64,000 bases of DNA from Paraescarpia echinospica (taxonomy: Eukaryota > Annelida > Polychaeta > Sabellida > Siboglinidae), in NCBI GenBank assembly GCA_020002185.1, contig CM034533.1, positions 42,846,880 through 42,910,879 of the forward strand, in the 5' to 3' direction. Below the pieces are notes generated by a model, which did not search any database, was not told where the DNA came from, and saw only the letters and a list, made by a program, of their open reading frames with translations. Position 1 is the first letter of the stretch, and each line of letters begins with the position of its first letter. A program made the position numbers and the translations under genes. Of this stretch, positions 1 to 64,000 are shown piece after piece.

Positions 1-2845
1 ATATAAATTTAAATAAATTATAACTAATCCTGTGGCTAATTCGTCCCTGTGTTCCTATATAGATTAAAATTGATGTTTTGATATATCACCTCATAATTAT
101 CCATGTATTTCGCTGACATATTGTGACCAGATATGATGCGAAAACACAGTTGTATCATCCACATTCTACAGTGTCTAGTTAAAATCACACAACACAAAAA
201 AATTAACATCACGCTTGTGTGAGTATATTGGTTGACGTATACGCTATCCATTTTTAAAGTGTTATTTGACATAAGGAAAACAGAACAACTAAAGATTATG
301 TTTCATATTGGTAAATACTACAACATGTGCCAGTGTAACAGTCATTACTTACTCAGTCATTACTTACTTGGCTGTTCCTACTAGGATACATGTGCACGTC
401 TTTGAATGTCCCATTTTCTGAACAAAACAGACACACTACGTGAGTGTTGGACAACCAGTTTGACTGAGCGTGATTCCACGGAAGAAATGTACAAACAACA
501 GTTGGCAGCCTAGTTCATAGAAAAGTGGGTTTATATGTTTGATCACATTGTTTCTATGTATTGTATTATACATTTTTGTCAGATGATAAGATTTATTAAT
601 AACAATAGAAAATAAATGTGTGACTGATTGCTAGCTGTTAGAGTCTGTGTTGGAAAATATATTGGCCAGGCCACCGAAAATGTTCCCGTACCAAATTTTG
701 GTAAGCAAATGAAACTGTGTTCTAGTACTTTCATTTCCACATGTTCCTGATAACTATATTAGCGTACCAATATGGCAATTCAGTGCATAACCTATAAAAA
801 TCACCACAAATACAGCGTTTTTACAATACCAGCAATTTTGCACTTTTTTCTGCATGTGAAGGACATCATGTGCCAAATTATATAGTTCATATATCAGCCA
901 TACCATAATGTAGAGTCAAATTGCATTACAATAATTGTATCAACTACAAGATTACTTGACCAGGCACTTTTGCAAGAAACGTAAAATGTGTGTAGCGTAT
1001 GTCGACCGAACAGTTGCTTGCATTAGAAGTAGGTGCAATTTTCCTCGACTGAATATTTTAGATTGCATTTTTCATGTTTTTTGCACATTCTGTAGACAAT
1101 TCCATTCGCTTCCGTGTGTATCGCAACATCTTGATAGTTCAAATCTTATATATCATAGTCATCTATAATTAGCTGAATAATTATTGATGACAATTGCAAA
1201 ATCGACCATGTTAACGTTATGCACATCACACGTATTGTTCAGAACGAAATGAAGTATCAGTTATTTTTATTTCTAACAACATTTAAAGAATGAATTTGTC
1301 GCTAAAAATGCACCTATTACACATGCTATTGCATCACATATCATTGCAGCACTATGGCTACATTGAAACAAACATGTTGTTTATGTTGATTCATAATATT
1401 TTTATTCCACAAACCCAGCAAAAGTAATTCACACGGCACTAAATACAAACATATATTATGCACTTACCTCGGGTAATAAGTTGGTATTGAACGCATGTTG
1501 CTACTTGACCGATTGTAACCAGTTTGTCATCGAAAAACGCTAATCTAATCGTAACATATTTCGTGACGGACATCATGTTGAACACACTAATTTACGCAAT
1601 ATGTTCTGATACTAGGATGCCCAGAAAGATGTTACAATAATTATGCATCTAGCTAATCGTGTCTGCACTGAGAAGAGAAGACAGAATAGATGATCAAAAC
1701 GTTTATAGCAGCATGACTGGGACAAAGAATATGAACGAATTCGCTGACGAACATAATTGGTTAAGCGATTTCCACGTTATGGCTACTTTATTTTAATAAG
1801 CAGTCAGCGTCACGTACGAATTTATGTGTCTTCGTTGATCAGTTTTACTACGTTAATATAAAATGTAACATTTGGATGTGTCATATTGATGTTTGCGAAC
1901 TGAACTTCGGAAACCTTTGACATCATTTAAGTTAGCATGCTCCATGCTATTTACGTCGCTATCTTTTCTGAACCGACATTTCCCCCCAACTACAGTTCAT
2001 CTTCATGCATTGCATACCAGTACTGATAACTGAAACATCAAACATAAAGTAGTATTCTTAAAATCGAGATACGAGTTTATCTACACAAAATATACGCATA
2101 TTGTGGGTTATATGTTATAAGAGTAACAATTTCAAAAAACATCATCATAAACACAGTAGATATGATGTCCGTCACTCACTTTCAACAAAAACGATTGTGA
2201 CTACCAATATAATTATTAGTCATTATAATGAAAGCTCACAAGCAGATGTATTCATCATGGCCCAAGGGATAAACGTTCATTAGGCATCTATGAATACATG
2301 TGTACCTACTATTGTGGTGCACATGTGCGTCTTTGTAGACGAACATTGTAGACACTATGCAACTGATGTATACTTTCTTTAATCATGTGCATCTACAACA
2401 CATTAGTAATAAAATCTTATTTACCACAAGGAAAAAACAAATATTTAGTTTCACACTTCATATATCTACGCACAATTGAGCTGAACTGATCATGTCGATA
2501 CGTTATGATGCTGGAAAACTCGTGCAATGATAATGTACACTCACTAAATATGAAGGTTTGTGTAAATATGCAGACTGAACTGATCACAACAACTTTCGTG
2601 ACGGACATCACGGCCAATTGTGCACGTGACAGACATATTGCAAGTCACATTGCATGTGAGACACTAGGGATACATTAATCTATAGAGGTAGTAAAGTCAA
2701 TTTTGAGTTTAATATGGCTAAGCTGAGAGAAATCTGAACATGATGTCCGTCATGAAATTGTCATTAAAACAGGGACAGGATGTTTGAACATCCACAGATA
2801 TATGCGATTTATAGATAACCAATTATAATATTGAAAATTCATATG
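1..2845. repeat. AT-rich non-coding DNA, copy 1 of a dispersed direct repeat
   Basis: I see no convincing gene here. Bases 1 to about 735 align with 43147-43865, and about 2020-2830 with 43866-44795, in the same orientation with scattered substitutions and small indels. The segment at about 735-2020 is absent from the second copy. The motif ATGTCCGTCAC recurs on both strands (near 1565, 2165, 2598 and 2741). The short open frames are not conserved intact between the copies, so I treat them as chance. Confidence 0.75.
1376..1480. repeat. Diverged copy of the sequence flanking the CAGG array
   Basis: This stretch resembles 57338-57440 (and the inverted 35279-35380), including the shared string AATTCACACGGCACTAAATA. 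It lacks the adjacent tetranucleotide array. It therefore belongs to a dispersed repeat family whose other members border (CAGG)n. Confidence 0.6.
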
Positions 2846-3845
2846 NNNNNNNNNNNNNNNNNNNNNNNNNNNNNNNNNNNNNNNNNNNNNNNNNNNNNNN
2901 NNNNNNNNNNNNNNNNNNNNNNNNNNNNNNNNNNNNNNNNNNNNNNNNNNNNNNNNNNNNNNNNNNNNNNNNNNNNNNNNNNNNNNNNNNNNNNNNNNNN
3001 NNNNNNNNNNNNNNNNNNNNNNNNNNNNNNNNNNNNNNNNNNNNNNNNNNNNNNNNNNNNNNNNNNNNNNNNNNNNNNNNNNNNNNNNNNNNNNNNNNNN
3101 NNNNNNNNNNNNNNNNNNNNNNNNNNNNNNNNNNNNNNNNNNNNNNNNNNNNNNNNNNNNNNNNNNNNNNNNNNNNNNNNNNNNNNNNNNNNNNNNNNNN
3201 NNNNNNNNNNNNNNNNNNNNNNNNNNNNNNNNNNNNNNNNNNNNNNNNNNNNNNNNNNNNNNNNNNNNNNNNNNNNNNNNNNNNNNNNNNNNNNNNNNNN
3301 NNNNNNNNNNNNNNNNNNNNNNNNNNNNNNNNNNNNNNNNNNNNNNNNNNNNNNNNNNNNNNNNNNNNNNNNNNNNNNNNNNNNNNNNNNNNNNNNNNNN
3401 NNNNNNNNNNNNNNNNNNNNNNNNNNNNNNNNNNNNNNNNNNNNNNNNNNNNNNNNNNNNNNNNNNNNNNNNNNNNNNNNNNNNNNNNNNNNNNNNNNNN
3501 NNNNNNNNNNNNNNNNNNNNNNNNNNNNNNNNNNNNNNNNNNNNNNNNNNNNNNNNNNNNNNNNNNNNNNNNNNNNNNNNNNNNNNNNNNNNNNNNNNNN
3601 NNNNNNNNNNNNNNNNNNNNNNNNNNNNNNNNNNNNNNNNNNNNNNNNNNNNNNNNNNNNNNNNNNNNNNNNNNNNNNNNNNNNNNNNNNNNNNNNNNNN
3701 NNNNNNNNNNNNNNNNNNNNNNNNNNNNNNNNNNNNNNNNNNNNNNNNNNNNNNNNNNNNNNNNNNNNNNNNNNNNNNNNNNNNNNNNNNNNNNNNNNNN
3801 NNNNNNNNNNNNNNNNNNNNNNNNNNNNNNNNNNNNNNNNNNNNN
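2846..3845. other. Assembly gap, 1000 N
   Basis: Exactly 1000 undetermined bases, a standard scaffold-gap size, so the true length is unknown. The open frames running through the Ns are meaningless. Confidence 0.99.
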
Positions 3846-3924
3846 CATTCTAAATTGGCTTGTGTAACATGATTGAAAACCCTAGGATGAAAGCATCATT
3901 GCAATGTCAGTGATACTACTCTAC

Positions 3925-4094
3925 CTGATCCGTGATGTAGCGTGACGTCACACAAGGCTCGTGCAGAGGTTGACAGGAAGAGACTGTGTTGTCCTTCTGG
4001 TGTCGACCATAGACAGCGAGGAATGCCGAGAGGAAGTTGACACACCTTTGGGTTGTAGCGCGGCGAACACTCGCCTTGTCTCCAATAGGCAGAC
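3925..4094 (-). CDS. Candidate host exon, unidentified
   Basis: On the minus strand a pyrimidine-rich acceptor (TTTTACTAG) near 4095 is followed by about 57 open codons with protein-like composition (ESAYWRQGECSPRYNP at the start). It ends at a good donor (CAG followed by GTAGAG). I do not recognise the family. Other minus-strand exon candidates lie at 4.9, 5.9, 7.0 and 7.3 kb, so these may belong to one gene. Confidence is limited because no homology can be checked. Confidence 0.35.
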
Positions 4095-4507
4095 TCTAGT
4101 AAAACAACAATACACCACAGGTTGATCGAAGACTTACAGTTTAACACCAAATAAGGTATTCTCAAAAAGTCAAGTAATTCATTAAAATTTACCACCTTAT
4201 ATTAATATTCTTGTTACACTTGAAGCTGTATGCATTTATGCAAAAATAACACGGATTTTCTCAGTTGACTTTCAACAGTGTAATATTTGTTTAAATAGTG
4301 TAACGAAGACTATCAGTTATTCATCCCGAGGAAACACTACAAATGACTAGTCTGATTTGGGTTTTTAATATTTTCAAATTTAGATTGTTGTAAATCACTT
4401 AACAACGTCACACCCATCTTATATTGCTTCGATTCTAATTACTATTTAATGTTGTTTTCTCGATATTTATGCAAAATGCTCCTTACATAAACATGCTTTT
4501 ACTGTAG

Positions 4508-4765
4508 TTGCACCTCCACACTCTGGAATCAACTACTAATCTCTTTAAAATCAACTCAAATAATAGCTTCCTTTCGTTAAAAAATCTCAAGACTTATTTG
4601 TTTGAAATTGCATTCATACGTCTTCGGCAGTCCCTTGCTCTAACGATGACACTTGCGTGCTTCTGTTCAACATTTTGCCTAATGATTATTGTATGTTACG
4701 CCTCTGAGCTCAGATTCCCAAGGATGTAGGCGGCATATAAGTTAATTATTATTATAATTATTCCA
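4508..4765 (+). mobile_element. LINE 3'-end fragment (L2/CR1-like)
   Basis: The translated piece contains SLKNLKTYLFEIAF, the type of C-terminal tail common in L2/CR1-group reverse transcriptases. It is followed by a GGCGGCATATAAG string and an (ATT)n-like end, typical of L2-like 3' termini. Only the last part of the element is present. Confidence 0.5.
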
Positions 4766-4885
4766 TTTAATATAAATTATCTCACAGGAAATTGAGTTTC
4801 ACTGATGAAGGCCGTATCCCCAATAATTTGAAGAGGAAACGTTTCTTGAAACATAAATTATGTGTAATAACTCAAAACAACATTT

Positions 4886-5093
4886 ATGATGACGAATTTA
4901 TATCGATGAGTTTGTAGTACACGTACTGAGGACTGGCGTTTCGTTCGCAGCCGTAGAAGGTCTGTAGACGAATGAGCAGTGCCGCGAAGTCACGCCTCCA
5001 CACCGTGCTGCGGGCGGGCGTGGCGTCTTCCCTGCGTCCTATGGTGGAGACGGTATCTGAGAAGGAATCGAGAGAGGAACTGTTAGAAGGGCA
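4886..5093 (-). CDS. Candidate host terminal exon, unidentified
   Basis: The minus-strand acceptor CCTTCTAACAG is followed by about 65 open codons ending in a stop at 4884-4886. The composition looks like real protein (RRDFAALLIRLQTFYGCE, then PQYVYYKLIDINSSS at the C-terminus). The exon is far more GC-rich than its surroundings. The family is not recognised. It could be the last exon of the gene whose other candidate exons lie at 5.9-7.5 kb. Confidence 0.4.
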
Positions 5094-5496
5094 TACACAA
5101 GTGTGCATGCATGCACGTGTTGTTATTGATTTTACCGTTCTTATATCCTGTGTCCACGGACGAAATGTCTTACCATGTGCAAGAGGTGCTGGGCGTAGAG
5201 AGTACATCACAACTGTTGGAACGAGTTATCTGCATATGTTGACAAGTTGGACGTTGACGACGACTTGACTTCGAAGAGGATAAAGTACAGGAATCTACAC
5301 TACGAGCACAGAACATCTTAATAGGGTAGTGGTGTAAAAAGCTGAATGGATATTTTGTCACATGCGCGAGTACGTAATGTTACTTTTTAAAAATAGCATA
5401 TAATTAACAAAATCAAATTATTGATCATACCTGTGGCTAGTTTCTTTATTGGCTGTAGACTCCTGAAAAGAAAGAAACATGTTTGTGGGCGGGTGC

Positions 5497-5540
5497 ATGT
5501 TTATTTGTGTGTGTAAGTGTGTGCGTGCGTGCGTGTGTGT

Positions 5541-5574
<34 letters not shown>

Positions 5575-5727
5575 GTGTTTGTGTGTGTGTGTGTGTGTGG
5601 AGGTGTGTGTGTGCGCGTGTGTTCGTGCGTGCGGGTGTTCGCGTGTGTGCGTGTGTGCGTGTGCGTGCGTGTTTGTGTGTGTACGCGCGTATGCATGTAT
5701 GCACGTACGCTTGTATGCATGCGAGTG
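5497..5727. repeat. (GT)n-rich microsatellite with GTGC variants
   Basis: Long TG/GTGC tract interrupted by TGAG, TGTTTG and TGCG variants. All open frames through it are low-complexity artefacts. Confidence 0.95.
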
Positions 5728-5889
5728 TTTAACAATAATATCACATTCATTAGCCACCTTCGATATTACATCAATCGAATAAAATCTAAACAATCACAAA
5801 TAAATCATAAACAATCGGGATCATTTAATTAAATATTAAGAATTAACATAACATAAAACCAATTAACCCGGTTGCTATATAATCTAGAC

Positions 5890-6236
5890 TGACACTTGTC
5901 CTGACCCCGCCGACCGCGCCCCGCTGCGACCTGTGTGCCCGACCAGGGGCCGTACGGGAGAAGTCTGGCCGGGCGGACAGGGACATGTGGGGCAGACGCC
6001 ACTCCGTCAGGCGCTGGACTCCGAGCCCGTGAGCCACCCGCCAACGCGCCATATTGATCAGCCTCTGCTGCTCGGAGTTCATGTCCAGCTTGCGTCCCAA
6101 AATGTCGCGAAGGACAATCTTAGGCAGTATGGTGACGTCATCGGTTCTTTCGTTGGAATCCGATGAGTTGAATTGTCCCCCAAGAGGGCGGATTTGATGG
6201 CTCTCAGCTAACATTTGCGGTAGGCGAGACTGGAGC
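5890..6236 (-). CDS. Candidate host exon, unidentified
   Basis: The acceptor TTTTGTTCGCAG near 6237 is followed by a long open minus-strand segment with clear protein character (ILPKIVLRDILGRKLD, then INMARWRVAHGLGVQRLT). GC content rises sharply relative to the flanks. The 3' boundary is uncertain; the frame stays open to about 5843. I do not recognise a family, and no start codon needs to be present in an internal exon. Confidence 0.45.
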
Positions 6237-6299
6237 TGCGAACAAAATCACACCGGGATCAGCAGTAATCTCCAACATCACCAAGCAACAAACCAACAA

Positions 6300-6500
6300 T
6301 ATATATGCCTCATCCTAAAAAAGGAGGTGGACGCCAGAAGGAAATAGAAGAAGACGCAGACCAAAACAACTTGGCGACGAACACTAGAAGAGGGCTGACC
6401 TGGGACACAGCAACAAAGAGATCCCAGGACAGAGCGGTTTGGCGGGGTCTTGTGCGAGCCATATGTGCCACACGGCTCGAAGAGGATAAGATTTGATGTA
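6300..6500 (+). mobile_element. LINE C-terminal fragment
   Basis: The plus frame reads a basic linker and then SQDRAVWRGLVRAICATR and EED. This is the C-terminal signature (DRxxWRxxVxAICATRxEED) of several RTE/Jockey-like LINE reverse transcriptases. Only this tail is present, so it is a 5'-truncated relic. Confidence 0.6.
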
Positions 6501-7041
6501 ATGTGTTGGATGCCACTGAAGACACGTTTAATTTCAGTTATTCGCTTAGCAAGCCTCTTAGCAAATAGCGGCACGACTGAATATTTAATCAATTATAGGA
6601 ATCGCATAAAATCAGTAACATACTTATGTGTGGGTCACAAGGTCAGTTGACATGTTTTTTTCTTCAAAGTGAACGATTGTGATTGGTGTTCTTAAGTTCA
6701 GATGACATATTCACGTATTAGTTCATACAACCAGGACGTTTGTGAAATATCATTGAAATGGGTTTGTAATCGTGGCTTCCTACTGTGTATTTTCTGTATA
6801 TGTGTCCTATTCACGTTGACAGCCACTAGACCATAGTCATGTCTCTACGCCACATCTTGGGCAAATTGTTACTCCTTCGACGTGTTTTATGCAGTATACA
6901 CCAAAATAATTACTTGCATATTTCGTGTAAGTAAACAATATTTGATAAGTAACCAAGATAACAGGAGAATTAATTATTTTCGGTCTAACAAATTCTTGTA
7001 TGTGTTAAAATTACCTTGAAAGCAATTATCTTACATAGCCT

Positions 7042-7170
7042 GCCCACTGTGGACTTACCATTCAGAAGTGAAACAGCGTATTCGATCACTCCATTCTTGG
7101 TTGAGCCAAACTCAGGATGATAAGATTCGACTATTGCAGCGTCTCCGTTGGAAAAATTCATCAGGCCATT
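7042..7170 (-). CDS. Candidate host exon, unidentified
   Basis: This open minus-strand segment contains DAAIVESYHPEFGST and EYAVSLLN. It ends at an excellent donor (AATG followed by GTAAGTCC). The 5' boundary is not clear. It could be an internal exon of the same gene as the candidates at 5.9 and 7.3 kb. Family unknown. Confidence 0.35.
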
Positions 7171-7308
7171 ATGAAAACCTCTTACCATCACGACGCAGAT
7201 CTATAAATACTGACGAACACAACTATCTGCGGTCGACTCAACAAATGTGGAGCCCGAGTTCTAGTAGGCCTCTCTTGCTTTGGTGCCGAGACGCTTGTTG
7301 ACTTTCAC

Positions 7309-7465
7309 CTGATGCGGTCAATATGTGCCGCGAGAAGTTTAATCGATCGTTGCGCCAACCGAAACTGACGCAGACGTCCGGATTCTCACCAGAGCGGGGA
7401 ACGGCAAACACGTCTGACCAAGGCGAACAATTTACCGCAAACAGGACTGTTCGACCGTATTGCAT
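7309..7465 (-). CDS. Candidate host exon, unidentified
   Basis: The minus-strand open segment contains LFAVNCSPWSDVFAVP and VCVSFGWRNDRLNF, and ends at the donor CATCAG followed by GTGAAAG. Its composition is protein-like and its GC content is above the background. The upstream acceptor is ambiguous. I cannot assign a family. Confidence 0.35.
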
Positions 7466-7469
7466 TCAT

Positions 7470-9120
7470 AATAAGCTTACAACACACCGTGACAGTGGCC
7501 ACGTCCTTGGATTGTTAGCAATCCATTTGCGTGCGCTGGAGAACTCAAATTTTTGAAGTAGCTTTTATGATGGATGTTTGGATTGATGCAAGGACACGTA
7601 TATGAAGACACACCACATTGTATCTTAGTGCTACGTTTGTACTTCTGTTCATCAGATATATGTATTTTATTATAATAATAAAAAACAAGTAAATTACATA
7701 AATGAATTATATATAGGAAATGTTGCGATATTAAAGAAGCAATGATGTTGAAACAGGTATGAATGATCAAACATCTATCAGCATCCCTTTAAGTTGTTCA
7801 TTGACGTAACGCCTAGCATTCGTATTTCCAGCGTTGCCTGTAACCTTGGGTGACAATCTCGTTAAACCTAGTTAAACATGAAAAGCTCAAAGTTATACAT
7901 ACGTAGGAAACAATCGGACAGATTGATGTTTGGATTGAAACTTCTTGTTCAGTTGTGTTATTTTGTAACATCGCAACGATTAATTTGTGATTATTAATCG
8001 CTAATTTGGGTATAACTTTGATGGTTGATGTGCAAGGTAAATATTTGAGAAATGAGTCGTGTCATCCAAATTGCGAACATTGTTACGGGCTTACATAACA
8101 CAATTTGACCGGCGGTATACATTCAACATAGTTATAATAGTCGTATGAACATAATATTAATTAAATAATTAAAAACCACGACCCACGACTGCCGGTGCCA
8201 GGGGGCCAGCCCAGATGTGGAGTTGGTCGGTCCAGAGACGGCGTCTTCGGTTGCTCGGTTGGTCGGCATCAGCGGCATATCGGGTGATTGGCAATGCAAG
8301 AGCTGTTAGGTGTGTTTCACGTAACCGAAGTGTGTAGATAACGTACAACTTTCATTTTCTCTAAGACTTGTTCACTCGTTGCAACAGATAACGTTCATTT
8401 CTGATAACGCGGGCAAGAACAAGAAGTTTACTGTTGGCCTATTAATTCAAAATTTCAGGTTGTTATTTTTGTCATTCTCAGGCTTCATTTTCCGATCATA
8501 GCGCACGTATGTGATCAGAAAACGGGGTTTGAAAAATTAAAACAACCTAAAATTGTGAATGAATGTTATTCTCTGCAAATGTCGTCATCGCTTAGAGCAT
8601 TATTCAATGTGCGTGAACAGTAGCTTGGACGGACCTAACCAAGGAGCGTCATACCAAGGGCATTATTATTTTGATTTTAAGTTCGCTCACAGTAGCACCA
8701 TCTGGAATGATGTTAATCACTGTACAGTTTCTACATTTCTCCAATAGGTGAACAGCTAATACGTGAGTTCGTATGTAAATAACTTGAAATAAAAACATAT
8801 AAGGATGTTTTATTGCATCGCCATTTAACGCATCAAAGGCCAATGACGCGAAAGAGCATGTACGAGGTGACTGGACGTCGGCTCCTGGGAGGAGCCACAC
8901 TTTACATGACCCCAATTTAGTGTATTAATATTCAGTATTAGACGATACCATTTAAATGCTTATTGATTACGAACGACCGGCTATTGTATACCATCGACAC
9001 TGGGATGTTTTTTATTATTGAACTCAAGCAAAATACCCAGTCTTCCATCTGCTGAAAATACGTCCTTATTTTATAGATGTGTGATATGTAGAACGTACCG
9101 ACCTGCTTTCTACATCGAAA
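7470..9120. other. Intergenic or intronic DNA without recognised features
   Basis: AT-rich sequence. I found no convincing exon, RNA gene or transposon end. The short open frames at 8559-8747 and 8649-8915 look like chance. Confidence 0.6.
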
Positions 9121-9125
9121 CAGCG

Positions 9126-9590
9126 TCGCGTGTTGCTATGACAACCCACCTGCAGTATCTGTTCACGAAGTATAGGAAGTGAATGTTCCGCGTGTCGATA
9201 TGACAACTCACCTGCGATATATGTTCACGCAGTAGGCCTACAGGAAGTGAATGTCCCGCATGTCGATATGACAACCCACCTGCGGTATCTGTTCACGCAG
9301 TAGGCCTACAGGAAGTGAATGTTCCGCGTGTCGATATGACAACTCACCTGCGATATCTGTTCACGCAGTAGGCCTACAGGAAGTGAATGTCCCACATGCC
9401 GATATGACAACTCACCTGCGATATCTGGTCAAACAGTAGGCCTACAGGAAGTGAATGTCTCGCGTGTCGATATGACAACCCACCTGCGATATCGATTCAA
9501 ACAGTAGGCCTACAGGAAGTGAATGTCCCGCGTGTTGATATGAAAACTAACCTGCGGCATCTGTTCACGCAGTTCATAAAGTCAATATCC
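9126..9590. repeat. Minisatellite, 68-bp unit, about 6-7 copies
   Basis: The anchor GAATGT recurs at 9181, 9249, 9317 and 9385 with exact 68-bp spacing. Each unit carries CGATATGACAACTCACCTGC and CAGTAGGCCTACAGGAAGTG. Copies differ by point changes. Nothing indicates coding or RNA function. Confidence 0.95.
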
Positions 9591-9638
9591 TCGTAGCATA
9601 GGTATGGCAGTCTCTCTGCTCAATGTGATCGCACCGGA

Positions 9639-9639
9639 C

Positions 9640-9713
<74 letters not shown>

Positions 9714-9725
9714 CCTCTCTCTCTT
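9639..9725. repeat. (CT)n microsatellite
   Basis: A nearly pure CT tract of about 85 bp with a few TCCCT and TAT interruptions, immediately after the 68-bp minisatellite. Confidence 0.97.
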
Positions 9726-10320
9726 TCCAATTCCTTAAAACAAAAAATTATTTAAATCTTATATGACGCTTTTGCTCAAAGTGGAACAGGAACTTAGTAT
9801 TAACAGTATGGACATTTATGTGCCATTCATTCATTGCTAAATAATACGAATTATAGTAAACATGAATTAAATAAGTATATACAATAGTTGTAACCATTGC
9901 ATCTATCGATAGCATGGACAAATGTCGCGAAAAGCCTAATTAACGCCGTTATCAATTTAACCAAAAGACATCCTTAAAATCACTTGGTATGAAGCCAGAA
10001 ACACACGAAGTAAATGAAACAACTAATGATATTTGTATAAACTTGCCCTGCTGACGTAATTCACTCTTCTGAAATACAAAAGTGAAACCGAAACTTATTG
10101 AAAACATTGCCCTGTCCAATAAGAAAGATTGATCTGATCAACAACTGTGCATGTCCATCAATGTCTTAGAATATGTTCATTATTTACCGTATTTAAACTA
10201 GTATTACTATACAGGGCAATTTATTGTATATAGTAGATGCACTTACATCGTTTTTATACGCTGTATTATATACGTATCTATATACACGAAATTAAGTGAC
10301 CTATCTCTTTGTAATGATCA

Positions 10321-10509
10321 TTATCTTTGTGAATTACAGAGGACAACAAAATTAAGCTTAGCGACTATCTGGCGAGTGCAGCTGCTGCAGACCATGGTCC
10401 GGTGAGCGTCGTTTGCGACCACGCCCAGAAATACGTTGCTTCCCCAGGCTTCCGTCAGTTGGTAGGACGGTGTCCCGTCCAAGTTTTGTACGCTTCCATA
10501 AAACTGCAA
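10321..10509 (-). CDS. VWA/Cache (alpha2delta/CACHD1-like) host gene, C-terminal Cache-region exon
   Basis: The minus-strand acceptor (CTGTACAG) near 10510 opens a phase-0 segment with FYGSVQNLDG, SYQLTEAWGSNVFLGVV and a following VCSSC cysteine pair. This layout (FY...YxL...GxNxFLGVV...CxxC) resembles the end of the extracellular Cache region in CACHD1/alpha2delta-type proteins. The frame then runs to a stop at 10321, with no clear donor. It lies 3' of the Cache exons at 12.5 and 11.9 kb on the same strand, which fits the expected order. The opposite-strand open frame (10402-10626) is the weaker reading. Confidence 0.5.
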   Translation of the reverse strand: MQFYGSVQNLDGTPSYQLTEAWGSNVFLGVVANDAHRTMVCSSCTRQIVAKLNFVVLCNSQR

Positions 10510-11339
10510 CTGTACTGTAACAAGAAAATATTGAACAACATAGAAGTCCAGTTGGCAAATGGCATGGGAGTCTATGATTGTTATGAGTCCAACTTTGTGT
10601 TATCTGTATGTAAACCACTCTTCTGAAATAAATGTCTATTTGTTTTTAACAAGTTAATACTTGCTGATATCTTGTCTGCAATGTCCCTTCATTGATGCTG
10701 CTTCGTGTCGTCTAGTTTTATATTTCTAAAGTGAGAAGAAAATGCTCGTATTTAATTTTTCTTAACAAATTCTAGTTGATCACCCCTTGATCATACTTTT
10801 CTCTGTCGTTGTTAAACTCTCAGTTATGGAATAAAACACTGTGTGGTTTTCTTAGTGAGGCAGATATTTATGTCACGTAAAAAGTTTGGTTGGACGTAGG
10901 ATCTTTAATTGCACTTACAGGGGTTTACGGGACGCAAGATCCTGCGTCCTATACACGTAGAAACAGTATCCGGACGCGTGAAAAATAATCGTTGCGATCC
11001 CGACTCCCATCCCGGGGCCGATCGCGCCAGTCGCTCGTCCAACAATCGAACAGATTTGATACCTCAGTGTGTTGATGCCATCATTCCACAGTGTTTCATA
11101 TATAAAGTACACTGTTATAAAATATTGATTTGAGGGCACTTTTGAGGCCCAAATAGCGCTCCGGTTTGGGTCAACATGCAATTTAACCGGTAAGTAACCC
11201 GCGACCGCAGTGGCGCGCGCTGATTCAATCCGGAGCGAGCTCTATTCGGGACATTATATTCTTGAAACGATGTGGAATGGTGGAATAAACTTATTGAGAT
11301 ATAATATTTAGGCACACAACTGTCATAATGCCGAAATCG

Positions 11340-11450
11340 GAGTGGGCCCGGATTCTCCATAACCTTTAACTGAGACGACTCTGTGTACGCCCACAAGCAC
11401 GCAAGTAGTATCATATACTCTTATATAACCCACAACTTGACGGCATTTAA
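11340..11450 (-). CDS. Candidate host exon within the inverted-repeat arm
   Basis: A textbook acceptor (GTTCTTTACAG) opens a segment reading KCRQVVGYIRVYDTTCVLVG and closing at a stop near 11325. It is identical in the other arm (about 63253-63380). It lies between two Cache-like exons, but its open phase does not fit the phase-0 donor at 11804. It may need an intermediate exon, be an alternative terminal exon, or be unrelated. Confidence 0.35.
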
Positions 11451-11803
11451 CTGTAAAGAACAGACAATAGCGGTTATTATATAAAACCATAACGAGCAAT
11501 GCAAAATTGACAAGAGAATATAACAAGTTACCTCTAAATTCTTTGCTAATTGGCGGTGTTCGCGTGTGTAGGAAACTGTTGCTTATCGAGTGTGTTCAAT
11601 TATTATTAGTAATTGATGCCATGAAAATATATACAAGATAAGGACTAGCAGTAATTCAAGGAAATACAACAGAATTGAATTGTGTAAGCTCGGGTATTTA
11701 CCATTGAAAAGAAACACTTTGTTTACATGTCACTGACGTTTAACACCTGAACTACGCCTACATACGTAAAGCATTTTGTTTTATCACGAAACTCCGCCGA
11801 TAC

Positions 11804-11950
11804 CTTGTGAACAATATGCACATATTCGACATCTTCGTTAGATCGACTAATGAAGTGTTCATGATACACGAGATATCCGCTAGAGTCGACTACAAAGCAC
11901 ATGTCAACAATGTTATCGTGTATCAGCATTATACGTATTGAAACAACGAG
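11804..11950 (-). CDS. VWA/Cache (alpha2delta/CACHD1-like) host gene, Cache exon
   Basis: The minus-strand exon runs from acceptor AATATTTTAG to donor AAG followed by GTATCG. It is 147 nt, 49 codons, phase 0 at both ends. It encodes CFVVDSSGYLVYHEHF followed by VEYVHIVHK, the second-half signature of the Cache fold in alpha2delta/CACHD1 proteins (hydrophobic-DxxGYLVxHxxF...HIxHK). These are membrane-anchored extracellular auxiliary subunits of voltage-gated calcium channels. The right arm has the same exon at 62753-62899. The family call rests on motif recognition only. Confidence 0.55.
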
Positions 11951-12139
11951 CTAAAATATTACCTTTGAGATGGCGTATGTTTACATACACGTGCTAGTGC
12001 AAATGAATAAATTACATGGTGTAAACAACCATAAATCATTACAAATGGGCATCATACACATATGGCAGTATTCATAACAAGTGAACTATGAGAAAATTGT
12101 TGTTGCTTCCGTTACACTAACCCTCACTTTTACCATCAT

Positions 12140-12225
12140 CAAATCATCGGTGTGCGTCCGTGCGTGCGTACGTACATACGTGTACGTGTGCATGTGTGCG
12201 TGCACGAGCGTGCCTGCGTGTGCTA
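12140..12225. repeat. GTGC/GTAC-rich simple repeat
   Basis: Alternating TGCG, TACG and TGTG tract with no coding sense. An inverted copy lies at about 62470-62560 in the other arm. Confidence 0.85.
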
Positions 12226-12411
12226 ATCTGCACAAATGTATAACCGTGTGTCATAAGTAGCCACATAATTTAAGAAGTAGTGATAGTGTCGGTGCTGTGT
12301 AGAGGAGTTGCTGGCGGCAGCAGAAGTAGTGGTTGTCAACTGTTGTCGCAGTCGTTGTCATTGTTGATCTACTTGTTATTGTTGACCTACCTGACCTGTC
12401 CTCAACCCTAC

Positions 12412-12570
12412 CTGTACTGGTCGCCGGTGCAGACGGGAAACAGTTCTAGAATCAGGTTGTGAGGGCGGCAAAGCGTGAGGTCAATGCCCGTCACTCCCAT
12501 CGGCACCCCGTGTCTCGTGCGACTCTTCCCGCCTCTGTCCATAGACACATAGAACAGTTCACATGATACC
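12412..12570 (-). CDS. VWA/Cache (alpha2delta/CACHD1-like) host gene, Cache core exon
   Basis: Acceptor CAATTTATAG and donor CAG followed by GTAGGG bound a 159-nt minus-strand exon. It reads GVPMGVTGIDLTL followed by LILELFPVC, matching the family pattern VMGxDxTL...LLxxxPxC of alpha2delta/CACHD1 Cache domains. It is directly 5' of the DSSGYLVYHEHF exon, as expected. In the other arm the matching exon (62133-62291) has a stop codon at 62137-62139. The Polinton lies upstream of it in gene direction, so the element is intronic. Confidence 0.6.
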
Positions 12571-13743
12571 CTATAAATTGGAGGCGTTATGTACAGTGGC
12601 ATTTTATTAAAATGGGGTCTACATAAGGCAGCGTTCGTATCGTCACGTTTTTCTGCTGTTTGCTGTTGTAGTGTTGTTGGCCGATATCTGTAAAGCTATT
12701 ATGTACTATCATTACATTAATATTTTGTGTGAAACGTTTTACTATCTATCAAGTATATTGTAAACAAACTAATCAAGGGATTTATCAGACAGGATGGTTC
12801 AAAATCTTTTGCGTATTTCGCAGTCAGTGTACCTTTCGAAAGAAAAAAGTAAATTGACTGCAAAATACCTAGAAAGAATACCGATGTCACCACAGCTCAG
12901 CCAAATTCCAGAGGACGGCTGATTAACTTTCACTTAATCAAAACAGTCACCCCCACCTACCGGAAGACGCACAGATCGTACATACATATCTCTTACGCCA
13001 ATAACTGTCTCACAAACTGCCGCGAACCCATAAGATCACCTTCTGTCGGGCGACCTGACTTCCGTTACGTCTGATGGTGATGCTCACAGAGAACAATACG
13101 AGCGAGAAAACAGGAGGGTTGCAATGAGTGGGGGAACAATGTGTGAAAGTGTGACAGAGAAATTATAGGAAGGAGCCACCCAACCAGTCCCCCACCCAGT
13201 GGAGATCCATACCGTGTTCACACCAACGTTTTCGCAAGGGTGTGAACGATCTGGTTGTTCGACGCCGACCTGTGGGGAGTTGGTAAAACGATTGAGACGC
13301 CGTGAGCGATCGACTTCTGATACCTGCAACAAACCAATGTTGCCATCGATCGTCGGCAGATATCGTATACCCGATCAACTTCGCAAACGTTTTAACCAAA
13401 TGGGATGAATTCATTGTTTAGGTTTTAGACATATCACCTTGCTGTTGGTGGCTGTATTGTAGCGCGTCTTTTGTTCTTTGTGAAATGTGTAAGGCAGTGT
13501 TTTTAAACTTGCGCCCATTAGTCATCAGTAGACTTACATCCTGGTGGAAATACCTGAAAATGACGTAATTTGTTCAGAGAAAACAAGCTCCTAAACCCGA
13601 GGTTAGATATATCCCTCCCTCAATTCTCTCGGTGCTTTGAACCTAACGACAATCGAAGTTGATTCGCGAACAGTCAGCGACTGTACAGTTCCATAACTTG
13701 GAAGCTCGAAAGCCTCGAATGCATTCCGAAGGCATCCAAACGC

Positions 13744-13749
13744 TCTATT
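13744..13749. repeat. Polinton target-site duplication, left copy (TCTATT)
   Basis: TCTATT directly precedes the left terminus and is repeated directly after the right terminus at 31368-31373. The uninterrupted arm has one copy, as AATAGA at 60954-60959. A 6-bp duplication is standard for Polinton integration. Confidence 0.97.
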
Positions 13750-14078
13750 AGTAGATAGTAAGACCTGTACGATCTCAAAAGCCTACATATAAAAAAGAAT
13801 TTAATGACCACTAAACGATTCGAGCACATAGCTGAGTCAGCAATAATGCGAGACAAATCCTATGTATAAAAAAAGATCAAAGGCTTTGTGTTTGACACTA
13901 ATGAGTTTGGGAAACCTACTTATAAAAAACGTGATTGATGAGCGATGTAATTTGATACTAATTGGATGATTGACAGTACACTAGAGAGATGCCACCTAGC
14001 GGTGAGTGCAGAGAGTATTTTAGTCCTAGCGATCAACGCCGTACCTAGAGCGCGCTGACGTAAGCAATAATGCGTTTA
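13750..14078 (+). repeat. Polinton left terminal inverted repeat
   Basis: 329 bp starting AGTAGATAGTAAGACC and matching the reverse complement of 31039-31367 with about three mismatches. It contains three CCTA-N2-TATAAAAAA elements spaced about 80 bp, a CACCGCTAGG motif on the complementary strand, and GACGTAAGCAATAATGCG at its inner end. Polinton TIRs serve as integrase-recognised ends and presumed protein-primed replication origins. Confidence 0.97.
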
Positions 14079-14079
14079 A

Positions 14080-14262
14080 TAATAAAGTATATAAGTTTAG
14101 TTTCGTACTTTATAACCATGCTAAAGTATAAAAGTTTAGTTTCGTACTTTATAACCACGCTAAAGTGAAGTGGACCACCTATAACTGGGGTAGGAGTTGT
14201 GCTGACGTAAGCAATACGCTGGGGTAGGAGTTGTGCTGACGTAAGCAATACGCTAACCATTG
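14080..14262. repeat. Subterminal tandem repeats
   Basis: Two near-identical units of about 50 bp (AAGTTTAGTTTCGTACTTTA core) lie at 14080-14165. They are followed by two copies of GGGGTAGGAGTTGTGCTGAC plus GTAAGCAATACGCT at 14188-14255. The GACGTAAGCAATA string is shared with the inner end of the TIR. Likely regulatory or terminal-repeat debris. Confidence 0.85.
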
Positions 14263-14291
14263 TGTATTAAAACCATTGCATAAACGTTGAG

Positions 14292-14393
14292 ATGTCCCCG
14301 TATGTGATGTTGACAGCAAGAGGAGCGACGACGACTGCTGCAGCGATAAGGGCTGCTGCCCTACTGGTCTTTGACCCCTGGATGACAGCATAG
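14292..14393 (+). CDS. Possible 33-aa hydrophobic ORF
   Basis: A plus-strand ATG-to-TAG frame rich in Ala, Leu and Thr (TTTAAAIRAAALLVF). It sits in otherwise non-coding left-end sequence. It is too short to assign and has no clear promoter beyond nearby AT-rich repeats. It could equally be chance. Confidence 0.2.
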   Translation: MSPYVMLTARGATTTAAAIRAAALLVFDPWMTA

Positions 14394-14553
14394 CTGGCTA
14401 ACGGCGTTGTTCTGGTGGACGGATTAAAACGAAAGCAATGCGTTTAAATACGTCTAGTCGTGGGATTATCAAATGCATAAATACACTAACATTCAGTAGG
14501 GTGTTTATGCATTGAAAATAGACGCGTGAAAACGTGAGTAGTGACTGGAATAT

Positions 14554-15570
14554 TTATTGTGTGTAATATTGCAGCGTTCGCCCGCGACCGACGGGTTGGC
14601 GCCTGTCGGTCGCCGGCGGGGAGCCGATCTCCGGCGGAGGACCGAAGCCTTCCCGCCGATAGAGTTCGGGAGGCGTTATCGTCCTCCATAAGCCGTTTGG
14701 TAGCCTGACGAGAAAGACTCGCGCTAGATCGGGAACAATCTCATCATCATCATCGTCACTGTAGTAAGCTGCTGCTGTGACATTGAGCGACGGCGTAACA
14801 GGTGCTGGCGAAGGCGCACGGACGGACGGCGCGACCTCACATGTTGTTCGTGTCGACTTTGTCGTCGACGCGTCGGGGAGCACAATCGGCCTACGCGGGG
14901 TATATGTGTCCCTTGTAGGCAGTTGGATCGGTCTATGAAATAGACAAAGGATGAATAAAATGAGTGAGATAGTAAATTGAAATAAAATACTGTCTTGGTA
15001 AAATACATTGTTTAAATAAAATGTACTTATAAATAAAATGCATGCATGCATGTTTAAACGGTAAAATGCGTACTAGTATGCATTAAATAATACAACATGC
15101 ATTTAAACGATAAAACAATTTAAATAAAACAACAATAAAAACGTGCATTTAAATAAAATGCATGCATGTTAAAAATACATGTTTAAATAACAATAAAAAC
15201 GTGCATTTAAATTAAATGCATGCATGCATGTTTAAACGGTAAAACTAGTGAAAACATGCATTACAACAATAAAAACGTGCATACTAGTAAAAACATTTAA
15301 ATAATACAACAATAAAAACGTGCATTTAAATAAAATGCATGCATGCATGCATGTTATAGTAAGCACTGTTTAAATACGTTAAAACAATAAAAACGTGCAT
15401 TTAAATAAAATGTATGCACTGTCTTACCGTGGTTTCGTTGTGGACATGTTGTTAGAGCGATGGGTGGAGACGACGTGTTTGCGTGGTTGTAAAAGCGTGT
15501 ATGAAATGTGCGCGTCGTGAAAACAGCGGTGGCGGCGGCGCATGACACTACGACTGATTTTGATTGACAT
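14554..15570 (-). CDS. Two-exon Polinton gene, acidic/proline-rich protein of unknown function
   Basis: Exon 1 (15570-15428) starts at an ATG and ends at a strong donor (ACG followed by GTAAGAC). Exon 2 (14932-14554) follows the acceptor TATTTCATAG. The exons sum to 522 nt, 174 codons, with the split codon keeping the frame. That is good evidence that the 495-nt intron is real. The N-terminus is Arg/His-rich. The middle is Thr/Pro-rich, and an acidic run (YYSDDDDDEIVPDLARVF) precedes a conserved-looking LPNGLWRTITPPELY segment. I do not recognise the family. A TATA-like GTATATAACG lies about 65 bp upstream on the minus strand. Confidence 0.6.
14945..15425. repeat. AT-rich repeat array inside the intron
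   Basis: Repeated ATGCATGCATG, TTTAAATAAAATGCATGC and AACAATAAAAACGTGCATTT units fill nearly the whole predicted intron. The region is strikingly AT-rich against the GC-rich exons. No coding capacity is evident. Confidence 0.85.
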
Positions 15571-15572
15571 GT

Positions 15573-16340
15573 GAACGGAGAACAAAGGGATTTTACAAAC
15601 GTTAAACGAAACGTTAAAAGTACGAAATTAAACGTTATATACGATCACTGGGGGGTCAGGAAACACGAGATGCGTATATATTAGAGAAATTCGCGGTAAA
15701 AGACACATTTGACGATGAATGCACTGACGTGAACGTTAGCTTTTTTTCCTAAAACAAATTCCTCGGAGAGTAAACGGAATGCGTTAAGCGCACATGTGTG
15801 ACATCTGTTGCGCGTGACTTAACGAGTTGGAATGTGAACGGAGAACAATGGATTTTACAAACGATAAATGAAACGTTAAAAGCGCGAAATAAAACGTTGT
15901 ATAAGATCGCTGGGGGATCAGGACACACGAGATGCATAGATATTAGAGAAATTCGCGGTAAAAGTCACATTTGACAATGTATGCACTGACGTGAACGCTA
16001 ACTTTTTCCGAAAACAAAATGCCTGGGTTGGATGAAGTATGCACGACGATAATTGAAAAAGATAAGGATATGAGTGTGAAGTGCGCATGCGCGTTATAGT
16101 GTAGACAATGACATTTCAAAAACAATAAACGAAACGTTAAAAGCACGAAACTAAACGTTGTATAGATTCTCTGTGGAGTCAGGACACGCGAGGTGCATCG
16201 ATATTAGAGAAAATCGATGTAAGGAGAGATTTAACGGCGAATGTACCGACGTGACCGGATACTTTTTTTCGAAAACAAAATGTCTGAAATGTACGAGGCA
16301 CGCACACTGATAATTGAGTAAGATGACGTATTAGGGTGAA
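15573..16340. promoter_or_regulatory. Three tandem ~260-bp repeats between divergent genes
   Basis: The core GAAACGTTAAAAG...ACG recurs near 15607, 15866 and 16128 (spacing about 260 bp). Each unit also shares CACGAG/GCGAG, TATTAGAGAAA and ACTGACGTGAACG blocks. The array separates the minus-strand two-exon gene from the plus-strand OB-fold locus. Each unit has a TATA-like element on the minus strand. This suggests a triplicated bidirectional control region. Confidence 0.7.
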
Positions 16341-16367
16341 GTGCGCATGCGTGTTATTTGGAAAAGG

Positions 16368-16374
16368 TATAAAA
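16368..16374 (+). promoter_or_regulatory. TATA box of the OB-fold/alternative-exon locus
   Basis: GGTATAAAACGGGT lies about 150 bp upstream of the first in-frame ATG (16519) and about 60 bp upstream of a pyrimidine-rich acceptor-like site at 16434. It is the best TATAAAA match in the interval. Confidence 0.65.
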
Positions 16375-16518
16375 CGGGTGAGAAAATGTTATATTGTATG
16401 ACGGCGAACTTCTAACCGTGTATTCTTTCTACAGAGCAGCAAGCAGCAGACGTTCTTCCGCAACAAGGCGGATGAAAGTCAACAAACAAAAAAGTCGAAG
16501 GCGCCGCGTAAGCAGTCG

Positions 16519-17220
16519 ATGAAGGCGGCGGCCAGCAGCAGTCAACCTTCGGCACTGATTGCAGCCTTGTCAACGGGGGTGTCTCCACCCGTTAAGCGCC
16601 CCGTTACGCTGATCGCGGCCCCGTTGACGGTCGGCCGAAAACGGAGCGCCGAAGAGGCGCACTTGGAACAGCCCGACGAGACGGCCGCGCAGCCCCCGGT
16701 CCTGTCGCGGAGCGGTTCTATGGAGCGTGAATCGGCGGCGTCGACACGCGCCACAGCGGTGAGTCTGAGACATCTGAAGTGCGCCGTCAACGGCGTATAT
16801 AAAATCCTGTCACCCGTTACGATCGAGGCCGTCTCGTACAAAGGCGAACCCGGCACCACCTATTTGGGATGTTCCCGTTGTCGCCGGAAATTACAGACAA
16901 ACAAAGACGGGGCCCTGATATGTCGAACGCACGGTGAAGTGTTTGTACCGAAATATTTCTTCGCGTTGCGTGTGATGGTGAAGGACGGCGAGGAGGAAAA
17001 AGATGAGCTTTGGCTTACGTTGTTCGATAGCCAAATGTCTAATCTCGTCGAGTTCACGGCCGAGTACCTGACGGAATTGAACGAGGAGGATCTCCGCGAT
17101 ACCGTGCTCGAGTTAACCTGTACTAAAGTGGAGATTAGTGTGCGGAAGACGAGTTGGAACGGGGACCCCTCGTATACAGTCCGCACACTAAAAAGATACG
17201 TCGACGACGACGATGACTAA
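16519..17220 (+). CDS. OB-fold/zinc-ribbon ssDNA-binding-like protein (RPA C-terminal type)
   Basis: 233 aa. Residues 1-80 are low complexity and contain PVKRPV and GRKRSAEE, likely nuclear-localisation signals. Residues 81-225 look like the RPA1 C-terminal OB fold with an inserted zinc ribbon (Cys118, Cys121, Cys135, His138), then PKYFFALRVMVKD, ELWLTLFDSQ and an acidic tail. This suggests a viral single-stranded DNA-binding protein supporting PolB. The reading frame is open upstream of the ATG to a phase-0 acceptor at 16434/16435, so an undetected 5' exon is possible. A short upstream ORF (16472-16522) overlaps the ATG as ATGA. A strong splice donor follows codon 80 (see 16759). Confidence 0.7.
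   Translation: MKAAASSSQPSALIAALSTGVSPPVKRPVTLIAAPLTVGRKRSAEEAHLEQPDETAAQPPVLSRSGSMERESAASTRATAVSLRHLKCAVNGVYKILSPVTIEAVSYKGEPGTTYLGCSRCRRKLQTNKDGALICRTHGEVFVPKYFFALRVMVKDGEEEKDELWLTLFDSQMSNLVEFTAEYLTELNEEDLRDTVLELTCTKVEISVRKTSWNGDPSYTVRTLKRYVDDDDD
16759..16764 (+). other. Predicted 5' splice donor (GTGAGT) after codon 80
   Basis: ACAGCG followed by GTGAGTCT is a near-perfect donor at a codon boundary (240 nt after the ATG, phase 0). Four downstream acceptors at 17246, 17464, 17640 and 17742 all open phase-0 frames. The splice choice would swap the OB fold for other C-termini. Confidence 0.65.
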
Positions 17221-17246
17221 TGTTGTTGTTGTTGTGTTGTTTGTAG

Positions 17247-17441
17247 GAAGAGGAGGAAAATTGGCCGCTACTGGTAGATTTATTGAAGCACGCCAACGAA
17301 CGACAACGAATGAGAGATCGTCAGGGACTGGAACTAAGCAAGCAGAGCTTTGAACTATTAGCCGAGTCGGCCGAACAATATATAAGAGCGTTTTGGTTGG
17401 CCTATGAAGCAAGCCTATTTCGTAGTAGTTTGATGTACTAA
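17247..17441 (+). CDS. Alternative exon E1 (64 aa), helical, no ATG at its start
   Basis: The acceptor (TTGTGTTGTTTGTAG), 26 nt after the OB-fold stop, opens 64 codons in phase 0. They begin EEEENWPLLVDLLKHANERQ and end in SSLMY before TAA. It looks alpha-helical and acidic/basic mixed. It has no start codon at its beginning, so it only makes sense as a 3' exon. Joining it to the 16758 donor would give a protein of about 144 aa. A weaker internal phase-0 donor (CTG followed by GTAGAT) would also allow chained splicing. Function unknown. Confidence 0.55.
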   Translation, partial: EEEENWPLLVDLLKHANERQRMRDRQGLELSKQSFELLAESAEQYIRAFWLAYEASLFRSSLMY

Positions 17442-17464
17442 CAGTTGTGCTTTATATGCTTTAG

Positions 17465-17620
17465 GAAGTGCGCTGCGTACTCCAAAAAATGCTTGCAAAC
17501 AACGAAAGGATTCGCGCTCAGTACGACGAGGTTGCAACGTTCGTAAGAACGTTGTTGGAACGGGGTGAGCCGGCGGGGTCAGTAAAGATGGAGGAGGAGA
17601 AGAAGGAGAATGAAGACTAA
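17465..17620 (+). CDS. Alternative exon E2 (51 aa), helical, no ATG at its start
   Basis: It follows the E1 stop by 23 nt, after acceptor TTTATATGCTTTAG. It is open in phase 0 for 51 codons: EVRCVLQKMLANNERIRAQY near the start, an EEEKKENED tail, then TAA. NNERIRA here resembles ANERQRMR in E1, hinting at an exon duplication. Possible internal phase-0 donors are TTC|GTAAGA and TCA|GTAAAG, so chained splicing cannot be excluded. Confidence 0.55.
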   Translation, partial: EVRCVLQKMLANNERIRAQYDEVATFVRTLLERGEPAGSVKMEEEKKENED

Positions 17621-17640
17621 TCATAATAATGTGTTTGTAG

Positions 17641-17724
17641 GACGCTCTGATGCAACACACCAGACGTGAGTGTATGAGCGACTTCCTACACGCGTTGCTG
17701 ACGGTGATATCACGTAAAGAGTAG
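17641..17724 (+). CDS. Alternative exon E3 (27 aa), ATG-less
   Basis: Acceptor ATGTGTTTGTAG lies 20 nt after the E2 stop. Twenty-seven phase-0 codons follow (DALMQHTRREC then MSDFLHALLTVISRKE) before TAG. Very short, so support comes mainly from its identical layout to E1, E2 and E4. Confidence 0.45.
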   Translation, partial: DALMQHTRRECMSDFLHALLTVISRKE

Positions 17725-17742
17725 AACTGCTTTGTGCTGTAG

Positions 17743-18396
17743 GGTAGTGGCGGAGGAGTACGTGACGTTCACGTATTGGAGGCGATAATCGAGGAGGCGC
17801 TGGGCTCGCCCCGAACGCGCCCCCCTCCACCGACGTATAACGACAGCCTGGCGACGAAGGGACCGTACTGGAGCGTATCGGAGGAGCTGGGGACGTGTCA
17901 ACGGCTACTCGTCGTGCCGAGCCGGAGTCAGTTGATCGTACGTTACGAACGACTGGCTATGGATCTCATCGCCGAGACTATCGGCGAAATGGTTCTGGAG
18001 AAGGCGCGAGATCATTGCGGGCTATGCGAACCAAATGAAGGCTGCCCCTACGTTCACATGGCCGGCTATCGCGCGGGACGGCCGAATCGCGTCTACATGC
18101 AACGTTTCGTTAAGCCGGGCTGTATTGTGACGCGGTATTTCAACGAGGTCATGGAAACGTTCCTACGTCGATCGCTCATAACGTGTTTTACGAGACTAGT
18201 GCATATACTAAGCGAGACTACGGTGTCGATTTCTTCCGGTGATCAGCAGCCGCAAACGGGCCGTGCAGGAGAATTGTATTTGGTCCAGTTTGTGTCGAAC
18301 TGGTTGTTGGGGACGAATTGGCGAGATTACATGAATCGCGTGCAACTCGAGTCGGCCGTGCACACGTACGTGCAACGTCGGAGCGGACTGGAATGA
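17743..18396 (+). CDS. Alternative exon E4 (217 aa) with a Cys/His cluster
   Basis: Acceptor TTTGTGCTGTAG, 18 nt after the E3 stop, opens 217 phase-0 codons starting GSGGGVRDVHVLEAIIEEAL. The first in-frame TTG is not a credible start, so an upstream exon is needed. A proline run with PPPPTYN follows, then a cluster with Cys92, Cys95, Cys101 and His105 (CGLCEPNEGCPYVH) that could bind zinc. A helical C-terminal region ends in VQRRSGLE. Not a family I recognise. An AATAAA lies 80 bp past the stop. Joined to the 80-aa leader it would be about 297 aa. Confidence 0.65.
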   Translation, partial: GSGGGVRDVHVLEAIIEEALGSPRTRPPPPTYNDSLATKGPYWSVSEELGTCQRLLVVPSRSQLIVRYERLAMDLIAETIGEMVLEKARDHCGLCEPNEGCPYVHMAGYRAGRPNRVYMQRFVKPGCIVTRYFNEVMETFLRRSLITCFTRLVHILSETTVSISSGDQQPQTGRAGELYLVQFVSNWLLGTNWRDYMNRVQLESAVHTYVQRRSGLE

Positions 18397-18475
18397 ACGA
18401 ACACTAGTAGAATAGAGAACATTTGCTTGCTATCGAAACGAAGGCTTCACGTGTTTGAATGTTGTAAGAGTACCG

Positions 18476-18481
18476 AATAAA
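18476..18481 (+). terminator. AATAAA poly(A) signal for the E1-E4 locus
   Basis: CCGAATAAAACG lies 80 bp downstream of the E4 stop and before the repeat block that precedes polB. It could serve all alternative transcripts. Confidence 0.6.
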
Positions 18482-18509
18482 ACGTTGAAAATGTTCTTTC
18501 CGTTTCCGA

Positions 18510-19035
18510 GTTACCTAGTTAGAAAAATTACCGCTAGTTAGAAAAAATCACCACCGCTAGGACCACCACACAGTTAGAACATTCTACCGCTAGGGTTAGA
18601 AACACTAGTTAGAAAAACCACCACCGCTAGGATCAGTTAGAACATTCCACCGCTAGGGTTAGAAACACTAGTTAGAAAAACCACCACCACCACACAGTTA
18701 GAACATTCCACTGCTAAGGTTAAACAAATCTTCCCGCTAGGGTGTACACACCACCACCGCTAGGATCAGTTAGAACATTCCACCGCTAGGGTTAGAAACA
18801 CTAGTTAGAAAAACCACCACCACCACACAGTTAGAACATTCCACCGCTAGGGTTAGAAAAATCTTCCCGCTAGGGTGTACACACCACCACCGCTAGGATC
18901 AGTTAGAACATTCCACCGCTAGGGTTAGAAACACTAGTTAGAAAAACCACCACACAGTTAGAACATTCCACCGCTAGGGTTAGAAAAATCTTCCCGCTAG
19001 GGTGTACTTACCACCACCACCACCACCACCACCGT
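18510..19035. repeat. CACCGCTAGG-rich repeat array upstream of polB
   Basis: About 110-120-bp higher-order units are built from ACCGCTAGGGTTAGAAA, CACTAGTTAGAAAAACCACC and CAGTTAGAACATTCC blocks, ending in a (CCA)n stretch. ACCGCTAG occurs more than ten times. The same motif occurs in both TIRs and next to the right TIR (30940-30955). It may be a replication or transcription control array. Confidence 0.85.
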
Positions 19036-19047
19036 CACCGTCGCCGA

Positions 19048-19055
19048 TATAAATA
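19048..19055 (+). promoter_or_regulatory. TATA box of polB
   Basis: GATATAAATAGCG lies 30-37 bp upstream of the polB ATG, implying an extremely short 5' leader. Confidence 0.75.
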
Positions 19056-19084
19056 GCGACGCTCGAAAAATATCATTAGAGAGA

Positions 19085-22000
19085 ATGCCACCACCACCTA
19101 CTAGATGGCAATGTCCGAAATGTGGGCGCTATTTCGCGACGCAGTCGACATTCGAACGACACGTAAAGAGTTCGAAAATATGCGGCGACGAAGCGCTATG
19201 CGTAAAAGGTCGAGAGTGTCCAAAATGTGGCAAGCTATACACCACGCGTTACGTTATGCTACGACATCTGAGGCTGCAGTGTGGCCGTTCGTCGCCACCT
19301 AGTAGTGAATCAGTGGAGGAAGAGGCCGCCGCTAGGGCGCCGCCGTCGCCCGACGATCTACAGCGTGTCGTAGACGAGCACCGGCGTAGCATAGAGACGT
19401 CGGTGGCGCGCGGCGTCATACAGTCGCGTTACAACTATCGTATGACCGCCTGTACGAGTACGCGCGTACTCGAACCGCGTCTGAGGGAAATGTTTCGCGC
19501 GCAAAAGAACGCGTTTAAAATTAACGTTAGTTATGGTTTTGTATTACGCCACAAGGTGTCGGGTCGGTACCGATATTTTCATTCTTCGTGTAACTGTTGC
19601 GGACGCCTCCTCGAAACACCCGCCCTAGTTACCGATAGCCGTTCATTCGATCGATTCCTCGACGCCGTGCGCAATACCGACGTACTGCAGTACGCCATCG
19701 CGCAGCGTCCCGACTCGGGATGGATCTTCGAGCTCGTAACTAACGCCACCTACTTCGTGAACGTCATCATCAATCATCCTATCGGCTGCGTTGGCGTGAC
19801 GACGCTTCCCGCCTACGTGCGCCTCAACAGGTCCATCGTGATGTTGACGAACGATGTTCGAGGCGCGCCCTACGACGACCATCTGTGTCTCTTCCGATGC
19901 ATCGCCCTTCACCTGCAAGGTCACCGACGAGGCCAAAGTATCCGTCATACGAACCGTTTAACGAAAGACGCTAAACGTCTGCACGCGCGGTATCGTCGCC
20001 ACACGGCGACGACCTCAAACGGTGGCGGCGTGCGCCTGAACGATCGCGTGGAGACGGTTTTCGGCATCAACGTCGTCGTCTATCGTCGACTGACGAACGA
20101 CGTCGCCGAACTAGTCCGTCGATCGCTCGAAACGCACCCCACGACGCTGAACGTCAACCTGTACGAGTCGCACTTCTCGTACATAAGCGATCGGCGCGCG
20201 TACACGAAAACGTACAAGTGCGGGAAATGCGGCAGCGTCCTCTGGCGGAGCGCGCGCAATTTACGACGTCACGAAGCGACGTGCGAAGGCGGCGTTCGTC
20301 ACGTGTTCCCCGGCGGCGTCTACCGACCGACGGCGTCCGTATTCGAGCGGCTCGACGACGAAGGCATCGACGTCGGCGACGACGACGACCTGCGCTACTA
20401 CCCGTACCGCGCGACGTTCGATTTCGAGTGCTATTTCGCCGATAACGATCTGCCGACGAATAGCGACAAATGCCGCTGGATCGCGCGACACGAACTGCTC
20501 AGCGTGAGCGTCGCGTCGAACGTGCCCGGTCACGAAGCGGCGCGCTGTTACGTCACGACCGGCGATTCGTCGGAACTCGCGCGTCGACTCATCGACGACC
20601 AGGAAGCGGTGAGCGCGGCGGCGTGCGCGATTCTACGTCCCCGCTACGACGCGACCTTCGAGGCGCTCGACGCGCTCGACGCCGACTGGCGGCGACGATG
20701 CAACGACGACGACGACGACGCCGCCGACGCGTCACCGTACGCCACTCTCGCCGACCGGCTGTGGACGTACCTTCGACAAATGCCCGTATTGGGATTCAGT
20801 TCGGGTAAGTACGACTTCAACGTCGTCAAAAAGTATTTGACCCCCCTGCTCATAACCGACGACGCGCAGCACACGTCGTCGGCGTTTACCATTAAACGTC
20901 AGAACAATTACATGTGCCTGTCGACGACGACGTTGAAGTTCCTGGACATAACGAATTACCTCGCGCCCGGCGTTAGCTACGATCGCTTTCTGAAAGCGTA
21001 CGGTTGCTCGGCAACGAAGGGCTACTTCCCGTACGAGCACATCGACGCGTTGTCGCGTCTGGACGAAACCGCCCTGCCGTCGCGCGAAGCTTTCTGCAGC
21101 CAGCTGAAACGCGAGGGAATCTCCGCGGAGGCGTACGAGATTTGCGCGACGGCGTGGCGCGACGAGGGCATGACGTCGATGCGCGATTTTCTTGTGTGGT
21201 ATAACAATCGTGACGTGGCGCCGTTTCTCGAGGCCGTCGATCGCCAGTTCGCCTTCTATCGGCGCCGACGTATCGACATGTTCAAGGACGCCATCAGCGT
21301 ACCGGGGTTGACGTTGTTGTACCTGTTCAACGACCTGCCGAAGTCGATCCATTTCTCGCTCTTCAACGAGCCGAACAAAGATCTGCACCGTCTGCTGCAG
21401 GCGCAGATCGTCGGCGGCCCGTCGATCATCTTCTCGCGCCACCACGAGGCCGACGTAACGTCGATTCGTGGCGACGGCGGCGCGCCGTGCCGATCGATAG
21501 TAGGCTTCGACGCAAACGGCCTCTATCTATGGGCGATAATGCAGGAGATGCCGACGGGCTGGTACACGCGCCGACGCGCTGAGAACGCCTTTCGAGCGGA
21601 ACGCGTGCACCGCTACGGTCGTATGGCCGTGGAGTGGTTGACGCGCGTGGAGGCGGAAACCGGCGCGCGTATACGTCACCAGTTGAACGGACGCGAGAAG
21701 CGCATCGGAAAGCACCGAGTCGACGGCTGGTGCGCCGCCACGCGAACGGCGTATCAATTTCACGGCTGCTATTTTCACGGCTGCCAGACGTGTCAGGCGC
21801 ACGTGACGACGAACGCCGTCAACGGTCAACCGATGACGACGCTGTACGCCGCGACGATCGCCGTGACCGCCTACCTGCGCCGTTTCGTCGACGAAGTCGT
21901 CGAAATGTGGGAGTGCCAGTGGCACGCCGTGCAACCGCCGGCGGTGCCGACGCCGCCCGACGCGTCACGATGGCAACCGTCGCCGACCGTGCGCGACGGC

Positions 22001-23200
22001 TCTCTGTTCGGCCTCGTGCAGTGCGATATCGCCGTACCGGAAGCGCTGCGCGACAAGTTCGCCGAGGTGCAGCCGGTATTCAAGAACGTCGATATCGTGC
22101 GCGACGATCTCAGCCCGTTCATGCGCGACTACGCCGAGTCGCACGATCTCCTCACGCGACCTCAACGCACGCTCGTCGGTAGCTACTTCGGCGCGGCGAT
22201 CTTGCTCGCGACGCCGCTCCTACGCTGGTATCTGGCGCACGGGCTCGTCGTCGAGCGCGTCTACCAGATCGTCGAATACGCGCCGATAGCGTGCTTTCGC
22301 CGCTTCGGCGACGCGGTTTCGACGGCGCGCCGCGAGGGCGATATCGATCCCGACAAATCGATCATCGCCGATACATTTAAACTTCTCGGGAACACTTCCT
22401 ACGGGAAAACGATTACGCGCGTCGATCGGCACCGGGAAATCAAGTACGCGACGCAGGTCGGCGCGTCGATGCTCGTCAACAATCGGCGCTTCCGGCAACT
22501 GGACGTCGTCGTCGACGACGCGCTGTACGAGGTGGCGCTGAATAAGCGTAAAATCGTCTACGGCCTGCCGATACAGTACGCAAAATTGAGAATGCTGGAA
22601 TTTTATTACGATTTCGTCGACGCCTACATTCCCCGTCCGCTCTTCCAGTACTGCGCTATGGACACCGACTCGGCGTACATAGCCCTAGCCGGACGTGACG
22701 TCGACGCGCTCGTACCGGAAGAACGTCGCGAACACTACTTCCGGAATCGTTCGCTCTGGTTTCCGGCCGAATGCTGCGACGCGCACGTGGACGCCTACGT
22801 ACGACGGCGCGTCGCCGGACTAGCGTGGGACGGCGGCGCGGCGGCCTGCTGCGCGCGCCGACGCCTGTTCGAACGTCGAACGCCATGTCTGTTCAAAGAA
22901 GAGTGTTGCGGCGACGGAATCGTGGCGCTGTGTAGCAAAACCTACTACTGCTTCGGCGGCGTCGCCGGTCCGAAGTACAGCACGAAGGGACTGAGCAAGC
23001 GACAGAACGCCGACATCGACGAGCACACCTTCCTCGCCGTACTGCGCGACCGTCGCAACGGCGTCGGCTGGAACCGCGTTTTCCAAGTGAAAGACTCGTC
23101 CGTGTTGACGTACGTTCAAGAGCGCGCGGCGTTGAGCTACTTCTACGCTAAACGCCGCGTGCTCGACGACGGCGTCACTACGGCGCCGATACTCGTCTAA
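19085..23200 (+). CDS. POLB: Protein-primed family B DNA polymerase (Polinton)
   Basis: 1371 aa, uninterrupted. Two N-terminal zinc fingers (Cys10/Cys13/His26 and Cys45/Cys48/His61) and a third Cys/His finger near 379-400 precede the catalytic part. The 3'-5' exonuclease begins at FDFECYF (Asp446, Glu448), with YDFNVVKKY further on. Polymerase motif A is DANGLYLW (Asp809). Motif B is KLLGNTSYG (Lys1099 to Gly1107). Motif C is MDTDSAY (Asp1193, Asp1195). This is the enzyme that copies the linear element from protein-primed ends. The start fits a TATA box 30 bp upstream. Several long antisense and shifted frames are codon-bias shadows. All catalytic motifs are present. Confidence 0.97.
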   Translation: MPPPPTRWQCPKCGRYFATQSTFERHVKSSKICGDEALCVKGRECPKCGKLYTTRYVMLRHLRLQCGRSSPPSSESVEEEAAARAPPSPDDLQRVVDEHRRSIETSVARGVIQSRYNYRMTACTSTRVLEPRLREMFRAQKNAFKINVSYGFVLRHKVSGRYRYFHSSCNCCGRLLETPALVTDSRSFDRFLDAVRNTDVLQYAIAQRPDSGWIFELVTNATYFVNVIINHPIGCVGVTTLPAYVRLNRSIVMLTNDVRGAPYDDHLCLFRCIALHLQGHRRGQSIRHTNRLTKDAKRLHARYRRHTATTSNGGGVRLNDRVETVFGINVVVYRRLTNDVAELVRRSLETHPTTLNVNLYESHFSYISDRRAYTKTYKCGKCGSVLWRSARNLRRHEATCEGGVRHVFPGGVYRPTASVFERLDDEGIDVGDDDDLRYYPYRATFDFECYFADNDLPTNSDKCRWIARHELLSVSVASNVPGHEAARCYVTTGDSSELARRLIDDQEAVSAAACAILRPRYDATFEALDALDADWRRRCNDDDDDAADASPYATLADRLWTYLRQMPVLGFSSGKYDFNVVKKYLTPLLITDDAQHTSSAFTIKRQNNYMCLSTTTLKFLDITNYLAPGVSYDRFLKAYGCSATKGYFPYEHIDALSRLDETALPSREAFCSQLKREGISAEAYEICATAWRDEGMTSMRDFLVWYNNRDVAPFLEAVDRQFAFYRRRRIDMFKDAISVPGLTLLYLFNDLPKSIHFSLFNEPNKDLHRLLQAQIVGGPSIIFSRHHEADVTSIRGDGGAPCRSIVGFDANGLYLWAIMQEMPTGWYTRRRAENAFRAERVHRYGRMAVEWLTRVEAETGARIRHQLNGREKRIGKHRVDGWCAATRTAYQFHGCYFHGCQTCQAHVTTNAVNGQPMTTLYAATIAVTAYLRRFVDEVVEMWECQWHAVQPPAVPTPPDASRWQPSPTVRDGSLFGLVQCDIAVPEALRDKFAEVQPVFKNVDIVRDDLSPFMRDYAESHDLLTRPQRTLVGSYFGAAILLATPLLRWYLAHGLVVERVYQIVEYAPIACFRRFGDAVSTARREGDIDPDKSIIADTFKLLGNTSYGKTITRVDRHREIKYATQVGASMLVNNRRFRQLDVVVDDALYEVALNKRKIVYGLPIQYAKLRMLEFYYDFVDAYIPRPLFQYCAMDTDSAYIALAGRDVDALVPEERREHYFRNRSLWFPAECCDAHVDAYVRRRVAGLAWDGGAAACCARRRLFERRTPCLFKEECCGDGIVALCSKTYYCFGGVAGPKYSTKGLSKRQNADIDEHTFLAVLRDRRNGVGWNRVFQVKDSSVLTYVQERAALSYFYAKRRVLDDGVTTAPILV

Positions 23201-23316
23201 CTCGTAAACTCGTCTAACTCGTAAACACTCGTCTAACTCGTCTACTACTAACCTAACACCCACCACCCCCCTAGGGGTAGTTTCTGTATGTATGTATGTA
23301 TGTATGTGTGGGTAAT

Positions 23317-23322
23317 AATAAA
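23317..23322 (+). terminator. AATAAA poly(A) signal of polB
   Basis: GTAATAATAAACACC lies 117 bp after the polB stop, just before the convergent protease gene. The convergent gene has its own AATAAA on the other strand at 23354-23359, inside its last codons. Confidence 0.65.
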
Positions 23323-23340
23323 CACCAACAATTGTATACA

Positions 23341-23835
23341 TCATTTGTTCGTTTTTATTTCTTCTACTACAAGCGGTGGATAATGAGGTTTTAATAAATC
23401 GTGTACGAGACAGTCATTGTTCACCCTATCGGTGCCGAATAGGCTCTGGAACGTCGTCAACGGCATCCCGCTACATCGGAGGAGAAGGTAGGCGACGCAA
23501 TATTGTCCGCACACGTTAGAGATGACGCTCTGCAGGCGCTTGTCGTTGTACGTCCACGCGTCGCCGCAGTGGCGGCGCAGGAAGGCGCGGAAGTCGGCGT
23601 GCAGCGGCGGCAGACCGTACGAATCGAAGTACTCGCCTCGTCGGTCGGCGCCGACGTAGACGGCCACCCAGTGCTGTCCCGGTTCGCCGCCGTCGTCGGT
23701 GTTGCACACGAAGGCCGTCGGGTAGGTGGTGGCGGCGGCGGCGGTAAGTAGCGCGTCTTTAGGCACGACGCCGACAACGATACGTTTAGCGTACGTATCG
23801 AGTTCCAGACGACGCATCAGTTGAAACGTATCCAT
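23341..23835 (-). CDS. PRO: Adenain-like cysteine protease
   Basis: 164 aa from the ATG at 23835, two bases after the capsid stop. The longer upstream frame only overlaps the capsid gene. The motifs match adenovirus-type (C5) maturation protease: His55 in GQHWVAVY, Asp71 in EYFDSYG, Gln102 in LQSV and Cys109 in VCGQYC. The Gln-to-Cys spacing is seven residues, as in adenain, and the CGxxC context is kept. It would cleave capsid and core precursors. The last gene of the minus-strand block; its poly(A) signal is embedded in the final codons. Confidence 0.95.
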   Translation of the reverse strand: MDTFQLMRRLELDTYAKRIVVGVVPKDALLTAAAATTYPTAFVCNTDDGGEPGQHWVAVYVGADRRGEYFDSYGLPPLHADFRAFLRRHCGDAWTYNDKRLQSVISNVCGQYCVAYLLLRCSGMPLTTFQSLFGTDRVNNDCLVHDLLKPHYPPLVVEEIKTNK

Positions 23836-23837
23836 AG

Positions 23838-25145
23838 TTACCAGTCGTAAATGACGTTCCGGTTCCGGTCGATTTCCATCACCGTCTCGAATTCCGCGTA
23901 CACGACGACGTTCACCGGACGCGCTAGCGGCGTCTCGAAATGCATATCGACGCCCACGCACCCCTGACGCACGACGTTGAAATGATCGCCGTCGCAACAG
24001 TCGGGGGTCAGGTCGAAACCGAAGATGCTGTAGCCGGCGCCGAAGTCCGTGCGCGATACGTCGTTCCCCTCGTCCTCGAACGCCTTTCCGGTCGCCTCGA
24101 AGAGATTCATGTAGCTGCGCACGTACCGGTTGTGCGGGAAGTCCGGCTGCAGCGGCTTGCTCGGCACCTGACATCCGTCGACGACGAGCGACAGGAAGTT
24201 TATGTCGTTGTGACGCGCGTCGAACGGATTTCTAGTGTAGTCGCCGTTGTAGGCGTCGTTGTCGATCATCATCAGGAAGACGCGTTTCGGAATCGCGCCC
24301 ATGTACAGGTTCTCGTGCGTGTGCGATAGCGCGCCCGCCGTTATCGAGAACGATTTGCAGTCGACGCGACGCATCGGAAACTTAGCCGTTCCCAACGCCC
24401 ACGCTTTGATATGTCCCATCTGGACGGCCGGGTTCAACTTCACTTTTCGCACGTGCAGTCGAATCGCCTGCAGCACGACGCGCCACCCCGGTACGGCTTG
24501 CGCGCCCATCAGCGAGAAGGCGTCCTTCGAACGCACTATGCGCACTTTCGTGTCGACGCCGTTCGGTAGGTGTTTGTTTAGCATAAACGCGTCGACGTGC
24601 AGGCGTCCCATCATGTCCACCTCGTGGCTATCGGCCGTCGCGACGCGTCGCGACTCGAAGCCGAGGTTGGCGTTGCCGAGCGTGTCCATCCGTCCGGCGG
24701 TGTCTTTGTACCATAACGACGCCGTGAGATACGAACGTTTCGCGTCGCTACCGTAACTTTGCAACGTCTCGAGGTAGGCCCGGTACGCGTACGTATTGGT
24801 CGACGGCGTCACGAGGGTGTTGTTCAGCGACACGTCGATTTGACTGATCAACGAATGCAGGAAATTGTTGCCCGGCGCCACCGCGGCCGCGGCCGCGGCC
24901 GCCAGATCGGTACCGTCCCCCCGCGTCACTTTGAAGCGCACGTACAGTTGAATGCTCGCCAGGTCCGTATAGTCTTCGCCCGAACCCGGCACGAGGAACT
25001 CAATAGGGCCGCCGGCGTCGAGAGTCGTCAGCGGCTGGTAGACGGTCCAATGACTACTCTCGATGCTCGTCTGCGTCACCGGTCCGCTGAACAGCTCCAT
25101 TTCGGCCTTCACGCCCTCGCACGTCGAGCCGTTCACGAACGCCAT
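23838..25145 (-). CDS. MCP: Major capsid protein, double jelly-roll
   Basis: 435 aa, uninterrupted. The N-terminal half has the Polinton capsid hallmark GGPIEFLVPGSGEDYTDL followed by LYVRFKVTRGDG, then FLHSLISQIDVSLNNTLV. The C-terminal half contains NPFDARHNDINFLSLVVDG and a C-terminal strand-rich stretch (RPVNVVVYAEFETVMEID). An Ala run lies near residue 85. It would form the trimeric capsomers of an icosahedral shell. It is followed two bases later by the protease. Confidence 0.95.
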   Translation of the reverse strand: MAFVNGSTCEGVKAEMELFSGPVTQTSIESSHWTVYQPLTTLDAGGPIEFLVPGSGEDYTDLASIQLYVRFKVTRGDGTDLAAAAAAAVAPGNNFLHSLISQIDVSLNNTLVTPSTNTYAYRAYLETLQSYGSDAKRSYLTASLWYKDTAGRMDTLGNANLGFESRRVATADSHEVDMMGRLHVDAFMLNKHLPNGVDTKVRIVRSKDAFSLMGAQAVPGWRVVLQAIRLHVRKVKLNPAVQMGHIKAWALGTAKFPMRRVDCKSFSITAGALSHTHENLYMGAIPKRVFLMMIDNDAYNGDYTRNPFDARHNDINFLSLVVDGCQVPSKPLQPDFPHNRYVRSYMNLFEATGKAFEDEGNDVSRTDFGAGYSIFGFDLTPDCCDGDHFNVVRQGCVGVDMHFETPLARPVNVVVYAEFETVMEIDRNRNVIYDW

Positions 25146-25206
25146 CGTTGTCGTCCGTTCGACGTCTTCCGCCTACTGACGACCGTCGCCGCTAGCCGCG
25201 CTCTCT

Positions 25207-25371
25207 TTATGCCGCCGCCGCCGCCGCAGCGGTTTTTCTTCCGTCGAGTTGATTGAATATCGTATGCAGGATGACCGTCGGATCTCCTCCGCGCGGCATC
25301 ATAAATACTATGAAGCGCACTCGAAGGTACGGCGGCTGGTAGAACTGACTGTTCTCGAGTGCGCGCTCCAT
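25207..25371 (-). CDS. Possible 54-aa ORF between capsid and pX-like genes
   Basis: An ATG-to-TAA frame fits the gap between the pX-like gene (ends 25380) and the capsid start (25145). It reads NSQFYQPPYLRVRFIVFMM then a basic/Ala-rich end. A segment of about 60 bp downstream of it (25152-25216) is a near-copy of the pX-like 3' end (25395-25465). The gap may therefore have arisen by local duplication. Real coding status is uncertain. Confidence 0.4.
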   Translation of the reverse strand: MERALENSQFYQPPYLRVRFIVFMMPRGGDPTVILHTIFNQLDGRKTAAAAAAA

Positions 25372-25379
25372 CGTCGTCG

Positions 25380-25820
25380 TTACTCGTCGAATATGTCCGT
25401 TCGACGCGCTCTTTTCCGACTACTGACGGTCGTCGCCGCTAAGCGCGCTCTCTTTACGCCGCGAGGACGGCGCTGCTGCTGCGTTTGTTTCTTTTTCTTC
25501 TTCTTCTTTGGTGGCGCCGCCGCCTGCGGATTCAATAGGCCGTCGAGAAGATCGGCGCCGGCCTCCTTCGCGCGCCTTTTTAGCGACTGTTTCAGATTGC
25601 CGCCGGCGACGACGTCGCGCGCCACGTGCATGCCGGTGTTGAGCGCCCGTTTTCCCAACGCCATCGCGCCTCTCTTGATAAGCGGCATGGCGCTTCGAAA
25701 CAGACTCCCGAAGAGATTACCTAGACCGTGACCTCGTTGACCCCGAGCGCCGACGAAGACCGGCAGCTGTCCGCCGACCTAACGAACGTAGTAGTCCACG
25801 TACGGGTTCTTCGACGACAT
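25380..25820 (-). pseudogene. pX-like basic core/minor capsid protein, interrupted by a stop
   Basis: The frame begins at the ATG at 25820, one base before the penton-gene stop. It continues to 25380 (147 codons including the terminal stop), with one in-frame TAG at 25779-25781 (codon 14). Downstream of the break the protein is typical of small basic Polinton/adintovirus core proteins: a Gly-rich LGNLFGSLFR segment, KRGAMALGKRALNTG, a KKKKKKKQTQQQRR run and a final KRARR. It is probably DNA-condensing or capsid-associated. Re-initiation at the Met at 25688 could still give a 102-aa product. A sequencing error is possible. Confidence 0.75.
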
Positions 25821-25821
25821 G

Positions 25822-26700
25822 TTAAAACAATTTCGATTTACAACGTCTGAAGTGAAGCGTCGTCACCACCTTCCCCTGCTCGAATGGTATCGGTTGGCCG
25901 TGATCGTCTCTTATATCGACTTCGACCTCGTCGAATTGATTCCGCATCAGCTTAACGTATTGCACGCGAACGAACGATTCCGAAACGACGTCACCGTTCT
26001 CACCGCGGACGGCGATGTTTCGAAGGAGCGGAGCGAACACGTCACCGACGACGCGCGGTTCCACGAGATCCGTGTACACGTACAGACTCTCGATGCCCGC
26101 CGACATGGTCACCGTATCGCGACCTTCGTACTCGAACGTGTACGCGGCGGGCGACGTGCTGATGACGGGCCTCGTCGCCGGCGCGGGACCGTACGCGGAC
26201 GAACTCATGATCGTGTTGCTATGGAAACCTAGCACGTGCCTCAGACGGCTCGAATGAGGTATGATAAATTCGACACCCGCCGACATACGTAGCGTAAAGC
26301 GGTTAGAGACGGCGCAGTATTCTAGCACGGCCTTGACCTTCCTGGTGTGTAATTTCTCTAGCGCCTCGTTGATCCTGTTGCACAACGTATAAACGTTGTT
26401 GTAGAAACCGTGAGGAATCGTCGTCTGACAATATATCAGCACGGTCGTGCCTTCTTCGTCTAACTGCGTGTAAACGCCCCGTTCGCCCGCCGCGCAAGTC
26501 AGATAGAAGTAGGCGTCCTTCTTTCTCACGTTGTACCACGTGTGCGGATACTGTACCGACACGGCGCCGCATTCCCACTCCCCCGACAGGTCGAAACGTC
26601 GCGGCAACGTCGTGACGTAGTGCGTCAACGTATTTTCGGGGTGACGTTTCATAGACGCGTTGCTCGGCAGCGTCAGGTAAAAGTCAGACGAGAGCGCCAT
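25822..26700 (-). CDS. Penton-like minor capsid protein
   Basis: 292 aa from the ATG at 26700; the longer frame to 26733 uses GTG. The N-terminus (DFYLTLPSNASMKRHPENT, then LSGEWECGAVSVQYPHTWYN) is the characteristic opening of Polinton penton/minor-capsid proteins. It is expected to be a single jelly roll at the vertices. It overlaps the preceding membrane-protein gene by 17 bp and ends 1 bp before the pX-like ATG. No breaks. Confidence 0.9.
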   Translation of the reverse strand: MALSSDFYLTLPSNASMKRHPENTLTHYVTTLPRRFDLSGEWECGAVSVQYPHTWYNVRKKDAYFYLTCAAGERGVYTQLDEEGTTVLIYCQTTIPHGFYNNVYTLCNRINEALEKLHTRKVKAVLEYCAVSNRFTLRMSAGVEFIIPHSSRLRHVLGFHSNTIMSSSAYGPAPATRPVISTSPAAYTFEYEGRDTVTMSAGIESLYVYTDLVEPRVVGDVFAPLLRNIAVRGENGDVVSESFVRVQYVKLMRNQFDEVEVDIRDDHGQPIPFEQGKVVTTLHFRRCKSKLF

Positions 26701-27046
26701 CGCGTTGACGACGTTCGTCGCCTCCGCCGACACTCATAGACGGACTCGGGAGCAGGTAACCGAGACAGCTGCTCAACAGCGCCGTCCACAGGTTGGAGTC
26801 ACCTTGACCTTTCGTCAGATTGTATATACTAACGGCGATGACGAAGTACAGGACGACGACCTGACAGAGGAACACGATTTCGGCCTTAGGGCATTCGTTG
26901 CCGCAGATTCGCCATGGAACGGGTTCGGCGGCGGTTGTTGTTGTAGCGTCGATGGAGTCCGCGTTGCGCTCGTCGTCGACGACGGACGATTCGTCGGCGT
27001 TCGTTCGACGCTCGCCACTCGAGGTAGTTTCGTCGTCGTCGCACAT
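26684..27046 (-). CDS. Small two-span membrane protein conserved in Polintons
   Basis: 120 aa. An acidic Ser/Thr-rich N-terminal 45 residues leads to a first hydrophobic segment (FLCQVVVLYFVIAVSIYNL) and a second (LWTALLSSCLGYLLPSP). A hydrophilic tail overlaps the penton start. The motif NLxxGxxxxxLWxxLLSSxLGYLLPSP recurs in Polinton gene sets as I know them. Probable membrane or virion-membrane role, exact function unknown. A TATA box lies about 40 bp upstream. Confidence 0.75.
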   Translation of the reverse strand: MCDDDETTSSGERRTNADESSVVDDERNADSIDATTTTAAEPVPWRICGNECPKAEIVFLCQVVVLYFVIAVSIYNLTKGQGDSNLWTALLSSCLGYLLPSPSMSVGGGDERRQRDGALV

Positions 27047-27083
27047 CGTCGCGCCACTGCGCGCTGTCGAAGCAACAGGGACC

Positions 27084-27089
27084 TTTATA
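27084..27089 (-). promoter_or_regulatory. TATA box of the membrane-protein/penton/capsid block
   Basis: The minus strand reads CCGTATAAAGGTCC, 38-43 bp upstream of the ATG at 27046. A second TATAAAA is at about 27107-27113. They lie in the gap after the integrase gene. Confidence 0.6.
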
Positions 27090-27169
27090 CGGTAAGAACG
27101 AAGATCCGTTTTATAGTCCCGCCTCGTGCAGTCGCCAGCAGCCGGTGTGACGCGTCCAACGATTCATCA

Positions 27170-28306
27170 TCATAGGTCCACGAGCGACTCGGCGTCGATC
27201 CAGCTGTTGAATGAGGCCGGATATCCGCTCCATTTTACGAGCGCCTCCGAACCGCCGCCACGACGCCGACGACGCCGAAGAACCGCCTCCACGCGATATA
27301 GTTTGTCTTTCGGAACGACTACGCGTTGTAGTTCCTGTTCGTAGAAGGCGCCCTCTATCGGCGTCTCGGCGTCGTCCTTGAGGCGATAAACGGGCGGTTC
27401 GGGCGGGTGCACCTCTACGACGGTGAACAGCTCCTCGCTCCAGTTAGCCATGTATCCTTTTTTGAAATGACCCCTCGTCTTGCTGGTACGTACGCGATCT
27501 CCCACGCGTAGTTTCGGTTTTCGTCGTCGTTCTACGTCGTCGCCACCCCCGTACAGTCGTTGCCATACGGCCTCCTGATTCGTCGCGCCGACACTCGCCT
27601 GCGTCCTACCGATGCTTCGGTGGTAGGCGTTGTTGTACGATCGCACGAAATCCGGTAACGCCTCTACGTAGCGCAGCGTTTCGTGTTTCGTAAAATAGCG
27701 CCACATACGCGTCTTCAAAGTTCGATTAAACCGTTCCACGACGCTCGCTTTGGTCTCCTCGTTATGCGTCACGAAATGATGAACGCCGCGACTCTTTAGC
27801 AACGTTTGCAGGGGTCGGTTCAAAAACTCGCTCCCCTTATCGGTCTGCAGCGTGTGCGGCGTCTCGTCGTCGTCGTTCAGCAGGCGCTCGAAGGCCGCGA
27901 CGAGCGACGCTCCGGACTTATTCTTCAACGGAACGCACCACGCCCGCTTCGAAAACACATCGATCACCGTCAATAGGAATGTTATACCGTCGTTGTGCGT
28001 TTTCAGTCTAGTCAAGTCGACCAGATCGGCTTGCCACTGCTGGTTTCGACCGCCCACGATGACGCGACGTCGTTTGAAATTACGTCTAACCGGTTTGTGT
28101 AGGGTATAGGCGTCCTGCGACGCTAGCCACCTCTCGACGGCCGGACGTCGGAGCTTCGACGACCGGTGCAACGCGTCGACGCCTCCGTAACTCCCCACCC
28201 GTTTCGGATCGAAGTACGCTTTATTCAGCTCGTCGTCGTCGTCCTCGTCAACGTTTCGTTGCTGTCGAGGCTTTCGTTTTGGACGACGACTCCACCCGGA
28301 CACCAT
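27170..28306 (-). CDS. INT: Retroviral-type integrase with C-terminal chromodomain
   Basis: 378 aa, uninterrupted. The rve core carries Asp94 (QADLVDL), Asp156 (LQTDKGSEF) and Glu191 (VVERFNRTLK), with about 34 residues between the last two. An SH3-like region follows (RVGDRVRTSKTRGHFKKGY). The last 45 residues form a chromodomain (LYRVEAVLRRR, LVKWSGYPASFNSWI). It inserts the element with 6-bp target duplications. The chromodomain could steer insertion to methylated chromatin. The N-terminus is basic. Confidence 0.96.
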   Translation of the reverse strand: MVSGWSRRPKRKPRQQRNVDEDDDDELNKAYFDPKRVGSYGGVDALHRSSKLRRPAVERWLASQDAYTLHKPVRRNFKRRRVIVGGRNQQWQADLVDLTRLKTHNDGITFLLTVIDVFSKRAWCVPLKNKSGASLVAAFERLLNDDDETPHTLQTDKGSEFLNRPLQTLLKSRGVHHFVTHNEETKASVVERFNRTLKTRMWRYFTKHETLRYVEALPDFVRSYNNAYHRSIGRTQASVGATNQEAVWQRLYGGGDDVERRRKPKLRVGDRVRTSKTRGHFKKGYMANWSEELFTVVEVHPPEPPVYRLKDDAETPIEGAFYEQELQRVVVPKDKLYRVEAVLRRRRRRGGGSEALVKWSGYPASFNSWIDAESLVDL

Positions 28307-28425
28307 GACGACGACGACGACGATGATGATACGATGATACAGAACACGATAAGCGCGATGATGAAACCGACGACGACGACGATGATGATCGCGCGTCGTG
28401 ACGTCATCACGACAACGTATCCCAC
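28225..28425 (-). CDS. Possible 66-aa single-span membrane ORF overlapping INT
   Basis: The ATG at 28425 is followed by a hydrophobic stretch (AIIIVVVVGFIIALIVFCII) and a Ser run. The frame then overlaps the integrase start in another frame. It fills the only gap between two genes. The hydrophobic run comes from GTC/ATC trinucleotide repeats, so chance is a serious alternative. Confidence 0.3.
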   Translation of the reverse strand: MGYVVVMTSRRAIIIVVVVGFIIALIVFCIIVSSSSSSSSWCPGGVVVQNESLDSNETLTRTTTTS

Positions 28426-28869
28426 GCCGTGACGCCCAACGAAGCGGATCTGCGTTTAGGTTCGCCTCGCATCCGAGTACGACGTCTCCGCTCAGTCGGC
28501 GCTGCTGATGAACTAGACGTCGACGGCATCGTCATCCTCTCTTCTAGTAGCTGCTTCCGTCGTCGCTCCACGTACGAACGATAGCGCGTGTTGCCTACGA
28601 ATTCCATAGGGATATTCATATCCTTCATGTGCAATCCGAACTCCAGCCATCCTACGGGCGCCGTCGTCTTCGATCTCGTTCGCATGAGATCGTTTACTAG
28701 ATCGACCATATTACTCCCCGCGATCGCTTTACCGTCGTACACGAATTCACCGCGATCGTTCCATCGAGACAACGGATCGGCTTTCATTTTTTCGATCAGC
28801 AGTCTCGTCTTCTCTTTCAACGTTTTCGGCATACTGGCTACGATTTCGCGCTCTATCGTCTCCGACGAT

Positions 28870-28907
<38 letters not shown>

Positions 28908-29195
28908 TGCTGGCGCCACCGGTACCGCGGGTGTCTCGCCGCTGTTCACCACCGACACGCGTACCGGTTGCGCCGCTCGAGCCGCCTCTATCGTATTGTA
29001 CCGACTCAGCAGTTGATTGTACGACGCTACCTTTTCTCGTTCCGATAAATCCGAACGTTCTAGAATGTCCTTCATGTCGCTGTCAAGACTACTCAGCACA
29101 CGTGATCGAGGCGTGCTCGACGACTGATCGACGCGTAGCAGGAGGCTTTCCACCAATCGTGGATCGACCAACGCCATCTTCTTCGCGTACTGCAT
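28407..29195 (-). CDS. Conserved Polinton protein of unknown function
   Basis: 262 aa from the ATG at 29195, which overlaps the upstream gene's TGA. The N-terminal segment (KKMALVDPRLVESLL, DMKDILERSDLSEREK) and the C-terminal segment (WNDRGEFVYDGKAIAGSNMV, then DLVNDLMRTRS, PVGWLEFGLHM) flank an Ala-rich linker. The tail is basic and Ser-rich. Proteins of this layout recur in Mavericks; their role is unknown, possibly in capsid or core. No transmembrane segment. No breaks. Confidence 0.75.
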
Positions 29196-29608
29196 CAATT
29201 ACCGCCGGCGCCACCGCCGAACACCTGTCTGAGCAGCGGCAAGATAACGGTACTCGCTAACGGCGCTAGCAGGGCCGTCAAAAAACCACCCGCACCCTTT
29301 TGCAAGATGACACGCTTCTGCTTACGCGTCACGTGTTTGTCGACGAGTTTACGCAGGTGATCCCGGTATTTCGACAATACGCGTTTCTGTTTCGGCGACA
29401 ACTTCACGTTCCTTTTCAGAATGTTGTACGCGCAATCGCACAGTCTACAAATGAGACCGGTGTCCGCGTGGGCGAGTAGCGCTTTTCGCAGAGCGATGTT
29501 CCGCCTATGTCTCTCCAACAGCTGCAGGGCGACGATGTGTCTCTTTGTTTGATTCGTCGGTCCCGCCACCTTCGGTCGTCTCTTCGCTCCCGTCACGCGC
29601 CCCGTCAT
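29195..29608 (-). CDS. Small basic Polinton protein with hydrophobic C-terminus
   Basis: 137 aa from the ATG at 29608; the track upstream of it overlaps the ATPase gene. The basic N-terminal half contains LICRLCDCAYNILKRNVKLS and KQKRVLSKYRDHLRKL. The C-terminus is Gly-rich hydrophobic (GGFLTALLAPLASTVILPLL). The CDCAxNIL...LxxxKxxL...GGFLxALLxP layout is widespread in Polinton-like elements. The hydrophobic end could be membrane-active, but that is inference. The stop overlaps the next gene's ATG. Confidence 0.75.
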   Translation of the reverse strand: MTGRVTGAKRRPKVAGPTNQTKRHIVALQLLERHRRNIALRKALLAHADTGLICRLCDCAYNILKRNVKLSPKQKRVLSKYRDHLRKLVDKHVTRKQKRVILQKGAGGFLTALLAPLASTVILPLLRQVFGGGAGGN

Positions 29609-29646
29609 AGCGACTAATAAACGTACGCCCCGTCGTCCCTCTCTTC

Positions 29647-30302
29647 TTATAGTCCGCCGATGCCACCACCACCACCGCCGCCACCCTTCCGTACGTACAC
29701 GTACTGAAGGCGATCGTCCGGAAATATGCACGTACGCAAACGCATGTCCTCTTCCGTTTCCTGTTTCAGATCCACGAATAGATACCCGTACGCCGACGAC
29801 GTCGCGTCTTTGAAAGCCTCTATCATGTAGTTGACCTTTTCCGGGTACATCTGTTTCGCTAGGTGACCTACTTGACCCGCGTCTCGAGGACTCTTGAATA
29901 GCACTATGTATTGAACGTTCAGGCTGATTGTACAGTTTTCTTTCCCTTTCGGAAACATGTTCTGACGTAATTGTACGACCGACGTATTACAATGATGACT
30001 TTTTTTAGTAAATAGTACCGTCACCCGGCTATCGGTCTCCTCCATGAAGTCGTCGAGTACTAGAAGCGTTCTCGCTTTACCGTCTAAACGTTTCGGATCC
30101 GGCAGGCCGTCTACGAACTCTATTTTCGAAGACATAGACGCGTAGCCGCTCTGCCACTGTCCGTAACACCACAGGATTTTCTCCGGCGGCGGATCGATCA
30201 TAGTGTCGTAACGTATCAAACGCTCGACGAAGTCGTCTTACCGCATCCCGTAGGACCGGCTACTATACACGTAAAAGGATGCTTCAACGACGGTCCGTTC
30301 AT
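29647..30302 (-). pseudogene. ATP: FtsK/HerA-type genome-packaging ATPase, frameshifted in Walker A
   Basis: The ATG at 30302 leads into PFTCIVAGPTGCGKT (Walker A, codons 16-23). The frame is then lost near 30235-30239 and continues in another frame to 29647. The 656-nt span is one base short of a whole number of codons, consistent with a single-base loss. Downstream are KILWCYGQWQSGY, a Walker B-like RTLLVLDDFM, FTKKSHHCNTSVVQLRQNMF and KSPRDAGQVGHLA, all typical of Polinton packaging ATPases. A Gly run ends the protein. Either a real inactivating mutation or an assembly error. Confidence 0.88.
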
Positions 30303-30330
30303 TTTTCACGACTGAACGACGAACACTTTT

Positions 30331-30783
30331 TTACGCGTTTTTATACTCATCGCGCAACTCCATCAACAGTTTACCGAGCGTGTTCTTCCCCGGATCGCCC
30401 GCGATTCCGCTACCCCAGAAACCCTCCTTACTCGCTACCCATTCCACCAATTCGGCGTCCCCGGTCGCCAACAGTGCAGCCTTCAAATCGCTCGATCCGT
30501 CAAACTTCCTCTTCAACAACATCTTCATACATTTCACCCTAATGTCGGTCCATTTGTTTCTCATTCTCTTTAGTCGAATGTCGTAACTGCGTCGTTTTGC
30601 TGCGTAAGAGCTTCGCGAACTTTTGATTATTTCGGCGCATTCCACGTCCTCGTAGAATATCGCTTTCCTATACTGATAGGCGTGCTCGACGGATCGAAAG
30701 CCTCGACCGAACGCCGACAGTCGACGCATATACATATTCGACAAGAACGACCGCGATCGACCAAACCTTATAGGCGACGACAT
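30331..30783 (-). CDS. NADAR-domain protein (YbiA-like N-glycosidase family)
   Basis: 150 aa, a single complete NADAR domain: FLSNMYMRR, GRGFRSVEHAYQYRKA (Glu33-His34), W78...R82 region, KFDGSSDLKAALLATGDAEL, FWGSGIAGD and GKNTLGKLLMELR. Bacterial and eukaryotic relatives cleave N-glycosidic bonds in riboflavin intermediates, and some remove ADP-ribose from nucleic acid or protein. In a Polinton it is accessory cargo, possibly countering host NAD/ADP-ribose-based defence. It is first in the minus-strand block with its own TATA box. Start context and length fit the family. Family assignment is strong; substrate unknown. Confidence 0.9.
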   Translation of the reverse strand: MSSPIRFGRSRSFLSNMYMRRLSAFGRGFRSVEHAYQYRKAIFYEDVECAEIIKSSRSSYAAKRRSYDIRLKRMRNKWTDIRVKCMKMLLKRKFDGSSDLKAALLATGDAELVEWVASKEGFWGSGIAGDPGKNTLGKLLMELRDEYKNA

Positions 30784-30818
30784 CGTACCGACTACCGATC
30801 ACCCGCTACCGCCACCGC

Positions 30819-30826
30819 TTATATAC
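30819..30826 (-). promoter_or_regulatory. TATA box of the NADAR gene / right-end minus-strand block
   Basis: The minus strand reads GGTATATAAGCGG, about 36-43 bp upstream of the ATG at 30783. Confidence 0.65.
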
Positions 30827-30839
30827 CACCGACACTAAT

Positions 30840-31038
30840 AAAAAGTTGCGACTAGGGTTCAAATCTTTCGATCCCTAGGCGAACACTCTCCTAAGACCGT
30901 CGCCAACGATTATGCAGGGTTTTGCCCCGGTTATATCTCACCGCTAGGTGGCCTCTCGAATCTACAAACGCATTACGTCAGCGTTGAGGACTACGTCAAA
31001 AGTACGAACGTTGCATGGTTTTAGCGTGGTTAGCGCGA
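30840..31038. other. Right subterminal non-coding region
   Basis: Holds a second copy of TCACCGCTAGGTGGC (about 30937-30951), otherwise found inside the TIRs, and ACGCATTACGTCAGCG, a variant of the TIR inner-end motif. No gene seen. Confidence 0.7.
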
Positions 31039-31367
31039 TAAACGCATTATTGCTTACGTCAGCGCGCTCTAGGTACGGCGTTGATCGCTAGGACTAAAAT
31101 ACTCTCTGCACTCACCGCTAGGTGGCATCTCTCTAGTGTACTGTCAATCATCCAATTAGTATCAAATTATATCGCTCATCAATCACCTTTTTTATAAGTA
31201 GGTTTCCCAAACTCATTAGTGTCAAACACAAAGCCTTTGATCTTTTTTTATACATAGGATTTGTCTCGCATTATTGCTGACTCAGCTATGTGCTCGAATC
31301 GTTTAGTGGTCATTAAATTCTTTTTTATAAGTAGGCTTTTGAGATCGTACAGGTCTTACTATCTACT
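31039..31367 (-). repeat. Polinton right terminal inverted repeat
   Basis: 329 bp, reverse complement of 13750-14078 with about three substitutions, ending CTTACTATCTACT. It has the same three TATAAAAAA elements and CACCGCTAGG motif. Confidence 0.97.
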
Positions 31368-31373
31368 TCTATT
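31368..31373. repeat. Polinton target-site duplication, right copy (TCTATT)
   Basis: Direct copy of 13744-13749, followed by CACTTTAATAAAAACAG, which continues the host sequence of the empty arm. Confidence 0.97.
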
Positions 31374-31507
31374 CACTTTAATAAAAACAGCTCTAAATTG
31401 AAATCACATACGTTATACAGCACGCAATCCTCACTTTACTAGGGATTCCTGATAGCAAAGTTCGTTGCATTTCTGAAGTGGCTGTAGCCACTTTCAAATC
31501 AAATATA

Positions 31508-31675
31508 TCAAAGTATAGTGATATGATCGAACAGATTGCGGTGGACGTAGCCCGAGAACTGCCGGAATACACCGTTGTACATGCCAACGTAGCGAAGCAA
31601 CTTGACCGGGTGTTCGTCCTCCATCCAAAATTCTTCAATCTTCTCCGTCATCGCCACCATTTCCCGCACGCCTTT
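31508..31675 (-). CDS. VWA/Cache (alpha2delta/CACHD1-like) host gene, exon b
   Basis: The acceptor GATTTGCAG opens phase-0 KGVREMVAMTEKIEEFW, then LLRYVGMYNGVFRQFSGY, matching the family pattern YVGxxNGVFRxFPG at the start of the Cache fold. It joins in phase with exon a (32022-32154), whose last codons are LALFK. The 3' boundary is unclear because no strong donor precedes the stop at 31508. The frame is also open upstream to an ATG at 31882 (124 aa in total). The right-arm copy at 60652-60819 differs at few residues. The Polinton lies about 140 bp downstream in gene direction. Confidence 0.5.
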   Translation of the reverse strand, partial: KGVREMVAMTEKIEEFWMEDEHPVKLLRYVGMYNGVFRQFSGYVHRNLFDHITIL

Positions 31676-32021
31676 CTGCAAATCGCCCGTGGTTACATCA
31701 GTACATTGGACTAAGACACGCGATTTGTGGAAAGAAACGGCAAATATTCTGATCGTTTCAGTAATACATAAGATAAATTTTAAAATGAGTGTATCGTGGA
31801 CACACTTCGTTGGTACATATTCGTTAAGCGATGAGCCTAGCAAACGATACACTACGAGTCGCCTCTTTCTGTCTGAAGCCATAGTCTAGCCAGATCACAG
31901 ATCTGTACACTTAGTGTACCCTACATAAGTGCATATTTTATTTGTTCATCTTAAAGCACCGGAGACGGGGGCGAACACTTCTACCAGCATTGGGTATGTG
32001 CAAGGGAAGAACGGCTCTCAC

Positions 32022-32154
32022 TTTGAACAAAGCTAACGTAACGTTCGCTCCACACATGTAGTTCTCATAGCGGCGTACAGTGGCAGCATCTTCTGGCTGG
32101 TTGAAATAGTGGTACGGATCCTTGAAGGCAGCCTCGGTAAACATGACCACGGAT
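32022..32154 (-). CDS. VWA/Cache (alpha2delta/CACHD1-like) host gene, exon a
   Basis: A 133-nt exon between acceptor TTTCAATTAG and donor AAA followed by GTGAGAG. It encodes SVVMFTEAAFKDPYHYFNQ and RRYENYMCGANVTLALFK. The same exon, exactly 133 nt with intact splice signals, occurs at 60173-60305 and, diverged, at 45869-46001. Conservation of length, frame and signals in three copies is the best support that it is a true exon. Position 5' of exon b fits the VWA-to-Cache linker. Confidence 0.6.
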
Positions 32155-32378
32155 CTAATTGAAACGCATGGAAGGCACGCAAACTATTAATGGTAGACAC
32201 GATAGCAGTACCATATTTGGGAGAACCGGATCGCTATCACCTATTGGCTCCTATATGCAGTGGGTACACCGATAGCCCTACTATTCTGCTGTTGACACCT
32301 TTATCAAAACCACGTTCCCAGGTCTCATCAACACAATGCGACATCAACTAAATACTAACGGTGATGTTTATAATTATA

Positions 32379-32957
32379 TCAATGGAACCGTCTTTTTAAC
32401 AAATGAAGGAAGCTCTCTTCTAACCTGTTGTTGAGATTCCGTTGTTGTACTCGCACAGCGGCACCTGGTGACGAAGGTCGAGGCGATGGTAGACGAAACG
32501 CCGCGAGAAGGCGCGAGTATATGGCCACGTCTGTCGGTTGCCGTTGGTGAAGACGATACATTGCGATAAATTGGTTCCGGCGATCTACGATATACACACG
32601 GCCGCTTGTAAAAATTGCTACGCTAACGATGGCTATAACAACATAACGATATACATGCTGCACTAATAGTATTAGTTGTAATAATGCTAATGCTAATAAT
32701 ATACCTTCCAAATGTCCCGCAATTTCGGGGAGTCTCCTTGATTTTGGTTGTATCTTCCAGTCTTCCGGAATCCAGGTAAAACTCCCGAGCTTTCGCTTAG
32801 TCTCGAACAGCACCCCCCCTCCCCGTCTTTTCCCGGTGTCAAGATCCGAGACAGCGCGACAGGGGAAAGAAGCGTGCTGAACCGCTGAAGAATCTCCCGG
32901 AATTATTAAAAGTCGGCAGGTATGTAACAATGCTACTAATAATAATAATACCAACAC
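32379..32957 (-). CDS. Arm-specific open frame, weakly supported
   Basis: Its C-terminal part (MYRLHQRQPTDVAIYSRL and following, ending LLKRRFH) recurs in the other arm at 59766-59948. The N-terminal part crosses sequence that is rearranged between arms. In the diverged copy (46215-46502) the frame is shifted over most of this segment. I lean to a chance frame in intronic repeat DNA. Confidence 0.2.
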   Translation of the reverse strand: MLVLLLLVALLHTCRLLIIPGDSSAVQHASFPCRAVSDLDTGKRRGGGVLFETKRKLGSFTWIPEDWKIQPKSRRLPEIAGHLEGILLALALLQLILLVQHVYRYVVIAIVSVAIFTSGRVYIVDRRNQFIAMYRLHQRQPTDVAIYSRLLAAFRLPSPRPSSPGAAVRVQQRNLNNRLEESFLHLLKRRFH

Positions 32958-32959
32958 AT

Positions 32960-33590
32960 AATATAAAATACTTTACTTGTAAGGAAAGCACTACTTTCAC
33001 CTTCTGCAATCATCATTTGTCATAATTGTCACTGTCAACCTTTTGCCCTATCATTTCCGTAAGTGTTACTACATTGCAGTCGATCCCAGCGTAACCCCTG
33101 TGGATCGTTTCAATAACATTAGCCTGATTTTGTACTTTTAAATCGACTTCGCGTCTTCACGGTGATCTTGTCTACTGAAAACTGTCAACTGTCAACGCCA
33201 GGACGCGTCTGTTTATTTTTGTTGGTGTGTCACGGAAAACAAACAGTGCCGTCGGTGTTTCGGCGGCGGCACTTTGCATTTTGAAATACCTCCTTAAACT
33301 TAACAACTCATTTTGTTCAAAGTTTTATTTTCCTGATGAGCCCATTGTCTTTGTGAATCGGTCACCGGATCACAAGAAACCACGTTTTTCCACACGGGTG
33401 TAGACTGACCGGTCTCCAGGTGTACGTGGTCACGACCAGTGACATCAGGATGCCGTCATGACGCGGGTCACCACCGCTCGTGACGAGTTCGCGGAAAAAT
33501 GGTATCGGCCACTGCCGCCCATGGAGCAAAATATGAATAACGTCATCGGTGATGTTGTCTCTTCTGTGGTTAATGTTGTAACGTCCGCCT
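32960..33590. other. Non-coding arm sequence
   Basis: No exon seen. It continues into the 20-bp minisatellite and is repeated in the other arm (59110-59640) and, diverged, at 47400-47990. Confidence 0.6.
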
Positions 33591-34612
33591 CTGTCGTCAC
33601 CGCCCCACCACCCTTAACCGCATCGCCTCTGTCACCGCCCCACCGCCTACGTCATCACCCCACCGCCTCTGTCATCACTCCGCCGCCTCTGTCATCACTT
33701 CACCGCCTCTGTCATCGCCCCACCACCTCTGTCACCACACCACCACCTGTGTCTTCACCCTACCGCCTCTATTACCACCCTGCCCCCTCTGTCACCGCCC
33801 CACTGCCTCTGTCTTCACTCTGCCGCATCTTTGTCATCTCCTCACCACGTGTGTTACCACCACACCGCCTCTGTCACCACCCCACCGTCTCTGTCACAAC
33901 CTCAACGCCTTTGTGATCACTCTACCGGCTCTATCTTAACCCACCGTCTCTTTCACCACTCCACCGCCTCTGTCATCACCCCACCGCCTCTGTCATTACT
34001 CCACCGCCTCTGTCATCACCCACCGCCTCTGTCACAACTCCACCGCCTCTATCATCACCCCACCGCCTCTGTCATCACTCTACCGGCTCTGTCTCACCCC
34101 ACCGTCTCTTTCTCCACTCCACCGCCTCTGTCATCACCCCACCACCTCTGTCATCACTCCACCTCCTCTGTCACAACCCCACCGCCACTTTCACCACTCC
34201 ATCGCCTCTATCATCACCCCACCGCTCCTGTCATTACACCACCGCCTCTATCACCACCCCGCCGCCTCTGTCACCGCACCACTGCCTCTGTCTTCACTCT
34301 ACCGCCTCTTTGTCATCACCTCACCACGTCTGTCACCACCACACCGCCTCTGTCACCACAACCCAACGCCTTTGTCACAACCCCGCCGTCTCTTTCACCA
34401 TTCCACCGCCTCTGCCATCACTCCACCGCCTCTGTCATCACTCCACCGCCTCTGTCACAACCCCACCGCCATTTCCACCACTCCACCGCCTCTATCATCA
34501 CCCCACCGTTACTGTCATTTCTCCACCGCCTCTGTCATCACCCCGCCGCCTCTGTTATCACTCCACCGCCTCTGTCACCGCCCAACCGCATTTTCGTTAC
34601 CCCCCCCCCTTC
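33590..34612. repeat. Minisatellite, 20-bp unit (CCACCGCCTCTGTCATCACT)
   Basis: About 50 imperfect copies of a 20-bp unit. Because the unit is not a multiple of three and lacks stops, long open frames appear in all phases (e.g. 273 aa). They reflect the repeat, not a gene. Inverted copy at 58110-59120, shorter diverged copy at 47990-48600. Confidence 0.95.
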
Positions 34613-35118
34613 CCCCATCGCTGCCGACATAACGACAATAAAACCAATTTAATTGTGACATTTGTTCTACTCATCAAAACACATGCGACGTGGGCATTTA
34701 GCTGATTTCGTAGTTGGTAATACCAGTTCATAACACCCCGTAGAATACAAGAACGTTGGTAATGTCAGTCCCAACATTTCGCAGAGCAGTTCTTCAGTTT
34801 CCGTTGTAATCTTTGAAACAAAAATAAACAAAAGGCAACGTTTTGGTATTATTCTTCTAAAAGAGTTAATACAACCTAACCATTTGAAACCACAGATACA
34901 ATAAAATATGTCAAGTTAGTTTTAACTCAGAATGTGGTCTCAATTGGAAGATTTCAATAAACTGTCTAATATCCTGGAGGCTGACATTTTACTCATGACG
35001 CAGAACTTTAACCAATAAACGCCGAGCTGTGGTGCATTTTAGGACGCGCCATGTTCTTTGTTGCTTGATTTATGTATCAATGGTCCGTGCATATGCAGTC
35101 TTTTCCTTTATCGTTAGT

Positions 35119-35176
35119 AAATTTGAAAACGAAAAACGAAAAAAACAAACAATGTTCGTTTTTCGTTTTCAAATTT
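35119..35176. repeat. Perfect 22-bp hairpin
   Basis: AAATTTGAAAACGAAAAACG plus AA pairs perfectly with its reverse complement at 35155-35176 around a 14-nt loop. A further ACGAAAAACGAA copy follows. Present in near-identical form in the other arm (about 57543-57601). Confidence 0.9.
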
Positions 35177-35380
35177 GAAGTAACAAAAACGAAAAACGAA
35201 TACAATTTACTATATAAAACAAACAGTTTTTTGTTTTCAGTGTATCAGAACGGAAAATGAAATAAATACGACCTCAGCGCTTGTTTCCCAAGAAATTGTA
35301 TAGTGGATGTTTGTATTTAGTGCCGTGTGAATTAGTTTTGTTGCGTTTGTCCAATAAAAAATCTATGAATCATCATAAAC

Positions 35381-35382
35381 AA

Positions 35383-35466
<84 letters not shown>
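35381..35466. repeat. (CCTG)n tetranucleotide array cut by the gap
   Basis: About 21 pure CCTG units run directly into the 1000-N gap. The other arm has the complementary (CAGG)n at 56873-57337, about 116 units. Confidence 0.98.
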
Positions 35467-36466
35467 NNNNNNNNNNNNNNNNNNNNNNNNNNNNNNNNNN
35501 NNNNNNNNNNNNNNNNNNNNNNNNNNNNNNNNNNNNNNNNNNNNNNNNNNNNNNNNNNNNNNNNNNNNNNNNNNNNNNNNNNNNNNNNNNNNNNNNNNNN
35601 NNNNNNNNNNNNNNNNNNNNNNNNNNNNNNNNNNNNNNNNNNNNNNNNNNNNNNNNNNNNNNNNNNNNNNNNNNNNNNNNNNNNNNNNNNNNNNNNNNNN
35701 NNNNNNNNNNNNNNNNNNNNNNNNNNNNNNNNNNNNNNNNNNNNNNNNNNNNNNNNNNNNNNNNNNNNNNNNNNNNNNNNNNNNNNNNNNNNNNNNNNNN
35801 NNNNNNNNNNNNNNNNNNNNNNNNNNNNNNNNNNNNNNNNNNNNNNNNNNNNNNNNNNNNNNNNNNNNNNNNNNNNNNNNNNNNNNNNNNNNNNNNNNNN
35901 NNNNNNNNNNNNNNNNNNNNNNNNNNNNNNNNNNNNNNNNNNNNNNNNNNNNNNNNNNNNNNNNNNNNNNNNNNNNNNNNNNNNNNNNNNNNNNNNNNNN
36001 NNNNNNNNNNNNNNNNNNNNNNNNNNNNNNNNNNNNNNNNNNNNNNNNNNNNNNNNNNNNNNNNNNNNNNNNNNNNNNNNNNNNNNNNNNNNNNNNNNNN
36101 NNNNNNNNNNNNNNNNNNNNNNNNNNNNNNNNNNNNNNNNNNNNNNNNNNNNNNNNNNNNNNNNNNNNNNNNNNNNNNNNNNNNNNNNNNNNNNNNNNNN
36201 NNNNNNNNNNNNNNNNNNNNNNNNNNNNNNNNNNNNNNNNNNNNNNNNNNNNNNNNNNNNNNNNNNNNNNNNNNNNNNNNNNNNNNNNNNNNNNNNNNNN
36301 NNNNNNNNNNNNNNNNNNNNNNNNNNNNNNNNNNNNNNNNNNNNNNNNNNNNNNNNNNNNNNNNNNNNNNNNNNNNNNNNNNNNNNNNNNNNNNNNNNNN
36401 NNNNNNNNNNNNNNNNNNNNNNNNNNNNNNNNNNNNNNNNNNNNNNNNNNNNNNNNNNNNNNNNNN
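35467..36466. other. Assembly gap, 1000 N
   Basis: Exactly 1000 Ns directly after the CCTG array, so assembly probably broke in the tetranucleotide repeat. Confidence 0.99.
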
Positions 36467-38810
36467 GAATTTATACAAGTGCTCATATAGCCCAATAGAC
36501 ATTACAGGTTCAGACACATATAATTCAAGATACTGACTCCTAGATGTAATGCCTCTTCGTTCTCGCTATGCGCGCCATCTTCCGTGACCCCATGGCATAG
36601 GCATAGACCCTACATCCCGCTGTCACGACACGATCATCTTCTGTCCTGACGTGGGTTCTGTCGAACTCGAAGTCGTTATTTTCTTCTTTACTATCGTTCC
36701 GTTTAATTTGCTTGCGCCTTACCGCGCTTTTTGGGGAACTTCTTTGCCATTTTAAACTTCAAATAAATACGTATGTTGGGTGTAAATAATGATTTAACTA
36801 TTCTTGGTGAACTTCGCTAGTCCCACAAGTGTTGACTAGTAGTAGTACGGGTGAGACCGGTCCACAGTTAGATTTCCCAATGGCGACCATGATAACGTTT
36901 TGTCAGATTATAACAAAACTGCACCTGACAAAAATCTGAAATTCATTCACAGCAACTGATATCATGTCATTAATATACTGATGAAATTTCGTCACAATCA
37001 AATACCTCCAGCTCTTTTAAAACGCATGCATACACTGTGCCATCGATATTGACCAAAATAACCACATTTTTCTGCACCCACGTGAACTACGTGGAAAAAT
37101 TGGCAAAAAATCACTCCGCTAACTACACTCTTCCAGATATGTGTCATTTCACTTCCAATACATTCTACCACAGAACCTGTTGATATGCCTGGTTTAGTGT
37201 ACTCTGTTCACATAAAAAGGGTCTCAAATTTAAAATATCACCATTTTCAGGGGACTATGTTTTAACAAAACAGGAAGTCTAACAGTGGTCTTAACCCTAA
37301 TAGAAATGGTGATTATGGAGAAACATGTCGAATTTAGCCTGCTGTAGTAAAGACACATGCATATAATGCAGACTGCCCAAAAAATTAATGAAATCCCTAC
37401 ACCTAATAATTTGCTATCAACTTCAGAAGTCATCACCCATGCTGGACAACACACACACAATAGCCAGTACTGTATGCATTTATCTTTTACCTAGTACTTT
37501 TATTGACCCACACTGCCCATGGTTGCTTGCACAGATAAACTTCTGGCGCACCTTTTGAGTTTGCTCAACATGTATTCTGCTAGAAAAGCATACAATGTCA
37601 GCTGTTATTTTTTAGTGAAATAAAAAACAATTATGGTTCTCTAAACCTATGTAAAATGCATATATTTCACTTTCAAATATAGACTATAGAGTCAAACCAA
37701 TCAATGGAATTGATACTACCTAATCATGCAGCGTCACACTACGTTTATACCAATATTTCTCGCACACCTTACGTATGACTATACTTTGTTTAATAGCAAC
37801 TTTAATAAACGTTTAAAATACCAGCCAATGTATATTAAATATTCTCCTTTGTATGGTGTATGTGTGACAACGTTTGCAGCAGTAATTCATCTGTCGAATC
37901 TACGTGCAGAAATGACCGCACACAATCTCCTTTGCCCGCGCACGCTCGCACGCACGCAAGCACGCATGTACGTACGTATATGTAGCTAAACAGGTACGTC
38001 AGGCACACAGGCCTATACACTCTGGGTCGAGTCGAAAAGAGGTAATAGCTACTGAAGCCACAGCCGTGTAGCGATGTTCTCATGCGCAGATGAGCGTTAA
38101 AATGTCGCCATTCCTACACCAACCGAACGTTGTAGCGTCAACAAAAAGAGGTGCTATAAAACTGCAACAAGATGAAGAAAAAACTCCGAATAGTATTTTC
38201 CATCGTTAATTTACATTACTGACCATCCTTTGTTAACACAGATTATTGAACTTACATCGTCAATTAATTTTGTCCGTCGTGAAGAAGGTTAGGTCATATT
38301 TAAATTAGTCAGTTTAATAAAAAAAGCATACTTTTCATTTGTTATATTTCTCGAAGAACCACTTTGGACCTTTTTGTCGAATTTTTACCGGACCCGGACA
38401 CAAATAATTCAATAGTTGGATTATATATATTTTACAAAATATAAATTAATTAGCATATCTGTGAACGCACCAGTATGTCGTAATGACTTGTTAGAGTCTG
38501 CACGAAATGAACGATAACGTCGATTTGAGGAGGTACATTTTAAATATCCTCCACTTGGAGACTGTTTTTTTTCCAGGTTGTTAACAGAGAACCTCATATG
38601 TCATGAAGACAGTATGAACGTCATGCTCAAATCTCACGTGATAATCAGAGGTCCAGGTTTTATGGCATGGTCGTCGATGAAACGTTCCCATTCTTCAAAA
38701 AACACAGTGGCGTAGGCAGGATTTTGTATTGGAGGGGGCCATCCGGCATTCACGCAAGCAGTGAATAGCGGGACATGATACACGCACGCACACGTATGTA
38801 TGTATATATA
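36467..38810. other. AT-rich intergenic DNA without recognised genes
   Basis: Short open frames only (e.g. 37230-37460, 37726-37989). None has protein-like features or splice context. A short GCACGCACGCAAGCACG stretch lies near 37945. Confidence 0.6.
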
Positions 38811-38811
38811 A

Positions 38812-38945
<134 letters not shown>

Positions 38946-39763
38946 GATGAGGCGCTGGCGCTCAACTAGTGACTTCATAACAAACCCCTACCGCGGCGGC
39001 GGCGTTGAGTGAGCTTCACAAAAAGTCTATGTCAGGTGTAACGTTGTCGCTTAATAAAATTAATTAATTCACGATACGAAGTTCCGACTACCCAGTGGAA
39101 AATCTAGATAAATTGCTTTGGCCGTAACGTGCAACTTGATCTTAGTTTAGTAACTAATCATCTTGCCGGGCAACTATCATTTTGCATCCTTGTGTTGATA
39201 TATAAATAGGCATTAGCCATCAAGCACATTGTGAATGATGACATTTTCGTTGCCCTGTCACCTCTTGGGCTGCAGCCTGCTGGATGCTTATCACCTACCG
39301 CAGAAGCGTCGGATTCCTCCACTTTGGGTAACTCAATCCCATTTGAATTATGACAAATTTATCTGCCAAAGATTTGGGAGTCCTACACAGGCACCCCTAT
39401 AACCTCTGTACCTTGTCACTCTATAAATCAGGCAACTAGTTATATATCTTCAGTCTCCTAGCTACCCTCCTAATTTCTCTGGCTACGCCACTGGGTCGCT
39501 GGCAATCTCGTCAAAGTGGCGCTAAACAAACTTGAATTACAAGAATTTATGTGTCACGGATCGTTTTGTCGAGGGGTACTAATGGTAACAAGGATTTAAC
39601 AAGATTTAACAAGATTTAACAAGATTGCCATCCACAGAATTAACTCTAGATGGCAGGTGGACAAGGAAGCCCTTTGGCTTATCGAGAGTCCAACCCTTTT
39701 ATCTACATATATCCAGCCCTTCTGAGGTATGTGTCGATTTTATTTTTAAACATATTCACACTA

Positions 39764-40345
39764 CTAGCACCCACACAATTGTGAAAATGAGAACTTTCTT
39801 ACGTCTAATCTACACTGCTCCTTTACTAATGTAACTTCATGTCCTCTAGTTTTTCTATCTTTCTTAACTGAAAAAAACATATTTCTATCAATATTTTCAT
39901 AACCATTCAATATTTTAAACACTTTTATCTGATCTCCTCTCAGTCTCCTGGTCTCTAGTGTTGTTAAACCACATTCTTTTAGGCGTTTTTCATAACTAAG
40001 ATCCCTCAGTTTTGGTATCATTTTAGTCGCTCTCCTCTGTACTCTTTCTAGCATATCTATGTCCTTCTTGCGGTATGGCCTCCACGCTTGTATACAATAT
40101 TCTAAATGATGCCTAACTATTGTTTTGTACAGCGGTATTATTAGTTCTTTTTCTTTATATGCTATATTTCGCCTAATCAATCCAAGGATTTGATTTCCTT
40201 TTGAAGCTGCAATTCCACACTGCTCTGAAACCTTCATGTCAGCACTAATTGTCAGCCCTAAGTCTTTTCTTTTACAGTAGTACTTAGTACAGTTCCCCCC
40301 ATTGTATATTCTACATATTCGTTCCCATGTCCTGTGTGGAGGCAT
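39764..40345 (-). pseudogene. CR1-type ORF2, reverse-transcriptase thumb and C-terminus
   Basis: Reads KERLKECGLTTLE-like thumb sequence, LEYCIQAWRPYRKKDIDMLE and RVQRRATKMIPKLRDLSYE, typical of CR1/L2-group reverse transcriptases. It is in a different frame from the preceding RT palm piece, so at least one frameshift separates them near 40260-40345. Confidence 0.85.
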
Positions 40346-41162
40346 TTACATTTCCCAAAATTGAACAACATTTGCCACTTTTCAGACCATTTGATCAACC
40401 TGTCAAGATCATCTTGTAAATGCTGTCTATCCCCATCACTTTTAATCTTTCTAAATACTTTTGTATCATCTGCAAATTTCAACACCTGGCTAGCTATATC
40501 ATCGTCCAAATCGTTTATATATATTAAGAATAATATATGTCCCAGTACTGATCCCTGTGGAACCCCACTCAAAACTGATTTCCAGTTTGAAGCCTCCCAT
40601 CAACAACTACCCGTTGTCTTCTGTCAATCAGCCATTTTTCTATCCAGTTAATTATACCATTTCCTATGCCATGGGCCTTTAGTTTAAGCAGTAATCTCTG
40701 ATGTGGCACTTTGTCGAAAGCTTTTTGAAAATCCAAGTAGATGATATCTACTGGTGATCCATCATCTACCCACTTAGTGATATCTTCCAAAAAACATAAC
40801 ATATTTGTTAAGCATGACTTCGCTTTTAGAAACCCATGTTGAGATGGGTTTATCAAGTTATGTTTAACAAGAAAATCCACCATGTAATCTTTAATTAGTC
40901 TTTCTAATAATTTACAAATCACCGATGTTAAACTAACTGGTCTATAATTATTTGACTTGTTTCTCGAACCTTTTTTAAATAACGGTATAATGCTTGCTTC
41001 TTTCCATTCTAAAGGAACCACTCCCTCTTCTAATGACAAGTTGAAAACTGTTGCAAACGGTATGCTAATTTGTTCTACAATTTCCAATAGTAGTTTGGGT
41101 GGAATACCATCCACTCCAGGTGATTTATTATCCTTCATAGCCCTTATTTTCTTAGCTACCAT
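40258..41162 (-). pseudogene. CR1-type ORF2, reverse-transcriptase fingers and palm (two frames)
   Basis: The first piece (40569-41162) contains DNKSPGVDGIPPKLL, FKKGSRNKSNNYRPVSLTS and IIYLDFQKAFDKVPH (motif A Asp). The second piece (40258-40572), in another frame, has GVPQGSVLGHILFLIYIND and LKFADDTKVF (catalytic DD). A shift near 40570 breaks the enzyme between motifs A and B. Confidence 0.88.
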
Positions 41163-41185
41163 TTCCGGGGTTACAATTAATTGTC

Positions 41186-42562
41186 CTAAATAGTCTGAAT
41201 CTGCCCCTTGAACTTAGCCTCTGGTACTGGCAGTGAACTAATATCTTCCCTGGTAAACACTGAACTAAAGTACTCATTCAGGTCTTCTGCCATTAAGAAT
41301 CCCTCTGATATTATATTTCCAGCACTATCTTCTAGAGGACCGACTTTATCCTGAACTTTCTGTTTGCTTCGAACATACGCATAAAAACTCTTGCTGTCAT
41401 GTTTTATATTACAAGCTAATTTATGTTGATAGCTTCTCTTTGAATTTCTAATTTCAGCTGTAGCTTGGTTTAGTGCTTCTTTATAAATGTTGTAGTCTTC
41501 GTCATTTCCAATATGTCTATATGACTTCCACATCATTTGTTTATACTTAATTTTTCTAATGGCTTCTTTCGATAAGTATTTCTTTCTGGTCCGTTTCCCT
41601 TGTTTTTTGAAGGGAACAAATTTATCTACGATGCACTCTATTTCATTCTTTAAGATATTCCAGCATTCTGTTGTTGTCTTATTCTTCAGTGTATTATTCC
41701 AGTCTATCTTTGCTAAATATTTCCTCATTTTCTTATATCTTCCTTTGTGGAAATTTCTCCTGAACTGCTTTTTATTATTTCTTTCTGATTTTACTTTGAT
41801 GGTAAAATGTATCTGGTTGTGATCACTACTTCCCAGAGGCTCACATAATTTAACATTTTCAACTAATTCATTCTGTGAGGACAAAACTAAGTCTAACACA
41901 TTCTCTCCCCTGGTTGTTTCTAGCACATGTTGAGAAAGGAAACTATCTTGTACTAAAACTAAAAACTTGTGGTCCTCACTACCCATACTCTGTAGAGATT
42001 TCCATTTTATATGCCCATGGTTGAAATCCCCCATAATAACACAGTCCCGTTTGCTCACTTCCCTTGTAGCGTTTTGTATTTTTTCATTCTCTTCTATGCT
42101 TATGTTTGGACTTCGATAAACTAATCCAACTGTTAACGTTGAGTTTCCTGTAACTATGTTACACCAAACAGCTTCTTCGCAATCTGCTTCTCTGTCTAAT
42201 TTTATTTCATAAGCCTGGATAGATTCTTTAATATATAAAATAACTCCACCTCCCCTTCTTCCTATTCTATCTTTCCTAAACATTACATATCCTGTCAGTC
42301 CCAATTCGGCATCTGATATATCGGTGGTTGCCCATGATTCGGTTATACCTATTATGTGAGGGTCAATATCTTCTACCATAATGTTTAGTTCATTTCTTTT
42401 GTTTACTATACTCCTTGCATTTAAACAAACACATTTATACCCAGCTTCAGAACAGTTTTCCAGACTGTTCTTTGCTGAATTATTTTTGCTGCCTTTATGT
42501 ATGCCTCCAGTTTCAGGCTTCTCTGCGAGTCCCCCCTGCGAATTTAGTTTAAATAGATGCAA
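41186..42562 (-). pseudogene. CR1-type ORF2, AP-endonuclease domain and linker
   Basis: 458 open codons. The APE-type endonuclease shows CVCLNARSIVNKRNEL, IIGITESWATTDI, RRGGGVILYIKES, IMGDFNHGHIKW and PLGSSDHNQIHF, covering the expected catalytic Asn, Glu, Asp and His positions. The frame breaks at about 41186, just before the RT. It overlaps the end of ORF1 in another frame. Confidence 0.9.
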
Positions 42563-42950
42563 CCTGTCCCACTGTCAACAGATCGCAGCAGATTCTCTGA
42601 GAATACTGCTGCCCCTTTTCCACTTAGATGGAGGCCATCTCTCATGTACATATCTTCTCTCCCAACAAAGTACCCCCATAAATCTAGGAATCCCACGCCC
42701 TCTTCCTCACACATCTGCTCAACTAGTGCGTTGATCGCCATCCTCTTACAGTTTCTGTATCTTGCCCCCCTTCCTCCCATTACTGGCAAAATTCCTGAGA
42801 GAATAACCTGTTCCACTCTTGTCTTCTTTAGCTTCCTCACTAGATGTCTGTACTTCTGAACTATCCCAGTTGTTCCCTCCTTGTCTGCATTGTTTGTCCC
42901 AACGTGTACTAGTAAAGACCCTCCCTTGTCACTTAGTACCGTTAGTTCTG
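42544..42950 (-). pseudogene. CR1-type ORF1 esterase (SGNH) remnant
   Basis: The frame contains LLVHVGTNNAD (SGNH block III Gly-x-Asn) and MRDGLHLSGKGA (Asp/His block V). The upstream GDS block is missing because the LINE is truncated. Esterase-type ORF1 proteins are known from CR1/L2-group LINEs. It ends 19 bp inside ORF2. Confidence 0.75.
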
Positions 42951-43146
42951 TACAATAAGCAGTATGGCACCAGTGTCTCCCATTTCCTGATCTCTATTTT
43001 GTCTTGCTTGGAGCCATTCATGTTTTGTTTTATTATTATGATTATGAATGCTGCAATTAATATGTTAGTACACAACAATATTTTAATATCTCTGAAAGCG
43101 GGATTAATATAATTAATTGATGTGATAGTTGTGGACTTGCTACACA

Positions 43147-44795
43147 TAATATAAATTTAAATAAATTATAACTAATCTTGTGGCTACTTCGTACCTATAC
43201 TCCTATGTAGATTAAAATTAATGTTTTGATATATCATCTCATAATTATGTAAGTATTTCGCTGACATATTGTGACCAGATATGATGCGAAAACATAGTTG
43301 TAGCATCCAAATTCTACAGTGTCTAGTTAAAATCACACAACACGAAAATATTAGCATAATGCTTGTGTGAGTATATTCGTTGACATATACGCTGTCCATT
43401 TTAAGGTGTCATTTGATATAAGGAAAATACAACAATTAAAGATAATGTTCCATATTGATAAATACTACAAGATGTGCCAGTGTAACATGTAACGGCCATT
43501 ACATACTTGGCTGTTACTGCTAGGATACATGTGCACGTATTTTTATGTCCCATTTTATTAACAAAACAGACACACTACGTGAGTGTTGGACAACCATTTT
43601 GACTGAGCGTGATTCCAGGGAAGAAATGTTCAAACAACAGTTGACAGCCTAGTACATAGAAAATTGGATTTATACGTTTGTTCGCATTTTGTCTATGTAT
43701 TGTATTATACATTTTTGTCAGATGATATACATGTATTAGTAACAATATAAATTACACTTTTGACTGATTGCTAGGTGTTAAGTCCGTGTTGGAAAATAAA
43801 TGAGCCAAGCCACGGAAAATGTTACCATTCCAAATTGTTGTGAACAAATTAAAATGTGTTCTAATACCCGTACTGATAACAACAACATAAAACATAAAGT
43901 AGTATTCTTAAAATCATAGTAATTGGTTGATACGAGTATATCTACACAATATACATATGCATATTGTAGGTTGTATGTTATAAGAGTAACAATTTGAGAA
44001 AAAAATATCATCATTAACACAGTAGATATGATGTCCGTCACTCACTTTCAACAAAAACGGTTGTGACTATCAATATAATTATTTGTTATCATAATGAAAG
44101 CTCACAAGCAGATGAATTCATTATGGACTAAGAGATAAACGTTCATTAGTTAGTTCGTAATTAAACAATAATATATTATGTATGACATGAGGTGAACGTC
44201 CGTCACAATATCAGTCGGTGTTAAAACATCTATGAATATCTACAATTGTGATGCACATGTGCGTCTTTGTAGACGAAAATTGTAGACACTGTGCAACTTA
44301 TGTATAATTTTTATAATAATGTGCATCTACCAAACATTAATAATAAAATCATACTTACCACAAGGATTAGAAAAACCTTCATATATCTACGCACCATTGA
44401 GTTGAACTGATCATGTCAGTACGTTATGATGCTAAAAAACTCGTGCAATGATAATGTTAACTCACTAAATATGAAGGCGTATGTAAATATGCACATGGAA
44501 GTGATCACAACATCTTTCGTGACGGACATCACTGCTAATTGTGCACGTGGCAGAAATAATGCAATGCTTGCATGTACAGTACAACTAAACACAAACACAT
44601 CGAATCAGTATTAAACCACATTGCATGTGAGACACTAGGGATACACAAATCTATACAGGTAGTAAAGTCAATTTTTATTTTAATATGGCTAAGCTGAGGG
44701 AAATCTGAACATGATGTCCGTCACGAAATTTGCATTAAAACAGGGACAGGATGTTTGAACACAAATATATGCCATTTAAATATTGAAAATATATA
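43147..44795. repeat. AT-rich non-coding DNA, copy 2 of the dispersed direct repeat
   Basis: Aligns with 1-735 and 2020-2830 in direct orientation, missing the intervening 1.3 kb. Carries the same ATGTCCGTCAC motifs (near 44031, 44195, 44518 and 44717). No gene. Confidence 0.85.
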
Positions 44796-44799
44796 TGTG

Positions 44800-45350
44800 T
44801 TTCTGAGGTTACAGTTAGCCTGAAATTAGAAGTATATAGTAATATGTCTTAAAATAAAGACCATTAGACAACAGGAAGGTGGTGAATTTGAAATGGGAAC
44901 ATTTTCCATGGCCTGACCCAAATACTTTGTGTCAGTTGTTTGTCTAGCCATTTCGTTGAGTTGTGCAGTTTATGGCAAAGATGTCCCAGTGTCGTGTGTG
45001 GCAGGTTCAAATCTTGCCTGTGTTATGTATCCAAACACAACAGGTTGTGCACATACACTGGTTCCATTCAATAACTTGAGCCGCATTTTATAACATCACC
45101 GAATTGCATGGATATTTTATTTTTACCTATACTGGAAACTGTAGACGAAATTAGCATGACATTTTAAATTATTATATACAAACATAATCATTCCTATGCT
45201 CTTGCATAACCCAGTTCCCAAGAGATAGTGATATACATACGTATTTACGATATGCTGTTCTATTCTACACGGTCTTTCAACAACCTGTGAAAGCCTGTAT
45301 TGTATTGAGTAGTGAACCACGCTCATCCACAGGGCGCCACAGTGAATTCA
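44800..45350. other. Intergenic DNA without recognised features
   Basis: No coding or RNA signal found. The short frame at 45123-45326 looks like chance. Confidence 0.55.
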
Positions 45351-45354
45351 TTAT

Positions 45355-45598
45355 ATAGGAACCAGTGGGTCCAATGATACAGTGTATACACTGCCTACAC
45401 TGTCTGCTCGTCGTCTCTCACACGCCTGACTGGGAAGCAACTCTGGCCGCTGGGAGCAGGATCCAGTGGGTTACAAATATAAATCATCTCCACTGTGTGC
45501 GGTCTTTTACTTCCCCTAGCACAGACACCAGATGGAAGGGACCAACGGCTTTTAGTGTCTCTTCCAAAAGACACAGGCAATGTAATAATAATACATAA
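45355..45598 (-). mobile_element. Probable SINE/LINE-tail insertion
   Basis: The minus strand reads GTGTCTTTTGGAAGAGACAC, GTGCTAGGGGAAGTAAAAGA and CACTGGATCCTGCTCCCAG. This resembles the widespread invertebrate repeat with a GATGAGACGTTAAACC-type core. An (AAT)n run marks one boundary, exactly where the adjacent host duplication begins. Family assignment is tentative. Confidence 0.4.
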
Positions 45599-45868
45599 GA
45601 CAACATTTTAAATGGATGTATCGTGGACACACTTCGTTGGTACATATTCGTTAAGCGATGAGTCTAGCAAATGTCAAGCCACTGAGACACTACGAGTCGC
45701 CTCCTTCTGTCTGAGCCCCTAGCCTAGCCAGATCACAGATCTGTACACTTAATGTACCCTCCATAAATGCATATTTTATTTGTTCATCTTAAAGCACCTT
45801 ATCAGCTGTAGACGAGGACGAACACTTCTGCCAGCGTTGGGTGTATGCAAGGGAAGAGCGGCTCTCAC

Positions 45869-46001
45869 TTTGAATACATCTGACGTAACGTTCGCTCTAC
45901 ACATGTAGTTTTCATAGCGTCGTACAGTGACAGCATCTTCAGGCTGGTTGAAATAGTGGTGCGGATCCTTGAAGGCGGCCTCGGTAAACTTCACCACGGA
46001 A
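45869..46001 (-). CDS. Diverged copy of host exon a (VWA/Cache-like gene)
   Basis: Exactly 133 nt, acceptor TTCATTAG and donor AAA followed by GTGAGAG both kept. Reads KFTEAAFKDPHHYFNQ and RRYENYMCRANVTSDVFK. Despite clear nucleotide divergence the frame is intact. The matching exon b is missing or truncated here, so this is either part of a paralogue or a pseudogene fragment. Confidence 0.5.
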
Positions 46002-46439
46002 CTAATGAACCGCATGGAAGGTACTCACGATAACAGTAGCATAATTCGGAGAACTGGACAGATATCACCTTTTCGCTCCTATGTGCATGTAGATGGTACA
46101 ACTATAGCCCTACTATTCCGCTGTTAAACACCTTGATCAAAACCACGTTCCCATGTTTCATCAACATAATGCGACATCAACTTAATACTAACGGTGATGT
46201 TTATAATTATTATATCATTGAAACCGTCTTTTTAACAAATGATGGAGTTCTCTCCTAACCTGTCGTTGAGATCCAGTTGTTCTACTCGCAGAGCGGCACC
46301 TCAAGGTCGAGGCGATGGTAGACGAAACGCCGCGAGACGGCGCTAGTACATGACCACGTCTGTCGGTTGCCGTTGGTGAAGACGATACACAGCGAGAAAT
46401 TGGTACCGGCGATCTACGATATACACACGCCCGCTTGTA

Positions 46440-47008
46440 ACAATTAACCAGATTTAACAAGATTGCCATCCAGACAATTAACTCTAGATGGCAGGTGGAC
46501 AATGAAGCCTTTTGGCTTATCGAGCGTCCAATACTTTTTATTTACGTGTATACCGCCCTTTAAGGTATGTGTCGATTTAATTCTTCAACATATTCACGCT
46601 ACTAGCACCAACACAATCAGGAGATAATATGTTCCATTCATTTACAGTCCTTTGTGAGAATGAGAACTTTCTTATATCTAATCTAAACTGCTCCTATGCC
46701 AATGTAACTTCATGTCCTCTGGTCCTTCTATATTTCTTAACTGAGAAAAACATATTTCTATCAATATTTTCATAACCATTCAATATTTTAAACACTTCTA
46801 TTTGATCTCGTCTTAATCTCCTGGTCTCTAGTGTTGTTAAACCACATTTCTAGGCGTATTTCGTAACTGAGATCCCTCAGTTTTTGTATCATTTTAGTTG
46901 CTGTCCTTTGTACTCTTTCTAGCATGTCTATGTCCTTCCTGCGATATGGCCTCCACGCTTGAATACAATATTCTAAAAGAGGCCTAACTATTGTTTTGTA
47001 CAGCGGTA
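46440..47008 (-). mobile_element. 5'-truncated CR1-group LINE insertion
   Basis: Matches 39605-40135 of the larger LINE, including the AATCTTGTTAAATC tail. The left arm (near 32615) and this copy (46440 / 47008) show the same host sequence with and without it, so the insertion is directly polymorphic between copies. Flanking AATT may be a short target duplication. Confidence 0.85.
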
Positions 47009-47989
47009 ATTGCTACTCTAGCAATAGCTGTAACAACACAAAGGTGTACATGCTGCACTAATAGTATTCATTGTAATAATGCTAATGCTAGTAATATGCC
47101 TGCCAAACGTCCCGGAATTTCGGGGAGTCTCCTTGATTTTGAGTGTATTTCCCGGTCTCCCGGGATACAAGCAAATATCCCTAGCTTTCGCTTAAAATCT
47201 CCAACTGCATCACCTCCTGTCTTCGAGACAGCGAACCGGTGAATTTGCGACGAGAAGTCTCCAACACCCCTCGTCTTCCAGTGTAAGAGTCCGAGGCAGC
47301 TGGACAGGGGAGAGAAGCGCGCTAAACTGCTGATGAATCTCCCGGAATAAAAAAAGTTGGCTGGTATGTAACAATGCTACTACTAATAATAATACCAAAA
47401 AATAATATAAAATACTTTACTTGTAAGGAAAGCACTACATTGACCTTCTGCAATCATAATTTTTCATAATTGTCACTGTCAACATTTGCCCTGTCATTTC
47501 CGTAAGTGTTACTACATAACAGTCGTTCCGAGCAAAACCCCAGTGGGTCGTTTCAATAACATTAGCCTGATTTTGTTCTTTTAAATTGCGTTCGCGTCTT
47601 CAGGGTGATCTTGTCTACTGAAAACTGTCAATTGTCAACACCAGAACGCGCCGATTTATTTTTGTCGGTGTCTCACAAACAAACAGAAATTTTGAAATAC
47701 CTCCTTAAACTTAACAACGCATTTTGTTCAATGTTTTATTTTCCTTATGAGCCCATTTTCTTAGTGAATCGGTCCCCGGATCACAAGAAACCACGTTTGA
47801 CCACTCGGGTGTAGACAGGCCGGTCTCCTGGTGTACCATGACCGGCGACGTCAGGTTGCCGTCATGACGCGGGTCTCCGCCGTTCGTGACGAGTTCGCAT
47901 AAAAAATGGTATCGCCACTACCGCCCATGGAGCAAAATATGAATAGTGTCATCGGTGATGTCTCTTTTGTGGTTATTGTTGTAAGTTCC

Positions 47990-48602
47990 GCCTCTGTCAT
48001 CACCGCCCCACTACCCTTATCCCCACCGCCTCTGTCATCACCCCACCGGCTCTGTCACTGCCTCACCGCCCCTGCCTTCACCCCACCGCCTCAGTCATCA
48101 CACCACCGCCTCTGTCGTCGCCCCACCACCTCTGTCACAACCCCACCGCCCCTGTCATCGCCCCACCACCTCTCTCTTCACCACAACGCCACTGTCACCA
48201 CCCCACCACGTCTGTCATCGCCCCATCGCCTCTGTCTTCACCTTACAGCATCTGTCACCACCCCACCGCCTCTGTCACCGCTCAACCGCCTCTGTCTTCA
48301 CCCTAACGCCTCTGTTATTACTCCACCGCATCTGTCTTACCCCACCGTCTCGTTCACCACTCCAACGCCTCTGTCATCACACTGTCGCCTCTGTCATTAC
48401 TCCACCGCCGCTGTCATCCCACCGCCTCTGTCGCCACTGCACGGTCTCTGTCAACACTCCACCGCCTCTCTGTCATCACCCTTCCGCTTCTGTCATCACA
48501 CCAACGCCTCTGACTTTAGTCCACCGCCTCTGTCATCACCCAACGGCCTCTGTTATCATTCCACCGCCTCTGTCACCGCCCAACCGCCTTTACCTTAACG
48601 CC
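47990..48602. repeat. Diverged 20-bp minisatellite
   Basis: Same CCACCGCCTCTGTCATCACC-type unit as at 33.6-34.6 kb, with fewer and more varied copies. Its 230-codon frame is a repeat artefact. Confidence 0.92.
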
Positions 48603-48989
48603 CCTTCCCCAACCGTTACCGACATATCGACAATAAAACCCACTTAATTTTGACATTTGTTCTAATCATTAAAACGCATACGATGTGGACATTTAACTGA
48701 TTTTGAAGTTGGTAATACCAGTTCACAACACCCCGTAGAATACAACAACGTACGGCGAGCAAATAATTCATAATGTGTGTAGGTTTCTACAAAATAGTCC
48801 CTCCGTTTGGTACCAGCGATTGTTACTTTTAATTAATTTCACTACTCTCATAGGTATACTTGTCTTGGTATTGTATTCACATAATGTATACTATGTACTT
48901 GTACGTATCAGTTATACTGAAAGAACCGCCCTGTATGGGTACAAATACACAGAACAAAATGCTTTATTGTTATTGTCAATCACAACGTA

Positions 48990-49187
48990 GTTACCTCTTC
49001 ATCGAATCAATCACACGCTTCGCTGCGTTCGTTTTCTCCAGGTCTGTGATATCAAACAGCGGCCGGTCGCCCAACGCCCCGAGGCGGCACGGCAGGAGAG
49101 GATGGTCCAACGTCATGCCGCGAGGCCCGCGAACGTCGATGACGAAGGCGTAATGCCACTGGCCCTGCCTCGAAGGCGCTAGAGCAG
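48990..49187 (-). CDS. Candidate host terminal exon, unidentified
   Basis: After acceptor GTTCTCCATAG the minus strand is open and reads QGQWHYAFVIDVRGPRG, LDHPLLPCRLGALGDRPLF and TNAAKRVIDSMKR before TAA. Composition and GC content contrast with the surrounding AT-rich DNA. Family not recognised. Its upstream exons would be to the right, where LINE sequence now dominates. Confidence 0.4.
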
Positions 49188-49423
49188 TCTATGGAGAACA
49201 CCTCGGTTAGCATTTTCAGTTAGTAATTTCACCGACTTATGTTCAATTCTTGATCTTGTACGGCAGGGTAACCAGCATTGAGTCATTTATATATTTAAAG
49301 TGTATATATATGGACATGCGTGGGCCTTGTAACGGTCATCACCTGATCTATGATGACCCGCCCATGTACTGCTAACTTTATCTCACCTTAGCCAGCGATG
49401 CCCTAACTCGGCATCCGGGTGAA

Positions 49424-50010
49424 ATGCAAACCAACCCAGTACAAGCACCCTTGGTTACACAAGTCACTTTAAATTCTTTACGATCGGACAGTCTACGGAA
49501 TCGACCTCGAACCGCCAACGGACATAATTGCGGACATGATATTGACCTACGCAAACACACTCGAATAGCTACGTGGAATGTGTTGACACTCAACACTCCA
49601 GGCACAACCTCTCTCCTATCAAGAGAACTAAAGAAGTACAACATTACACTTGCTGGCCTCACTGAAACTCACTGGCCTTTGATTGGCGAACAAACAATCG
49701 ATGGCTACACCTTCCTCTGGTCTGGCCCTGACTGTCGTTCTCGGGGTGTCGCCTTAGCCCTCAATCTGAAGTCATATGATGCCCTCATTAATTGGGAGCC
49801 CATTTCGTCTCGCCTCCTCAAGGCTCGTCTGCATCATCGACATGGCAAGTTGACTGCCATTGTGTCATATGCCTCTGAGACCTGGCCACTGACCATTCAA
49901 TAGGCCAAGAAAATCGATGCTTTCGCCATGAAGAGCCTCCGTCGCCTCGAGAACATAAAGTGGTTCAATTACATCAGCAATAACACGATCATGAAAGATG
50001 GAACGTACCG
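49424..50010 (+). mobile_element. RTE-like LINE with internal deletion
   Basis: An endonuclease-type start (RIATWNVLTLNTPGTTSLL, ITLAGLTETHWP, GVALALNLKSYDALINWEP) runs straight into a reverse-transcriptase C-terminal signature (SYASETWPLTIQ, then after a stop AMKSLRRLENIKWF). The whole palm domain is missing, so the copy is a non-autonomous deletion product. A (TG)n tract follows directly. Confidence 0.7.
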
Positions 50011-50037
50011 GTCAGAAGCATGCATCATATATATAAT

Positions 50038-50114
50038 ATGTGTGTGTGTGTTTGTGTGTGAGTTTGTGTGTGTGTTTGTGTGTGTGTGTTTGTGTGTATG
50101 TTTGTGTGTGTGTT

Positions 50115-50193
<79 letters not shown>
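50038..50193. repeat. (TG)n microsatellite
   Basis: TG tract with TGTTTG interruptions in the first half, pure in the second. Confidence 0.97.
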
Positions 50194-50194
<1 letters not shown>

Positions 50195-50444
50195 GATCAG
50201 GTATATCACGTCTATAGCAAGCACAAATCGTAGATATGACGTCCGTTAGTATTCATGCCGCTGTCTGTGTATCTGATCGTAAATACCCATAGTTACAAGT
50301 CCCTGTTTAGCACTGAGCTTGTAAAATAAGGTAAGTTCTTATATAGCGCAGTATCTAGTGCTCAGGACTGCTTCGATCGAACACCATCTCGACTTCTCTG
50401 GGAAGCATCCATTCACGCTGCAATTATTATTATTTCACTCTAAG

Positions 50445-50587
50445 TTGCTCCAATTCATTCAGTTGTATGAATGAGTACCTGGCTATATGCAGTGGCGGAT
50501 ATTTGTGTACGAATAATCTTCGCACACACATATCCACCACTGTCTATAGCCAGGTACTCATTCATACAACTAAATTAATTGGAGCAA
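50445..50587. repeat. Long imperfect hairpin of SINE-body sequence
   Basis: Two inverted arms of about 63 bp (TTGCTCCAATT...GTATGAATGAGTACCTGGCT and its complement) flank a short spacer. The right arm continues into the SINE at 50521-50697, so the structure looks like two head-to-head SINE bodies, one truncated. Confidence 0.8.
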
Positions 50588-50697
50588 CGCAGAGTGAACG
50601 AAATTGCCTAAGGTTCGACACGGCAGCACACGATTTGAACACGGGTTCTCTCAGTCGAGAGTGCGAAGCGCTATCCACTGCTCTATTGCGCTCCACA
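50521..50697 (-). mobile_element. tRNA-derived SINE, copy 1
   Basis: The minus strand starts with a tRNA-like head: A-box-like AGAGCAGTGGATAGCG and B-box-like GTGTTCAAATC. A body containing CTGGCTATAGACAGTGGTGG follows. The same body and a similar head recur at 54690-54822. Confidence 0.6.
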
Positions 50698-50872
50698 AAT
50701 GGCACGTACTTGTTTTTTACTCACTTATGCAGTGACTAACTCGTCCATACTGAGACCGATAGCGGCGACACCTCGCAACTCTCCCAGAACACGGGTAGAC
50801 TCACGGCGACTGTCAGACCTGGTACAGACACTGACCTGTACGATTGAACCTCGCTTTACGGTCAACTCGGAA

Positions 50873-50963
50873 ATAATAATAATAATAAGAAGAAGAAGAC
50901 TTATATAGCGTCATATATCTATATAAGTCCACTCGGAGGCGCTTAGAATACATCATTATACAG

Positions 50964-50994
<31 letters not shown>

Positions 50995-53900
50995 TATATG
51001 CAGAACATTATTAAGCTACGTAAAATTAATAATATTAAATTAATTAACATCTTAGAAAAACAAATTACAGCTAAAGATAATCGTTAAAATTAATATAAGG
51101 TATATTGCTAATAAATCAGTAAAGATTCTATATAAAATTAGTTTAAAAACTTGTAAAAAATAATAAATAATTACAAAATAAATAAACTGACTAAACTGAC
51201 TGGTGGCGCCCACGTTGTGTAAGCAACACGGAAAAGAAGGGTTATCAAGAGTCTTTTGAAAGTCATAAGGCAACAGGCTGTTTTCATCTCGCTTGGAAGT
51301 GAATTCCACAGTCGTGGAGCAGATACCGAGAAAGTTCTGTCGCCGTATCAGCTGCGATATGGTGGCACGTACAAGTCATTGTTTGTAGTTGAACGAAACA
51401 CTCGAGTAGCTCTTTGTTTGTGGAGTAGGTCGGTGTTGTCAGCTTGTGCCAGTCCGTGTTGAGCACGAAACGTCAGTAGCAGAATTGCGTAATGAATGCG
51501 TTGTTTCACGGGAAGCCAGTGCAGTTTCTTGAGCACTGATGTGATATGGTCCGATCTGTGGCAGCGGACCACCAGCCGAGCAGCAGCATTTTGTACTCTT
51601 TGCAGCTTGTTGATTAGGTAGTCGGTGATGTCATATAGCGGACAGTTCGCATAGTCAATTCTCGATATAACAAGAGAGTACATAAGACGGACTGCGGCTT
51701 TCTGTGTTAGATCGGATCGACGCAATGTTCCTCAGATGATAGTAGACTACGCAGCACGTGTGCTTTACATGACTGACCATCGACATTTCTGAGTCGAATA
51801 CAACGCCGATGTTTCTGACAATAGGACTTGGTGTTATATCGCAGTCGCCAATTTTAATCACGGTGATGTTGTGTTTCGCTTGATTGTTTCGTGATGCTAG
51901 CACAAGTGCGACCGTTTTGTTATAATTCATCTTTAGTCGATTATCAACCGGCCACACGTGGACGTTGTTGATGCAGTGGTCAGATCGGCGTAGAGACAAC
52001 ATTCTGTTGGTTTCGGACATCTCAAATTTGATGTATAGCTGGGTATCGTCCGCGTAGAGGTGGAAGCCCAGGTTGTGTCTTCTGATGTTATTACCGATAG
52101 GTACTGTGTACGCAGAAAACAACAGAGGCCCCAGCACCGATCCTTGAGAGACGCCACAAACGACGCTGGTTTTGCTGGAAGCGCCACCTGATATATTTAC
52201 TGACTGCGACCTATCGATTTGATATGATCGCATCCATGCCAGCACGGAACCAGCCATTCCGAAATGTTGTTCTAATCTGCTGAGCAGAATTTCATGGTCA
52301 ACTGTGTCGAAAGCGGCCGACATGTCAAGTAGCACAAGGATGACTCCATACCGGCGGTCTAGCGCCTCGAGGATGTCATTCTGTACCAGAACTAGCGCAG
52401 TTTCCGTGGAATGATGCGATTTGTAGGCTGTTTGGTATTGTTCAAGAAGATTGTTATCAGTCGATCAGACAGGGAGCAACGTAAATTTCGAGTAGCTTTG
52501 ACACAAAAGCCAGGTTTTATATTGGTCTATAACTGTCCATATTGTCCTGATCGAGATTTGCCTTCTTAAGCACAGGGGTGACGTTGGCATGTTTCAGGCA
52601 GCGTGGAACAACACCAGATGCTATAGATGAGTTGACGAGTTGTGTCAGGAACGGTTCTTAGTTGTCACTGACTTCTTTCAGCAGCCATGTTGGTAGGGGA
52701 TCGAGCGCGCACGATGTTGTTGGTGACTTATTGAGCAGACTGCGGATGTCTGATGCAGTCGCAGTCGGAAGTGAGTGAAGTTGTGACACACAGGGTGCTG
52801 GATGGCGGTTTGTGGTCGTGGTGGACGTGAGTGTAGAGTGGGTATGTAGCGACACACGAATCGTCTCGATTTTCACAGAGAAGAAGTTCGAGAAACTTGT
52901 TGCGAGATCTTGGATGTTATCGTTAGCTGGTAGATATTGGGACTTTCTTCAGCAGCAGTCCGTTTAGCACACGATACAGTCGCCTGATGTCACTCCCGTG
53001 CTGTTCTATCTCTGAAGCATAGTAGTCAGACTTGGCTTCTTTGATTGTCCTATTTACTTGTGCGCACTGTGTCTTATACATTTCGCGATGCACTTGTAGT
53101 GATGTGTGGCGCCATTTCCGTTCACACAGTCATCGTATTTGCTTGGCTTTGATCACCTTCTCGTTGTACCAAGGTACGAGTGGACGATCAGCGATACGAC
53201 ACATCTGTAGGGGTGCATGCTTCTCGATAAGTTTGGTCAAAACCATATTATAGTGATCTGCAAGTTAAGTCGTCGTTTGAATGACAGACGGAATTGTGGC
53301 CAGAAGCGACGATGCGATGTCATTACGAAACGCAGCCTTGTGAATGTTTTTATAGATTCGGTATGCGATCGTTTTCCGTAGAACGACCGATTTCTCCATA
53401 TCAACGACACTTTCCACTCACAGGTGATCAGACAGCAGCAACAATGTTTTTGTTGAAGTTATGCCGCGATATCCTCATAGAGTGAGGATCAGATCAATGG
53501 TGTGACCGTCGATGTGTGTTGGAACTTGAACATGTTGAATGATGTTGAGTGACTCGAACAGGTCGACGAAACGTATCACACTGTTGTCAGATGGCTCGTC
53601 CCAGTGGATGTTGAAATCACCAACAATCGCAAAACGGCGTAATGTTCGACGAAACCAGCAAATTCAAAGAGAAAGTCAGCGTACGAACGTTTATTCTTTT
53701 TTGACGGAGGTGGACTTTAAATGATTCCAAGTTTCATGGAGTTTCCCGATGATGAAACACCAACATCCATGAACTCGAATGATTTCATATCATCACGTCG
53801 GTTAACAACCATTTTGAAACTCGGTCGATAAATAAGGCCAATACCACCACCGCGGCGATATTTCCGAGGAAGATGCACAAATTTATATCCGGCGGGCGTC

Positions 53901-54470
53901 AGGTCTTTTATAGTTTTACTGTCTTTTTCTCCAGTGCTTAGCCACGTCTCTGTGATGGCTACAAGACCCATATTCACCTCGGTCACGTAATCAGTGAATA
54001 CGTCAGTCTTGTTGCGAATTGAACGAGCGTTAACAATGCCCAATGTGACCGGTACCGCGATACGGCTGACTGCACCCGTGTTACTGGAAGGCGACATGGC
54101 GGATACAGCAATCCTGGTAACCGGATGAGTCTTGTCGAATGGAATAGGAATGATAGTCTTAATGTCCTGTCTGGTAAATGTCCCATGTCTGGTGTCAGTA
54201 GGCTTGGCTGGAATAGTTGGCCGCACTGAAAGACGTACACGTATGAGTCGTTGTTTGTGGGTGTCCCCCCGGCAACCACGATGGTTGGGTCGATGGAGTG
54301 CCACCCCCGCATCACAGGCAGATCTCCACGCAGCATGGTTGAGACGAATGTGTCTGCTGGTCCGTAACCAATGCAGGTATTCCTGGATCACGCTTGGCAA
54401 TTTGACAATGCACTCTTCGTCTGGGTTACACATGACCGATCACCAGCTTGTCACTGTCACACAGGTGTAA
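50873..54470 (-). mobile_element. L2-like LINE, degraded
   Basis: Minus-strand order: endonuclease (53717-54433: LGIVNARSIRNKTDVF, VAITETWLST, RRGGGIGLIYR), frame-broken middle, RT N-terminal piece (52658-52876), RT palm (51655-52335: LDMSAAFDTVDHEILL, GVSQGSVLGPLLFSAYT, LYADDTQLY) and thumb/C-terminus (51348-51725: KLQRVQNAAARLVVR, LHWLPVKQRIHYAIL). The 3' end has GACGCTATATAAGTCTTC plus (TTA)n. Multiple frameshifts and stops make it inactive. Confidence 0.88.
50958..50998. repeat. (TA)n microsatellite in the LINE 3' region
   Basis: About 35 bp of alternating TA within the L2-like 3' region. Confidence 0.9.
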
Positions 54471-54689
54471 TAGAGTCACCTCCCAATTAAGGTCACCCTA
54501 GTGTTTCCCATATTATTTCCATAGCAATAAAACGAAATTAGTCTCGCTAATAAGGTTACCTCGATATTCAGGTCACCTTTGTCCAGCCCCGAAGATGACC
54601 TTAATAGTGAGGTTCCAATGTACATCGGTTGCTGTATAGGCAGGTGTCAAACATCTTATCGACTTACGAAACCCGCTTATTAGATTATG

Positions 54690-54822
54690 TACACAAACTT
54701 CCACCACTGTCTGTAGCCAGAAAGAATTTACCCAAGGTTCGAAGGGGCAGCAAGAGGGTTCTAACCCGGAGACTCTCGATTGAGAGTCCGAAGTCCTAAG
54801 CTCTACGCCACCGCGCTCCATT
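54690..54822 (-). mobile_element. tRNA-derived SINE, copy 2
   Basis: The minus strand shows an A-box-like TGGCGTAGAGCTTAGG, B-box-like GGGTTAGAACCC, and then the body ending CAGACAGTGGTGG, shared with the copy at 50521-50697. Confidence 0.6.
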
Positions 54823-54839
54823 ATAATCATGACTCTCAA

Positions 54840-55800
54840 GATTACGTTTAAAGGTTTCATAGTCGTATTTTACACACCGATATTTTTGCACAATGCTGCA
54901 TTACTTGTCATGAAAATGTCTTGTGAAATGTCGTCTAAGATGTAATTGCTATGTTTCTCCTCACCTAGTCTTGTGTGACTGACGAATTGTGTCGTCACGA
55001 CGGGCGTGCTTGATCAGCCGTGGTCTATAAACAAGTTGTAGTACGAACCAAGGTTGTATCGTAAGTTCTTTACACTCCTCACCATTGTAAACCCGTTCGA
55101 CTGCGAGAGGGCATCAGTCAAAGTGATCAAAAACAGGTTCCGTGTAACGGGAGTAATCATAATAATAAGTTTATTTTAGTTATAAGATACAAGACAAAGT
55201 AATACAGATTGAAAATAGGATTGTAGTGCAACTTAGAGACTCCTAAGAAACCCGGAATGGCTTGTAGCGAAACCATCTATGATAAAACAAACTTAATCTT
55301 AAACAGGAAATATTATAACAATAATGTCATTACTAACAATACACCTACTTAACTATTAAACGTGTTAACAATAGTATTGTAATGATTAGTAATAAATAAC
55401 TGGAAAACAAAGAAAGTAAAACTAGGCTACTTTTGATACGGCAATACAGTTGGAGGTAAAAGGGGCAGGCGAAGTTGTTCACTGTGCATACGCAGTACTC
55501 GCAGGCAAGTGCCTGGCAAGGGGCTACTCTACGTAAACATCGGCACATCTCCGGTCGACCGTGCTACACACATTTGCGCTCATACGTTCGTGCGTGCATG
55601 CGTGCATGCGTGCGTGCAAACACAGGCAGACTTAATGGCTCAGACTTGGTGGGTTATGGCACAAAATGTAATAGGCCCTACCACCTTTGGGCTCTCGCAG
55701 TTTGTGATATTATAAACCCCTGCATCGGTTTAGAAATATTAAATTATTGTTCATGAGATATGCATTCTGAATGCATTACTAAACTTGGGGAGACACCGTG
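54840..55800. other. Intergenic DNA without recognised features
   Basis: No convincing exon or mobile element. A short CGTGCATGCGTGCATGCG stretch lies near 55590. Confidence 0.55.
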
Positions 55801-55807
55801 CCGCTAT

Positions 55808-56027
55808 GTCGCCGTGTCGCCGTGTTGCCGTGTCGCCGTGCCGCCGTGCCGCCGTGCCGCCGTGTCGCCGTGCCGCCGTGCCGCCGTGCCGCCGTGCCGC
55901 CGTGCCGCCGTGCCGCCGTGCCGCCGTGCCGCCGTGCCGCCGTGCCGCCGTGCCGCCGTGCCGCCGTGCCGCCGTGCCGCCGTGCCGCCGTGCCGCCGTG
56001 CCGCCGTGCCGCCGTGCCGCCGTGCCT
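55808..56027. repeat. (CCGCCGTG)n octanucleotide array
   Basis: About 27 nearly pure 8-bp units. CpG- and GC-rich in an AT-rich region, with TCG variants at the left end. Open in all frames because the unit has no stops. Confidence 0.97.
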
Positions 56028-56039
56028 CCATGCACAACT

Positions 56040-56660
56040 TTCAGGGTTGCATTTGAATGCGCGATTGAACTGTCGTTGATTGGTAGATCATTGGTAGGTA
56101 TTATTGAAAGAAGGGCGACAGTTGTCGCTATGTGAATGGCATGCATTGAGATGTGAATGACGGTTATTGACACATTTTTTTAATTGGTACTGACTATCAT
56201 TAACATCAAGGCAAATCAATAACAACTGAGCTGTATTCATTTTAACATATCGACAAGCCAATGTGTTTTTATGAACCTACATTTAAAATAATATCATATA
56301 ATATAACTTGATCCTCGTAAGGTTATTGGCAATATTGCCAAGACGTGTTGGGTTAACTGCATTACCATTTGATGTTCAACAAGTTAGCATTTCCCACGTT
56401 CACGTAGCGGAACAGACTGTCTCCATGTAAACCTGCAGCATAAACATAACATGATTTTCACCCCGAAACATTCACATTAAACAAGATCTGAAGACTTGAA
56501 GAGAAGTTTCTCAGTTCCTCCTGCACGACTCCTGGTTGACTTCACCTAGCCAAGGTCGCTGAATACGTCACTGTACGAGTTAATGTTGAATTGCCAATGT
56601 TGCGTGTTATTGACCATCGCTGCCGACCAGCGAGAGATAGCGAAAGTGAAAAGATACACG
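56040..56660. other. Intergenic DNA without recognised features
   Basis: AT-rich. Nothing recognisable between the octanucleotide and TG arrays. Confidence 0.55.
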
Positions 56661-56669
56661 ACGCCGTAT

Positions 56670-56670
56670 A

Positions 56671-56745
<75 letters not shown>

Positions 56746-56780
56746 TGTGTGAGCGTGTGCGTGTGCGAGTGAGTGCGCCT
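56670..56780. repeat. (TG)n microsatellite with TGCG tail
   Basis: Pure TG for about 75 bp, then GTGAGCGTGTGCG variants leading towards the CAGG array. Confidence 0.96.
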
Positions 56781-56871
56781 GTGTGCGGCGTGTGCGCACG
56801 CCCATGAGTCTGTGCGTCTGTCCGTGCGTGCGTACGTGCGCCTGAGCGTGCGCGTGTGCATCTGCTTGCCA

Positions 56872-57337
<466 letters not shown>

Positions 57338-58109
57338 TTGTTTATGATGATTCATAGATTTTTTATTGGACAAACGCAACAAAACTAATTCACACGGCAC
57401 TAAATACAAACATCCACTATGCAATTTCTTGGGTAACAAGCGCTGAGGTCGTATTTATTTCATTTTCCGTTCTGATACACTGAAAACAAAAAACTGTTTG
57501 TTTTATATAGTAAATTGTATTCGTTTTTCGTTTTTGTTACTTCAAATTTGAAAACGAAAAACGAACATTGTTTGTTTTTTTCGTTTTTCGTTTTGAAATT
57601 TACTAACGATAAAGGAAAAGACTGCATATGCACGGACCATTGATACATAAATCAAGCAACAAAGAACATGGCGCGTCCTAAAATACACCACAGCTCGGCG
57701 TTTATTGGTTAAAGTTCTGCGTCATGAGTAAAATGTCAGCCTCCTTAATATTAGACAGTTTATTGAAATCTTCCAATTGAGACCACATTCTGAGTTAAAA
57801 CTAACTTGACATATTTTATTGTATCTGTGGTTTCAAATGGTTAGGTTGTATTAACTCTTTTAGATGAATAATACCAAAACGTTGCCTTTTGTTTATTTTT
57901 GTTTCAAAGATTACAACGGAAACTGAAGAACTGCTCTGCGAAATGTTGGGACTGACATTACCAACGTTCTTGTATTCTACGGGATGTTATGAACTGGTAT
58001 TACCAACTACGAAATCAGCTAAATGCCCACGTCGCATGTGTTTTGATGAGTAGAACAAATGTCACAATTAAATTGGTTTTATTGTCGTTATGTCGGCAGC
58101 GATGGGGGA

Positions 58110-59120
58110 AGGGGGGGTAACGAAAATGCGGTTGGGCGGTGACAGAGGCGGTGGAGTGATAACAGAGGCGGCGGGGTGATGACAGAGGCGGTGGAGAAAT
58201 GACAGAAACGGTGGGGTGATGATAGAGGCGGTGGAGTGGTGGAAATGGCGGTGGGGTTGTGACAGAGGCGGTGGAGTGATGACAGAGGCGGTGGAATGGT
58301 GAAAGAGACGGCGGGGTTGTGACAAAGGCGTTGGGTTGTGGTGACAGAGGCGGTGTGGTGGTGACAGACGTGGTGAGGTGATGACAAAGAGGCGGTAGAG
58401 TGAAGACAGAGGCAGTGGGGCGGTGACAGAGGCGGCGGGGTGGTGATAGAGGCGGTGGTGTAATGACAGGAGCGGTGGGGTGATGATAGAGGCGATGGAG
58501 TGGTGAAAGTGGCGGTGGGGTTGTGACAGAGGCGGTGGAGTGATGACAGAGGTGGTGGGGTGATGACAGAGGCGGTGGAGTGGAGAAAGAGACGGTGGGG
58601 TGAGACAGAGCCGGTAGAGTGATGACAGAGGCGGTGGGGAGATGATAGAGGCGGTGGAGTTGTGACAGAGGCGGTGGGTGATGACAGAGGCGGTGGAGTA
58701 ATGACAGAGGCGGTGGGGTGATGACAGAGGCGGTGGAGTGGTGAAAGAGACGGTGGGTTAAGATAGAGCCGGTAGAGTGATCAGAAAGGCGTTGAGGTTG
58801 TGACAGAGACGGTGGGGTGGTGACAGAGGCGGTGTGGTGGTAACACACGTGGTGAGGAGATGACAAAGATGCGGCAGAGTGAAGACAGAGGCAGTGGGGC
58901 GGTGACAGAGGGGGCAGGGTGGTAATAGAGGCGGTAGGGTGAAGACACAGGTGGTGGTGTGGTGACAGAGGTGGTGGGGCGATGACAGAGGCGGTGTAGT
59001 GATGACAGAGGCGGTGGAGTGATGACAGAGGCGGTGGGGTGATGTCGTAGGCGGTGTGGCGGTGACAGAGGCGATGCGGTTAAGGGTGGTGGGGCGGTGA
59101 AGACAGAGGCGGACGTTACA
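58110..59120. repeat. 20-bp minisatellite, inverted copy
   Basis: Reverse complement of the array at 33590-34612, with a few unit differences. Long frames are artefacts. Confidence 0.95.
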
Positions 59121-59639
59121 ACATTAACCACAGAAGAGACAACATCACCGATGACGTTATTCATATTTTGCTCCATGGGCGGCAGTGGCCGATACCATTT
59201 TTCCGCGAACTCGTCACGAGCGGTGGTGACCCGCGTCATGACGGCATCCTGATGTCACTGGTCGTGACCACGTACACCTGGAGACCGGTCAGTCTACACC
59301 CGAGTGGACAAACGTGGTTTCTTGTGATCCGGGGACCGATTCACAAAGACAATGGGCTCATAAGGAAAATAAAACATTGAACAAAATGAGTTGTTAAGTT
59401 TAAGGAGGTATTTCAAAATGCAAAGTGCCGCCGCCGAAACACCGACGGCACTGTTTGTTTTCCGTGACACACCAACAAAAATAAACAGACGCGTCCTGGC
59501 GTTGACAGTTGACAGTTTTCAGTAGACAAGATCACCGTGAAGACGCGAAGTCGATTTAAAAGTACAAAATCAGGCTAATGTTATTGAAACGATCCACAGG
59601 GGTTACGCTGGGATCGACTGTTGTGTACATGGGAGATTA

Positions 59640-59765
59640 GGATCTTGACACCGGGAAATGTTCGAGACTAAGGAAAGCTCGGGAGTTTTACCTGGATTCC
59701 GGAAGACTGGAAGATACGGACAATGGAAGGTGATTGCAGAAGGTGAAAGTGTGCTTTCCTTCGCA
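59640..59765. other. Locally rearranged block relative to the left arm
   Basis: Pieces matching the left arm at about 32755-32850 and 32985-33010 occur here in a different order and in compressed form, and several hundred bases of the left arm are missing. Confidence 0.7.
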
Positions 59766-60172
59766 ATGTATCGTCTTCACCAACGGCAACCGACAGACGT
59801 GGCCATATACTCGCGCCTTCTCGCGGCGTTTCGTCTACCATCGCCTCGACCTTCGTCACCAGGTGCCGCTGTGCGAGTACAACAACGGAATCTCAACAAC
59901 AGGTTAGAAGAGAGCTTCCTTCATTTGTTAAAAAGACGGTTCCATTGATATAATTATAAACATCACCGTTAGTATTTAGTTGATGTCGCATTGTGTTGAT
60001 GAGACCTGGGAACGTGGTTTTGATAAAGGTGTCAACAGCAGAATAGTAGGGCTATCGGTGTACCCACTGCATATAGGAGCCAAAAGGTGATAGCGATCCG
60101 GTTCTCCCAAATATGGTACTGCTATCATGTCTACCATTAATAGTTTGCGTGCCTTCCATGCGTTTCAATTAG

Positions 60173-60305
60173 ATCCGTGGTCATGTTTACCGAGGCTGCC
60201 TTCCAGGATCCGTACCACTATTTCAACCAGCCAGAAGATGCTGCCACTGTACGCCGCTATGAGAACTACATGTGTGGAGCGAACGTTACGTTAGCTTTGT
60301 TCAAA
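60173..60305 (+). CDS. VWA/Cache-like host gene, exon a, right arm
   Basis: 133 nt with acceptor TTTCAATTAG and donor AAA followed by GTGAGAG. It encodes the same peptide as 32022-32154 except a Lys-to-Gln change in EAAFQDPYHYF. Orientation is plus because the arm is inverted. Confidence 0.6.
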
Positions 60306-60651
60306 GTGAGAGCCGTTCTTCCCTTGCACATACCCAATGCTGGTAGAAGTGTTCGCCCCCGTCTCCGGTGCTTTAAGATGAACAAATAAAATATGCACTT
60401 ATGTAGGGTACACAAAGTGTACAGATCTGTGATCTGGCTAGGCTATGGCTTCAGACAGAAAGAGGCGACTCGTAGTGTATCGTTTGCTAGGCTCATCGCT
60501 TAACGAATATGTACCAACGAAGTGTGTCCACGATACACTCATTTTAAAATTTCTCTTATGTATTACTGAAACGATCAGAATATTTGCCGTTTCTTTCCAC
60601 AAATCGCGTGTCTTAGTCCAATGTACTGATGTAACCACGGGCGATTTGCAG

Positions 60652-60819
60652 AAAGGCGTGCGGGAAATGGTGGCGATGACGGAGAAGATTGAAGAATTTT
60701 GGATGGAGGACGAACACCCGGTCAAGTTGCTTCGCTACGTTGGCATGTACAACGGTGTATTCCGGCAGTTCCCGGGCTACGTCCACCGCAATCTGTTCGA
60801 TCATATCACTATACTTTGA
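60652..60819 (+). CDS. VWA/Cache-like host gene, exon b, right arm
   Basis: Same as 31508-31675, reading YVGMYNGVFRQFPGY; the Pro here matches the family pattern better than Ser in the left arm. The 3' boundary is uncertain, as in the left arm. Confidence 0.5.
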   Translation, partial: KGVREMVAMTEKIEEFWMEDEHPVKLLRYVGMYNGVFRQFPGYVHRNLFDHITIL

Positions 60820-60953
60820 TATATTTGATTTGAAAGTGGCTACAGCCACTTCAGAAATGCAACGAACTTTGCTATCAGGAATCCCTAGTAAAGTGAGGAT
60901 TGCGTGCTGTATAACGTATGTGATTTCAATTTAGAGCTGTTTTTATTAAAGTG

Positions 60954-60959
60954 AATAGA
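60954..60959. other. Empty (pre-insertion) Polinton target site
   Basis: AATAGA (TCTATT on the other strand) occurs once, flanked by AAAGTG on one side and GCGTTTGG on the other. These are exactly the sequences that border the Polinton and its two duplications in the left arm. Confidence 0.97.
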
Positions 60960-62132
60960 GCGTTTGGATGCCTTCGGAATGCATTCGAGGCTTTCGAGCT
61001 TCCAAGTTATGGAACTGTACAGTCGCTGACTGTTCGCGAATCAACTTCGATTGTCGTTAGGTTCAAAGCACCGAGAGAATTGAGGGAGGGATATATCTAA
61101 CCTCGGGTTTAGGAGCTTGTTTTCTCTGAACAAATTACGTCATTTTCAGGTATTTCCACCAGGATGTAAGTCTACTGATGATTAATTGGCGCAAGTTTAA
61201 AAACACTGCCTTACACATTTCACAAAGAACAAAAGACGCGCTACAATACAGCCACCAACAGCAAGGTGATATGTCTAAAACCTAAACAATGAATTCATCC
61301 CATTTGGTTAAAACGTTTGCGAAGTTGATCGGGTATACGATATCTGCCGACGATCGATGGCAACATTGGTTTGTTGCAGGTATCAGAAGTCGATCGCTCA
61401 CGGCGTCTCAATCGTTTTACCAACTCCCCACAGGTCGGCGTCGAACAACCAGATCGTTCACACCCTTGCGAAAACGTTGGTGTGAACACGGTATGGATCT
61501 CCACTGGGTGGGGGACTGGTTGGGTGGCTCCTTCCTATAATTTCTCTGTCACACTTTCACACATTGTTCCCCCACTCATTGCATCCCTCCTGTTTTCTCG
61601 CTCGTATTGTTCTCTGTGAGCATCACCATCAGACGTAACGGAAGTCAGGTCGCCCGACAGAAGGTGATCTTATGGGTTCGCGGCAGTTTGTGAGACAGTT
61701 ATTGGCGTAAGGGATATGTATGTACGATCTGTGCGTCTTCCGGTAGGTGGGGGTGACTGTTTTGATTAAGTGAAAGTTAATCAGCCGTCCTCTGGAAATT
61801 GGCTGAGCTGTGGTGACATCGGTATTCTTTCTAGGTATTTTGCAGTCAATTTACTTTTTTCTTTCGAAAGGTACACTGACTGCGAAATACGCAAAAGATT
61901 TTGAACCATCCTGTCTGATAAATCCCTTGATTAGTTTGTTTACAATATACTTGATAGATAGTAAAACGTTTCACACAAAATATTAATGTAATGATAGTAC
62001 ATAATAGCTTTACAGATATCGATCAACAACACTACAACAGCAAACAGCAGAAAAACATGACGATACGAACGCTGCCTTATGTAGACCCCATTTTAATAAA
62101 ATGCCACTGTACATAACGCCTCCAATTTATAG

Positions 62133-62291
62133 GGTATAATGTGAACTGTTCTATGTGTCTATGGACAGAGGCGGGAAGAGTCGCACGAGACACGGGGTGC
62201 CGATGGGAGTGACGGGCATTGACCTCACGCTTTGCCGCCCTCACAACCTGATTCTAGAACTGTTTCCCGTCTGCACCGGCGACCAGTACAG
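62133..62291 (+). pseudogene. VWA/Cache-like host gene, Cache core exon, right arm, with stop codon
   Basis: Counterpart of 12412-12570. The splice signals are kept, but the second full codon is TAA at 62137-62139, where the left arm has TCA. The rest (GIDLTL, LFPVC) is intact. Either this allele or paralogue is broken, or the true exon starts later. Confidence 0.5.
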
Positions 62292-62752
62292 GTAGGGTTG
62301 AGGACAGGTCAGGTAGGTCAACAATAACAAGTAGATCAACAATGACAACGACTGCGACAACAGTTGACAACCACTACTTCTGCTGCCGCCAGCAACTCCT
62401 CTACACAGCACCGACACTATCACTACTTCTTAAATTATGTGGCTACTTATGACACACGGTTATACATTTGTGCAGATTAGCACACGCAGGCACGCTCGTG
62501 CACGCACACATGCACACGTACACGTATGTACGTACGCACGCACGGACGCACACCGATGATTTGATGATGGTAAAAGTGAGGGTTAGTGTAACGGAAGCAA
62601 CAACAATTTTCTCATAGTTCACTTGTTATGAATACTGCCATATGTGTATGATGCCCATTTGTAATGATTTATGATTGTTTACACCATGTAATTTATTCAT
62701 TTGCACTAGCACGTGTATGTAAACATACGCCATCTCAAAGGTAATATTTTAG

Positions 62753-62899
62753 CTCGTTGTTTCAATACGTATAATGCTGATACACGATAACATTGTTGAC
62801 ATGTGCTTTGTAGTCGACTCTAGCGGATATCTCGTGTATCATGAACACTTCATTAGTCGATCTAACGAAGATGTCGAATATGTGCATATTGTTCACAAG
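62753..62899 (+). CDS. VWA/Cache-like host gene, Cache exon, right arm
   Basis: 147 nt, phase 0 at both ends, same peptide as 11804-11950 (VVDSSGYLVYHEHF), acceptor AATATTTTAG and donor AAG followed by GTATCG. Confidence 0.55.
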
Positions 62900-63252
62900 G
62901 TATCGGCGGAGTTTCGTGATAAAACAAAATGCTTTACGTATGTAGGCGTAGTTCAGGTGTTAAACGTCAGTGACATGTAAACAAAGTGTTTCTTTTCAAT
63001 GGTAAATACCCGAGCTTACACAATTCAATTCTGTTGTATTACCTTGAATTACTGCTAGTCCTTATCTTGTATATATTTTCATGGCATCAATTACTAATAA
63101 TAATTGAACACACTCGATAAGCAACAGTTTCCTACACACGCGAACACCGCCAATTAGCAAAGAATTTAGAGGTAACTTGTTATATTCTCTTGTCAATTTT
63201 GCATTGCTCGTTATGGTTTTATATAATAACCGCTATTGTCTGTTCTTTACAG

Positions 63253-63380
63253 TTAAATGCCGTCAAGTTGTGGGTTATATAAGAGTATATGATACTACTT
63301 GCGTGCTTGTGGGCGTACACAGAGTCGTCTCAGTTAAAGGTTATGGAGAATCCGGGCCCACTCCGATTTCGGCATTATGA
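63253..63380 (+). CDS. Candidate host exon, right-arm copy
   Basis: Counterpart of 11340-11450: acceptor GTTCTTTACAG, reads KCRQVVGYIRVYDTTCVLVG, then a stop. Role uncertain. Confidence 0.35.
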
Positions 63381-64000
63381 CAGTTGTGTGCCTAAATATT
63401 ATATCTCAATACGTTTATTCCACCATTCCACATCGTTTCAAGAATATAATGTCCCGAATAGCGCTCGCTCCGGATTGAATCAGCGCGCGCCACTGCGGTC
63501 GCGGGTTACTTACCGGTTAAATTGCATGTTGACCCAAACCGGAGCGCTATTTGGGCCTCAAAAGTGCCCTCAAATCAATATTTTATAACAGTGTACTTTA
63601 TACATGAAACACTGTGGAATGATGGCATCAACACACTGAGGTATCAAATCTGTTCGATTGTTGGACGAGCGACTGGCGCGATCGGCCCCGGGATGGGAGT
63701 CGGGATCGCAACGATTATTTTTCACGCGTCCGGATACTGTGTCTATGTGTATAGGACGCAGGATCTTGCGTCCCGTAAACCCCTGTAAGTGCAATTTAAG
63801 ATCCTACGTCCAACCAAACTTGTTACGTTACATAAATATCTGCCTCACTAAGAAAACCACACAGTGTTTTATTCCATAACTGAGAGTTTAACAACGACAG
63901 AGAAAAGTATGATCAATGGGTGATCAACTAGAATTTGTTAAGAAAAATTAAATACGAGCATTTTCTTCTCACTTTAGAAATATAAAACTAGACGACACGA

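What the first reader, a model, noticed from the sequence alone, without database searches (positions are those of the whole stretch)
16519..18396. One donor, four phase-matched acceptors: predicted alternative C-terminal exon cassette in a Polinton
Seen: a GTGAGT donor falls exactly after codon 80 of the OB-fold gene. Downstream, four segments of 65, 52, 28 and 218 codons (including stops) each start right after a pyrimidine-rich AG. Each is open only in phase 0, has no ATG at its start, and ends 18-26 nt before the next acceptor. Inference: alternative splicing attaches a common 80-aa, NLS-bearing N-terminus to an OB-fold/zinc domain or to any of four other C-termini, as in compact DNA-virus transcription units. 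I know of no such arrangement described for Polintons.
Basis: partly seen in the sequence, partly recalled or inferred. Interest (0 to 1): 0.87.

Follow-up and report, generated by a model that had tools for sequence, protein, structure and literature searches.

The report
Polinton gene with alternative spliced endings
A virus-like jumping gene appears to make one DNA-binding protein and up to four other proteins from a single gene by choosing among splice sites, a layout that recurs in distant relatives of the element although such elements have been described as lacking introns; no RNA has been examined yet.

Summary
In detail: one GTGAGT donor (16759) and four acceptors (17247, 17465, 17641, 17743), each opening a phase-0 frame of 65, 52, 28 and 218 codons that closes 18-26 nt before the next acceptor. 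0 of 1000 shuffles tile as well. In 51 distinct copies from the same genome the donor GT is kept in 51, acceptor AGs in 203 of 204, and frames are intact in 46-50. Polinton families whose OB protein is only 23-27% identical repeat the layout: a GTRAGY donor at the start of the OB fold and phase-0 acceptors opening frames that lack a start codon. A contig from another source (tubeworm endosymbiont MAG) repeats the OB stop, acceptor and S4. The stops before S1, S2 and S3 lie in CTAAY, branch-point-like motifs. Coding evidence is strong for S2 and S4, weaker for S1 and S3. Best reading: alternative 3' splice-site choice in a single-strand-binding gene. No RNA evidence was available.

The parts
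13750..31367 (.). Polinton element
   Evidence: TIRs 13750-14078 and 31039-31367, 329 nt, 99%; TCTATT on both sides at 13744-13749 and 31368-31373, once in the empty inverted copy of the site
16368..16374 (+). TATA-box-like sequence
   Evidence: sequence; aligned in copies with variants
   Evidence: nonsynonymous variants depleted, p 0.0017
16759..16764 (+). shared splice donor GTGAGT, phase 0
   Evidence: GT in 51 of 51 copies, whole nonamer in 49; GTRAGY in 16 of 17 further loci read for it
16759..17220 (+). RPA-C-like OB/zinc domain, encoded in the retained 'intron'
   Evidence: PF08646 E 9.9e-9; yeast RPA70 6i52_C E 5.8e-5
17217..17221 (+). CTAAT around the OB stop, branch-point-like, before S1
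   Evidence: CTAAY within 45 nt upstream of S1 in 50 of 51 copies; stop preceded by C in 49 of 51
17247..17441 (+). S1, 65 codons with stop
   Evidence: AG in 51 of 51, frame intact in 47 of 51; open in 8 of 11 relatives
17438..17442 (+). CTAAC around the S1 stop, branch-point-like, before S2
   Evidence: 51 of 51; kept behind an earlier stop in L070, L074, L075, L077, L078
17465..17620 (+). S2, 52 codons with stop
   Evidence: AG in 51 of 51, intact in 50 of 51; dN/dS 0.13 against L074, p 5e-7
17617..17621 (+). CTAAT around the S2 stop, branch-point-like, before S3
   Evidence: 50 of 51
17641..17724 (+). S3, 28 codons with stop
   Evidence: AG in 50 of 51, intact in 50 of 51; dN/dS 0.44 against L074, p 0.07
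17743..18396 (+). S4, 218 codons with stop; PPTY and C-x2-C-x5-C-x3-H
   Evidence: AG in 51 of 51, intact in 46 of 51; dN/dS 0.18 against L070, p 1e-17; PPTY 50 of 51; Cys/His cluster 50 of 51
18476..18481 (+). AATAAA poly(A) signal shared by all readings
   Evidence: only AATAAA/ATTAAA in 16350-19090
19085..23200 (+). DNA polymerase B gene, next gene on the same strand
   Evidence: 56-64% identical to 16 Polinton-type PolB proteins

Best explanation
The gene between the TATA box at 16368 and the poly(A) signal at 18476 is one transcription unit read in up to five ways. Unspliced, the message encodes the common N-terminal exon fused to an RPA-C-like OB/zinc domain, most likely the element's single-stranded-DNA-binding replication protein. 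When the host spliceosome uses the single donor at 16759, it joins the same basic N-terminal exon to one of four acceptors and so replaces the OB domain by S1, S2, S3 or S4. The stops before S1, S2 and S3 lie inside CTAAY sequences that look like branch points, which would explain the regular stop-to-acceptor spacing. Shown from sequence: sites, phases, conservation, selection and recurrence in distant families. Inferred: that splicing happens, that the choices exclude one another, and that the spliced products are nuclear accessory or regulatory proteins.
For: Tiling unmatched in 1000 shuffles. In 51 distinct copies: donor GT 51, acceptor AGs 203 of 204, frames intact in 46-50. Purifying selection in frame 0 within copies for the common exon, OB and S4 and between families for S2 and S4. 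S4 is constrained before its first ATG: first 40 codons of the window against L070, L074 and L076 p 0.016, 0.0017, 0.02, and L070 against L074 p 0.0003; the PPTY motif lies there. Same layout in L068, L069, L072, L071, L073 with OB proteins 23-38% identical; in L068/L069 the last frame is constrained over about its first 75 codons, nearly all before its first ATG (dN/dS 0.20, p 7.5e-7). The base before the donor is G in 15 of 16 further loci while its codon varies. CTAAY before S1, S2, S3 in 50, 51, 50 of 51, and kept when the S1 stop lies elsewhere. L085, from another source, repeats OB stop in CTAAC, 23 nt, TTGTAG, phase-0 S4 homologue whose first Met is codon 112.
Against: No RNA data. Selection on S1 and S3 is not firmly shown (S1 against L074 dN/dS 0.80, p 0.35; S3 p 0.07), and within copies S2 is not significant and frame +1 scores as low (p 0.34 and 0.18). 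Against L075, L077, L080 and L083 the first 40 codons of S4 show no significant depletion. Many in-frame length changes are trinucleotide repeats. No CTAAY precedes S4 in the 51 copies. L070 and L076 have broken S1 and S3, L075 lacks the S2 AG, L084 lacks S1-S3. The second frame in L068/L069 has dN/dS 0.73, p 0.035. The donor position differs by about 8-10 codons between family groups. The best-scoring acceptor of the region, 16435, is not explained.
Confidence: 0.8

Rival explanations
1. Only some acceptors matter: S4 (and probably S2) are genuine spliced products, while S1 and S3 are minor, lineage-specific or decaying exons.
For: Selection is clear for S2 and S4 but weak for S1 and S3; L070 and L076 have broken S1 and S3 with open S2 and S4 starts; L073 and L085 have an S4-like frame without S1-S3.
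Against: S1 and S3 frames are intact in 47 and 50 of 51 copies, and their acceptors and CTAAY motifs are kept; S1 keeps EQYIRAFWLAYEA-like and S3 RREC-like cores in diverged relatives.
Confidence: 0.14
2. No splicing: the segments are translated from a polycistronic RNA by reinitiation or internal entry at inner start codons.
For: S2 and S3 have ATGs near their starts (codons 9 and 4), and S4 has one at codon 38-40 in 46 of 51 copies.
Against: Frames are closed by a stop right at most acceptors and constrained before the first ATG in S4 and in the third frame of L068/L069; the first Met of the L085 homologue is codon 112; donor and acceptor consensus recur in unlike families.
Confidence: 0.03
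3. The acceptors are joined not to 16758 but to some other upstream leader exon that supplies a start codon.
For: The best-scoring acceptor, 16435, lies upstream of the common exon and hints at a leader.
Against: The donor at 16759 is the top-scoring donor of the region, in phase with all acceptors, and a donor at the start of the OB fold recurs in 16 of 17 further loci.
Confidence: 0.02
4. Chance: open stretches behind chance AGs.
For: S1-S3 are short and AG is common (133 AGs in the region).
Against: 0 of 1000 shuffles, conservation in 51 copies, recurrence in distant families and in L085.
Confidence: 0.01

Closest known systems
Polinton/Maverick transposons (vertebrate Mavericks, PMC8097293, passages seen; Kapitonov and Jurka 2006 only as cited there)
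   Same: TIRs, 6-bp target duplication, PolB, integrase with chromodomain
   Different: [quoted passage not shown] here one gene appears to be spliced in several ways
Alternatively spliced units of nuclear DNA viruses such as adenovirus early regions, polyomaviruses and papillomaviruses (recalled, no call)
   Same: One common exon and donor, several acceptors, shared poly(A) site, unspliced form also coding
   Different: No homology shown; stop codons lie in branch-point-like motifs; junctions not yet seen in RNA
Replication factor A large subunit, C-terminal OB domain (PF08646)
   Same: OB domain with Cys cluster, above the curated cut-off in the window and in L068
   Different: Lies inside a retained intron-like stretch behind an element-specific N-terminus

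Membership tests
[quoted passage not shown]
Polinton/Maverick | Type-B (protein-primed) DNA polymerase | tested here: met
   56-64% identical to 16 relatives; PF03175 is precomputed for most of the 120 listed of 1076 hits; the Pfam scan of the window protein itself did not list it
Polinton/Maverick | Retrovirus-like integrase, chromodomain | tested here: met
   PF00665 and PF00385 above cut-off
Polinton/Maverick | Capsid proteins, adenain-like protease, FtsK/HerA ATPase | tested here: inconclusive
   no Pfam hit above cut-off for these frames; labels are recalled resemblance
RPA-C-like OB fold (PF08646) | Profile score above curated cut-off | tested here: met
   35.6 bits against 28.5
Alternative 3' splice-site transcription unit | Shared donor and several phase-matched acceptors under conservation | tested here: met
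Alternative 3' splice-site transcription unit | Spliced RNAs with these junctions | not testable with these tools
   no RNA reads available
Adintovirus | Place in the PolB/capsid phylogeny of that group | not tested
   no tree was built

The most novel reading that the evidence does not exclude
Invertebrate Polintons share an ancient spliced early gene: the single-strand-binding gene is a splice-regulated switch whose retained intron makes the replication protein and whose removal makes lineage-specific nuclear accessory proteins, with stop codons doubling as branch points. Polintons would then be nuclear, virus-like elements with adenovirus-style alternative splicing rather than intronless transposons, and many of their unassigned frames without a start codon would be alternative exons of this gene.
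Probability: 0.4. Interest if true: 0.85.

Novelty: new variant of a known kind. Interest (0 to 1): 0.75.

Why it matters
If true, the gene content of Polintons has been under-read, because coding exons without start codons escape ORF callers. It would tie these elements to the host spliceosome and to nuclear transcription, add a regulated early unit like those of nuclear DNA viruses, and offer an immediate RNA test in any host with active copies. The overlap of stop codon and branch point is a very tight packing of two signals that can be tested directly.

Tried and rejected
Homology searches that gave nothing: the OB protein against 5.8 billion proteins (388 candidates, none at E <= 1e-3); PolB and a capsid-like frame in viral contigs; S4 in viral contigs; the OB alignment had no usable stretch. 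S4 against the protein collection gave only P0121 and P0122 among 8000 scored candidates; both begin at a called start and say nothing about splicing. S4 has no Pfam hit and no convincing PDB hit. S4 and the second frame of L068 are not detectably homologous. An AlphaFold model of S4 from three sequences has mean pLDDT 48.4 and pTM 0.45, mostly helical; too poor for a fold search, which was not run.

I rejected multiple-of-three length changes as main evidence, since many are CAG or GAG repeat changes. Further donors inside S2 (17565) and S3 (17666): the first is not kept by the translations of most copies, the second is changed in L074. My first use of 'before the first ATG' for the first 72 codons of S4 held only for the window copy; one search showed that the first Met is codon 38-40 in 46 of 51 copies, so the claim was retested on the first 40 codons and my confidence lowered slightly. 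A first pattern for the Cys/His cluster was miscounted and corrected.

Literature: passages seen in PMC8097293, PMC3671162, PMC12220804, PMC8363768, PMC11071296; search listings only. No listing or passage that I saw describes spliced Polinton genes; the library lacks most subscription papers.

Full report
Observation. Asking how much of 17221-18450 can be tiled by phase-0 frames of at least 25 codons that start at acceptor-like AGs gives 1089 of 1230 nt in the real sequence, against a mean of 98 and a maximum of 522 in 1000 dinucleotide shuffles; of 391 other N-free stretches of that length in the window (both strands, step 300, some overlapping the cassette) the best was 1029 nt, by one single long frame.

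The element. The window holds a 17.6-kb Polinton with 329-nt terminal inverted repeats and TCTATT target duplications; its flanks recur inverted, 99% alike, at 59761-64000 without the element and with one TCTATT. By profile or homology it has PolB, an integrase with chromodomain, the RPA-C-like OB gene and a NADAR-domain protein. Capsid, protease and ATPase labels are recalled resemblance.

Copies. The genome (1.08 Gb, 3111 contigs) gave 51 match rows for the cassette from 40 scored of 851 candidates, and 150 scored of 2008 candidates for S4, at 94% identity or more and beginning at residue 1 or 2 of S4. Of 58 loci held, 50 were kept and aligned with the window: 51 distinct rows. The donor nonamer is unchanged in 49 of 51 and GT is kept in 51; acceptor AGs are kept in 51, 51, 50 and 51 of 51. 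Frames are intact in N 47, OB 46, S1 47, S2 50, S3 50 and S4 46 of 51.

Start. The 50 other rows have an in-frame start codon 18 codons upstream of 16519; only the window row lacks it. Lengths of 16435-16518 differ by multiples of three in 49 of 51 rows, partly by a CAG repeat. The common exon is therefore probably 98 codons; intact copies exist.

Selection within copies. Counting each variant once, nonsynonymous changes are depleted in frame 0 for N (p 0.001), OB (0.01), S4 codons 1-72 (0.006) and the rest of S4 (4e-12); S1 and S3 are borderline (0.06 each) and S2 is not significant (0.34; frame +1 gives 0.18). The pairwise measure gives pN/pS 0.32 (N), 0.36 (OB), 0.43 (S1), 0.62 (S2; frame +1 0.47), 0.39 (S3), 0.17 (S4).

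Selection between families. S2 against L074 dN/dS 0.13 (p 5e-7); S4 against L070 0.18 (p 1e-17); S4 1-107 against L074 0.35 (p 3e-5); S3 against L074 0.44 (p 0.07); S1 against L074 0.80 (p 0.35). With eight relatives each, S1 ranges from 0.17 to 0.80 and S3 from 0.25 to 0.70. The first Met of S4 is codon 38-40 in 46 and 71-73 in 5 of 51 rows. Its first 40 codons are constrained in the window against L070 (p 0.016), L074 (0.0017) and L076 (0.02), and L070 against L074 (0.0003), but not significantly against L075, L077, L080 or L083.

Distant families. A PolB relative and the Pfam OB profile led to other Polintons in the same genome. In L068 and L069 (OB protein 25% identical over the alignment, 27% in a BLASTP match) a first exon of 19 or 16 codons ends at ACG|GTAAGT or GCA|GTAAGT, the OB frame follows, and two further frames open exactly at acceptors in phase 0: 274 and 209 codons in L068, 319 and 206 in L069, with stops. 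The last frame is constrained over about its first 75 codons, nearly all before its first ATG (dN/dS 0.20, p 7.5e-7); the middle one weakly (0.73, p 0.035). L071 (OB 23%) has GTAAGC at the same border and a phase-0 acceptor inside a frame that overlaps the OB end. L073 (38%) has a donor and one S4-like frame. The donor lies at two OB positions about 8-10 codons apart in the two groups. GTRAGY is present in 16 of 17 further loci read for it; L082 lacks it.

Relatives close to the window. Of 11 (L070, L074-L081, L083, L084) all have the donor; S1 opens at its acceptor in 8, S2 (with AG) in 9, S3 in 8, the start of S4 in 10. L070 and L076 have no open S1 or S3, L075 has lost the S2 AG, L084 lacks S1-S3 and the start of S4.

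Another source. The one scan of bacterial and archaeal genomes found L085, in a MAG titled bacterium endosymbiont of Escarpia laminata (45% identity, residues 73-216). It holds the end of an OB gene, its stop in CTAAC, 23 nt ending TTGTAG, then a 271-residue S4 homologue in phase 0 with its first Met at codon 112, PPTY and CGECESNEGCPFVH, an AATAAA and PolB. I infer host DNA in a bacterial bin. The contig does not reach the donor.

Branch points. CTAAY lies 19-29 nt before S1, S2 and S3 in 50, 51 and 50 of 51 rows, against 8.6% of 40-mers in the region. The stop before S1 follows a C in 49 rows, the S1 stop is CTAAC in 51, the S2 stop CTAAT in 50. In L070, L074, L075, L077 and L078 the S1 frame ends just upstream and CTAAC stays, which points to a role of its own. 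No CTAAY precedes S4 in the 51 rows.

Mechanism. One TATA box, one poly(A) signal, one donor: unspliced RNA would give the OB protein, and splicing would swap the OB domain for S1, S2, S3 or S4. S4 has PPTY in 50 of 51 rows and C-x2-C-x5-C-x3-H in 50 of 51; P0122 keeps PPAY. PPxY as a ligand of WW-domain ubiquitin ligases is recalled. GRKRS is in the common exon in 45 of 51 rows. Nuclear regulatory roles are inference.

Known. PMC8097293 says that no introns were observed in intact vertebrate Mavericks, in agreement with Kapitonov and Jurka (passage). Searches pairing Polinton or Maverick with splicing, introns or OB-fold listed no paper that, from title and start of abstract, treats spliced Polinton genes; five papers were read in passages only.

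Verdict. Observation confirmed; interpretation supported and extended beyond this element; RNA evidence is missing.

Noticed in passing
16465-16467: The window copy lacks the upstream start codon that the 50 other aligned copies have, so it may not make the full common exon.
   Followed up: yes
30331-30783 (-): The Polinton carries a NADAR-domain protein (PF08719, E 5e-24), a family tied to ADP-ribose chemistry (recalled); a possible counter-defence gene.
   Followed up: no
10703-13749 and 31368-32566 against 59761-64000: An inverted copy of the insertion site without the element lies 28 kb away: a recent insertion, or two haplotypes in the assembly.
   Followed up: partly
about 30237 (-): The ATPase-like frame of the window copy seems interrupted near its Walker A-like motif (recalled motif).
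   Followed up: no
15585-16268: Three copies of a 161-nt repeat at 261-262-nt spacing (64-89% alike) just upstream of the promoter, perhaps control elements or iterons.
   Followed up: no
18571-19015: Repeats of 55 nt and of 133 nt between S4 and PolB.
   Followed up: no
16435: The best-scoring acceptor of the region lies upstream of the common exon; a leader intron is possible.
   Followed up: partly
L071, reverse strand 616-1065: In another Polinton family the alternative frame overlaps the end of the OB frame in a different phase.
   Followed up: no
L085: A Polinton fragment (OB end, S4 homologue, PolB) sits in a contig filed under a bacterial endosymbiont MAG of a tubeworm, evidently eukaryotic DNA.
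   Followed up: partly
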